A DNA stretch of 36,150 nucleotides from Nanobdellota archaeon (lineage in GTDB: Archaea > Nanobdellota > Nanobdellia > Woesearchaeales > JAHIVG01): contig JAHIVG010000063.1 of assembly GCA_018816705.1 (NCBI GenBank), positions 1 through 36,150 on the forward strand. Direction: 5' to 3'. Positions 1 to 36,150 of this stretch are shown here, piece by piece. Below the pieces are notes generated by a model. The model searched no databases, had not been told where the DNA came from, and worked only from the letters and a program-made list of their open reading frames with translations. Positions within the stretch are counted from its first letter, which is position 1; each line of letters begins with the position of its first letter. The position numbers were made by a program, and so were the translations under genes.

Positions 1-95
1 CTGCACCCGATGAGGTCCGCGATTTCTTGCTGCTTTTTGCCTTGCGCCCACAACTTAACGATTAGTTCCCTCTGATTGATGTTTAACATACCCAT
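1..95 (-). CDS. Partial HTH protein, possibly a transposase N-terminus
   Basis: Only the first 31 codons are in the window; the gene runs off the left edge. The peptide starts MGMLNINQRELIVKLW and continues into QQEIADLIGC, a helix-turn-helix of the kind found at the N-terminus of IS630-like transposases and of small DNA-binding regulators. The start at 95 is supported by a TATA-like box at 114-121; ATG at 89 is an in-frame alternative. Without the rest of the protein, transposase and regulator cannot be told apart. Confidence 0.5.
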   Translation of the reverse strand, partial: MGMLNINQRELIVKLWAQGKKQQEIADLIGC

Positions 96-113
96 AACAA
101 GAACACAACCACT

Positions 114-121
114 ATTTATAA
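114..121 (-). promoter_or_regulatory. TATA-like box of the partial HTH gene
   Basis: The minus strand reads TTATAAAT here, centred about 23 nt before the ATG at 95. This is the usual archaeal TATA position for a leaderless or near-leaderless message. Confidence 0.5.
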
Positions 122-154
122 TTTACTTTTGTCGCAGACTATTATGAGGAAAGA

Positions 155-162
155 TTTTTATT
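155..162 (+). promoter_or_regulatory. Weak TATA-like box of the aldo/keto reductase gene
   Basis: TTTTTATT is centred about 26 nt before the ATG at 185. It matches the spacing of the other promoters in the window, but the sequence is a poor TATA match. Confidence 0.35.
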
Positions 163-184
163 CTAATTGTATCTTGACCTTCTT

Positions 185-1060
185 ATGAACCACATCACCC
201 TCGCCTCCGGCCATGAGATGCCAGTTCTCGGTCTGGGCACGTGGAAACTCCTCGGCGAGCCATGCAGGCAGGCTGTGAAGAAAGCCCTTGAGCTCGGCTA
301 TAGCCACATCGACACCGCTTGGATATACAAGAACCAGGAAGAGGTGGGCCAAGGGATGAAAGACTCGGGCGTCGACCGGAAAAAGATATTTTTGACCACG
401 AAGATCTGGGTGCAACACTTCAAGTATAAGCAGGTATTGGCAGAGTTCGAGGAAGACCTGAAGATGCTCAATACTGATCATGTCGACCTTCTTCTGCTGC
501 ATTGGCCCCTGACCGGGATGAAAGAGACATTCAAGGCCCTGAACAAGCTTGTGGATGACGGAAAGGTCAAGAGCATCGGGGTGAGCAACTATGAGATAAG
601 GCACCTGAAGAAGGCCATACCACTAACAAAAGCTCCCATCTGCATGAACCAGGTTGAATATCATCCTTATCTCAACCAGGAGGCGCTGAGGAAGTTCTGC
701 ATTGACAACAATATCCATATGACAGCCTACTGCCCCATTGGCAGGGGCCAGATATTCGGCAATCCCACGATCAAGAGCATCGCTGAATCACATAAGAAAT
801 CCGAGGCCCAGGTCATGTTGCGCTGGCTCATCCAGAAGGATGTCGTGGCCATCCCCAAAGCCACAACTGAGGATCATCTCAAGGAGAACCTGGAGATATT
901 CGATTTCAGCCTCGCAGAGGAAGAGATGAAGAAGATAGACAACCTCGGCATAAGAAGAAGGATCATCGACCCCTTTGTCTGCGACTTCGACGACGTGAAG
1001 CCCTTGACAAGGGTGATCAATAAGATTAAGACCCTTGGGTATGTGAATTTCTATCGTTGA
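185..1060 (+). CDS. Aldo/keto reductase
   Basis: A 291-residue NAD(P)H-dependent aldo/keto reductase of TIM-barrel type. The catalytic tetrad is visible: Asp43 and Tyr48 in IDTAWIYKNQEEVG, Lys73 in FLTTKIW and His106 in LLLLHWPL. The segments GVSNYEIRHL and NQVEYHPYL, and the late cofactor-binding region around IPKATTEDHLKENL, are also family signatures. Length is normal for a cytosolic family member. The ATG at 185 is chosen because the protein then begins MNHITLASGHEMP, as relatives do; a TTG at 167 would only add six residues. The substrate cannot be read from sequence. It is a single-gene unit on the opposite strand from the MEP genes, so no pathway link is implied. Confidence 0.93.
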   Translation: MNHITLASGHEMPVLGLGTWKLLGEPCRQAVKKALELGYSHIDTAWIYKNQEEVGQGMKDSGVDRKKIFLTTKIWVQHFKYKQVLAEFEEDLKMLNTDHVDLLLLHWPLTGMKETFKALNKLVDDGKVKSIGVSNYEIRHLKKAIPLTKAPICMNQVEYHPYLNQEALRKFCIDNNIHMTAYCPIGRGQIFGNPTIKSIAESHKKSEAQVMLRWLIQKDVVAIPKATTEDHLKENLEIFDFSLAEEEMKKIDNLGIRRRIIDPFVCDFDDVKPLTRVINKIKTLGYVNFYR

Positions 1061-1085
1061 ATCGATGTGTTTTTTTATAAAAAAA

Positions 1086-1094
1086 ATATTTAAT
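1086..1094 (+). promoter_or_regulatory. TATA-like box of the one-pass membrane protein gene
   Basis: ATATTTAAT is centred 27 nt before the ATG at 1117. The upstream ATG at 1093 lies inside this box, which argues against using it as the start. Confidence 0.5.
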
Positions 1095-1116
1095 GGCCCT
1101 CTCTTTCCTAATTGAA

Positions 1117-1530
1117 ATGGAGGAATCATCCCTGGAATGGGTTGTAAGAAAGAAATGGAATCTCATAGCTGCTGCAGGATTCATTGCATTAGGATTCTAT
1201 GCCATCTCAGTCTTTGGAGGAAATCTTGTCCGGAGTCGAGAAGAGGAAAAAGCGCTCAATAATGATGCAATAACTTTCTTGTGGATGCAAGGTGAAAGTT
1301 CTCATTACATAATGGATATGTCCGAGAATGAGGAGAAAAGATTTAGGATGGCGATAGAGGAAAGATATCCTGGTTTAGCTGGAAAGATCGAGTTGACTCC
1401 AGGTGGTGATGGGCTGTATAAAATCAGCCTACCAGGATCCATATATCCAGTAACTCATTATTTTAGAGAAATCGCCTCGGATGCGGGGCTCCAGGAAATG
1501 ACAATACCCTTTTCAAGGAAGACTGAATAG
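1117..1530 (+). CDS. Unknown small membrane protein, one transmembrane helix
   Basis: A 137-residue protein starting MEESSLEWVV, with one hydrophobic helix at about residues 15-34 (LIAAAGFIALGFYAISVFGG). A charged segment of about 100 residues follows, with an acidic and basic region (NEEKRFRMAIEERYPGL) and then a strand-rich tail. No family is recognised. The frame is open upstream to an ATG at 1093, but that codon sits in the TATA-like sequence, so 1117 is preferred. It converges on ispEH with only 22 nt between the stop codons. Confidence 0.6.
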   Translation: MEESSLEWVVRKKWNLIAAAGFIALGFYAISVFGGNLVRSREEEKALNNDAITFLWMQGESSHYIMDMSENEEKRFRMAIEERYPGLAGKIELTPGGDGLYKISLPGSIYPVTHYFREIASDAGLQEMTIPFSRKTE

Positions 1531-1535
1531 ATTGT

Positions 1536-1553
1536 ACGGCGAACGAGAGCCGT
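1536..1553. terminator. Short inverted repeat between convergent genes
   Basis: ACGGC and GCCGT form a perfect 5-bp stem around an 8-nt loop in the gap between two convergent genes; the last base touches the ispEH stop codon. No T-run follows on either strand, so a terminator role is only a suggestion. Confidence 0.2.
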
Positions 1554-3169
1554 CAGATAAGCATCTTTAAAGCATCAATCACTTCATCAACAATCCACTG
1601 CGGCGTCGAGGCGCCGGCTGTTATTCCGACCTTTTCCTTGCCGAAGAACCATTCCGGTTGCATTTCGTCTGCGGTCTCGACGTGCTTTGTATCACAATAT
1701 TTCTCGCACACTTCCTTGAGGCGCTTCGTGTTCGACGATATCATGCCCCCGACAACTATCATCAGGTCTGATGATTTCGCAAGCTCGATGGCATATCTCT
1801 GCCTGTCTTTTGTCGAGGAGCAGATAGTATCGATGATCTCAGCCTCAGGATTCAATTTCTTTATCTTGTCCCCGACTTCTTTGAAGTCTTCGACCTCTCG
1901 CGTGGTCTGGGAGACGACAGATACCTTTCCGCTTACATCGCTGAGCTCTTTTCCGTCCACGATCGCATAATCCTTGAGGTTTCCGACTATCCCTTTTACC
2001 TCGGCGTGATCCCTGTCACCGAACACGATTATCTTCCTGCCCTTATTCTCCTCTTTTTTCGTGATGTCATGCACCTTCTTGACTAGCGGGCATGTCAGGT
2101 CTATGAGCTTGAGCCCAGATCTGGTGATGTCTTCCCTGACATTGTCTGACACGCCGTGCGCTGATACGACGATAGTCCCTTTCAGGCCGGTGTAATCGTC
2201 GACCACCCTTATGCCGTCTTTTTCCAGGCCCTTTATGACTTGGGGGTTGTGGATCAACTTTCCCAGGACGAAGACATCTTCCTTCCCCCTCAGCTTGTCT
2301 ATCTCGTCCATGGCCCTCTTGACCCCGAAGCAGAAGCCCATGACTTCTGCACAATCGATTCGTTTATTGATGGTTTCAGTGATGAAGACGTTTTCATATT
2401 GCTTTTTCAGACTTTCAGCGACGGCCTCGGCTTCTTGTTCATTATCGAACAACCCGAAGACACAGCTGCCAGAGCCAGACATCAATGCGTGCCCGCCGAG
2501 TTTCTGCTTGATTTGTGCCAATTCAGGATGCTTCTTGAAGACTGTTGCCTCGAAGTCGTTGTGCATGAGGTCCAGATCATATGATTCCATGAACTTCCTT
2601 GACGATCTCTTCTTTCCGACAGCATTTAGCTCCAATCCTGAATACGCATCTTTCGTGCTAACGCCGAAACCTGGGTGCACGAGGACGACATGATATTTTG
2701 GCAGGTCCTTCAGCTTCTCGATGATATCGTTCCTGCCCGTGCCAAGACAAGTGCCGCCGACGATATGGAATGGCAGGTCCATGCTGAGCTCCTTCCCTTG
2801 TCTCATTAATTCTTTCTGAGAGAGGCCCAGTTTCCACATGATATTCAGACCTTTCATCACTGCTGCGGCGTTCGAGCTCCCGCCAGAAAGCCCGGACCCG
2901 ACAGGGATGTTCTTCTTGAGCTGGATGCTCACTCCATTTTTCACATGATGATGCTCCTTCAGCAGCTTTGCAGTCTTGAAGGCGAGATTGTCCTCGTTCT
3001 CCAGCTCCTTGATGTTGCACTTGAGCCTGATGCTGTCCGCCGGCTCCAGGATGAGTTCATCATATAGCTCTATCTGCTGGAAAATGGTCTCCACGTCATG
3101 ATAACCGTCTTTCCTCTTGCCGAGCACGTCCAGGCAGAGGTTTATCTTCGCATAGGAGCGCAGTCGCAT
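1553..3169 (-). CDS. ispEH: IspE-IspH fusion: CDP-ME kinase and HMBPP reductase
   Basis: This 538-residue protein joins two MEP enzymes. Residues 1 to about 268 are IspE, the GHMP kinase that phosphorylates CDP-methylerythritol: SYAKINL with Lys8, the ATP loop PVGSGLSGGSSNAAA at 89-103, and Asp131 in MDLPFHIVGG. From about 270 to the end is IspH, the 4Fe-4S reductase that makes IPP and DMAPP from HMBPP: cluster cysteines Cys280 (GFCFGV), Cys360 (LTCPLV) and Cys450 (DTICSST), His307, His338 and His388, catalytic Glu390 (DHAEVKG), SQTT, SSN at 478-480 and TAGAST near 521. Both halves look complete and active, with essentially no linker. The ATG at 3169 is chosen over TTG at 3175 because of the TATA-like box at 3192-3200. 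IspE and IspH catalyse non-adjacent steps, and I know of no described IspE-IspH fusion. Confidence 0.95.
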   Translation of the reverse strand: MRLRSYAKINLCLDVLGKRKDGYHDVETIFQQIELYDELILEPADSIRLKCNIKELENEDNLAFKTAKLLKEHHHVKNGVSIQLKKNIPVGSGLSGGSSNAAAVMKGLNIMWKLGLSQKELMRQGKELSMDLPFHIVGGTCLGTGRNDIIEKLKDLPKYHVVLVHPGFGVSTKDAYSGLELNAVGKKRSSRKFMESYDLDLMHNDFEATVFKKHPELAQIKQKLGGHALMSGSGSCVFGLFDNEQEAEAVAESLKKQYENVFITETINKRIDCAEVMGFCFGVKRAMDEIDKLRGKEDVFVLGKLIHNPQVIKGLEKDGIRVVDDYTGLKGTIVVSAHGVSDNVREDITRSGLKLIDLTCPLVKKVHDITKKEENKGRKIIVFGDRDHAEVKGIVGNLKDYAIVDGKELSDVSGKVSVVSQTTREVEDFKEVGDKIKKLNPEAEIIDTICSSTKDRQRYAIELAKSSDLMIVVGGMISSNTKRLKEVCEKYCDTKHVETADEMQPEWFFGKEKVGITAGASTPQWIVDEVIDALKMLI

Positions 3170-3191
3170 GAGCAACAGAATTCTAGAAGGG

Positions 3192-3200
3192 TATTTATTA
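3192..3200 (-). promoter_or_regulatory. TATA-like box of ispEH
   Basis: The minus strand reads TAATAAATA, centred 27 nt before the ATG at 3169. It shows that ispEH is transcribed separately from the dxs operon upstream. Confidence 0.6.
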
Positions 3201-3201
3201 C

Positions 3202-3696
3202 TTATGTATTGGGATTAAAGACCCTGTACTGTGCTGTACCCAGGACTATCTCTAACGCAACTTTTCCGCTGACTATCTTCGGATAAAATTTTTCCATGGC
3301 TGATCGGGCCTCTCGATCCATATGTCTCTTGCCGCTTTTATACTGTTCTGCGACGTATTGAGCGATCATGCTTATGTCTTGCTTATCGACACCATTCCAG
3401 ATCTTATCACAGACCTCTCTTTTTGTCTCATCATCCAGGTCAGTCCTCCATAGCTTTATCCCAAACGAGGCTTTTTCCTTATGTATCATCCTAGGTTGGA
3501 TCCAGATGTCATACTGTTCTGTAGAAGTATTTTTTGTGATTTCTGTCCAGAGATCCAGGCTTTCATAATCTTCCCATTGATGACCATCATGTAGGGCTTC
3601 CCTGATAATAGCCTTAAGAGGGGGGCTGCTCTGCTGAATATTGGTCCATAGCCTGTCTTCAACTGAAGTGATGATCTCTGGTTTTTCTTTTGCCAT
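3202..3696 (-). CDS. Unknown 164-residue protein
   Basis: No family is recognised. The protein starts MAKEKPEIITSVEDRLW and looks soluble and mostly helical, with many charged residues and a Trp-containing middle (LDLWTEITKN, YDIWIQPRMI). The frame is open upstream to an ATG at 3720, but the TATA-like box at 3719-3735 overlaps that codon and predicts a transcript beginning close to 3696. It lies between the two MEP transcription units on the same strand but has its own promoter, so a pathway role is not implied. Confidence 0.65.
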   Translation of the reverse strand: MAKEKPEIITSVEDRLWTNIQQSSPPLKAIIREALHDGHQWEDYESLDLWTEITKNTSTEQYDIWIQPRMIHKEKASFGIKLWRTDLDDETKREVCDKIWNGVDKQDISMIAQYVAEQYKSGKRHMDREARSAMEKFYPKIVSGKVALEIVLGTAQYRVFNPNT

Positions 3697-3718
3697 CAGG
3701 GTGAAGGATTGATTTCCC

Positions 3719-3735
3719 ATTTATAAATCTTTCGG
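3719..3735 (-). promoter_or_regulatory. BRE-TATA element of the CCRAAAGATTT type
   Basis: The minus strand reads CCGAAAGATTTATAAAT. The TATA part is centred about 27 nt before the ATG at 3696 and decides that start. The whole element is shared with three other promoters in the window. Confidence 0.6.
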
Positions 3736-3774
3736 AAAAGTCACCACTATGGGATGTCAACATATGTATGGTAC

Positions 3775-3868
3775 TCATCCTGCCAGGTAATCAAGAATGT
3801 TCCTTATCCCGGCCTTGATCTCTCTCCGATGAGCGATTTTTTCCGCTGTGGGCAGCTGGGTATAAACA
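3775..3868 (-). pseudogene. Possible coding remnant without a start codon
   Basis: Just after the next gene's stop codon, a different minus-strand frame stays open for about 31 codons with protein-like composition (VYTQLPTAEKIAHRREIKAG and then NILDYLAG) and ends at a TGA. It has no ATG, GTG or TTG start. It could be the tail of the neighbouring small gene after a frameshift, or chance. Confidence 0.2.
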
Positions 3869-4141
3869 TTACCTATCTAGGAACTTGTCAGCAGGATACC
3901 AGCTGAGACTCTCATCCCATCCCTCACCGAGGAAGTAATCTCCAGGGTTCTTGAAGTTGTGGTTGTGCGCCATATCCTTGGCATTCGCAAAGCCGATCGC
4001 AGTGGCCATGTGATGGACATCATCGTATCCTAGGCCTCTAACCCTTGCGTCGATAGTCTCGCGTTCCTTGTCAGTCAGGCCGTCAGGGCCTGCTTTTCTC
4101 ACTTCTATCCCCTGCCCCAAAAAGTATAATGCGAATTCCAT
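3869..4141 (-). CDS. Unknown 90-residue protein
   Basis: A small acidic protein starting MEFALYFLGQGIEVRKAG. It has a charged middle (TDKERETIDARVRGLG) and a His-rich stretch with HHMATAIGF and MAHNHNFKNPG. No family is recognised. The ATG at 4141 lies 26 nt after a TATA-like box. An open stretch in another frame follows its stop codon directly, so a frameshifted longer ancestor is possible. Confidence 0.5.
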   Translation of the reverse strand: MEFALYFLGQGIEVRKAGPDGLTDKERETIDARVRGLGYDDVHHMATAIGFANAKDMAHNHNFKNPGDYFLGEGWDESLSWYPADKFLDR

Positions 4142-4162
4142 AGAAGATATGAAATATCAGAT

Positions 4163-4172
4163 GATATTAATG
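4163..4172 (-). promoter_or_regulatory. TATA-like box of the 90-residue protein gene
   Basis: The minus strand reads CATTAATATC, centred about 26 nt before the ATG at 4141. Confidence 0.4.
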
Positions 4173-4212
4173 TTTTTCTGTATTCAGAGCTGCTTCCCTA
4201 TTGTCTCAGGTC

Positions 4213-4575
4213 TTAGGAATCTTTATGTTCGTCTACTGCATTAAATAATGAAGGGATTTGAAGTGCTGCTCCATCATGAATTAAGAGGGTCACTCTGGTT
4301 TTTATAATATCGGGATTTTTTCCTATATCATGATTTTTCTTTTTAACTTCTGCTAAATAAACTTTTTCTCCATCATGTGTATGATAAAAAACATCTTCAC
4401 CATCAGTAAGGGGATTAGCAAAAGGGACGTTGTCCATATCGAGGCCATAAAAGCTTCCATCATGGCCACGAGAACCAGCACCGCAACGTTGTGTTATCAA
4501 CTCCAGGTCTTCCTTTTGGATCATACGGTGCGTTTTAGGAAACTGTATGTGTAGGTCGTAAGTGTTTATTTTCAT
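4213..4575 (-). CDS. Unknown 120-residue protein
   Basis: No family is recognised. The protein starts MKINTYDLHIQFPKTHRMIQ and appears to be a small soluble alpha/beta protein, with FYHTHDGEKVYLAEVKKK in the middle and a strand-like TRVTLLIHDG near the end. Base composition is clearly more AT-rich than the MEP genes, which may mark a recent arrival. The start is supported by a strong TATA-like element. Confidence 0.6.
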   Translation of the reverse strand: MKINTYDLHIQFPKTHRMIQKEDLELITQRCGAGSRGHDGSFYGLDMDNVPFANPLTDGEDVFYHTHDGEKVYLAEVKKKNHDIGKNPDIIKTRVTLLIHDGAALQIPSLFNAVDEHKDS

Positions 4576-4595
4576 ATTAGAAATACTGCTTCACT

Positions 4596-4610
4596 ATTTA
4601 AATCTTTTGG
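4596..4610 (-). promoter_or_regulatory. BRE-TATA element of the CCRAAAGATTT type
   Basis: The minus strand reads CCAAAAGATTTAAAT, with the TATA part about 25 nt before the ATG at 4575. It is one of four near-identical elements in the window. Confidence 0.6.
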
Positions 4611-4624
4611 TCAATTACCACTCA

Positions 4625-5323
4625 TTAGTGGTTTATTACCGGCTGACCAGCGTCACCCCCTGCGCGGGGAGGGGCTATCCTGCTCTCAGGAAAATTCTCC
4701 TGTAAATAATGGTTCAAGAACTCGAGATCAAGCATCTCCTTGGGCGTGGCCCGTCTCACCTTCTTTACCAGCCCAGGCTCTTTTAGATCCTCGGCACTGT
4801 AGAAGGCCTCTTCATACTCACCGATCCTGAGGCAAGCCTCCACGTATTCCCTGGAGCCATATGATTCCCTATTCAGCCGTTTCCATTCCTGTGACGCATC
4901 CCTCAGCTGCTCGATCCAGGCTGAGTAAGCGTCCAGGTCATATGGTTGTTGCTGTGTTCTAAGCTCTGTCATCAGCTCCCTCTCCAGCCGGCTCGAGGAT
5001 TTCATGTGCCTCCTCTCAACCTGGCTCAGTAGGACTGCGCCTTTAAGCGAGCCGATTGTTGTTATGAACCCTGTCCTTGAAGCGGTCGCAATCCTATAAC
5101 ATTCCATAGCAGGCATAATATCTCCGGACTGGAGGTATCTCATTCCAAGCGTCTCATATGCATCAGTCTGTAGCATGGATGGCGCTTGGACAGGTGCTTC
5201 ACGGAGCAGCATCTTTCTCAATGTCCCGTCAGTCCGGAACTGGTCGCCTATCCTCGCAGGCATGAAATCATACACTATCGCTTGATCCTGGGGGATCGGT
5301 TTTCCTGTCCCTAATCTGAACAT
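4625..5323 (-). CDS. Unknown helical protein, possibly TPR-like
   Basis: A 232-residue, mostly helical protein. The segment LGMRYLQSGDIMPAMECYRI at about residues 59-78 has the spacing of a tetratricopeptide helix pair, and YVEACLRIGEYEEAFYSAED at about 158-177 looks like a second one, so a repeat scaffold for protein contacts is plausible. The tail is Pro/Gly-rich. The gene follows ispDF on the same strand but has its own TATA-like box lying over the ispDF stop codon, so it may be partly cotranscribed. No catalytic motif is visible. Confidence 0.6.
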   Translation of the reverse strand: MFRLGTGKPIPQDQAIVYDFMPARIGDQFRTDGTLRKMLLREAPVQAPSMLQTDAYETLGMRYLQSGDIMPAMECYRIATASRTGFITTIGSLKGAVLLSQVERRHMKSSSRLERELMTELRTQQQPYDLDAYSAWIEQLRDASQEWKRLNRESYGSREYVEACLRIGEYEEAFYSAEDLKEPGLVKKVRRATPKEMLDLEFLNHYLQENFPESRIAPPRAGGDAGQPVINH

Positions 5324-5344
5324 GATGAGGGGTAATGATCACTG

Positions 5345-5353
5345 ATATTTATT
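5345..5353 (-). promoter_or_regulatory. TATA-like box overlapping the ispDF stop codon
   Basis: The minus strand reads AATAAATAT, centred 26 nt before the ATG at 5323. It overlaps the last codons of ispDF. Confidence 0.5.
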
Positions 5354-6485
5354 CCTTCCTCAAGCTCACCACGCAGAAGCACTGCATGCCCAAGCCTTTG
5401 CCGAAATCAGAGAGCTCTTCCCCAGATGTAGCCGTGATGCCGATCCTGTGGGCCTTGATGCCGGTCAGCCCGGCCAGGCTCTCCTTTATGGAGTCCTCCT
5501 TGCCGGCAATCATCGGCCTCTTGCCCTCAAGCATCACTGCAATGTTCCCGATACTGTATCCGCGCTCCTTCATCATCTTCAATATCACCTTCAGGTATTC
5601 CTTGCTGTCCGTGACTCCGGACTTGCACATGGGGTCAGAATAATAGGATATCGATTTTTCACCTATCCCTGACGAGACCGCATTGAAAAGGGCATGCAGC
5701 AATACATCCGCATCAGAGTTGCCCTCGAAGCCCATGCCATCGAACTTGACTCCGCCCAGCATCAGCGGCTTTTCCTTTTCAGAGAATCGGTGAGAGTCCA
5801 TGCCGAAGCCTATCCGCGAATGCATGTCATTTGCTAGCGAAAGGTCGTTAGGCAGCGTAATCTTGATGTTGTCGGGAGGGCACTCGACCATCTTCACCTT
5901 CTTCCCAAGCCTTTCGACGAGCATTACATCATCCGTGCCTATATATTCTTCAGCAGAAGCCTTCTCGAATGCCTCCTTAGCAAGCCCTAGATTGATCGCC
6001 TGGGGCGTCTGCACCTGCCACAGCCTCTGCCTGTCCAGGGTCTTCCTGACAAAGCCCTCATCCACCTCTTTGATGGTGTCCCTTGCCTTGAACCCGCAGA
6101 CAGCCGCACCGTGTTCCCCGGCTGCCTCGATGCATCTGATTATCGTGCCCTCATCCACCATGGGGTTGGCGCCGTTGTGTATCACGACTATATCATCATC
6201 TGAGCCGGTTATCGCCTTCAGCCCGTTGTGCACCGAATGCTGCCTCTCCTCGCCGCCAGTGACCACTTCCTGGACTTTTGAGAACTCCTTGCACAATCCC
6301 TCTATCTCCTCTCGGTCATGGTGGTTCGCAACCACGATGATCTTGCCTATCCGCTTGCAGTCCTGGAACTTCCTGAGGGTCTTGGCCAGGATGGGCTCGC
6401 CGTTCAGCAGCATGAGAAGCTTATTCATCTTCGCATTCATCCTTTTACCCTTTCCTGCTGAAGTGATCAACGCGTAGTTTGTCAT
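5349..6485 (-). CDS. ispDF: IspD-IspF fusion: MEP cytidylyltransferase and MECDP synthase
   Basis: This 378-residue protein makes CDP-methylerythritol (IspD, 1 to about 220) and cyclises its phosphorylated form to MECDP (IspF, about 223-378). IspD shows SAGKGKRM with Arg15, Lys22, GGEERQHSVHNGL, ARDTIK with Thr137, LWQVQTPQ and NIKITLP with Lys208. The usual VHDAARP is replaced by IHNGANP, so the positions of E. coli Asp106 and Arg109 are Asn104 and Asn107. IspF keeps metal ligands Asp230, His232 and His264 plus ATSGE, but other active-site positions differ: HSD is NSD at 256-258, and the GDIG region reads GEKS at 275-278. IspDF fusions are known in bacteria. The ATG shares one base with the dxr stop codon (TAATG), so the two genes are probably coupled in translation. 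Confidence 0.93.
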   Translation of the reverse strand: MTNYALITSAGKGKRMNAKMNKLLMLLNGEPILAKTLRKFQDCKRIGKIIVVANHHDREEIEGLCKEFSKVQEVVTGGEERQHSVHNGLKAITGSDDDIVVIHNGANPMVDEGTIIRCIEAAGEHGAAVCGFKARDTIKEVDEGFVRKTLDRQRLWQVQTPQAINLGLAKEAFEKASAEEYIGTDDVMLVERLGKKVKMVECPPDNIKITLPNDLSLANDMHSRIGFGMDSHRFSEKEKPLMLGGVKFDGMGFEGNSDADVLLHALFNAVSSGIGEKSISYYSDPMCKSGVTDSKEYLKVILKMMKERGYSIGNIAVMLEGKRPMIAGKEDSIKESLAGLTGIKAHRIGITATSGEELSDFGKGLGMQCFCVVSLRKE

Positions 6486-7600
6486 TATCCTATTACCTTC
6501 GCGGTGTCCTTTTTAATCTTTCTGTCCAGGTCGAGCAGCTCATCGAGCTCAGGCCTCATGACAGGTTGATGCTTCTGCATCTGCTCCTTGATCAGCCTGG
6601 GGATGTCTGAAAATCCGATTGTGCCATCCAAAAATGCCTTAACCGCGACCTCATTGGCCGCGTTCATCACGCATGGCATGCTCCCTCCGATCCTGCCGGC
6701 TTCGTAAGCATATCCTAAGCAGGGGAACCTCTCCAGGTCCGGCTCGTCAAATGTCAGCTTTCCCACTTTCACCAGGTCGAGCGGCTTCATGGCTGTCTCC
6801 ATCCTCTTGGGATGCGACAGCGCATATTGTATGGGTATCTTCATGTCTGGCCAGCCGAGCTGCGCCAACACAGAGCTGTCCTCGAACTCCACGAGCGAGT
6901 GTATTATGCTCTGCGGGTGGACCACGACCTTGATGTCATCATAACTGAGTCCGAAGAGCATATGTGCTTCTATTACCTCGAACCCTTTGTTCATCAGCGT
7001 GGCTGAATCAATGGTTATCTTCTTCCCCATGCTCCAGTTGGGATGCTTCAGCGCGTCTGCCGCCTTCAGGTTCTTCATCTCGTCAATCGTCTTTTCCATG
7101 AAAGGGCCGCCAGAGCATGTTATCATGATCTTCCTTATCTTGTCCCCTGTCTGCGCGCATTGGAATATGGCTGAGTGCTCAGAATCGATAGGCTTTATCT
7201 CTACTTTATGCTTGCGAGCAAGGTCCATCACTATACTTCCTGCGCTCACCAGGGTCTCCTTGTTGGCCAGCGCAATCTCCTTCCCGGCTTTAATGGCTTC
7301 AACCGTCGGCTCCACTCCTATGCTGCCCACCAATGAATTCAGCACAGTGTCTGCCCCATCCAGGGAAGCGATCCTCTTCAGCCCTGCCATGCCTGATTCA
7401 GCCGAAACCATTTCAGCCTTCTCCTTGTCATATACACTTATCATTTCAGGCTTGAACTCGTTCATCTGCTCCTTGAGTAGCTTGACATTGGAATGGCATG
7501 ACAGCCCCACTACCTTGAACTCGGAAGGATGACTCCGGACTATGTCCAGCGCCTGCTGGCCGATGCTTCCGGTGCTGCCGAGTATGACCAGTCTCTTCAT
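6485..7600 (-). CDS. dxr: 1-deoxy-D-xylulose 5-phosphate reductoisomerase
   Basis: Dxr (IspC) rearranges and reduces DXP to methylerythritol 4-phosphate with NADPH, the first committed MEP step. The 371-residue protein has the N-terminal NADPH loop LGSTGSIGQQALDIV, the ANKETLVSAG segment, metal ligands Asp139 and Glu141 in PIDSEHSAIFQC, the TCSGGPF loop, HPNWSMGKKITIDSATLMNK at about 186-205 with ligand Glu208, and GWPDMKIPIQYAL. All hallmark positions I know are present, so it should be active. It overlaps ispG by 4 nt (ATGA) and has a good Shine-Dalgarno (GGAG) inside the end of ispG, as expected for an internal operon gene. Confidence 0.97.
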   Translation of the reverse strand: MKRLVILGSTGSIGQQALDIVRSHPSEFKVVGLSCHSNVKLLKEQMNEFKPEMISVYDKEKAEMVSAESGMAGLKRIASLDGADTVLNSLVGSIGVEPTVEAIKAGKEIALANKETLVSAGSIVMDLARKHKVEIKPIDSEHSAIFQCAQTGDKIRKIMITCSGGPFMEKTIDEMKNLKAADALKHPNWSMGKKITIDSATLMNKGFEVIEAHMLFGLSYDDIKVVVHPQSIIHSLVEFEDSSVLAQLGWPDMKIPIQYALSHPKRMETAMKPLDLVKVGKLTFDEPDLERFPCLGYAYEAGRIGGSMPCVMNAANEVAVKAFLDGTIGFSDIPRLIKEQMQKHQPVMRPELDELLDLDRKIKKDTAKVIG

Positions 7601-8628
7601 CCGCCAATCTCCTTCAGCAGGGTGCTGATGATATCCTTTTCCTCAATCTTATCAATGACTTTCCCGTCCTTGTAGAGCAGGACCTTCTCGCCGGCTCCGA
7701 CAACTCCAAGGTCTGCTTCCTTGGCCTCACCTGGCCCGTTGACCGAGCATCCCATCACTGCTATCTTCATCGGCTTCTTGATGCCTGCTGTCTTCTCTTC
7801 CAGCTCCTTGGCAATGGCCGCAACGTCAATGTCATTCCTGGCGCACGTGGGGCATGCTATTACGCTCACTCCGCGCTGCCTCAGCCCCAGCGCCTTCAGT
7901 ATCTGCCAGCCTGCCCTGACCTCTTCGACAGGGTCGCCTGACAATGACACTCTTATCGTGTCACCTATGCCCTGGCTGAGCAGTATGCCCATGCCTACAG
8001 AGCTGTTTATCGTGCCTGTGAAGGCCGTGCCTGCTTCTGTGATGCCCAGGTGCAGTGGATAGTCATGCCACTTTGAGAACAGCCTGTTCGCCTCAATGGT
8101 CTTGTTGACGTCTGACGCCTTCAGCGACACTACGATGTCATGGAAATCATTCTTCTCCAGTATCTCGATATGTCTCTTGGCCGATTCCACCATGGCTCCT
8201 GCTGTCAGGCCGAGCCTGGCCTCCATATCCTTCTCCAGGCTGCCGAGGTTCACGCCTATCCTTATGGGCAGGGAATACTCTTTTGCCACAAACACTACCT
8301 TGCTTATCTTCTCCTCGTCACCGATGTTGCCCGGATTTATACGGAGCTTGTCCACATGCTTGGCAGCCTCGAGCGCCAATCTGTAATCAAAATGGATGTC
8401 CCCCACCAAGGGGATATTGATTTCCTGCCTTATCTCCTTCAAGGCCTTGGCTGATTCCATGTCCGGCACAGCGACCCTGATTATTTCGCAGCCCGCGTCC
8501 TCTAGCTGGTTTATCTGCGCAACCGTGGCCTTGACATCCTTGGTATCGGTGTTGGTCATGCTCTGCACACTTATGGGTGAGCCTCCGCCGATGTGCAGTT
8601 TTCCGATTTTTACTTTCCTGGTCTTCAT
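7597..8628 (-). CDS. ispG: HMBPP synthase IspG
   Basis: IspG opens the cyclic diphosphate MECDP to HMBPP using a 4Fe-4S cluster and two external electrons. The 343-residue protein is the short bacterial form without the insert found in plant enzymes. It starts with VQSMTNTDTKDV, has LVGDIHFDYRLAL and LRINPGNIG, and carries the cluster ligands Cys259 and Cys262 (ACPTCARND), Cys294 (GCSVNGPGE) and Glu301, matching Cys270, Cys273, Cys305 and Glu312 of E. coli. It overlaps dxs and dxr by 4 nt each. The electron donor (ferredoxin or flavodoxin) is not in the window; an Isc-type cluster assembly operon lies about 16 kb away. Confidence 0.97.
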   Translation of the reverse strand: MKTRKVKIGKLHIGGGSPISVQSMTNTDTKDVKATVAQINQLEDAGCEIIRVAVPDMESAKALKEIRQEINIPLVGDIHFDYRLALEAAKHVDKLRINPGNIGDEEKISKVVFVAKEYSLPIRIGVNLGSLEKDMEARLGLTAGAMVESAKRHIEILEKNDFHDIVVSLKASDVNKTIEANRLFSKWHDYPLHLGITEAGTAFTGTINSSVGMGILLSQGIGDTIRVSLSGDPVEEVRAGWQILKALGLRQRGVSVIACPTCARNDIDVAAIAKELEEKTAGIKKPMKIAVMGCSVNGPGEAKEADLGVVGAGEKVLLYKDGKVIDKIEEKDIISTLLKEIGG

Positions 8629-10463
8629 GCCAGCTTCCTCTTTATGTTCTCTTTCTCCAACCCTATCTTTTTCCTCAGGATGCCCTGCGGTCCGTGCTCG
8701 ATGAACTCGTCCGGTATCCCTATGCGCTCTACCGGTATTTTAATGTTGTTCTCCTGCAGCAGCTCGAGTATGGCTGAGCCGAAACCTCCTTGCAGAGAGT
8801 TCTCTTCTATAGTAAGGACCTTCTTGGCGCCTTTCACCGCGTCCAGGATCCTCTTCCTGTCCAAAGGCTTGGCGAAGCGTGCATTTATTATCGTGCAGTC
8901 CGCATCCAGCTCTTCGGCTGCCTCCAAGGCCATAGTCACACAAGGGCCGATGCAGATCACTGCTGTCTTCCTGCCTTTCCTCAAGACCTTGGCCTTGCCT
9001 ATCTTGACAGGCTTGGGCTCCTCATAGACCTTCCTTCCCTCGCCGCATCCTCTCGGATACCTGATGGCCACAGGCCCATTGTGGTTTAAGGCTGTCTTCA
9101 TCATCCTGCCGAGCTCGTTCTCGTCTTTCGGCGCCATTATCACCAGGTTTGGCACAGTCCTTAAGAAAGCCAGGTCGAATGAGCCATGATGCGTTGCGCC
9201 GTCATCGCCTACAAGTCCTGCCCGGTCTATCGCGAACACGACAGGAAGATTCTGTAGGCAGACATCATGTATTATCTGGTCATATGCACGCTGCAAGAAG
9301 GTCGAATATATTGCCACAACCGGCCTGAAGCCCTGAGCGGCCATTCCTGCAGCGAACGTTACCGCATGCTGCTCGGCGATTCCGACATCAAAAAATCTCG
9401 AGGGGAATTGCCTGGCAAACCTGTCAAGACCTGTTCCTGGCGCCATGGCAGCGGTTATCGCGACTATCCTCTTGTCCCTTTCAGCCAGGCGTAATAGCAT
9501 TTGGGAAAAAGCGTCCGTATATGAGATGGGGCCGTCGCATTTTATTGCGTTCCCGTTGCCCACATTGAACTTGCTTATGCCATGGAACCTGGTCTTGTCC
9601 TTCTCTGCGAACCTGTATCCCTTTCCTTTCTTGGTACGTACGTGCAGGAGGATGGGGCCCTTGAGCCTCTTGATATTGTCCAGGGCATGCACCATGCTCC
9701 CTATATTGTGGCCGTTTATCGGGCCGTAGTAGTTGAAGCCGAGCTGCCTGAACAGCATGCCCGGGCTGAATAGCGCCCTTGCCGTCTTCTCGAAGCCGAG
9801 TATCAGGTTTGCTGCCTGCTTGCCCAGCGGGAGGTTCTTGATGCGGTTGATCTTCTCCCTGACATTGGCGTAGTGGGGGATGGTGACCATGCGGTGCAGG
9901 TAATTGGACCACGCGCCGACATTCTTCGAGATGCTCATGCCGTTGTCGTTCAGGATTATGATGATATCGGTCTTGAGGTGGCCTGCATTGTTCAGGCCTT
10001 CGAAGGCCAGGCCGCCTGTCAGGGCGCCGTCGCCTATCACTGCGATCACGCTGTGCCTCTCCCCTTTCAGGTCGCGTGCCTTGGCCATGCCTAGGGCTGC
10101 GGAGATGGATGTCGAGCTGTGGCCTGTTCCAAAGGCATCATGTTCTGATTCCTGCATGGCTGGGAATCCTGAGAGGCCCTTGTACTGCCTTATGGTGTGG
10201 AACCTATCTTTCCTCCCGGTGAGGAGCTTGTGCGTGTAGCTCTGATGGCCGACATCCCAGATTATCTTGTCCTTGGGCGAGTCGAATACGTGATGGAGGG
10301 CGATAGTGAGCTCCACAACTCCCAGGCTGGGCGCGAGATGGCCTCCTGTCTTTGAGACCGTGCTGATTATCTCCTGCCTTATCTCTCCTGCCAGCGCCCG
10401 CATCTGCTTCTCGCCGAGCAGTTTCAGGTCCTGCGGAGACTGGATGGTGTCAAGGAGCCCCAT
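8625..10463 (-). CDS. dxs: 1-deoxy-D-xylulose-5-phosphate synthase
   Basis: Dxs joins pyruvate and glyceraldehyde 3-phosphate to DXP using thiamine diphosphate. With the ATG at 10463 it has 612 residues, starting MGLLDTIQSPQDLKLL like bacterial Dxs. It shows His42 (GGHLAPSLG), His73 (DVGHQSYTHK), the thiamine-diphosphate motif GDGALTGG with Asp145 and NDN at 172-174, catalytic Glu364 (GIAEQHAVTFAAG) and DRAGLVGDDGATHHG with Arg414 and His425. The frame stays open for 27 more codons upstream, but those contain the TATA-like box and are not conserved in Dxs. It is the first gene of the dxs-ispG-dxr-ispDF operon and overlaps ispG by 4 nt. Confidence 0.97.
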   Translation of the reverse strand: MGLLDTIQSPQDLKLLGEKQMRALAGEIRQEIISTVSKTGGHLAPSLGVVELTIALHHVFDSPKDKIIWDVGHQSYTHKLLTGRKDRFHTIRQYKGLSGFPAMQESEHDAFGTGHSSTSISAALGMAKARDLKGERHSVIAVIGDGALTGGLAFEGLNNAGHLKTDIIIILNDNGMSISKNVGAWSNYLHRMVTIPHYANVREKINRIKNLPLGKQAANLILGFEKTARALFSPGMLFRQLGFNYYGPINGHNIGSMVHALDNIKRLKGPILLHVRTKKGKGYRFAEKDKTRFHGISKFNVGNGNAIKCDGPISYTDAFSQMLLRLAERDKRIVAITAAMAPGTGLDRFARQFPSRFFDVGIAEQHAVTFAAGMAAQGFRPVVAIYSTFLQRAYDQIIHDVCLQNLPVVFAIDRAGLVGDDGATHHGSFDLAFLRTVPNLVIMAPKDENELGRMMKTALNHNGPVAIRYPRGCGEGRKVYEEPKPVKIGKAKVLRKGRKTAVICIGPCVTMALEAAEELDADCTIINARFAKPLDRKRILDAVKGAKKVLTIEENSLQGGFGSAILELLQENNIKIPVERIGIPDEFIEHGPQGILRKKIGLEKENIKRKLA

Positions 10464-10484
10464 GAGTAGGGGGATTCCAGGATG

Positions 10485-10493
10485 TTTTATAAA
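10485..10493 (-). promoter_or_regulatory. TATA box of the dxs operon
   Basis: The minus strand reads TTTATAAAA, centred 26 nt before the ATG at 10463, so the dxs message is probably leaderless. That leaves no room for a thiamine riboswitch or other leader regulator, and it sets the dxs start. Confidence 0.7.
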
Positions 10494-10524
10494 CGTTGTT
10501 GATAATGGCTGGCTATACCATAAC

Positions 10525-10533
10525 ATTAATATA
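10525..10533 (+). promoter_or_regulatory. TATA-like box of the gene at 10557
   Basis: ATTAATATA is centred 28 nt before the ATG at 10557. It lies just upstream of, and diverges from, the dxs promoter. Confidence 0.5.
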
Positions 10534-10556
10534 TCACTTATCACCTCTCCAGAGTC

Positions 10557-11087
10557 ATGACATATAAGACGCCTCTTGAGACCGCCCTCACAAGGGAACT
10601 ACAGCGGGTAGGGCATCCGTTCGTGAGCAGGAGGCTTTATCAGCAGGCGGATATAAACCAGGCCCAGTTTCCTATTGGGGATCCGGCGGACCTTGGAGTG
10701 AGGGACAGATTTTCTAATCCATCCGAGATCATAGTTGAGACTCGGACTGGAACCCAAGGGAAGATCGCTGTCGAATATGAGGTCGAGCCAAGCAGGCAGA
10801 ACATGGATCTTCTAAGGGGAATAACCCCAGATGATTATGAAGATGCTATAAGTGGAATCCTCAGGGAAAGGAGCTTCTTCTCTGAGAATGTCATAGTACT
10901 GGATTATTCGGCCGATATTTCCTGTATCGTCTCTGCGGTGTTCTTCTGGGATGGCGGCATGTTTAATGACAAGCACAAGGATGTGCCTGCCTATTTCTTC
11001 AAAGGCATCGACTCTATTGAAGATGCAGACCTGCTGGCCGAGAGGATAGCTGATTATATTGCGAAGCACAGGGCAAGAAAGCATTGA
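10557..11087 (+). CDS. Unknown protein, paralogue of the gene at 11715
   Basis: A 176-residue soluble protein of unknown family. Its N-terminus (TPLETALTRELQRVGHPF) and middle (ILRERSFFSENVIVLDY) align by eye with TPLEKELDAQLQLIGLPF and ILERRSFFTEEVMVWDE of the gene at 11715, so the two are paralogues. The first third is a helix that could read as a small-domain motif; the middle is strand-rich, and the C-terminus is a long basic helix (LLAERIADYIAKHRARKH). It diverges from dxs, with the two starts only 93 nt apart. Confidence 0.65.
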   Translation: MTYKTPLETALTRELQRVGHPFVSRRLYQQADINQAQFPIGDPADLGVRDRFSNPSEIIVETRTGTQGKIAVEYEVEPSRQNMDLLRGITPDDYEDAISGILRERSFFSENVIVLDYSADISCIVSAVFFWDGGMFNDKHKDVPAYFFKGIDSIEDADLLAERIADYIAKHRARKH

Positions 11088-11097
11088 GGGACAATCC

Positions 11098-11625
11098 TTA
11101 TGCTATGTTCTTCGAGAACCAGTTAACTATCTCTTCCGGCCTATAAGGGAGCCCTATAAGATGAAGCTTCAAAGCATCATTTGTCTGTATCGGGCAGCCG
11201 ACTGGGAAGACGGTCAAGAATAATACCGGTTTTTTCCCTATGATGTCTCTATCAGCCAATTCCTTGAACAGGTATAATCCCGCATCAGCGTCAAAGAGCT
11301 CATGGTAGCCATCAAATTTGAAGTCCTGTGGGCCTATTTGTGCGAACACTTCAGGGAATCTTTCCTTTGCAGCTTGGCGCCATTTGCTAGGCTTTCTGTA
11401 ATAGCCTTTGCGGCACTCATCAGCTACCTTGACCGGCACGTCATCCTTCAGCATACTATGGCCGAGGATATAACCGTCTATCGAGTCATGATTCTCTTCA
11501 GTCATGGCCAAAGCAGTTCCAGGGGTATGAGCTGTTAGGATGTCATATTCCTTGTAGACATCTATCGGGACTTCCGATGGCAGCAGCCATGGAAAGGGCC
11601 TTGCGTAAAGGACGGTTCCACCCAT
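11098..11625 (-). CDS. Unknown 175-residue protein
   Basis: No family is recognised. It starts MGGTVLYARPFPWLLPSEVP. The middle is charged (ADECRKGYYRKPSKWRQAAK) and the end is more hydrophobic (GKKPVLFLTVFPVGCPIQ) before a final helix. There is no clear transmembrane segment or catalytic motif. It lies between the two paralogous unknown genes but on the opposite strand. A TATA-like box supports the ATG at 11625. Confidence 0.6.
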   Translation of the reverse strand: MGGTVLYARPFPWLLPSEVPIDVYKEYDILTAHTPGTALAMTEENHDSIDGYILGHSMLKDDVPVKVADECRKGYYRKPSKWRQAAKERFPEVFAQIGPQDFKFDGYHELFDADAGLYLFKELADRDIIGKKPVLFLTVFPVGCPIQTNDALKLHLIGLPYRPEEIVNWFSKNIA

Positions 11626-11645
11626 GATTATAAGGGTAATAGGCC

Positions 11646-11657
11646 ATATTAATAAAA
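11646..11657 (-). promoter_or_regulatory. TATA-like box of the gene ending at 11098
   Basis: The minus strand reads TTTTATTAATAT, centred about 26 nt before the ATG at 11625. Confidence 0.5.
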
Positions 11658-11683
11658 CTTTTGTCTACTCTGAAGTGCTAATC

Positions 11684-11690
11684 TTTATTA
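11684..11690 (+). promoter_or_regulatory. TATA-like box of the gene at 11715
   Basis: TTTATTA is centred 28 nt before the ATG at 11715, which favours that codon over the TTG six bases upstream. Confidence 0.45.
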
Positions 11691-11714
11691 AGCTGTTATG
11701 ATGACCCCTTGCCC

Positions 11715-12299
11715 ATGCCCTACATGACCCCGCTCGAGAAGGAGCTCGACGCCCAGCTGCAGCTAATCGGTTTGCCTTTCTGCAACAGGATACTGATACA
11801 CGAGGCTGTCATCAACGATATGGTGGATGACATTCATGTCCCTGACTATTTCCGCAGGTTGGCCGGCAGGCCTGAGAAAGTCACCTTGAGCTGGGATGCT
11901 TTCCTGGTGCATAGGAACACCGAGACAGGCGGCAGGGTGTCAGTGGTGTACGATGTCTTTCCCAGCGAGGGCGACATGAGGGAGATGGCCAACACCCTGT
12001 ACGGCCATCACGAGGAGGCCATCGATAGGATCCTGGAGCGGAGGTCCTTCTTCACGGAGGAGGTCATGGTCTGGGATGAGGCCATGATAAGGAAGCTCAA
12101 GCAGCATAAAGAATTAGGCATGATGGTTGATGAGGACCAGGATGGTATTCTCCTTTTCGTACAGTTCAGGCCCAGAGGGATCGACACCTATATCGACCCG
12201 AGGCTGGACCAGGGCATGATGGATGGTATCAAGAGCCCTGTGACTGGAGCAGTAGAGCTTTCTAGAAGGATAGGGTATCTCGTCAAGAGCTATAGCTGA
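11715..12299 (+). CDS. Unknown protein, paralogue of the gene at 10557
   Basis: A 194-residue protein starting MPYMTPLEKELDAQLQLIGL, clearly related to the 176-residue protein at 10557 over the N-terminal helix and the RSFF segment (ILERRSFFTEEVMVW at about 105). It adds a Lys/Asp-rich stretch and FRPRGIDTYIDPRLDQGMMD. The family appears to be an N-terminal amphipathic helix followed by an alpha/beta domain; I recognise no homologue. The last 10 nt overlap the end of the convergent gene at 12290. Confidence 0.65.
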   Translation: MPYMTPLEKELDAQLQLIGLPFCNRILIHEAVINDMVDDIHVPDYFRRLAGRPEKVTLSWDAFLVHRNTETGGRVSVVYDVFPSEGDMREMANTLYGHHEEAIDRILERRSFFTEEVMVWDEAMIRKLKQHKELGMMVDEDQDGILLFVQFRPRGIDTYIDPRLDQGMMDGIKSPVTGAVELSRRIGYLVKSYS

Positions 12300-13357
12300 C
12301 CGGATAGCATCATCTGAACCATAGGACCTACCCTTTTGCCATACTGGCGTCTTAATTTTTCATTGAACAGGGTTCCAGCGACCTGGTCCTTACAATAATC
12401 AACCCTGTCGATCCGTGTCCTTACGGCATCTAAGATGGCAGTCTCTGATAATTCAGGCTCATATAATGACAAGAATCTGAATCCTTCGCATTCAGCCGTG
12501 CCCGACATCCTTTCCGCCAGGGTAGGCACGACTACCTTATCGTACCGCCTTGAGATGGCATCGTCGAACCTCGAATCCGTAAAGAATGTGTTCATGCCAT
12601 GGAAATCATGTGACATCCCGGCCACAATCGCCCTCGCTTCGCGCTCTATATAATCAGGGTCATTGAACAGCTCTCCTGCCATCCTTTCCACCTGCCTGAC
12701 CTCGGAAGAGATGTACAGCATCGGGTTGAGATTATCCGCCCTTGACGTCCTGCGGGGAGTTGTCCAGTTCTGCAAATCCTTAATGTTAGATTCCTCAAAT
12801 ATTCCTGGGCCCAAGGAATCACCTACATGATAAGGGCTTATCAGGTCATCCTTTCTTCTATGGGTGTCTGTTACCATATCAACCATATCATCATAGATTG
12901 TCCTCAAGAGGCTGATCTCGAATTTGTCTCCAGGTAAAGACGCAAGTCTTCGCTCTTCTTGATTATGACATGGCAGATTCATTTCCCTGATTTCCCTGTC
13001 AGACAATCCCTCTGACCAGAATCCACTGTCTGCTGGAGTCTTATCGATAATATACTCAATCCGCGGGGTATCAGATTTCCTATTAAATGGATCCTCCTCT
13101 CTCGGAACCACCATTTTATCTCTTAAACCGAGATAAAAGGGAAAGTCTCCTTTTCCAGTGAGGTCTTTATTAATGTAGACACTATCAGATGGGTTCTCTT
13201 GTTCTCTCCTTGAGGATAACAGGGATTGATATGCAATCAGGGCGGCCGGAAACGCACAGTCTTTGAAAAGTAATCTAGCTTCGCTTGCGCTCAACCCAAT
13301 CCTCTTCAAATCCTCTAATAGCTTTCGAAAACGTTCTTCTCCCATGTCTTCATCCAT
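12290..13357 (-). CDS. Unknown 355-residue protein
   Basis: A large charged protein with no recognised family and no transmembrane helix or signal peptide. The start MDEDMGEERFRKLLEDLKRI and the following SASEARLLFKD look like a small helical domain. The middle is rich in Asp, Arg and His (MVDMVTDTHRRKDDLISPYH), and the C-terminal third contains VAGMSHDFHGMNTFF and then VPTLAERMSGTAECEGF. The HD and HDFH-like stretches do not match a metal-phosphohydrolase pattern well enough to call. Its promoter belongs to the CCRAAAGATTT group. Confidence 0.6.
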   Translation of the reverse strand: MDEDMGEERFRKLLEDLKRIGLSASEARLLFKDCAFPAALIAYQSLLSSRREQENPSDSVYINKDLTGKGDFPFYLGLRDKMVVPREEDPFNRKSDTPRIEYIIDKTPADSGFWSEGLSDREIREMNLPCHNQEERRLASLPGDKFEISLLRTIYDDMVDMVTDTHRRKDDLISPYHVGDSLGPGIFEESNIKDLQNWTTPRRTSRADNLNPMLYISSEVRQVERMAGELFNDPDYIEREARAIVAGMSHDFHGMNTFFTDSRFDDAISRRYDKVVVPTLAERMSGTAECEGFRFLSLYEPELSETAILDAVRTRIDRVDYCKDQVAGTLFNEKLRRQYGKRVGPMVQMMLSGQL

Positions 13358-13380
13358 TTTGTATTCGGGATATTCACTGA

Positions 13381-13396
13381 TATTTAAATCTTTCGG
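13381..13396 (-). promoter_or_regulatory. BRE-TATA element of the CCRAAAGATTT type
   Basis: The minus strand reads CCGAAAGATTTAAATA, with the TATA part about 28 nt before the ATG at 13357. It is one of four near-identical elements. Confidence 0.6.
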
Positions 13397-13432
13397 TTAT
13401 TTAGTTACTTTTAAGTGGTAATAATAAAAAGG

Positions 13433-13440
13433 TTTATAAA
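13433..13440 (+). promoter_or_regulatory. TATA box of the J-domain protein gene
   Basis: TTTATAAA is centred 28 nt before the ATG at 13465. It diverges from the promoter at 13381-13396. Confidence 0.6.
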
Positions 13441-13464
13441 TGGGATGCTTCCTCCTGCTCAATC

Positions 13465-14325
13465 ATGATAAGGGATCTATATCAGGTATTGGGCGTCCCC
13501 AGGAACGCAAACGAGGAGCAGATAAAGAAGGCCTATAGGCAGATTGCGCTAGAGAACCATCCTGACAGGAATCCAGGCAATCCTCAAGCAGAACAGAGGT
13601 TCAAGGAGGCTGCAGAGGCTTATGCAGTCCTGGGAGACCAGGCCAAGAGGTGTCAGTATGACTTCCAACCGGTCGATTTCTTTGTCGGTTTCCACGTTCC
13701 CAATATGGATATAATATCAGTGATGCAGGAAGCAATGAGGCAAGCACGAGAGATGCACACAGGGATTTTCGAGCACGGGCGTAAGGCCAATCATTATCAG
13801 GATATGTTTAATCGCCCATTATTTACTGATGAAGTGCTTAGGCAAGCCCAACGTGTTTCTTCACGTGTGCTAGGCATCTATCCGACTTTTGATGATATGG
13901 TAATCGATGTATACTCTGCAGGTAACGACCTGGAATTCAAGCTGACCGGAGGCTACACAATGATGTTCGATGGTGAGGGTGCGAAGCCGGAACATGTAGG
14001 TTCATCAATCAAAGTGAGGGATTTCAAGGGCACATTGGTCCTCCCGCAACAAGTGGACCTGGAGTTGTGCGTATTGACAGACAATGCCAACGTATCAGGC
14101 ATGATAGGTCATAAGGGTCGTATAGTGACCATGAAATCAACTCAAAACTTGATCGTTACAGACGACCTTGGCATAAGGTTCGGGGGTGAAGGATTGGTCA
14201 AGCCCATCGGCCGGGAGAGGAATCCGGAAGGCACTTACATATCTGATTTTTACCCTTCTCCCGCAAGGATACTTAATCTTAATGCTCCCGGTGGGTGCAT
14301 TTCAGTCAGGAACTTTTTCGGTTGA
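13465..14325 (+). CDS. J-domain protein with unknown C-terminal region
   Basis: Residues 1 to about 66 are a DnaJ domain: [20 protein letters not shown], the HPD motif at 32-34, and [14 protein letters not shown]-domains stimulate the ATPase of DnaK/Hsp70 and deliver clients to it. The remaining 220 residues lack the Gly/Phe-rich linker and zinc finger of DnaJ, so this is a specialised J-protein rather than DnaJ itself. The tail is strand-rich ([30 protein letters not shown]), perhaps a repetitive beta fold. No dnaK is in the window. The start follows a TATA box. Confidence 0.85.
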
Positions 14326-14338
14326 AGGCCCCCCAAAT

Positions 14339-14347
14339 ATTTATAAA
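14339..14347 (+). promoter_or_regulatory. TATA box of the gene at 14370
   Basis: ATTTATAAA is centred 27 nt before the ATG at 14370 and excludes the longer reading that begins inside the J-domain gene. Confidence 0.6.
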
Positions 14348-14369
14348 CATCATAATCTTATCAACCACC

Positions 14370-15218
14370 ATGCCAGACACCCGCGAAGAAGGTATCAGCA
14401 CCCTTGTCAAGATGGAAGACATCGGGCTCCCGGATGGCTATGGTTCAGTGGACATGAGCGTGACAGTTGAGTGCGAGCCGCTCTACCTGGATTCCACATC
14501 CATCGCAGAGTTCAAGCCCGGGGCAGGCACGATGATAACCATCGAGGGAGAATCTAATTTTTCCTACACCATGCGCAGGCCTGGTTTCATGACTTTACTA
14601 GAAACATTATCCAAGCAATACCCTGACACCATGTACATCCAGGTCCAGCAGGAAGTCGTGGACCCTTATCCCATGGCGATGTTCATGGACAATGATGTTT
14701 TGTTCTTCGACAATAACTATTCCCCTATCCAGACCCCCACCCTAAGTGATATCGTCGACTCCCCAGAACGGCATGACATCGCCATCTTCGATGACGAGCA
14801 CGCCAGGAACGGCCAGGCGCTGCAGGACATGGCTTGCCAGTATAATGTCAGATGGTCTTCCTACGGCGATGAGATATGGCTCGAGATAACCAGGCTGGAT
14901 GATCCCACTGGCGAGAGGATGGGTGAGACCTATTTCCATGCCATATTCGACGAGAGCCTAGCTTCCTGCCATCATGTTGATGCGCATTACTTCAAGTTCG
15001 AGCAGGATGCCTACCAGGAAAAGCTTGACGGTGCCAGGAGGGCTGACCTCAAGGAGATAATAAAGGACGGCAAGCCGCAGAAGTCCAAGTTCACGCATTT
15101 CAAGGCCTTCAACGAGCTGAACGCATCAGACGCCTTGGTGATGGCCAGGGAATTCTTCCATGACCCCAGGCTTGACGCTTATCTCAATCCGCTCATACAG
15201 GAGCTCGGAAGGCAATGA
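14370..15218 (+). CDS. Unknown 282-residue acidic protein
   Basis: No family is recognised. The protein starts MPDTREEGISTLVKMEDI. The first 120 residues are strand-like (YGSVDMSVTVECEPLYL, AGTMITIEGESNFSYTM), the middle is rich in Asp and aromatic residues (NDVLFFDNNYSPIQ), and the C-terminus is helical and more basic (KLDGARRADLKEIIKDGK). The frame is open upstream to 14295, overlapping the J-domain gene, but the TATA box puts the start at 14370. There is no transmembrane segment. It is probably a single-gene unit. Confidence 0.6.
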   Translation: MPDTREEGISTLVKMEDIGLPDGYGSVDMSVTVECEPLYLDSTSIAEFKPGAGTMITIEGESNFSYTMRRPGFMTLLETLSKQYPDTMYIQVQQEVVDPYPMAMFMDNDVLFFDNNYSPIQTPTLSDIVDSPERHDIAIFDDEHARNGQALQDMACQYNVRWSSYGDEIWLEITRLDDPTGERMGETYFHAIFDESLASCHHVDAHYFKFEQDAYQEKLDGARRADLKEIIKDGKPQKSKFTHFKAFNELNASDALVMAREFFHDPRLDAYLNPLIQELGRQ

Positions 15219-15244
15219 GCCCTTCTAAAACAGCAGCCATGATA

Positions 15245-15260
15245 CCAAAAGATTTAAATA
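15245..15260 (+). promoter_or_regulatory. BRE-TATA element of the CCRAAAGATTT type
   Basis: CCAAAAGATTTAAATA lies upstream of the ATG at 15285, with its TATA part about 29 nt away. It is the only plus-strand member of the four-element group. Confidence 0.6.
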
Positions 15261-15284
15261 ATACTAAGTCTTACGCATAGTAAA

Positions 15285-15851
15285 ATGGCATATCCATCAA
15301 AGGAAGAACGAGTATTAGAGCTCTTTTTTAATGAAGCTACTAAGCACTGGCATTTTCATGATATTGTGAAAACTGCAAAAGTGAGTGATGTTGTGGCAAA
15401 CAAATGGCTCAAGAAATATTGCTCTGATAAGCTCATTATAAGAAAAAAGCCTATAGGAAAAATGCCTTATTACATGGCAAACTGGGACAATGAGCAGTAT
15501 CATATCGAGAAGAGATTATTTGCATTGAATAAATTGCATGAGTCAGGATTGCTTTACGAATTGCTAAGCTTAAAAAAGGCAAGAACAATTGTTATTTTTG
15601 GAAGCTTTGCTCGTTCAGACTGGCACACTAAAAGCGATGTTGATGTTTTTATCTTTGGTGATCCAGAAGGGTTTAGGTTTGGAACTATATGGGAAGGCCT
15701 GGGCGTTCAAGGAAAAAGCAGAGACATATCAGTGCATAGCTATCCAACATTAGAGAAGATCAGAAGCATACATTCAGGTTTGATGAAGAATGTAGTTAAA
15801 GGTTTTTTTGTTAAAGGAAATATCCACGATATAGCGGAGGTGGCAGCATGA
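15285..15851 (+). CDS. Winged-helix/nucleotidyltransferase protein, MNT-type antitoxin
   Basis: A 188-residue protein with an N-terminal winged-helix region (about 5-60, HFHDIVKTAKVSDVVANKWL) and a C-terminal minimal nucleotidyltransferase domain. The catalytic signature is GSFARSDWHTKSDVDVFIFG: Gly106 and Ser107, then Asp118 and Asp120, with a likely third acid in RDISV at Asp147. Such proteins are known as antitoxins of HEPN ribonucleases, some acting by adding nucleotides to the toxin. The next gene overlaps by 4 nt (ATGA) and is the broken HEPN partner. The gene is AT-rich compared with the MEP block, consistent with transfer of a mobile toxin-antitoxin module. Confidence 0.85.
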   Translation: MAYPSKEERVLELFFNEATKHWHFHDIVKTAKVSDVVANKWLKKYCSDKLIIRKKPIGKMPYYMANWDNEQYHIEKRLFALNKLHESGLLYELLSLKKARTIVIFGSFARSDWHTKSDVDVFIFGDPEGFRFGTIWEGLGVQGKSRDISVHSYPTLEKIRSIHSGLMKNVVKGFFVKGNIHDIAEVAA

Positions 15852-15976
15852 AAATAGAAGATCTTAAAATAGCATATGACAAATGCGTTGATACAGGCTC
15901 AATAAAAAAGGCAAACGAGGTCGATTCGGAAAAAGCAAAAACACTTCTTGAAAATGCAGAGCTCGACATAGATTAA
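15848..15976 (+). pseudogene. Broken HEPN gene, 5' part
   Basis: This 42-codon frame overlaps the antitoxin gene by 4 nt, the usual arrangement of MNT/HEPN pairs. It begins MKIEDLKIAYDKCVDTG and includes VDSEKAKTLLENAELDID, which resembles the first helix of HEPN proteins. It then stops, where a complete HEPN of about 160 residues would continue. The matching C-terminal part is found after the palindromic element at 16146. Confidence 0.6.
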
Positions 15977-16007
15977 TTAAAAAGACGCAACAGCCCTTTT
16001 TGAAACA

Positions 16008-16158
16008 ACAGAATTCCACTCATCTATGATGGGTGGTCAAAGTGGGATTCTGTGTGCTCAAGAATCACCGGTCGTGGAATTCTGAGTGTCAAGAACCACA
16101 TCAATTGTGAAGCTGCAGGTACTTCATGCCACCGGTCTGTGACCGGTGGTTCTTGACA
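16008..16158. repeat. Palindrome-rich element inside the HEPN gene
   Basis: This 150-bp non-coding stretch is built of nested repeats. CAGAATTCCAC (16009) recurs inverted and perfect as GTGGAATTCTG (16074-16084), and with one change at 16042. TGTCAAGAACCAC (16087-16099) has a perfect 13-bp inverted copy at 16146-16158. CCACCGGTC and GACCGGTGG (16129-16149) form a 9-bp hairpin with a 3-nt loop. CACCGGTC also occurs at 16066. It looks like a REP/MITE-like insertion or a degenerate repeat cluster. No target duplication is obvious. Confidence 0.6.
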
Positions 16159-16469
16159 AGAAAAATAATTTTGGCTTGCTGTGGAGCAATCATTATGAGA
16201 TTATCAGGCAGTTAGTTGCAGGTATATTGCTATTTGAAAAGATAATCTCTGACAATCACAAATGCCTCTATGCTTATATCTGTACAAAGCACAAAGAATG
16301 GGATGTCGACTGGAGGACAATCGAGACCATGAGATTGTTAAGGAATGGAGTCCATTATGAAGGCAGGCCCGTGACTGAAGCCACATGGAAAGAATATAAG
16401 TTGAAATTCGAGGTCTACACACAGACATTCATCGACGAACTCAAGGAAAGGCTGAAGAATATCCGATGA
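16146..16469 (+). pseudogene. Broken HEPN gene, 3' part
   Basis: This frame carries the C-terminal two-thirds of a HEPN ribonuclease-type toxin: NHYEIIRQLVAGILLFEKII, then a basic-acidic stretch, then the signature helix MRLLRNGVHYEGRPV with Arg63, Arg66-Asn67 and His70 (counting from the GTG at 16146), which fits the HEPN R-X4-6-H pattern. The first codons lie inside the inverted repeat and look non-native; homology starts at about 16161. The frame differs from that of the 5' part, and about 20 residues between the parts are missing. No promoter precedes it, so it is probably not expressed as a protein. Confidence 0.6.
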
Positions 16470-16483
16470 TTCTTTACCATCAT

Positions 16484-17680
16484 CTATTTAAACGCCACCA
16501 ACCCCTTCTGCTCGCCCTTCGTCAATAATATGCTCCTCTGGAGTATCTCTGTTATGTCCTGTCCGAACTTCTTGCTGGCGAATGATTTTGCATACCTGAT
16601 CGCAAGCTCCTTGCCCGAGAACTGTATCGGCTTCGCCTTCATGGCCTTCCGGACAGCCTCTCGAACAACCCACACGCCAAGGGGATTGGTATATTCCTCT
16701 GTGATGAAGCGCAATGCCAGCACCCGACCTTGCCTCTTCATCGATTTCAGCTTCTCCATGATGCCCAAGCGGGCAGCGTAATACCCACCGGCAGTGCTCT
16801 CAGCATAGTCCTTCCTGCCGTTCATGTCCTCATGGTCTGTCATATAATGCAGTTTCGGGCTTTTATTCCACTTCGTCCGGGGGGTGTACATCTCGAAGAG
16901 CTCATAGCTCCACAGGCCAGGGAAGAACAGAACCAGATAATAATTCCCCAGATAGCTCCCATAGAAAGCAAGGTTGTCCACTTCAGGAAGATCCAGCAAC
17001 TCCTTATGGATATGCTTGCCGAGCATGTCATCGGTGGCCGTGATAGACCACTTCGTCGGAACCATCCGCTTGCTCTTGTCCAGGCCAAGCGCGCCCACGC
17101 TCAGCACCTTGGTGAGGTAATGCTCGTCAAACCCGGAATCATACAGGTAGGTGATCCCTTCAACAGCCTTCAGCTCATCATTGGACACCTTATCCACCTT
17201 GTGGGGTATCTTGGGAGTGGAGCTCAGCTCGACCTTCTTCAGCTCGGCATACGGGCCGAGGGGCATGGCGATGTTGTCGAAGGCAGCCAGGAACTCTGGC
17301 TTCTTCTTCAGCGTGACGTCGATGTCCACCGGTATTGACGAAAGCCCTACTTCCTGGCTTATCTCCAGCATCCTGTCTCGGCTCTTCACGCTGGCCTTGG
17401 TCCTGGAATTGATGAGCGAGGACCTGAACTCAACTATCTTGGGTATCTGATAGTCCTGGGCAGACCAGTGCAGGGGCGCATCGTATTCCCAGACATTATC
17501 AACCATCACAGGCGGGGCAAGAAGCCCGACATTCACATACGGATAGCCCGAGTGTCCGATGAACGGCGTCGGAGAAGAGCTCTGGAACCTCTCCCCTGGA
17601 AGGAGCTTCTTGACCTTCATCACAGCCTTGGTCTTGGTCAAAATAGGATGCGAGTCCCGCGACAGCCTAGAAATGTTCAT
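16484..17680 (-). CDS. nreA: NreA-type archaeal DNA repair protein
   Basis: A 398-residue member of the archaeal Nre family (DUF650/DUF651), linked to DNA damage response and interaction with the PCNA clamp. The signature SSSPTPFIGHSGYPYVNVG lies at residues 34-52, and LAPPVMVDNVWEYDAPLHW follows. The final residues QKGLVAFK (391-398) fit a PCNA-interacting peptide pattern (Q-x-x-L-x-x-F). The N-terminal zinc finger (CxxC..C) of many NreA proteins is missing: the matching segment reads RLSRDSHPIL with no cysteine. A TATA-like box supports the start. This family is essentially archaeal and is a main argument for placing the window in Archaea. Confidence 0.85.
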   Translation of the reverse strand: MNISRLSRDSHPILTKTKAVMKVKKLLPGERFQSSSPTPFIGHSGYPYVNVGLLAPPVMVDNVWEYDAPLHWSAQDYQIPKIVEFRSSLINSRTKASVKSRDRMLEISQEVGLSSIPVDIDVTLKKKPEFLAAFDNIAMPLGPYAELKKVELSSTPKIPHKVDKVSNDELKAVEGITYLYDSGFDEHYLTKVLSVGALGLDKSKRMVPTKWSITATDDMLGKHIHKELLDLPEVDNLAFYGSYLGNYYLVLFFPGLWSYELFEMYTPRTKWNKSPKLHYMTDHEDMNGRKDYAESTAGGYYAARLGIMEKLKSMKRQGRVLALRFITEEYTNPLGVWVVREAVRKAMKAKPIQFSGKELAIRYAKSFASKKFGQDITEILQRSILLTKGEQKGLVAFK

Positions 17681-17702
17681 TATGGAAAGGATAATCCTTG
17701 AT

Positions 17703-17712
17703 AATAAATAAT
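17703..17712 (-). promoter_or_regulatory. TATA-like box of nreA
   Basis: The minus strand reads ATTATTTATT, centred 27 nt before the ATG at 17680. Confidence 0.5.
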
Positions 17713-17736
17713 TTGTCTTTTAGTCCAAAATGGAAA

Positions 17737-17746
17737 TTTTTAATAA
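17737..17746 (+). promoter_or_regulatory. TATA-like box of the gene at 17770
   Basis: TTTTTAATAA is centred 28 nt before the ATG at 17770. It rules out the in-frame start at 17698, which would add 24 hydrophobic residues. Confidence 0.5.
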
Positions 17747-17769
17747 TCATTGTCGTTTCCCACTTTAAA

Positions 17770-18525
17770 ATGGTTAATGAACCGAGTATTGTTAGGGATG
17801 AGGATAACAAATATGTTATAGTGGGCTCGGGCAATCATGGCAAGGAAATCCCGCAAGAATCTGTGCTTGAGTTGATAAGTTCTTTAGAAGGGACAGTTGC
17901 ATTGAAGATGGAGGGAGATGATGAAGTCCTGAGTCTGTGCCACCCAATGTCGGCTGCAGTACTCACCAAAGCAATTGTGGGCAATATGCCTTTCTCCTAT
18001 CTTCCAGAATCCGATGAAGTGGATATCGGCCAAAAATTATTACTTTACCTCGTCCCTGAAAGGCTTGCAGAGGCTATGACTCCCTTTGTGATGTACGATC
18101 GGCTTGGATGGGACAATGAGAGGTTCCTATTACAAGGAGTCCCTTTGATAATTGCTGAATACAAGGAAAAGAGATTCCGATTCATTGACGAAGCAGTTGC
18201 CATTAAGAATTTCTGGAAAATTATGGCGCACTGGACAGAACATGATTTAGATTTGGAATTGTTATTTGATTTGGGGGGTGAATTTGAGAAGTATATGGGT
18301 GAAGTAAGGCATTACGAATTCTGGACACAGGATTTATTGGAGTTCAAGCACAAGCAGGAAGGAATGATTGCGGTCTGTTGCGGTAATTTTCACACGCCCT
18401 TTGTCCAGACAGTTCTTGAAGGGAATCAACCCAAGAAACCTGACAATTGGCAGAATCATGTTGATAAATACAACAGTGATTTGAGAGAAGCATATAAGGT
18501 CATGGCGGAAATCATTGGAGTATAG
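17770..18525 (+). CDS. Unknown protein with weak TraB/TIKI-like features
   Basis: A 251-residue protein starting MVNEPSIVRDEDNKYVIVGS. Near the start is VIVGSGNHGKEIPQESVLEL, and near the end IAVCCGNFHTPFVQTVLEG. A Gly-x-x-His element at both ends is the outline of the TraB/TIKI/EreA hydrolase-like fold, where an early histidine turn and a late GxxH strand build the site. The match is by pattern only. The gene is AT-rich and stands alone on the plus strand after nreA. It may equally be an unrelated unknown. Confidence 0.5.
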   Translation: MVNEPSIVRDEDNKYVIVGSGNHGKEIPQESVLELISSLEGTVALKMEGDDEVLSLCHPMSAAVLTKAIVGNMPFSYLPESDEVDIGQKLLLYLVPERLAEAMTPFVMYDRLGWDNERFLLQGVPLIIAEYKEKRFRFIDEAVAIKNFWKIMAHWTEHDLDLELLFDLGGEFEKYMGEVRHYEFWTQDLLEFKHKQEGMIAVCCGNFHTPFVQTVLEGNQPKKPDNWQNHVDKYNSDLREAYKVMAEIIGV

Positions 18526-18545
18526 TGTGATAATATTTCGTTTGG

Positions 18546-18562
18546 TCCGGAAAATTTCCGGA
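18546..18562. promoter_or_regulatory. Palindrome upstream of a TATA box, possible operator
   Basis: TCCGGAAA and TTTCCGGA form a perfect 8-bp inverted repeat around one base. It ends 15 nt before the TATA box at 18578 and could bind a dimeric regulator of the gene at 18608. Confidence 0.35.
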
Positions 18563-18577
18563 ATTTCGACGGTAAAC

Positions 18578-18586
18578 TTTATAAAT
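18578..18586 (+). promoter_or_regulatory. TATA box of the gene at 18608
   Basis: TTTATAAAT is centred 26 nt before the ATG at 18608 and excludes earlier in-frame starts. Confidence 0.6.
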
Positions 18587-18607
18587 AATCAAAATAAGAA
18601 TTTTTGT

Positions 18608-19135
18608 ATGCAATATTTGCTCGCGCTGTGGTTGTTGTTTGGTATCGCTATATTATTGTACATAATATCATATTTATTCAACAAGAAAAAAATCAGATCA
18701 TTCATAAATGATAAGGGAGATTTTTTCGTCATTGTCATCGCAATCCCTCTATTGATAATGGCTATCTTAACCAATGATCCTGTGACAGTTGCTGGGATGC
18801 AGATCCCTATGGAATTTGAATGGTTTGGATCCATCATATTCGCAGTATTCGTCCTTTGGCTTTATTATCTCGCTCCATTAAAAAGCAAGGTATACAGATT
18901 AGATAGGGAAATCGGAGGAATGAAAGGGATCATCAGCGGAACGAAGGGTATAATCGATGGACTAAAAGAGAATGCAAGTATGGTAAATGGTAATATATCA
19001 AGTATAAATGGCCAGATTTCAGATATCAATGGTCAGATTTCGGGTATGAAAGGCCAGATGGCAGGCATCAAGAGTGAAACGAAGGCAATAAGGTCGGACC
19101 TGCATCTGATTAAAGAAAAATTATTTCATTCTTGA
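18608..19135 (+). CDS. Membrane protein with three helices and a C-terminal coiled coil
   Basis: A 175-residue protein starting MQYLLALWLLFGIAILLYI. Three hydrophobic helices lie at about residues 3-22, 38-54 and 74-92. The C-terminal 80 residues are a repeat-like helical tail in which I, M and L recur every three to four residues: GMKGIISGTKGIIDGLK, SSINGQISDINGQISGMKG and MAGIKSETKAIRSDL. This predicts a cytosolic or extracellular coiled coil held at the membrane. No enzyme motif is seen. A palindrome lies just before its TATA box. Confidence 0.65.
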   Translation: MQYLLALWLLFGIAILLYIISYLFNKKKIRSFINDKGDFFVIVIAIPLLIMAILTNDPVTVAGMQIPMEFEWFGSIIFAVFVLWLYYLAPLKSKVYRLDREIGGMKGIISGTKGIIDGLKENASMVNGNISSINGQISDINGQISGMKGQMAGIKSETKAIRSDLHLIKEKLFHS

Positions 19136-19196
19136 TTCCCACCCAAAACCATTATCAAACAAAAGAGTTTACACTTTTATTGCCGATTATCAACAA

Positions 19197-19206
19197 ATTA
19201 TTTAAA
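19197..19206 (+). promoter_or_regulatory. TATA-like box of the kinase-like gene
   Basis: ATTATTTAAA is centred about 31 nt before the ATG at 19233. Confidence 0.45.
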
Positions 19207-19232
19207 CGCATGATCTAATTTCCATGGTATAA

Positions 19233-20360
19233 ATGAACCCCCTCGAAATTAAGATATTGCTCGACAAACAAGAATTGGATGAGGAGATAGGACCGAGATA
19301 TTTCGATAAACATAGGATTTTCAAGGTTAAGAAGTTATCTGAAGCTATGGATATGGCTGTAAGATGCTTTGAAGCATATGAGTTGCCTGAAGACATCAAG
19401 GATGCGCAGGAACTCGCTTTAGAATTGGAGAGATTATCGGAGTTTTACGAGGGAAGGTCAGATTCAGCCCCAGATGATATTGGTATCAGCAGAATCAACC
19501 AAAGAAAACGAGCGATCTCTGGAGTTTTGTTGACTTTAGGAGAGAATAGAACTGAAGTCATCGGGAAGGGTTATGAAGTCACGGCAAAGGCACACCCTGC
19601 TCATTTTCTGGCCAACAAGGTAGTGAAGATGGTATTCAAGACAAAAAATGTCAAACTTGTCTTGGATTATGTTTATTGGATGAAAGAATTTCAAAAAAGA
19701 TTCCAGAGTATCAGCCCAAGATTCAAGCTCCTGGAATATGAAATAAAGGTGCATCCTCATCTCCCCAAACCTGGCGATCCATCACGCAAGGTTTTCAAGG
19801 TATACATGATCCAAGAACGCGTAGACGAGAGATTTCTCTTGGATAACCTTTTGAAGACGATCGATGATGACCAATGCCTGAAGATATACCAAGGCCTCAT
19901 GGAATTTTATTTCTTGTTGATCAAATACAACCTGTCCAGTGAGATAAGGGTATCTACGGATGTAAGGATATCAAATTATGTGTATTACCAAGAGATGTAC
20001 TATTATCTCGATTTCCATACTCCATTGATATTGAAGAAAGGGGCAAGATTCGAGCCTGTAATGAGTTTCTGGTGGGCATGTCAAAAAGGGAGGCTTTTTT
20101 CCCTGATATACCCGATAAGTTTACGCACTTATGTGGATGAAAATTTCCTTCCCAAGGAGATCATGAGAAGGCTAATCAACTGGACATATTTCAGCTATCC
20201 GAACAGGTCAAAAAGATTCAGGTCAGAGATCCTGACGTTCGCTAAAGGGCTTATCCAGGCATCTGATCTCCCTCAGACAATCAAAAAGAAGATGCTGAAA
20301 GGCTTGAAGATCCGAAGGACAACATTTTATTCGTATAAGGGGACATGGCCTAATGGTTGA
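19233..20360 (+). CDS. Kinase-like protein
   Basis: A 375-residue protein. A segment like a kinase hinge (VFKVYMIQERVDE) is followed by a catalytic-loop-like DVRISN (Asp243-x4-Asn248) and then YYYLDFHTPLIL with Asp260 at the place of the DFG aspartate. That order and spacing is the protein-kinase/APH pattern with the usual HxD histidine replaced by Ser. The N-lobe is uncertain; KVVKMVFK near 129-136 could hold the ATP lysine. I therefore read it as a divergent small-molecule or protein kinase, or a pseudokinase. It overlaps the methyltransferase gene by 8 nt, so the two probably work together. It is AT-rich compared with ileS. Confidence 0.6.
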   Translation: MNPLEIKILLDKQELDEEIGPRYFDKHRIFKVKKLSEAMDMAVRCFEAYELPEDIKDAQELALELERLSEFYEGRSDSAPDDIGISRINQRKRAISGVLLTLGENRTEVIGKGYEVTAKAHPAHFLANKVVKMVFKTKNVKLVLDYVYWMKEFQKRFQSISPRFKLLEYEIKVHPHLPKPGDPSRKVFKVYMIQERVDERFLLDNLLKTIDDDQCLKIYQGLMEFYFLLIKYNLSSEIRVSTDVRISNYVYYQEMYYYLDFHTPLILKKGARFEPVMSFWWACQKGRLFSLIYPISLRTYVDENFLPKEIMRRLINWTYFSYPNRSKRFRSEILTFAKGLIQASDLPQTIKKKMLKGLKIRRTTFYSYKGTWPNG

Positions 20361-21489
20361 AAGAGCAAAATGCGAGGCAATCACTGGATTACCGATTTAT
20401 GAATACTTCCTGCAGCATGAGGACGTAAGAAAATTCACTGATAATCTTAGGATGTTCAGCGAACAGCTTGGTCTGACAAGACCTGAATGGCTTGAGTTGA
20501 AGTCATATTTTTTCAGTCGAGGAGCGATACATAAGCGCTTCCCGAAATTGTTGGAAGAAGCAGACAAATCGATAAGTAAGGGCGAGATATCAAGGATATA
20601 TGAAAGCATGGAATCCTTGCTGGATAATCTTCAAAAAATTGCGCTGGACATATTTTTCAGGCCTGATAATTTCAAACAAGCAGCGGAGGAGATAGAAAAA
20701 AGGATGAAATTCCTTAGAAAGACAAGGTATCCGTCTAAGAGGTTGATGGCCCTCGAAAATAAATACGGGAAATCAAGCGATTATTTCAATGAGACTTTTA
20801 GTAAAAGGAAGGATAGGCCTTTCTCAACAGGGCATATGAAAGGAAAGCTCGGATGGAAACTGACTTCATTGTGGTATGATCGGATGGATTCAGGCATATT
20901 ATCAAATATTGATACTATTCTGATCGGCAATTTGGGCTCTCAGATGATTAATGCGAACGTGGTTGATTGTGGTTGCGGAACAGGGCATATGAGCTCATTA
21001 TTCATCCATCACCGTGCAAAAATGGTTTTTGCTGTCGATATGCTAGAAAATATGCTTTCTCAAGTGCCGAACGATCCAAGGATCATTAAGATATTGGCAG
21101 ACCTGCGAGAAGGTATCCCTGAAAAGATATTGAAGATGAGAGGACAGCTTAACATTGTCTTATTCAAGAGATCAATGTATTTTGAACCAGATGTGTCTGA
21201 GAGGATCCTGGCCGCATTTTATGGTCTACTAGCCGATAATGGCCGGATAATCATTATCCATCCTGAGAAGAGTTTCTTCAGATATGTAAGGGGATCTGAT
21301 AAGCCGGCTAAAAGGATCATTGGACGATTAGGGATACGATTTCTTAAGACCATCAGGGCATATGAGTATCGTACTTATACAAATAAGGAGTTGATGGAAT
21401 TGTGCAGGAGGGCAGCACCTGAAGGCCGCATAGAGGTGATTCCAACACTCCAGGAATCCTTTAATGTCATCTGCTTGACAAGACCTTAA
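20353..21489 (+). CDS. SAM-dependent methyltransferase, class I
   Basis: A 378-residue protein whose first 165 residues are helical and unrecognised. The rest is a Rossmann-type methyltransferase: motif I VVDCGCGTGHMSSLF (Asp205 and CGCGTG at 206-211), the acidic residue Asp229 ending strand 2 in FAVDM, and GLLADNGRIIIIHPEKSFF for strand 5. The product and substrate are unknown. Translation starts inside the end of the kinase-like gene (8-nt overlap). The helical N-terminal domain is an unusual extension and may hold the substrate or bind the kinase partner. Confidence 0.8.
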   Translation: MVERAKCEAITGLPIYEYFLQHEDVRKFTDNLRMFSEQLGLTRPEWLELKSYFFSRGAIHKRFPKLLEEADKSISKGEISRIYESMESLLDNLQKIALDIFFRPDNFKQAAEEIEKRMKFLRKTRYPSKRLMALENKYGKSSDYFNETFSKRKDRPFSTGHMKGKLGWKLTSLWYDRMDSGILSNIDTILIGNLGSQMINANVVDCGCGTGHMSSLFIHHRAKMVFAVDMLENMLSQVPNDPRIIKILADLREGIPEKILKMRGQLNIVLFKRSMYFEPDVSERILAAFYGLLADNGRIIIIHPEKSFFRYVRGSDKPAKRIIGRLGIRFLKTIRAYEYRTYTNKELMELCRRAAPEGRIEVIPTLQESFNVICLTRP

Positions 21490-21490
21490 G

Positions 21491-21519
21491 AGTGACCGGT
21501 ATAGAAAGTGACCGATATA
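21491..21519. repeat. Two near-identical 13-bp direct repeats
   Basis: AGTGACCGGTATA at 21491 is followed by AGTGACCGATATA at 21507, with one mismatch and a 3-nt gap. They sit right after the methyltransferase stop codon, upstream of ileS. Their role is unknown. Confidence 0.4.
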
Positions 21520-21531
21520 TATTGACATAAG

Positions 21532-21565
21532 TTTTTGTGACTTAACATGGATGAGGTTACAAAAA
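21532..21565. repeat. Inverted repeat before ileS
   Basis: TTTTTGTGAC pairs with GTTACAAAAA over a 14-nt loop, with 9 of 10 positions exact and the tenth a G-U pair in RNA. It could end the upstream transcript or sit in the ileS promoter region; it lies about 20 nt before the TATA-like box. Confidence 0.35.
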
Positions 21566-21584
21566 AGCCTTACCCTCCAAAACC

Positions 21585-21592
21585 TTTAAAAA
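21585..21592 (+). promoter_or_regulatory. TATA-like box of ileS
   Basis: TTTAAAAA is centred about 28 nt before the ATG at 21616, which favours that start over the GTG at 21610. Confidence 0.5.
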
Positions 21593-21615
21593 CCAATCCC
21601 TTCTAGCCAGTGCTT

Positions 21616-24600
21616 ATGCAGTACGACCCGCAGCAGGTGGAAGAGGGAATATTGAAGTTCTGGTCAGATGGAGGGATATTCCAGAAGGCCAGGGACAAGG
21701 TCAAGGGCAATAAGCCCTATTATTTCCTGGACGGACCTCCTTACACCAGCGGGAAGATGCACATCGGCCTGGCATGGAACAAATCTCTCAAGGATGCCCT
21801 GCTGAGATACAAGCGCATGCGCGGTTTCGACGTATGGGACAGGGCCGGTTATGACATGCACGGCCTTCCTACAGAGCTGAAGGTCCAGGATAAGCTCGGC
21901 CTGAAGCATAAGGACGAGATCCCGGGTTTCGGCGTGCAGAAGTTCATGGACGAATGCCGCACCTGGTGCACTGATAACATGAAGATCATGAACAAGGACT
22001 TCACCAGATTAGGTGTCTGGATGGACTTCGAGAACGCATACATGTCCATATCAAAGGAGTTCATGGAGGGCGAGTGGTGGCTGGTCAAGAAAGCCCATGA
22101 GAACAAACGGTTGTACAAGGGCAAGAAGGTCATGCACTGGTGCCAGGAATGCGCGACCAGCCTGGCAAAACACGAGCTCGAGTACAAGAATGTCAAGGAT
22201 GATTCCATCTTCCTGAAGTTCAAGGTCAAAGGCAAGGACAACGCGTACCTAATAGTTTGGACCACGACTCCTTGGACCATACCCTTCAACCTGGGCATAA
22301 TGGCCGGGCCTGAGATTGACTACATCAAGGCAAAGGTGGACAACGAGGTATGGATCATGGCAAAAGCCCTTGCAGGCATATTCATCCAAGGAGTTGCCAA
22401 CAAGCAGTTCGAGACCCGAGAAGAGCTGAAAGGCCAGCAGCTCGAAGGCCTTGAGTACGAGCACCCGCTCGCAGACCTCTTCGACTATGCATCAATAAAG
22501 CAGGAGGCTCCGAAGACCCATACTGTAGTGCTCAGCGAGGAATATGTTGATACAGGCTCTGGAACAGGACTCGTCCATATGGCGCCGGGCTGCGGACCGG
22601 AAGATTATGAAGTGGGAAGGAGAAACGGCATCCCAGCCTTCAACATACTTGATGAGAACGGCGTCTTCCCAGAAGGGTTCAAGGGCTTCACAGCCAAGAA
22701 GGACGACAACAAGATAAGGGATGAGCTGGAACGGAGACACTCACTGATAGCCACCACAGAGGTTGAGCACGAATACCCGCACTGCTGGCGCTGCAAGAAG
22801 CCGGTAATCTTCAGGACGACAGAGCAGTGGTTCTTCAAGGTCGAGGACCTCACCGAGGAGATGAGGAAGCTAAACAAGGAGATCAAGTGGGTGCCGGACT
22901 GGGCCGGCCACAAGTGGTTCGATGACTGGCTCGAGAACCTTAGGGACAACGGCATAACCAGGCAGCGATACTGGGGCTGCCCTGCGCCGATATGGCAGTG
23001 CACCCAGTGCGAGAACTTCGAGGTCATCGGCTCGGCAGATGAGCTTAAACAGAAGGCAGGATCCGTACCTGAAGACCTCCACATCCCTCACATAGACAAT
23101 ATCACATTCAGATGCGGCTGTGGCGGGGAGATGAAGCGCATCCCGGACGTCTTGGACGTCTGGATAGACGCCGGAACGACTTCATGGACCTGTCTGGACT
23201 ATCCGCATGACAAGAAGAATTTCGAGAAGCTCTATCCGCCTGACCACATATCAGAAGGCAAGGATCAGATACGCGGCTGGTTCAACCTGCTCTTCGTCGC
23301 TTCCATGGTATCGATGAACAGGCCGAGCTATAAATCAGTCTACATGCACGGCTTCGTCAATGACGCCCAGGGCAGGAAGATGTCCAAGAGCGTGGGCAAC
23401 ATAATCTCACCTTATGAGGTCATAGACAAGCAGGGCGCTGATACGCTCCGCTTCTACACCATCGGTGGTGCGCAGCCCGGCCTTGACCTTAACTACAACT
23501 TCGACGATATCAGGGTGAAACACCGCACGCTCTCAGTGTTATGGAACCTGCACAACTACCTGCTGGAAGGCGAGACAGGCAAGGTCAAGATGGGAATTGA
23601 GGAGAAGTGGATGCTGTCTAAGCTGAATTCCACCATAAAGCATGCCACGCTGGCCATGGACGATAACAGGATAAATGAAGTCCCGCTCATGCTCGAGCAG
23701 CTCCTGCTGGAGCTATCACGGACATACATACAGTTCACGCGAGAGAAAGAGGACAGGGAGACAGTTATGAGCATTGTGGCAGAGGTCCTGCTCCCGACGA
23801 TAACCATGCTTGCCCCGTTCGTTCCGTTCATATCTGAGAGGATCTACCAGGACATCAAGGACAAGTTCAGCCTGAAAGAGGAGAGCGTCCACTTCAGGCA
23901 GTGGCCGGGCTTCGATGAGAAGAAGTTGAATCCTGAGCTCGAACACCAGGTCGATAGCATGAAGCATGTCATACAGTCCATCCTCTCTGCAAGGGAGAAG
24001 GCAGGCCTCGGCTTGAGATGGCCCCTCAAAGATGCTGTAGTTGAGACAGAGGATGAGAAGGCCACCCAAGCTCTCATAGACCTGAAGGACATAGTCAGGC
24101 GGCAGTGTAACATCAAGGACCTGGATGTGATCAAGCATTACGGCAAGGCGAAGAAGACCTTCAAGGTGGACTATGACAAGCTCGGCCCTGACTTCGGTAA
24201 GGATTCAGCCAAGATCATTGCCAAGCTCATGACAGAATCTGTCGAGGCCGTGAAGAAGCACATCGACGAGAAAGGCAAGCACGTCATCAAGATAGATGGT
24301 GATGAATTCAATATCGTCAAGGAACACATAATCGTGCAGGAGACCCTTCCTTCGGGCATTGTCTCAGTCCCGTTCAAGAACGGTAATATCTATCTTGTCA
24401 CAAGCCTCACCCCTGAATTGGAGGCAGAGGGCTTCGCCCGAGAGCTGATGCGGCGCGTCCAGGCCCTGCGGAAGAAGGAAGACATGCAGAAGCCTGACAG
24501 GATAAAGCTGCATATCCAGGCGCCGGAGAAGCTACTCAAGCTGCTGGAGAAGTGGAACAAGCCCATGGCTGACAAGGTCGGCGCAGACGAGCTGAAGATC

Positions 24601-24681
24601 ACGGCAGAGCCAGGCTCATACCCTGTCCACACGCAGGAGAAGGTAAGGGGCAAGGAGTTCGGCATCTGGATGGAGAAATAG
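21616..24681 (+). CDS. ileS: Isoleucyl-tRNA synthetase
   Basis: A 1021-residue class I synthetase that charges tRNA-Ile. The HIGH signature reads HIGL at 49-52 inside DGPPYTSGKMHIGLAWNKSL, and archaeal IleRS often vary at that fourth position. The KMSKS loop is GRKMSKSVGN at about 586-595. The editing domain contains WTTTPWTIPFNLG and TGSGTGLVHMAPGCGPEDY. Zinc-type cysteine pairs appear as CWRCKKP and CPAPIWQCTQC, and CGCGGEM follows. The length and C-terminal region match archaeal/eukaryotic-type IleRS. ATG at 21616 gives MQYDPQQVEEGILKFW. It stands alone with its own TATA-like box. Confidence 0.97.
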   Translation: MQYDPQQVEEGILKFWSDGGIFQKARDKVKGNKPYYFLDGPPYTSGKMHIGLAWNKSLKDALLRYKRMRGFDVWDRAGYDMHGLPTELKVQDKLGLKHKDEIPGFGVQKFMDECRTWCTDNMKIMNKDFTRLGVWMDFENAYMSISKEFMEGEWWLVKKAHENKRLYKGKKVMHWCQECATSLAKHELEYKNVKDDSIFLKFKVKGKDNAYLIVWTTTPWTIPFNLGIMAGPEIDYIKAKVDNEVWIMAKALAGIFIQGVANKQFETREELKGQQLEGLEYEHPLADLFDYASIKQEAPKTHTVVLSEEYVDTGSGTGLVHMAPGCGPEDYEVGRRNGIPAFNILDENGVFPEGFKGFTAKKDDNKIRDELERRHSLIATTEVEHEYPHCWRCKKPVIFRTTEQWFFKVEDLTEEMRKLNKEIKWVPDWAGHKWFDDWLENLRDNGITRQRYWGCPAPIWQCTQCENFEVIGSADELKQKAGSVPEDLHIPHIDNITFRCGCGGEMKRIPDVLDVWIDAGTTSWTCLDYPHDKKNFEKLYPPDHISEGKDQIRGWFNLLFVASMVSMNRPSYKSVYMHGFVNDAQGRKMSKSVGNIISPYEVIDKQGADTLRFYTIGGAQPGLDLNYNFDDIRVKHRTLSVLWNLHNYLLEGETGKVKMGIEEKWMLSKLNSTIKHATLAMDDNRINEVPLMLEQLLLELSRTYIQFTREKEDRETVMSIVAEVLLPTITMLAPFVPFISERIYQDIKDKFSLKEESVHFRQWPGFDEKKLNPELEHQVDSMKHVIQSILSAREKAGLGLRWPLKDAVVETEDEKATQALIDLKDIVRRQCNIKDLDVIKHYGKAKKTFKVDYDKLGPDFGKDSAKIIAKLMTESVEAVKKHIDEKGKHVIKIDGDEFNIVKEHIIVQETLPSGIVSVPFKNGNIYLVTSLTPELEAEGFARELMRRVQALRKKEDMQKPDRIKLHIQAPEKLLKLLEKWNKPMADKVGADELKITAEPGSYPVHTQEKVRGKEFGIWMEK

Positions 24682-24686
24682 AAACC

Positions 24687-24695
24687 TTTAAATAT
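24687..24695 (+). promoter_or_regulatory. TATA-like box of the arsR-iscS-iscU operon
   Basis: TTTAAATAT is centred 26 nt before the ATG at 24717, immediately upstream of the palindrome at 24698. Confidence 0.55.
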
Positions 24696-24697
24696 TA

Positions 24698-24735
24698 CAT
24701 ATGAATTCTGCTTCATATGAAATGCCATTCATATG
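24698..24735. promoter_or_regulatory. Operator-like repeats over the arsR start codon
   Basis: CATATGAA at 24698-24705 and TTCATATG at 24712-24719 form a perfect 8-bp inverted repeat with a 6-nt spacer; the right half contains the ATG. A third TTCATATG follows at 24728-24735. The position between TATA box and early coding region fits an autoregulatory ArsR-family binding site that would block initiation. Confidence 0.55.
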
Positions 24736-25019
24736 ACCAGTTCTTCGAGGTCATTGCTAACCGCACAAGGCTGAAGATAATCCAGTCCCTGTACAAGTCG
24801 CCAAAGTGTGTGAAGGACATATGCGAGGATATCAAGGAAGAGCAGTCCAACGTCAGCCACAGCCTCAGGCTGCTGGCCAAATGCCATTTCGTCAAGGTCA
24901 AGCAAGAGGGAAAATGCAGGGTCTACTCGCTGCAGGAGAAGACCATAATGCCGATAATGCGCATGGTAGACCAGCATGTGAAGTCCCACTGCACAGGCCA
25001 TTGCTGGAGGAGACAATGA
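24717..25019 (+). CDS. ArsR-family regulator of the Isc operon
   Basis: A 100-residue winged-helix protein of ArsR type: FFEVIANRTRLKIIQSL, then the recognition region EEQSNVSHSLRLLAKCHFVK, then a beta wing (GKCRVYSL). Seven cysteines (3, 31, 36, 56, 67, 92, 96) and the C-terminal HCTGHC suggest that it senses a metal or an Fe-S cluster. It overlaps iscS by 4 nt (ATGA), so it is the first gene of the cluster-assembly operon and probably controls it, like IscR or SufR in bacteria but from another family. A palindrome over its own start codon is a likely operator. Confidence 0.8.
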   Translation: MKCHSYDQFFEVIANRTRLKIIQSLYKSPKCVKDICEDIKEEQSNVSHSLRLLAKCHFVKVKQEGKCRVYSLQEKTIMPIMRMVDQHVKSHCTGHCWRRQ

Positions 25020-26197
25020 TATACCTCGATAATGCTGCAACAACCAGGATGGATCCTGATGTATTGAAAGAGATGCTCCCATACTTGAAGGAGCGTTTCG
25101 GCAACCCCAGCTCCATGCATTACATGGGCATGGAAGCCAAGAACGCAGTAGAGGGATCGAGGAAAAAGATAGCCAACCATCTGAATTGCCAGCCAGAAGA
25201 GTTGATCTTCACCGGCTCTGGCACAGAATCCGACAACCTGGCTATATTGGGCTTCGCCAGGCAGAACAAGGAGAGGGGCAATCACCTCATAACATCAAAG
25301 ATAGAGCACCCTGCTGTCATGAACTGCTTCAAGCAATTGGAGAAAGAAGGCTTCAACATTACCTATATCGATGTGGACACCGACGGAATCATTGACCTGA
25401 AGCAGCTGGAGAATGCAATCACAGCAAAGACCATCCTGGTCTCGGTCATCTACGCCAACAACGAGATTGGCGTCATCCAGGACATCCCTGCGATAACCGA
25501 TATATGCAGGAAGAACAAAGTCACTTTCCACACAGATGCTTGCCAGGCGACTAACTATCTGGAAATAGACGTGAAGAAGCTCGGCGTGGACATGATGACC
25601 ATAAACGCCTCGAAGATCTACGGCCCCAAGGGTGTAGGTGTCTTATTCAGACGCAAGGGCACAGGCATACAGCCAATCATCTTCGGCGGCGGCCAGGAAT
25701 CCGGCTTGCGCGCAGGCACTGAGAACGTCGCCAACATAGTCGGCATGGCAAAGGCCCTGGAGCTCGCAATAAAGATGGGAGAAAAGGAATCAGCGAGGAT
25801 CGGAAAGCTCAGGGATCGGCTAATCGACGGCCTGTTGGAGTTGCCAGAGACCAGGCTGAACGGCCACCCGACCAAGAGGCTGCCGAACAACGTCAACATT
25901 TCATTCCTCAACATCGAAGGGGAATCACTGCTGCTCATGATGGGCGAGGAAGGCATCTACGCCTCGACCGGCAGCGCATGTTCATCCAGCAAGCTGGAGC
26001 CATCGCATGTTATAACCGCAATAGGCATGCCGCATGAGATATCGCATTCATCAATAAGGATGACCCTCGGCCGGCAGACGACCAAGAAGGACATCGACCA
26101 GGTGCTGGACAAGATGCCCGGTATCGTCGAGAGGCTCCGTAAGATATCCGCACTAAACATGACGATGGAACATGTGTTAGGTGATAAGCATGGCTGA
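25016..26197 (+). CDS. iscS: Cysteine desulfurase (NifS/IscS type)
   Basis: A 393-residue PLP enzyme that takes sulfur from cysteine for Fe-S cluster assembly. It shows YLDNAATTRMDP at the start, His98 (EHPAVMN), Asp174 (HTDACQA), the PLP lysine Lys200 in NASKIYGPKG and the persulfide cysteine Cys322 in TGSACSS. In most NifS/IscS the lysine is preceded by histidine (SxHK); here that position is Ser199. Translation starts at 25016, overlapping arsR by 4 nt with a GGAGGA Shine-Dalgarno upstream. A longer in-frame reading from 24806 is an artefact that overlaps arsR. The name nifS would fit equally well. Confidence 0.95.
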   Translation: MIYLDNAATTRMDPDVLKEMLPYLKERFGNPSSMHYMGMEAKNAVEGSRKKIANHLNCQPEELIFTGSGTESDNLAILGFARQNKERGNHLITSKIEHPAVMNCFKQLEKEGFNITYIDVDTDGIIDLKQLENAITAKTILVSVIYANNEIGVIQDIPAITDICRKNKVTFHTDACQATNYLEIDVKKLGVDMMTINASKIYGPKGVGVLFRRKGTGIQPIIFGGGQESGLRAGTENVANIVGMAKALELAIKMGEKESARIGKLRDRLIDGLLELPETRLNGHPTKRLPNNVNISFLNIEGESLLLMMGEEGIYASTGSACSSSKLEPSHVITAIGMPHEISHSSIRMTLGRQTTKKDIDQVLDKMPGIVERLRKISALNMTMEHVLGDKHG

Positions 26198-26624
26198 CAT
26201 AAAGAAAAAAGAGACAGGGCAGCAGTGGTTCTATTCAGACACTGTGAAGGAGCATTTCCTGCATCCGCATAACATGGCGAACGAAGACAAGTTGATTGAT
26301 GAAATGAGACCGAATGCCATGGGAGAGGTAGGCAGCCCTGCCTGCGGAGACGTGATGAAGATGTGGCTACATATAGACGACGGCCGCATAAAGAAGTGCC
26401 TATGGCGGACCTTCGGCTGCGCATCAGCCATCGCATCGACTTCTGTCCTTTCGGAGATGGTCACAGAGAAAGGCGGCATGACCTTAGAAGAGGCTGAGAA
26501 GATAAGGCCCAAGGACATAATCAAGCGCCTCGGCGGCCTGCCGCCATTGAAAGTGCATTGCTCAGTCCTGGGTGACCAGGCGCTGCGCGCTGCGATAGCC
26601 GACTATAAGAAGAAGGCCGAATGA
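26190..26624 (+). CDS. iscU: Iron-sulfur cluster scaffold IscU
   Basis: A 144-residue scaffold on which 2Fe-2S or 4Fe-4S clusters are built from the sulfur supplied by IscS. The conserved ligands are Cys52 and Asp54 (SPACGDVMK), Cys77 (RTFGCASAIASTS) and His123-Cys124 (KVHCSVLG), with one extra Cys70. The ATG at 26190 is preferred over GTG at 26181; it overlaps the end of iscS by 8 nt and has a weak Shine-Dalgarno (AGGTG). It ends the arsR-iscS-iscU operon. IspG and IspH in the same window need 4Fe-4S clusters. Confidence 0.93.
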   Translation: MADIKKKETGQQWFYSDTVKEHFLHPHNMANEDKLIDEMRPNAMGEVGSPACGDVMKMWLHIDDGRIKKCLWRTFGCASAIASTSVLSEMVTEKGGMTLEEAEKIRPKDIIKRLGGLPPLKVHCSVLGDQALRAAIADYKKKAE

Positions 26625-26633
26625 TTTATTAAT
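26625..26633 (+). promoter_or_regulatory. TATA-like box of the gene at 26657
   Basis: TTTATTAAT is centred 28 nt before the ATG at 26657, directly after the iscU stop codon. Confidence 0.5.
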
Positions 26634-26656
26634 CCTTAAGGAATACCCTTCCTGAA

Positions 26657-27076
26657 ATGCCAGACATGGACCTTCACGACCTGTGGAACAACGGCGGCCT
26701 GGAAGCAGTTGCCAGGCTGCATGCCCTACGGGATGACGGGATGAGAAGTGGCCACATAAGGCTGGTGTTGAATCTTGAACACGATATGATTGTGGCAAAC
26801 AAGGCCTACCATGCGAGAGATGAGGTCTATGTGCTGGATGATGATGGGTTCCACCAATTCAATCCGCTTAATCCTGCTGGAGGCTGGGATGGGGACACTC
26901 CCTATATTATTGATGCTGTCGATTTCAAAAGGTCTGAAGCAGATATGGATTACCAAGGTACATTCTATGCCAGCACGAAAACATTTCCAAATATTATTCT
27001 CGAGTCCGGCAAGACATTCTATCTGGTGTTGAAGAGGGACTTGGAGAGAGTCTTCAAGTACCGGCCTCAGGGCTGA
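26657..27076 (+). CDS. Unknown 139-residue protein
   Basis: No family is recognised. It starts MPDMDLHDLWNNGGLEAVAR. The first half has a helix and strands (IRLVLNLEHDMIVANKAY); the second is rich in aromatic and acidic residues (DDDGFHQFNPLNPAGGWDGD) and ends with a strand-turn-strand-like FYLVLKRDLERVFKY. It could be a small beta-rich binding domain. It has its own TATA-like box after the Isc operon and ends just before a convergent radical SAM gene. Confidence 0.6.
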   Translation: MPDMDLHDLWNNGGLEAVARLHALRDDGMRSGHIRLVLNLEHDMIVANKAYHARDEVYVLDDDGFHQFNPLNPAGGWDGDTPYIIDAVDFKRSEADMDYQGTFYASTKTFPNIILESGKTFYLVLKRDLERVFKYRPQG

Positions 27077-27078
27077 TA

Positions 27079-28200
27079 TCACAAGAACTCTATCTCTATC
27101 TCCATCGCGTCGTGCGTGGGGTATTCCTCGACGATGGCGGGTATCAATCCTTTCCTCTTGATCTCCCCGGCATTTTTCTTCACAATCTTCATAGAAGTAA
27201 GCAGCCGCATCTTGACTTCATCCACCTCAGCCTTGAAAGGCAGCTTCCGCTTGGCAATCCTTAATTTTTCAGACAGATCAGCTTTCTCCAGCTTCCTCCT
27301 ATAGCCGAATCCCGGCTTGAGCTCAGGAAGGTATATCGCGCCGCGCTGCAGCATCCCGTCTTCAGTGATGATATCTGACGGCAGCGCGACATTCTTGGCG
27401 CGCCTCTTGATCCGCTCGGCCATCTGCACAGCATCCTTCAGCTTGCACGTGCAGTAGTGGACATTCAACCTCTTGCCTTCGCAATACCTCAACAGCCTCA
27501 TCGCCAGCTCTTCGCTCCCGGCCACACCGTATGAGACATCATCCTTGGGCATGAATCCTTTCTCCACGAGATGCTGGGCGTTGGTATCAGATATCTCCAG
27601 CTCGTTGAGGTTTAGGAAGCTGACCTTACCGTCTATGAAGTTGATCAGTTTTCTCGTCTCTTTCTCTTTTCCTGGAATCACAGGAATCTCAACGCCCACG
27701 TCCCAATCGAACTCAGAGGCATGGTCTATCCTGTGCCACATCCTTGGATCTTCCAGTTTCGGGTGGAAGCGTATCTCGTCCAGGCCGGCCTTGGAGAGCA
27801 TGGCCAGATTCCCGCTTTTGACATTGTTGAGCGGCGTGTAAAGGTGGATGTGGAAACTCTTGCCGAACTCTGCCTTGAGCCTCTTTATCAGAAGAACTGT
27901 CCTATCTACTACCATCAACGGGTCACCGCCGGTTATCCCAGCACCCTTGGCATCGCAGAGCTTAGCCTCCTTGATGATTATGTCGACAACTCTCGGCGTA
28001 AGCCTGCCCTTGGACCTGGTGTCCCACTCATTCGCAAAGATGACATCCTTGTCTTTCTTCCTGTCAGATATAGGGCAGTAGAGGCAGCCGCTATTGCATA
28101 ATCCAGTGATAAACAATACAAGTTTCTCCCCACGCACGCAGTATCTGCAGCCTTTCGGCAGTATACCTGTGCTGAAAGAATGGTAGGCTGTGGCCTTCAT
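27079..28200 (-). CDS. Radical SAM protein, COG2108-like
   Basis: A 373-residue radical SAM enzyme. The cluster-binding motif is CNSGCLYCP (Cys35, Cys39, Cys42), preceded by an extra cysteine pair GCRYCVRG (Cys18, Cys21). GAGITGGDPLM is the SAM-binding GGE-like loop, and a further CTCKLKD lies near residue 255. This arrangement matches an uncharacterised archaeal family (COG2108, related to pyruvate formate-lyase activases). The substrate is unknown. The start at 28200 follows the TATA-like box; a start at 28239 would overlap the next gene. It needs a 4Fe-4S cluster, as do the MEP enzymes. Confidence 0.85.
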   Translation of the reverse strand: MKATAYHSFSTGILPKGCRYCVRGEKLVLFITGLCNSGCLYCPISDRKKDKDVIFANEWDTRSKGRLTPRVVDIIIKEAKLCDAKGAGITGGDPLMVVDRTVLLIKRLKAEFGKSFHIHLYTPLNNVKSGNLAMLSKAGLDEIRFHPKLEDPRMWHRIDHASEFDWDVGVEIPVIPGKEKETRKLINFIDGKVSFLNLNELEISDTNAQHLVEKGFMPKDDVSYGVAGSEELAMRLLRYCEGKRLNVHYCTCKLKDAVQMAERIKRRAKNVALPSDIITEDGMLQRGAIYLPELKPGFGYRRKLEKADLSEKLRIAKRKLPFKAEVDEVKMRLLTSMKIVKKNAGEIKRKGLIPAIVEEYPTHDAMEIEIEFL

Positions 28201-28220
28201 ATGAGACCGATCATGGCTTG

Positions 28221-28230
28221 CATTTATTAA
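28221..28230 (-). promoter_or_regulatory. TATA-like box of the radical SAM gene
   Basis: The minus strand reads TTAATAAATG, centred 26 nt before the ATG at 28200, and decides that start over 28239. Confidence 0.5.
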
Positions 28231-28235
28231 GCTTA

Positions 28236-29159
28236 TCACCCGGATTCAATGGTAAACCTGTCATACACGACGAACTTTTGCTGCAGCAGGAAATAGCCCA
28301 TCATCTCCCCGACCATCTTGGAACCGGTGACTTTAAAGAGCATGAAATGGTTGGCGGTGTCGTTCTCGAATCTCCAATAGTCATCGGGCTGCCTTTTGAA
28401 GAAATGCGAGGAGCTGCCCCCACCGCCTGATACTATGTAGATCGTCTCATTGATGATGTATCTTTCGTAATTATGCGTGTGGCCAGACAGGACCATGCTC
28501 AACGGCCTGACGGTCTGCATCCATTGGGTGAGCTCCCTGGTGTCTGTATCCTTCCATAGTCCTGTGTAGGGTGGCCGGTGTATGCTTACAACAGTGTATG
28601 GCGTCTTTACCTTTGGCAGGGCCTGGGCGATCCATCTTCGCTGAGGGCTTCCCTCAGAGATGTTGGCCTCAGAATCCAGCATGAAGAATGTCACCTTGCC
28701 GTATTGGAATTTGTACCAGCGATTATTGTTCAGCCTAGGGTGCCTCTTGAAGTAAAGGGACAGCTTTTCCTCATTAGAGTTGTAGATGCCAAGCATATCG
28801 GCAAGCTCATGGTTGCCTACTATAGAATAGGTTGGGATGCCGGCATCCTCAATGAGTCCTTCGCTATAATCATAGATCCACCACTGATGGGGGTCTGCGC
28901 TGTCCACGCTGTCTCCCAGGTGTATGACAAAGTCAGGGCGCGACCTAATGGCATATTCGACTATCTTGTCCTTCACAAAGTTGGCCGGCTCCTGCGTGTC
29001 GCCGAAGGCTATGAAGGTATATTCTTCTGTGGTGTTGGTGAACAGGTGTGTGGGGTCATCGGATGCAGTATCTTTCTTAGAGATCAAGGTCACGGCAGCC
29101 GCCCCTGTAATCATCAATGATAGTATGACAATCAGGATGAGCGTGCGTCTTTTCAACAT
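28236..29159 (-). CDS. Exported metallophosphoesterase, purple acid phosphatase-like
   Basis: A 307-residue calcineurin-like phosphoesterase. A basic N-terminus and one hydrophobic helix (about 5-27, RTLILIVILSLMITGAAAV) form a signal peptide or anchor, so the catalytic domain should be outside the cell. Metal ligands are in FGDTQ (Asp54), HLGDSVDSAD (Asp83, Asp86), VGNHE (Asn116, His117), SIHRPPY (His194) and SGHTHNYER (His227, His229). The last motif matches purple acid phosphatases. The substrate is unknown; phosphate scavenging is one option. A TATA-like box supports the start. Confidence 0.9.
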   Translation of the reverse strand: MLKRRTLILIVILSLMITGAAAVTLISKKDTASDDPTHLFTNTTEEYTFIAFGDTQEPANFVKDKIVEYAIRSRPDFVIHLGDSVDSADPHQWWIYDYSEGLIEDAGIPTYSIVGNHELADMLGIYNSNEEKLSLYFKRHPRLNNNRWYKFQYGKVTFFMLDSEANISEGSPQRRWIAQALPKVKTPYTVVSIHRPPYTGLWKDTDTRELTQWMQTVRPLSMVLSGHTHNYERYIINETIYIVSGGGGSSSHFFKRQPDDYWRFENDTANHFMLFKVTGSKMVGEMMGYFLLQQKFVVYDRFTIESG

Positions 29160-29182
29160 AGGTTTGACTGTTCTTATGTACT

Positions 29183-29192
29183 ATTAATAATT
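29183..29192 (-). promoter_or_regulatory. TATA-like box of the metallophosphoesterase gene
   Basis: The minus strand reads AATTATTAAT, centred about 28 nt before the ATG at 29159. Confidence 0.45.
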
Positions 29193-29196
29193 TTTC

Positions 29197-29886
29197 CTAT
29201 GGCTCGCATCTTTTATCGCCCGGCTTATAGGGAAGGAACTGGAAGGCGAGCATCAGCACGGGGAAGATCTTATCAGCCTCGATGGTGTATCTCGAAGTGT
29301 ATGCTATCAATCCTGACAACGGCTCAGAGACATCATTGTGTGAAGTGATTCCCAGTAGCCCGTTCTCAGGTGTCCATGGCACAAAGGTTTTGCCTTCACT
29401 ATCTGTTTCCGTCGATTGCATGCCGAAGTCGCAATAAGGTGTGCAGAACATCAAGTATGATACGTCGAGCCCCAATATCCTGTCTCCGAGGTCCTCGCCT
29501 GCGGGAAGGAACTGCTGCCTTCTCATCCTCGGCCTGAGATATTTGGCTCCGATGTCTTTTTTCCCTTCAGCCGAGTCATATCCTCCTGACATAATATTCT
29601 CATAGAATTTTACTAGCTCTCTCACATAGAAATCGATGCTATCAGAGGGATTAACACGCCAGTTCGCTGTGGCATAGGCTCCCTCAGGGTATAAGGGATA
29701 CCTCCCGGCCTCAAAGACCTTCTGCTGTTCGAAGAACAATTCAATCGCCACTTTGTATACTACTTCGGGTTCGATCTCAGGCGGCAGCTTGTCCAGCCCT
29801 TCACTGTTATCGGATATCCTGACCTCGAAAGGCATCTTGCCAGGCAACACTCTATCCTTGTCAGTCGGCATTTTATGCCTGGTCAT
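29197..29886 (-). CDS. Unknown 229-residue protein
   Basis: No family is recognised. It starts MTRHKMPTDKDRVLPGKMPF. The first third carries a charged stretch with IEPEVVYKVAIELFFEQQK, the middle is rich in Arg (AKYLRPRMRRQQFLPAGE), and the C-terminal third is more hydrophobic (SGLIAYTSRYTIEADKIF). CTPYCDFG could be a metal site but stands alone. Frames starting earlier are excluded because the TATA-like box at 29909-29918 would fall inside them. Confidence 0.55.
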   Translation of the reverse strand: MTRHKMPTDKDRVLPGKMPFEVRISDNSEGLDKLPPEIEPEVVYKVAIELFFEQQKVFEAGRYPLYPEGAYATANWRVNPSDSIDFYVRELVKFYENIMSGGYDSAEGKKDIGAKYLRPRMRRQQFLPAGEDLGDRILGLDVSYLMFCTPYCDFGMQSTETDSEGKTFVPWTPENGLLGITSHNDVSEPLSGLIAYTSRYTIEADKIFPVLMLAFQFLPYKPGDKRCEP

Positions 29887-29908
29887 AATATCGCATTTAT
29901 ATAATTTT

Positions 29909-29918
29909 GTATTTATAA
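29909..29918 (-). promoter_or_regulatory. TATA-like box of the gene ending at 29197
   Basis: The minus strand reads TTATAAATAC, centred about 27 nt before the ATG at 29886. A second AT-rich TATATAAATG lies nearer the start. Confidence 0.5.
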
Positions 29919-29953
29919 CTATCAGGCAGTCAATACACAATCCTGCGGAAATA

Positions 29954-29960
29954 TTATATA
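29954..29960 (+). promoter_or_regulatory. TATA box of the NUDIX gene
   Basis: TTATATA is centred 26 nt before the ATG at 29983, in the 96-nt space shared with the divergent unknown gene. Confidence 0.55.
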
Positions 29961-29982
29961 ATCACTGCCTTTACCGTTCGAT

Positions 29983-30495
29983 ATGCCGGAGATATTCGAC
30001 CTCGTGGACGAGAATAACAGGCCTACCGGCAAGACCGCGACCAGGGAGCAGGTCCACAAAGACCCCAGCCTGATACATAGGGCAGCTTATGTTTTCGTGA
30101 TAAATGATAAGGAAAAACTCTATATCAAGCGAAGGAGTCTAATCAAAGACCTGTCTCCCCTGTATTGGGAGGGCTCTGCCTCAGGGCATGTAGAGACCGG
30201 AGATAGTTATGAGGATACAGCCATGAAGGAATTGCAGGAAGAGACAGGGATAACCGGTGTGAAGATGGAGATGCTCGGCGACTTCAAACTGTTCATTGAT
30301 AAGGAGCGCGAGTGGCACCGCCTCTTCATCTGCCACCACAACGGCCCCATCACTCTGAACGAGGAATCCTCTGAAGGCCGGTTCGCATCCATAGATGGGA
30401 TCAAACGCCTCCTGGAAGACAAGGATATGAAGTTCACCCAGGCCTTCAGGAAAGCGTTCAAGATGTATCTGGAGCATCTGGACTCATCTGACTAG
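29983..30495 (+). CDS. NUDIX hydrolase, IPP isomerase-like
   Basis: A 170-residue NUDIX protein of the IDI/YfcD type. It starts EIFDLVDENNRPTGKTATR. His25 and His32 (EQVHKDPSLIHRA), His69 (SGHVETGDSY), Glu87 in KELQEETG, and Glu108 and Glu110 (KEREWHRLF) fall at the same positions as the metal ligands of E. coli IPP isomerase, but that enzyme's catalytic Cys67 is Ser67 here. The NUDIX box is slightly divergent (Asp74 for Glu, Lys82 for Arg). It may be a NUDIX pyrophosphatase or a changed isomerase. The MEP pathway already makes both IPP and DMAPP, so isomerase activity would be optional. Confidence 0.85.
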   Translation: MPEIFDLVDENNRPTGKTATREQVHKDPSLIHRAAYVFVINDKEKLYIKRRSLIKDLSPLYWEGSASGHVETGDSYEDTAMKELQEETGITGVKMEMLGDFKLFIDKEREWHRLFICHHNGPITLNEESSEGRFASIDGIKRLLEDKDMKFTQAFRKAFKMYLEHLDSSD

Positions 30496-30590
30496 CATGA
30501 AATTATAAGTTGATATTATTTGCCACCACTCCATAATAGCATAAAAATCTTGATTTCTCGACGGTGATTTGTTCATGATTTATAATAAAC

Positions 30591-30598
30591 TTTTTAAA
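30591..30598 (+). promoter_or_regulatory. TATA-like box of the vWA operon
   Basis: TTTTTAAA is centred 26 nt before the ATG at 30621. It is the only promoter seen for the five genes that follow. Confidence 0.55.
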
Positions 30599-30620
30599 CC
30601 CCTAGCCATCAGGCAGAGGC

Positions 30621-32381
30621 ATGGCTATTGAGAGCTATATGCAGCCGTATTTCCTCAATGCAGCCGGAGCGCTGGCATTCCTCTCATTGATACCCTTCAT
30701 ACTCATATATCTCATAAGGCCCAAGCCCAAGGACAAGGTCATCTCCAGCCTGATGTTCATCTTCAAGAGCGAGGGCAGGATAAAGCAGAATTCCTTCTTC
30801 AGATACCTATTGAGGAACCTCCTTTTCCTGATGCAGCTCCTGACCATACTCCTGCTGGCCGCAGCCATAGCCACGCCATACATCAACACCACAGAAGGCA
30901 TAACCACCAAGAACTCTGTCATCGTCATCGACGCTTCTGCCAGCATGCAGACCCAAGACAACGGCAAGACCAGGTTTGACAAGGCAAAGGACATGGCCAG
31001 GGGCGTCATCGGCGAGCGCACCACCATAATACTGGCAGCGAACAACCCTGAGGTGCTGGCCAAGAACACCGGCAGGGGAGAGGCCTCAAGAATTCTCAAA
31101 CAGATAGAGCCCTACGAGACCACGACCAGCCTCAGCGACGCGGTGAGGTTCGGAGGGGAACAGCTGGATGCAGAGGGCAAGGTTACCGTGTTCAGCGACT
31201 TCATAATAGATGATGAAGAAGAATTACTGGTGATCAAGAACCTCCTGCAGAGCCAGGGCATAGCAGTGGATTTCATAGACCTGGGAACCGAGGCCGATAA
31301 CGTCGGGATAGTCGACCTTGAGCTAGGCGACACATCAAAGGTCATAGTGAAGAACTACGACGATAAAGAGCGGACCATAACTCTCAAGGTCGGCAAGAGC
31401 GAGCAGGAGCTCAAGCTCGAGCCCAACACCGCGTTGGGTGCTACGTTCGTGCTCCCGCCTGGAAAGACAGTCCTTGAGATAGATTCAGATGATGACTTCC
31501 CTATAGATGACAAGGCATATATCTCCGCGCCGGTCGAGCAGAAGACCTATATATTGATGATCGGCAACAGGCAGAACAGATACCTGAAGGCAGCATTGGA
31601 GGCAAACCCGAAGAACAAGGTGGTGATCGCAGAGCCCCCTCTCGTGGCAGACGTCCGCCAGGATGTCGTCATCCTCGACTTCTCGCACAAGGACCTGTTG
31701 CTCAAGGAGACGCTCAGGGAGATGCAGCAGAACGTGAGAGACGGCAACACCCTCATAATAATGGGCCAGGAGGACCTGGATGACATAAACCTGGGCGGCA
31801 TGCTGCCGGTCGAGTTCGAGGGATTCACCAACGACAGCTCCCAACCAATAATCCTGCCCACTCCCTACACAAAAGACGTTGAGGTGGGCATAGTCAAGGG
31901 CTATTTCAAGGCAAAGGCCCTGGAGAACACCGCGGAGGTCTTCAGGTTCGACGAGTACTGCCTCTTGTGCACTGCCAAGCATGGTGCGGGCAACGTCATA
32001 TTCTATGGCATCGACGACGAGAAGTCAGACTTCAAGACCTCTCCGAGCTACCCGATATTCTGGAACAGCCTGGTCAAGGAGATGACCGGCAGAAGCTCAT
32101 TGGACCAGCTGAACTTCAAGACAGGTACGATTCTCGGCGACCTCCACCTGTTCAATTCAGGCTTCGACAAGCTCGGCAACACCGACATAGCCGTGAACCT
32201 GCTGGATGACGTAGAGAGCGATGTCAGCAGGGCCAGCTCTTTCGAGGGCAGCATAGGCCTGGCCGAGGCAGCCTCTAGTGAGTTGACGCGGCCCTGGCCC
32301 TTTGACCACATACTTGCCATCGCTGCCTTAGCCATAATCCTTCTTGAGTTCCTATACCTCAAGTACAGGGGGGATTTCTGA
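30621..32381 (+). CDS. BatA-like membrane protein with a vWA domain
   Basis: A 586-residue protein with the BatA N-terminal layout: helix at 13-31, a basic loop, helix at 64-84, then a von Willebrand A domain with an intact metal site DASAS (Asp104, Ser106, Ser108 in VIVIDASASMQ). Beta-rich segments follow, and a C-terminal helix at about 563-579 (HILAIAALAIILLEFLYLKY). The vWA domain should lie outside the membrane. In bacteria and archaea such proteins sit in operons with MoxR-type AAA ATPases and DUF58 proteins, thought to act in envelope or protein-complex maturation. It is the first gene of the operon; its stop overlaps the next start (TGATG). Confidence 0.85.
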   Translation: MAIESYMQPYFLNAAGALAFLSLIPFILIYLIRPKPKDKVISSLMFIFKSEGRIKQNSFFRYLLRNLLFLMQLLTILLLAAAIATPYINTTEGITTKNSVIVIDASASMQTQDNGKTRFDKAKDMARGVIGERTTIILAANNPEVLAKNTGRGEASRILKQIEPYETTTSLSDAVRFGGEQLDAEGKVTVFSDFIIDDEEELLVIKNLLQSQGIAVDFIDLGTEADNVGIVDLELGDTSKVIVKNYDDKERTITLKVGKSEQELKLEPNTALGATFVLPPGKTVLEIDSDDDFPIDDKAYISAPVEQKTYILMIGNRQNRYLKAALEANPKNKVVIAEPPLVADVRQDVVILDFSHKDLLLKETLREMQQNVRDGNTLIIMGQEDLDDINLGGMLPVEFEGFTNDSSQPIILPTPYTKDVEVGIVKGYFKAKALENTAEVFRFDEYCLLCTAKHGAGNVIFYGIDDEKSDFKTSPSYPIFWNSLVKEMTGRSSLDQLNFKTGTILGDLHLFNSGFDKLGNTDIAVNLLDDVESDVSRASSFEGSIGLAEAASSELTRPWPFDHILAIAALAIILLEFLYLKYRGDF

Positions 32382-34849
32382 TGTTCGCCCTGCCCATGGA
32401 CCTGGAGCTGCTCTACCCGGAAAGGTTGTGGTTGATCCCCATACTCCTGCTCATACTGCTCTTCTTCACGCTGAAGACCTACGTCCCGATAAACGAGACA
32501 AATCCTAATGCGTTGAAGCGGGCCAAGAAGAGGAGGAAGGCAGCAAGAGCCATGATGTTCCTCAGCCGCTCGTTGATGATAATAGCATTGGTCATAGCGA
32601 TCGCCTCGCCCTCGATGACCATAACCAAGAAGGTGAGCGGCAGCCCGAGCCTTAACATACTCGTTGACCGCTCCAGATCCACCGAGGTCTTCGACCTCGA
32701 CTTTGTCGACGGCCTGAACACACGCCTCGGAGAGCAGCTGGCCACATCACTGACAGAGATAGGCAAGGGCATCAAGCCGAGGGTAGGGAGTGACATACTA
32801 GCCAACCTCGAGGAGAACGGCAACCTCCTGCTGATAACCGACGGCCATACCGATTACGGCGCCGAGTTCAATGATGTGATGACTTATGCAAATGCCCTGA
32901 ACTGCAGCGTGAGCGCTGTCCAGCTGAACCCGATACGCGCAGAGACAGCGATAAGGGTAGAAGGCCCTACAAAGGTCGTTTCAGGCCTTGAAACAAGCTT
33001 CAATGTGCTGCTCTCAAACACCAAGTCATCCAACGTGCACGTGGAAGTGCAGGTCGATGACCAGACAGTGTTGGTCGAGGACACTGAGGGCAACGAGCTG
33101 GAGTTCACCAAGACCTTTGAGGAAGGCACCCACCAGATAATCGCTAAAATTACCAATGAGGATCATTTCAGCGAGAACAACATCTTCTACAAGACAGTGC
33201 GGGTGGTCGAAAAGCCGGAGATATTCCTTGTGGGCAGCGACAACTCTCCCATGGGTCAGGTGCTGAACGAGTTGTATGATATAAAGCGGGGAAGCGCCCT
33301 GCCGGAAGACCTCAGCGGCTATTATGCCATCGTCCTAGACAACGTCGCAGACCTCGATACTAAAGGCCTGGACTCCTTCCTGGATGACGGCAACGGCCTT
33401 CTTGCTGTCGGGGGCAAGGATAGCTATGAGTTCGCCCAGTACAGCGAGATGATGCGTTTCCTCCCTGTGATACCGGGCCTGGGCAATATAGAGGCCAAGC
33501 CCGACCTCAACGCTGTGGTCATCGTGGACATCTCATCAAAGGATGAGCGCGCTGTCGCAAAGGCCTTCGCCATAGATATACTCGACCAGTTCAAGCCGAA
33601 CGACAATGTCGGCCTGGTAGCATTCGCCCAAGAGGCCTTTGTCATGTCGCAGATGTCCCGCATGTTCCAGAAGGACGTGCCTGAGCTGAAGGATGAGCTG
33701 CGCAAGCTCGGCTACAGATGCAGCCTGAACAACAGGTATGTCTGCTCCCGTTTCGACCTGGCCTTCGACTTGGCCATAAAGCAGTTCCGGGGTGTCCGGG
33801 GCAGGAAATACATATTCCTGCTCTCCGACGGCATGTTCGGCCCCTCCAACAGGGACCCGCCTTGGACGCTGATAAACACCCTGAATGAGGATAATATCCA
33901 GGTCATCCCGGTCGTCACCATCCCTGTTACAAAGGACCTGCTCAGCAGGTTCCAGGACGTCGACAACCTTGTCGTCTATAAATCAGGCTATAACTTCATG
34001 AAGAGTATATCCGATAAGACCTCCCAGGACGAGTACGGCGGCACCATCATCAAGCCGACCCCGAAGGCCCTGCCTCAGATCGCGATAATCACTGGCAAGC
34101 GCCAGCTTGATGCTGAAGAGGGAGACGAGGACAAAGGGCTGTTCGTCTTCGACACCTCGCATTTCATCACCAAGGGAGTGGAGCTCTCAGCAAGGCTGTT
34201 CGGCTCCAACCAGGTCGTGCCCAAGAGCAACGGAAAGCTTCTGGTAAGCACTGCAGACGGCTTTCCCATCCTCATAGTCGGATACTACGGTCTCGGAAGG
34301 GTGGCATCCCTGGCCACGGACAACGGCCAGTCGTGGTCTCCTGAGCTGTTCGCTGACAAGGAGAACTCTGAGCTCGTCTCAAGGACCATGAACTGGGCCA
34401 TAGGCGACCCAGAGAGGAAGAAGGAGAGCTATGTCATGATCACTGACGGGCGGATCGGAGGCAAAGTGACTGTCATGGTCAAGAGCCCTGCGCCGCCTGA
34501 TGCAGACAATATCGTCTTCGAGAAGAACGGTGCAACATACACCGGCACTGTCTGGCCCTCTGAAGTGGGGGTGCATGAACTGTTGGGCCAGAAGTTCTCG
34601 GTCAACCATGACATCGAGCTGGCTTATCTGGGCATGCGGCCTGACATGTACGAGCTGGTATCACGTACAGGAGGAAAGATTTTTAAAGCAGATTCCCCAG
34701 GAGAGATTGTGGAGCATGTAAAGGAGATGGCCAACCGCAGGATAAGGGAGAAGTCAGAGCTGAGGTGGCCCTTCATAGCCTTTGTCCTCTGCCTGCTGCT
34801 CATCGAGATCATAACAAGGAGGATTGTGGAGTACAGGAATGCCCGATAG
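32381..34849 (+). CDS. Large vWA membrane protein, BatA-related
   Basis: An 822-residue protein with two N-terminal helices (about 16-32 and 60-76), a first vWA-like region with DRSRS (Asp96, Ser98, Ser100) and a second vWA domain starting at VIVDISSKDERA near residue 380, whose metal site is only partly conserved (DISSK). Between them is a strand-rich region of the kind seen before glutamine-amidotransferase-like domains. A helix near residue 800 (FIAFVLCLLLIEIITRRI) closes the protein, so most of it is exposed outside the cell. The start overlaps the previous stop codon. It probably forms a complex with the BatA-like protein. Confidence 0.8.
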   Translation: MFALPMDLELLYPERLWLIPILLLILLFFTLKTYVPINETNPNALKRAKKRRKAARAMMFLSRSLMIIALVIAIASPSMTITKKVSGSPSLNILVDRSRSTEVFDLDFVDGLNTRLGEQLATSLTEIGKGIKPRVGSDILANLEENGNLLLITDGHTDYGAEFNDVMTYANALNCSVSAVQLNPIRAETAIRVEGPTKVVSGLETSFNVLLSNTKSSNVHVEVQVDDQTVLVEDTEGNELEFTKTFEEGTHQIIAKITNEDHFSENNIFYKTVRVVEKPEIFLVGSDNSPMGQVLNELYDIKRGSALPEDLSGYYAIVLDNVADLDTKGLDSFLDDGNGLLAVGGKDSYEFAQYSEMMRFLPVIPGLGNIEAKPDLNAVVIVDISSKDERAVAKAFAIDILDQFKPNDNVGLVAFAQEAFVMSQMSRMFQKDVPELKDELRKLGYRCSLNNRYVCSRFDLAFDLAIKQFRGVRGRKYIFLLSDGMFGPSNRDPPWTLINTLNEDNIQVIPVVTIPVTKDLLSRFQDVDNLVVYKSGYNFMKSISDKTSQDEYGGTIIKPTPKALPQIAIITGKRQLDAEEGDEDKGLFVFDTSHFITKGVELSARLFGSNQVVPKSNGKLLVSTADGFPILIVGYYGLGRVASLATDNGQSWSPELFADKENSELVSRTMNWAIGDPERKKESYVMITDGRIGGKVTVMVKSPAPPDADNIVFEKNGATYTGTVWPSEVGVHELLGQKFSVNHDIELAYLGMRPDMYELVSRTGGKIFKADSPGEIVEHVKEMANRRIREKSELRWPFIAFVLCLLLIEIITRRIVEYRNAR

Positions 34850-35351
34850 CTTCATAACGAGGAACGTGAACAGCACCCTCATGATACTATTGTTCGTCCT
34901 CATCGCTTTCCTGATAATAGGCGCGATATTCTTCCAGGGCCAGTTCCAGAGGCTTACCAACGATCTTTCAGAGCACAGGACCAAGCTGCAGAACAAGACA
35001 CAATTGTTGGAATTGTATATGGAGCGCTATAGCGGCGCGATGAGTGAGCTCAACAAGACCATCAACATCACTGAGCAGGAGAAGCGTGACCTGAGGAAGG
35101 TGTACTCATTCACTAAGGATGGGATGGGTACTGAGATAAACAAGCTGAACAACAGCCTGATCGTGGCCCAGGCCCAGACAGAGATGTGCCAGGACCAGGT
35201 CATCATAGCGAACGGCCAGCTGCTGGAGAAGAGCGAGGAGCTCGCGAGGAAGAACGTACAGGTGTTTAACCTCTCAGACGAGCTGGACCTCTGCATCTCC
35301 TCAAGGGATAATTGGCGTAGCAAATACCAATCATGCATTGCGGGTACTTAA
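34839..35351 (+). CDS. One-pass membrane protein with extracellular coiled coil
   Basis: A 170-residue protein with one helix near residues 14-34 (STLMILLFVLIAFLIIGAIF) and then over 120 residues of charged, heptad-like sequence (QRLTNDLSEHRTKLQNKTQ, LLEKSEELARKNVQVFNL) predicting a coiled coil. It contains several Asn-x-Ser/Thr sites (NKT, NIT, NNS, NLS) and pairs of Cys near the end. ATG at 34839 overlaps the previous stop codon by 11 nt, with GGAG 8 nt upstream; a GTG at 34824 is a less likely start. It is the third gene of the vWA operon and may be a scaffold. Confidence 0.7.
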   Translation: MPDSFITRNVNSTLMILLFVLIAFLIIGAIFFQGQFQRLTNDLSEHRTKLQNKTQLLELYMERYSGAMSELNKTINITEQEKRDLRKVYSFTKDGMGTEINKLNNSLIVAQAQTEMCQDQVIIANGQLLEKSEELARKNVQVFNLSDELDLCISSRDNWRSKYQSCIAGT

Positions 35352-35352
35352 G

Positions 35353-36105
35353 ATGAGAAAGATAGTGCTGATGCTCAAGGAGCTGAAGAAGGAGATGGTG
35401 AAGGTGGTGCTGATACATTCCTTTCTCGACAGCGCCCTGCTCTTCCTTCTGCTTGCGATAGTGTTCACCTTGCTGAATATCAGCCTGCGCTACCTCGGGA
35501 TACCGTTGTTCCTGGTCTTCATAATCATCGTGACTTTCAAGATACGGAAGAACACGCTGCGGGACATAGAGAGGCGGCATCCAGAGGTCAACGAGATGCT
35601 GAGGACGGCAGAGGACACACAGGGCGATGAGTCGTTCATGGTGAAAGCCTTCCACTTCGACCTCTTCAAGGCCGTGAAGATGGTGGACTCAGCCTCGTTC
35701 ATAAACATGCCGAGGCTTATGGGCAAGATATTCGGCGTGCTGATACTGTCATTCGCCACTGTGATGCTGGCATCATCCCACTTCCACGTCGTGGACCTCG
35801 GAAAATACATTGACACAGGGATGGATGCCATCGGCCGCTTCGACCCGAGCGACCTCATACCCGGCGGGAAGAGGGTCCAGGACGACAGCGTGGCAGACCT
35901 GAGCGACCAGACCCAGCAGGTTGAGCTCTCGCCATTGAGCTACGAGCTGGACATAAGCTCTGTGTCGAAGCCTGATCTCGAGCGGCAGAACGACGAGAAC
36001 CATAATCAGTACCCTGTCGAGGCCGTCCACGCAGAGAGCTATGAGGGATCCATACCTGCTGACCAGCGTGAGATTGTCAAGAATTACTTTATGCTGATAC
36101 GGTGA
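35353..36105 (+). CDS. Unknown membrane protein of the vWA operon
   Basis: A 250-residue protein starting MRKIVLMLKELKKEMVKVV. It has hydrophobic helices at about 24-40 and 44-62 and a further one near 120-140 (FGVLILSFATVMLASS), and long hydrophilic parts including a basic juxtamembrane loop (RKNTLRDIERRHPEVNEML). The C-terminal 100 residues are acidic and Ser/Gln-rich (SDQTQQVELSPLSYELD). It begins 1 nt after the previous stop codon. Proteins of this layout accompany vWA/MoxR loci in archaea; I recognise no named family. Confidence 0.65.
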   Translation: MRKIVLMLKELKKEMVKVVLIHSFLDSALLFLLLAIVFTLLNISLRYLGIPLFLVFIIIVTFKIRKNTLRDIERRHPEVNEMLRTAEDTQGDESFMVKAFHFDLFKAVKMVDSASFINMPRLMGKIFGVLILSFATVMLASSHFHVVDLGKYIDTGMDAIGRFDPSDLIPGGKRVQDDSVADLSDQTQQVELSPLSYELDISSVSKPDLERQNDENHNQYPVEAVHAESYEGSIPADQREIVKNYFMLIR

Positions 36106-36127
36106 AAGGGATGATAGGAGGGATATC

Positions 36128-36150
36128 ATGACTAAGGACAAGGACATTGA
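36128..36150 (+). CDS. Start of a further operon gene, cut off
   Basis: Only the ATG and MTKDKDI are in the window. A good Shine-Dalgarno (GGAGGG at 36117-36122) precedes it. In similar operons a MoxR-type AAA ATPase or a DUF58 protein follows, but that is a guess from context; the seven residues give no identity. Confidence 0.45.

Follow-up and report, generated by a model that had tools for sequence, protein, structure and literature searches.

The stretch of DNA analysed here (the window, 36,150 bases) carries on its minus strand, between positions 1553 and 10463, five complete ORFs that together encode all seven activities of a bacterial-type MEP pathway. These genes represent the only detectable route to IPP in the genome of their archaeal host, a 1.74-Mb draft (G000) of which the window is one whole contig (C107). 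We consider it probable that this sole MEP route is of old bacterial origin, that its products end up in a carrier lipid and that the membrane lipids of the cell are imported or otherwise made. The enzymes encoded by the five ORFs would convert pyruvate and glyceraldehyde 3-phosphate into IPP and DMAPP, and the C5 units would most likely be condensed by one trans-polyprenyl synthase encoded on another contig (C66). A cis-prenyltransferase encoded on C66 would then extend the chain to give a polyprenyl phosphate carrying sugars for surface glycans, while some or all of the membrane lipids would come from outside or from an enzyme set that our searches did not recognise.

The ORFs were compared with Pfam and NCBIfam models, and an activity was called when at least one curated activity-specific model was passed over its cut-off. 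As the original prediction had claimed, all seven activities were found on intact ORFs, each above such a cut-off (Table 1). In the IspDF fusion, the IspD part (residues 5-219) scored 215 bits with TIGR00453 (cut-off 181) and the IspF part (residues 224-376) 131 bits with TIGR00151 (cut-off 116), and the protein matches the bifunctional IspDF structures 1w55 and 8xhu over its whole length. In the IspE-IspH fusion, the IspE part (residues ~3-271) scored 241 bits with TIGR00154 (cut-off 139) and the IspH part (residues ~273-537) 267 bits with TIGR00216 (cut-off 188). This fusion probably starts at the ATG at 3169, and a plausible start for dxs, at 10463, is Met28 of the longest ORF (MGLLDTIQSP...).

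Table 1. Features annotated in the window and the matches on which each assignment is based.
Feature	Coordinates	Strand	Basis
dxs	8625..10463	-	TIGR00204, 846 bits (cut-off 466), full length; PF13292; active-site motifs in translation
ispG (gcpE), HMBPP synthase, flavodoxin/ferredoxin-dependent	7597..8628	-	NF001540, 488 bits (cut-off 345)
dxr, DXP reductoisomerase type I	6485..7600	-	TIGR00243, 503 bits (cut-off 316); NF009114, 517 bits; tree
ispDF fusion, MEP cytidylyltransferase + MEcDP synthase, 378 aa	5349..6485	-	TIGR00453, TIGR00151
Four ORFs of unknown family between ispDF and ispE-ispH	3202-3720, 3869-4141, 4213-4575, 4625-5323	-	
ispE-ispH fusion, CDP-ME kinase + HMBPP reductase, 540 codons	1553..3175	-	TIGR00154, TIGR00216
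TATA-like box TTTATAAA	10480..10500	-	~30 bases upstream of dxs ATG; consensus match only
nifS/iscS cysteine desulfurase + nifU/iscU scaffold	24806..26624	+	TIGR03402, 525 bits (cut-off 531); NifU_N PF01592

The five genes had been described as adjacent, which holds for dxs, ispG, dxr and ispDF. These four are contiguous, overlap their neighbours by 1 to 4 bases and appear to form a single transcription unit. In contrast, about 2.2 kb (3176-5348) split ispDF from ispE-ispH. Of the four ORFs in this spacer, those at 3202-3720, 4213-4575 and 4625-5323 gave no Pfam or NCBIfam match, and a tblastn search with all four against 28 related loci returned none at 1e-4. The sequence TTTATAAA upstream of dxs and a AATAAATA box that precedes ispE-ispH are compatible with archaeal TATA promoters.

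Elsewhere on the contig, the nifS/nifU pair is a possible source of 4Fe-4S clusters for IspG and IspH. A Nudix gene (29983-30495) was considered as an IPP isomerase, an assignment that proved unsupported: its best match is YfcD, under all cut-offs, and the Cys expected in the IPP isomerase motif is replaced (SASGHV). Two paralogous ORFs of unknown family (10557-11087 and 11709-12299, 35% identical over 127 aa) sit among other ORFs of unknown family, and positions 30621-34849 encode two consecutive VWA-domain proteins, the first of which matches BatA and DUF7407/DUF7408.

The catalytic motifs had been read as nearly all intact, and rightly so, the exceptions lying in IspD and IspF; residues of the other MEP enzymes, among them the retained iron-sulphur ligands of IspG, were read by eye against known motifs. 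IspD retains R20, K27, R157, T165 and K213, and IspF retains D8, H10 and H42. The HDAARP motif of IspD reads HNGANP in the window, and HDGARP in the nearest solved IspD. Asn occupies both sites that correspond to D106 and R109 of E. coli, in the window as well as in 20 of the 21 relatives; the last has Ser at 109. In IspF, His34 is replaced by Asn and Asp56 by Ser, again in nearly all relatives. Because these changes are so widely shared, they do not indicate decay, and the D106N/R109N change of IspD is, judging from the sequences of the relatives, a lineage trait.

Every MEP enzyme is bacterial in type and the genome is a draft of 114 contigs, as might be expected if the cluster were a bacterial contaminant or the product of a chimeric assembly. 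Several observations argue against such an artefact. The genome is estimated to be 94.4% complete with 0.58% contamination, and the contig itself carries nre, a gene of an archaeal family. Composition, which the original prediction had proposed to compare, is uniform along the contig, with GC3 values of 0.66-0.72 for the MEP genes against 0.72 and 0.74 for the archaeal neighbours nre and ileS; on the same grounds, a recent transfer judged by composition was rejected. Furthermore, a solid Dxr was found in 27 of the 371 genomes surveyed in the host phylum, many with a similar cluster, and these sequences form one archaeal group. Since the same MEP genes recur in independently assembled relatives, the contig is not a bacterial-archaeal chimera, and an artefact, largely refuted by these independent assemblies, is extremely improbable. 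The SSU rRNA of the genome scored best within its clan with the archaeal model RF01959 (723 bits). The 371 genomes (0.5-2.1 Mb) belong mostly to one order and span dozens of families; from the structure of this survey and from published traits, the archaeal host is most probably a member of the Woesearchaeota (GTDB Nanobdellota/Woesearchaeales).

Two genomes with weak Dxr matches (G103 and G143) were left out of the 27. Most of the regions fetched around the Dxr-positive loci have further MEP genes in a similar order. To place the archaeal sequences, 25 archaeal rows were combined with 80 bacterial loci found by similarity to Dxr, a search that returned bacteria only. All 25 archaeal rows fell on one side of a branch adjoining Bacillota sequences (SH-aLRT 88), and the same picture emerged for IspG at 43 of these loci, where the 15 archaeal rows grouped together (SH-aLRT 93), although sampling was biased to near matches and support is moderate in both trees. 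For each gene, the archaeal copies thus sit together in one group, surrounded by bacterial sequences that are mostly from Firmicutes. Biased sampling and moderate support leave the donor unfixed, but the two genes back the proposed acquisition of a bacterial gene set, which seems to have taken place long ago and to have been followed by retention within the lineage.

The MEP genes appear to stand alone in supplying IPP. A search for GHMP kinases across the whole genome returned IspE as its sole match; therefore, the genome lacks mevalonate kinase and related enzymes. Nor was HMG-CoA reductase found, while all four archaeal control genomes gave a match. Neither HMG-CoA reductase nor a mevalonate-type GHMP kinase, the two markers used to recognise the archaeal mevalonate route, was thus detected by these family searches of a 94.4% complete genome. 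Across the phylum, Dxr and HMG-CoA reductase were found together in a single genome (G090), and 324 of the 371 genomes lack both HMG-CoA reductase and a solid Dxr. A strict mutual exclusion of the two pathways is not supported, as one co-occurrence compares with about 1.5 expected by chance.

The original prediction also held that the MEP pathway builds ether-lipid precursors. This inference is unsupported because GGGP synthase (GGGPS), UbiA/DGGGP synthase and G1P dehydrogenase (Fe-ADH_2 type) were not found by family searches of the genome, although, at about 94% completeness, each of these could be encoded in a part of the genome that the draft lacks. GGGPS was clear in only one (G145) of the 47 Dxr- or HMGR-bearing genomes, the other matches being short and weak; it was thus not clearly found in 45 of the host's 46 relatives in this set. 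PMC8421398 likewise describes MEP-bearing Woesearchaeota as missing GGGPS and DGGGPS. That the pathway nevertheless supplies the cell's own archaeal ether lipids would agree with the trans-polyprenyl synthase and the geranylgeranyl-reductase-like flavoprotein encoded by the genome, and with a UbiA-family gene in 10 of the 27 Dxr-positive genomes, some of which may have a partial lipid pathway; given the missing enzymes, we regard this as unlikely.

A polyprenyl sugar-carrier lipid, dolichol- or undecaprenol-like, is the likely main product, as suggested by a gene group on C66 and by the recurrence of its cis-prenyltransferase gene in relatives. There, the genes for the trans-polyprenyl synthase and for a cis-prenyltransferase (UppS, 271 bits) lie about 165 bases apart, beside the gene for a geranylgeranyl-reductase/lycopene-cyclase-like flavoprotein (L152:10636-11895), and 26 of the 27 Dxr-positive genomes, the set surveyed for UppS, encode it. 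The flavoprotein matches the lycopene cyclase family PF05834 (42 bits), which would suit a pathway serving mainly carotenoid-like pigments, or else tRNA prenylation or quinones, and not a glycan carrier. The strong match and near-universal retention of UppS in this set speak against these uses, as does, for quinones, the lack of a detected UbiA prenyltransferase in the genome, and we judge them slightly less likely still than ether-lipid synthesis. A second, divergent cis-prenyltransferase (L153:6355-7128, contig C33) is encoded beside a cytidylyltransferase-like gene (TIGR00125/RfaE-like).

The IspE-IspH fusion occurs in four genomes (G000, G014, G025 and G471) from three families. The frames are continuous over 547-553 codons in G014 and G025, and over 768 codons in G471, where an extra N-terminal HAD-like domain was recognised by eye. 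The junction is colinear with that of the window at L157 and L158, and L159 adds the N-terminal domain; the ORF at this last locus (G471:C54, 1501-3804, minus strand) reads as HAD-like phosphatase, IspE and IspH in one frame. In four further genomes (G205, G104, G416 and G427), ispE and ispH are neighbours with stops in between. Members of family f11 (G112, G178, G234 and G518) have a lone IspE and, on another contig, a distant IspH 34-35% identical to that of the window, suggesting that IspH may have been replaced within the family. An AlphaFold model of IspEH built from four sequences was too weak to use (mean pLDDT 68, pTM 0.50, IspE half worst). Opinion can be evenly divided on a more far-reaching proposal, in which the bacterial pathway would serve solely to make sugar-carrier polyprenols, the membrane lipids would come from elsewhere and a bifunctional IspE-IspH would have evolved that links reactions which do not follow one another in the pathway, in one case with a HAD-like domain added.

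These results make the genome a well-supported addition to the few archaea using the MEP route, and indicate that a cell with this route need not make archaeal membrane lipids. The fate of the isoprenoids and the source of the membrane are relevant both to the 'lipid divide' and to how far archaea with small genomes depend on hosts, and the IspE-IspH fusion is an arrangement open to test by enzymologists.

The gene set itself, although correctly observed, is ordinary for the group. The occurrence of MEP genes in DPANN genomes, to which the original prediction tentatively pointed, is confirmed by two papers, and the surprise it expressed was overstated, the pathway having already been published for a Woesearchaeota clade. 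These papers report it in a clade of 52 genomes (PMC8204110, Front Microbiol 2021) and in subgroups F and J (PMC8421398, Nat Commun 2021), and between them they already describe fused IspDF, a closeness to Firmicutes and the lack of GGGPS and DGGGPS. In the latter, the bacterial neighbours differ from gene to gene, dxr and ispG being nearest to Firmicutes while ispDF groups with Nealsonbacteria, and the archaea concerned are considered perhaps unable to make membrane lipids because these two enzymes are lacking. Our genome resembles this clade in its co-located bacterial MEP genes, in the IspD-IspF fusion, in dxr and ispG nearest to Firmicutes and in the absence of detected GGGPS, DGGGPS and mevalonate pathway. 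Whereas PMC8421398 presents MEP as the only pathway of Woesearchaeota, our survey found HMG-CoA reductase in 17 genomes of the same order. Unlike the clade as described in the portions of the literature covered, a limited test, the window also fuses IspE to IspH; the altered HDAARP motif of IspD that the relatives share was likewise not found there, and these two details are the modest novelty of this work. As in the bacterial fusion of IspH with ribosomal protein S1 (NF000907), IspH is one domain of a fused protein; in contrast to that fusion, the archaeal partner is IspE, N-terminal to IspH, with the HAD-like domain before both in G471. Finally, the IspDF of the window has the same domain order and a similar length as bacterial bifunctional IspDF (PDB 1w55), but carries, like its archaeal relatives, HNGANP in place of the HDAARP motif that holds D106 and R109 in E. 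coli.

Follow-up and report, generated by a model that had tools for sequence, protein, structure and literature searches.

Two enzymes of the MEP pathway are known to share one chain in IspDF, which joins the enzymes of steps 3 and 5 and, according to PMC5821942, is active on these non-consecutive steps. IspH has also been found joined to other proteins; the known fusions are bacterial, carry IspH at the N-terminus and pair it with a ribosomal protein or a prenyltransferase, and in one of them, IspH-RPS1, the IspH domain keeps its activity whether or not the S1 domains are present (PMC4746011). In archaea, two studies describe bacterial MEP genes clustered in DPANN genomes, as Woesearchaeota operons with a fused ispDF (PMC8204110, PMC8421398), and one of them notes ispDF in Woesearchaeota subgroup J (PMC8421398); since such operons were reported previously, the pathway itself is not new in these organisms. 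For C. jejuni and A. tumefaciens, IspE has been proposed to join IspDF in a multienzyme unit (covered in PMC5821942); this association is non-covalent and disputed, and IspH has no part in it.

Here we analyzed a window of 36,150 nucleotides, the entire contig JAHIVG010000063.1 of a Nanobdellota archaeon of the order Woesearchaeales, in which ispE and ispH form a single gene. Like IspDF, which is encoded in the same operon, the product combines two MEP enzymes of non-consecutive steps, but IspDF contains neither the IspE nor the IspH domain. In contrast to the known IspH fusions, IspH is C-terminal, its partner is a MEP enzyme and the host is archaeal. A text search of the open literature returned nothing relevant on IspE-IspH fusions, a text search of PMC8204110 and PMC8421398 turned up no mention of one, and a survey of 15,660 IspH proteins lists other fusions without IspE among the partners. 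The first-pass annotation had not seen this architecture described, and we likewise regard it as undescribed, in the sense of not found in the open literature searched.

The MEP gene cluster and the fused gene

The genome, assembled from an uncultured organism as are those of the relatives compared below, comprises 1.74 Mb in 114 contigs and is 94% complete and 0.6% contaminated; publicly named related genomes carry the labels Woesearchaeota or Nanoarchaeota. Archaeal genes such as Nre lie on the same contig as the MEP genes, which therefore belong to an archaeal chromosome. The cluster runs along the minus strand in the order dxs, ispG, dxr, ispDF, three hypothetical ORFs and ispE-ispH (Table 1). 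The three hypothetical ORFs matched no Pfam family above cut-off and had no counterparts in other MEP loci by tblastn. The fused IspH is the sole IspH in this 94%-complete genome and must therefore function if the pathway runs. Despite the full MEP cluster and a GGPP-synthase-like gene on another contig, HMG-CoA reductase, GGGP synthase and UbiA were not detected at this completeness; archaeal lipid genes are also described as missing in Woesearchaeota subgroup J in PMC8421398.

The fused gene starts with an ATG at 3169 and ends with a stop codon at 1553–1555, while a TTG two codons upstream stretches the mechanical ORF to 3175. The span given in the first-pass annotation was thus correct, and the strand, which it had omitted, is minus. 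The window offers no in-frame start codon that would yield a complete separate IspH.

Table 1 Features of the MEP cluster and of the fused gene, in positions of the window.
Feature	Residues	Position	Strand	Remarks
dxs		8625..10544	minus	TIGR00204, 846 bits; first gene of the MEP cluster
ispG		7597..8628	minus	GcpE, 503 bits; 4-nt (ATGA) overlap with dxs
dxr		6485..7600	minus	TIGR00243, 503 bits; 4-nt (ATGA) overlap with ispG
ispDF fusion gene		5349..6485	minus	IspD, 199 bits; YgbB/IspF, 123 bits; 1-nt overlap with dxr
Three hypothetical ORFs		3202–3720, 4213–4575, 4625–5323 (span 3202..5323)	minus	between ispDF and ispE-ispH
ispE-ispH fusion gene		1553..3169	minus	one open frame, 538 aa plus stop; Pfam and NCBIfam matches to both families above cut-off
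IspE (GHMP kinase) domain	1–267	2369..3169	minus	Lys8, GSGLSGGSS loop, Asp131; matches the fold of IspE from E. coli and mycobacteria
IspH (LytB) domain	268–538	1556..2368	minus	Cys280, Cys360, Cys450, His338, His388, Glu390, Ser478, Asn480, Ser521; matches the fold of IspH from Aquifex and E. coli
Fusion junction	266–277 (TINKRIDCAEVM)	2339..2374	minus	Asn268 aligns with the IspH initiator Met

Domain completeness and predicted structure

Both halves scored above the curated NCBIfam equivalog cut-offs, with 241.5 bits against 138.7 for ispE (TIGR00154) and 267.1 bits against 187.9 for ispH (TIGR00216), and all Pfam matches exceeded their cut-offs (GHMP_kinases_N, 62 bits; GHMP_kinases_C, 48 bits; LYTB, 297 bits). 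Sequence matches in the PDB covered residues 7–270 with E. coli IspE and residues 275–534 with Aquifex IspH (3dnf), numbers that are counted from the TTG and are therefore two higher than in the ATG numbering. The IspH-RPS1 class (NF000907) was rejected as an assignment, since the score of 292.7 bits, against a cut-off of 624, came from the IspH part of that model only and the S1 domain is absent.

The first-pass annotation had named Lys8, the ATP loop, Asp131, three cluster cysteines and Glu390, all of which we found and found conserved. Across the four fusions identified below, Lys8, the GSGLSGGSS loop, Asp131, Cys280, Cys360, Cys450 and Glu390 are invariant with the exception of one loop position, and compared with unfused relatives the same residues are invariant or nearly so; Gly93, Leu94, Gly96, Gly97 and Ser98 of the loop, together with Lys8 and Asp131, do not vary in either group. 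In the alignment of the four fusions, the conserved His307, which we take to be the equivalent of His41 of E. coli IspH, is replaced by Asn in one protein (G123).

The AlphaFold2 model of the fusion reached a pLDDT of 93.2 and a pTM of 0.87. Using Foldseek, we matched its IspE half to 1oj4, 4dxl and 8qc7 (target-normalised TM 0.80–0.86) and its IspH half to 3dnf, 3f7t and 9ql0 (0.71–0.82). In the model the last strand of IspE (260–266) directly adjoins the first strand of IspH (270–273), in agreement with the earlier description of a junction with no linker. A single control, the neighbouring unfused pair of G523 translated through its stop codon and modelled with the same partner sequences, gave a pTM of 0.65; this comparison suggests that in the true fusion the packing is fixed and the two-domain unit rigid. 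By family score, residues and predicted fold, the two halves are a complete IspE kinase and a complete IspH reductase, and the identification of the gene as an IspE-IspH fusion holds, with both domains complete and every inspected catalytic residue present. On sequence grounds the gene is a MEP-enzyme gene fusion, a “Rosetta stone” protein like IspDF, with two pathway enzymes in one frame in four genomes.

Distribution and origin of the fusion

Uninterrupted fusions occur in four of the 353 genomes of the order, namely in that of the window and in G084 and G123, all from one genus of family f11, and in G551 of family f116. All are stop-free and joined at the same residue; two are 57–61% identical to the fusion of the window and the third, which has a HAD phosphatase fused in front, is 45% identical. 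The architecture is conserved in these four genomes, reported as three family-level groups. No further fusion turned up among 378 sampled genomes from the class or 371 from the phylum, and a scan of contigs with the single fusion protein as query found no relative. When GTDB r220 contigs were scanned with a junction alignment, a method that requires one of two short motifs and so leaves room for fusions elsewhere, 53 loci were returned; among these, the G084 and G551 records alone have an uninterrupted frame across the junction. Three candidates were rejected: in L108 (Bacteroidetes) and L121 (Anaerolineaceae) an apparent reach into the IspH part proved to be an ordinary IspE followed by stops, and in G537 ispE and ispH overlap in different frames.

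Other joined genes were seen in the same order. The G551 gene (L084:10301–12589, minus strand) is a HAD phosphatase-IspE-IspH triple fusion of about 762 aa in one frame, in which the phosphatase precedes a kinase of the same pathway. An HD-domain hydrolase is fused in front of IspE in G519 (L086:9809–11158, plus strand). Pfam-confirmed fusions of IspH with a polyprenyl (GGPP-type) synthase are present in G233 (L048:11652–13544, minus strand) and G519 (L086:11149–12810, plus strand), joining the last MEP enzyme to an enzyme that uses its product; the fusion list of PMC4746011 does not contain this combination. A Dxs-IspG “fusion” in G540 (L088:14254–16542, minus strand) was rejected: its frame is open, but the Dxs C-terminal domain gives way to unrelated residues, and it is probably a frameshift.

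For the phylogenetic analysis, a joint alignment of all fragments placed IspH onto IspE and was excluded; an alignment anchored by neighbour pairs read through the stop codon (A6) was used. In the IspH tree, the IspHs of the four fusions group in a single clade (support 100/99), to which the unfused IspH of G452 is sister (98/90). There, the end of ispE (...TKTIK-TGA) overlaps the ATG of ispH as ATGA. When ...TETI-N-KRIDCAEVMGFC of the fusion is aligned with M-KITIAENVGFC of G452, Asn268 occupies the place of the initiator Met; Asn268, Ile271 and Met277 at the junction are invariant in the four fusions. Unfused ispE and ispH also overlap as ATGA in G350, G443 and G524 and as GTGA in G519, with short gaps elsewhere. 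Because such overlaps occur in the sister G452 and in these further genomes, collapse of the overlap by a small indel is the simplest origin. These comparisons indicate that the fusion most likely arose once, from collapse of an overlapping operon junction, a single origin that is read from the IspH tree; in the IspE tree, the AU test on a separation of the four fused IspEs from the unfused f11 ones was not significant (p 0.31).

In the IspE tree, fused and unfused IspEs share one clade of nine (100/96); the Diapherotrites records L131 and L144 also hold IspE genes and form a branch of their own. Five f11 relatives (G314, G378, G379, G380 and G381) have an IspE that is 51–56% identical to that of the window and stops at the junction or no more than a few residues from it. 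The gene after ispE is a GGPP-synthase gene in G314, G380 and G381; such a gene follows the fused IspH in G084, G123 and G551 and a separate ispH in G299, G452, G477 and G537. In four of the five f11 relatives without the fusion, a divergent IspH is encoded elsewhere and has a divergent IspG in its vicinity, and in G378, whose genome is 69% complete, no IspH was found. In G314, G379, G380 and G381 the divergent IspG and IspH lie close together in opposite orientation, as if replaced jointly. These are both Fe-S enzymes of the pathway; the divergent-type loci in unfused f11 genomes are L035, L054–L057 and L079–L083.

We read the five relatives as having probably lost the IspH half after replacement of IspG and IspH. 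Alternatively, they may never have had the fusion, as the corresponding AU tests were non-significant (p 0.31 and 0.46). Whichever history applies, the sequences indicate that an IspE of the window's type works without IspH attached and that the fusion is dispensable.

Proposed functional consequences of the fusion

We consider it probable that a single polypeptide carrying two complete MEP enzymes is made from this gene, of single origin by overlap collapse, in which independent sites are supplied in equal dosage as a compact, rigid unit. The single chain would combine CDP-ME kinase (IspE, step 4) with HMBPP reductase (IspH, step 7, [4Fe-4S]). A small indel in Woesearchaeales-type archaea would have joined the two ATGA-overlapping genes that close the MEP operon, and the former IspH start codon, as the alignment suggests, would have become Asn268. 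From the observed sequence, conservation and ancestry we infer that both halves would be active, their two sites probably working independently, as in IspDF, and that the chief effect would be to make the enzymes in equal amounts and hold them as a compact, rigid two-domain unit. IspF and IspG act between the IspE and IspH reactions; direct transfer of substrate between the fused sites is therefore not expected and is presumably absent. The fusion is explained most economically by equal dosage in a compact enzyme of two domains. The first-pass annotation had proposed coordinated expression of two late enzymes or, alternatively, the formation of a distinct complex that includes IspDF and IspG. 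The former fits the ATGA overlaps in relatives and at the dxs/ispG and ispG/dxr junctions of the window itself, while the latter remains unsupported, given that the published tests of IspD/E/F complexes are described as contradictory to negative in PMC5821942 and that sister genera are without the IspH half.

Such a complex would give the fusion a different role, in which it anchors IspH to an IspE-IspDF(-IspG) assembly, the intermediates from CDP-ME2P to IPP/DMAPP are kept local and the rigid junction is selected for its geometry. The fused ispDF in the same operon, the predicted rigid packing and the conserved junction residues in four genomes agree with this reading, as does the IspDF-IspE association that ultracentrifugation suggested in C. 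jejuni and A. tumefaciens (covered in PMC5821942). However, later work saw neither a rate gain nor channelling, the enzymes of B. subtilis and E. coli are reported not to assemble into complexes (PMC5821942), and the IspH half is missing in five f11 relatives. We regard this role as unlikely, and its fuller form, with the fusion as the rigid core of an archaeal MEP metabolon on which IspDF and IspG dock to convert CDP-ME to IPP/DMAPP as one assembly, as a shade less likely again.

Improbable, too, is that the fusion is a neutral by-product, a stop codon lost between overlapping operon genes, a state that drift would then have maintained in archaea with small genomes although the joining itself brings no advantage. 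ATGA overlaps are frequent, other neighbouring genes have fused in the order (HAD-IspE-IspH, HD-IspE and IspH-GGPPS) and sister genera lack the IspH half, all as drift would have it; yet the linkerless frame and Asn268, Ile271 and Met277 are retained in fusions down to 45% identity.

A separate IspH made besides the fusion, whether through proteolysis or through translation starting internally at Met277, is very improbable. An in-frame ATG (Met277) precedes the GFC motif in all four fusions, and G084 has a GGAG shortly upstream of it, but the window, G123 and G551 lack a motif resembling a ribosome site, and a Met before GFC is common generally, occurring in 18 of the 51 IspHs of the set, four of which are fusions. 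The product would also miss the first IspH strand (270–273), and we rejected internal initiation as the main mode of IspH production, as Met277 is the only start available in the window. The suspicion that an assembly or sequencing error erased a stop codon between the halves, which the first-pass annotation had raised and for which the assembly in 114 contigs might speak, carries a negligible probability, because three other genomes, at 45–61% identity, hold the same uninterrupted frame, two of them in public records (JAGLMD010000033.1 and JAIPIC010000043.1), and because, for almost every pair compared, third codon positions hold most of the nucleotide differences across the junction.

IspE-IspH adds a new architecture to the few known MEP-enzyme fusions, and does so in archaea that adopted a bacterial pathway. 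The related genomes form a natural series, from adjacent genes through the ATGA overlap and the fusion to the fusion with a third domain and the absence of the IspH half, which lets one ask whether joined MEP enzymes help flux. With the fusion, the contested question of MEP complexes gains a covalent, testable construct.
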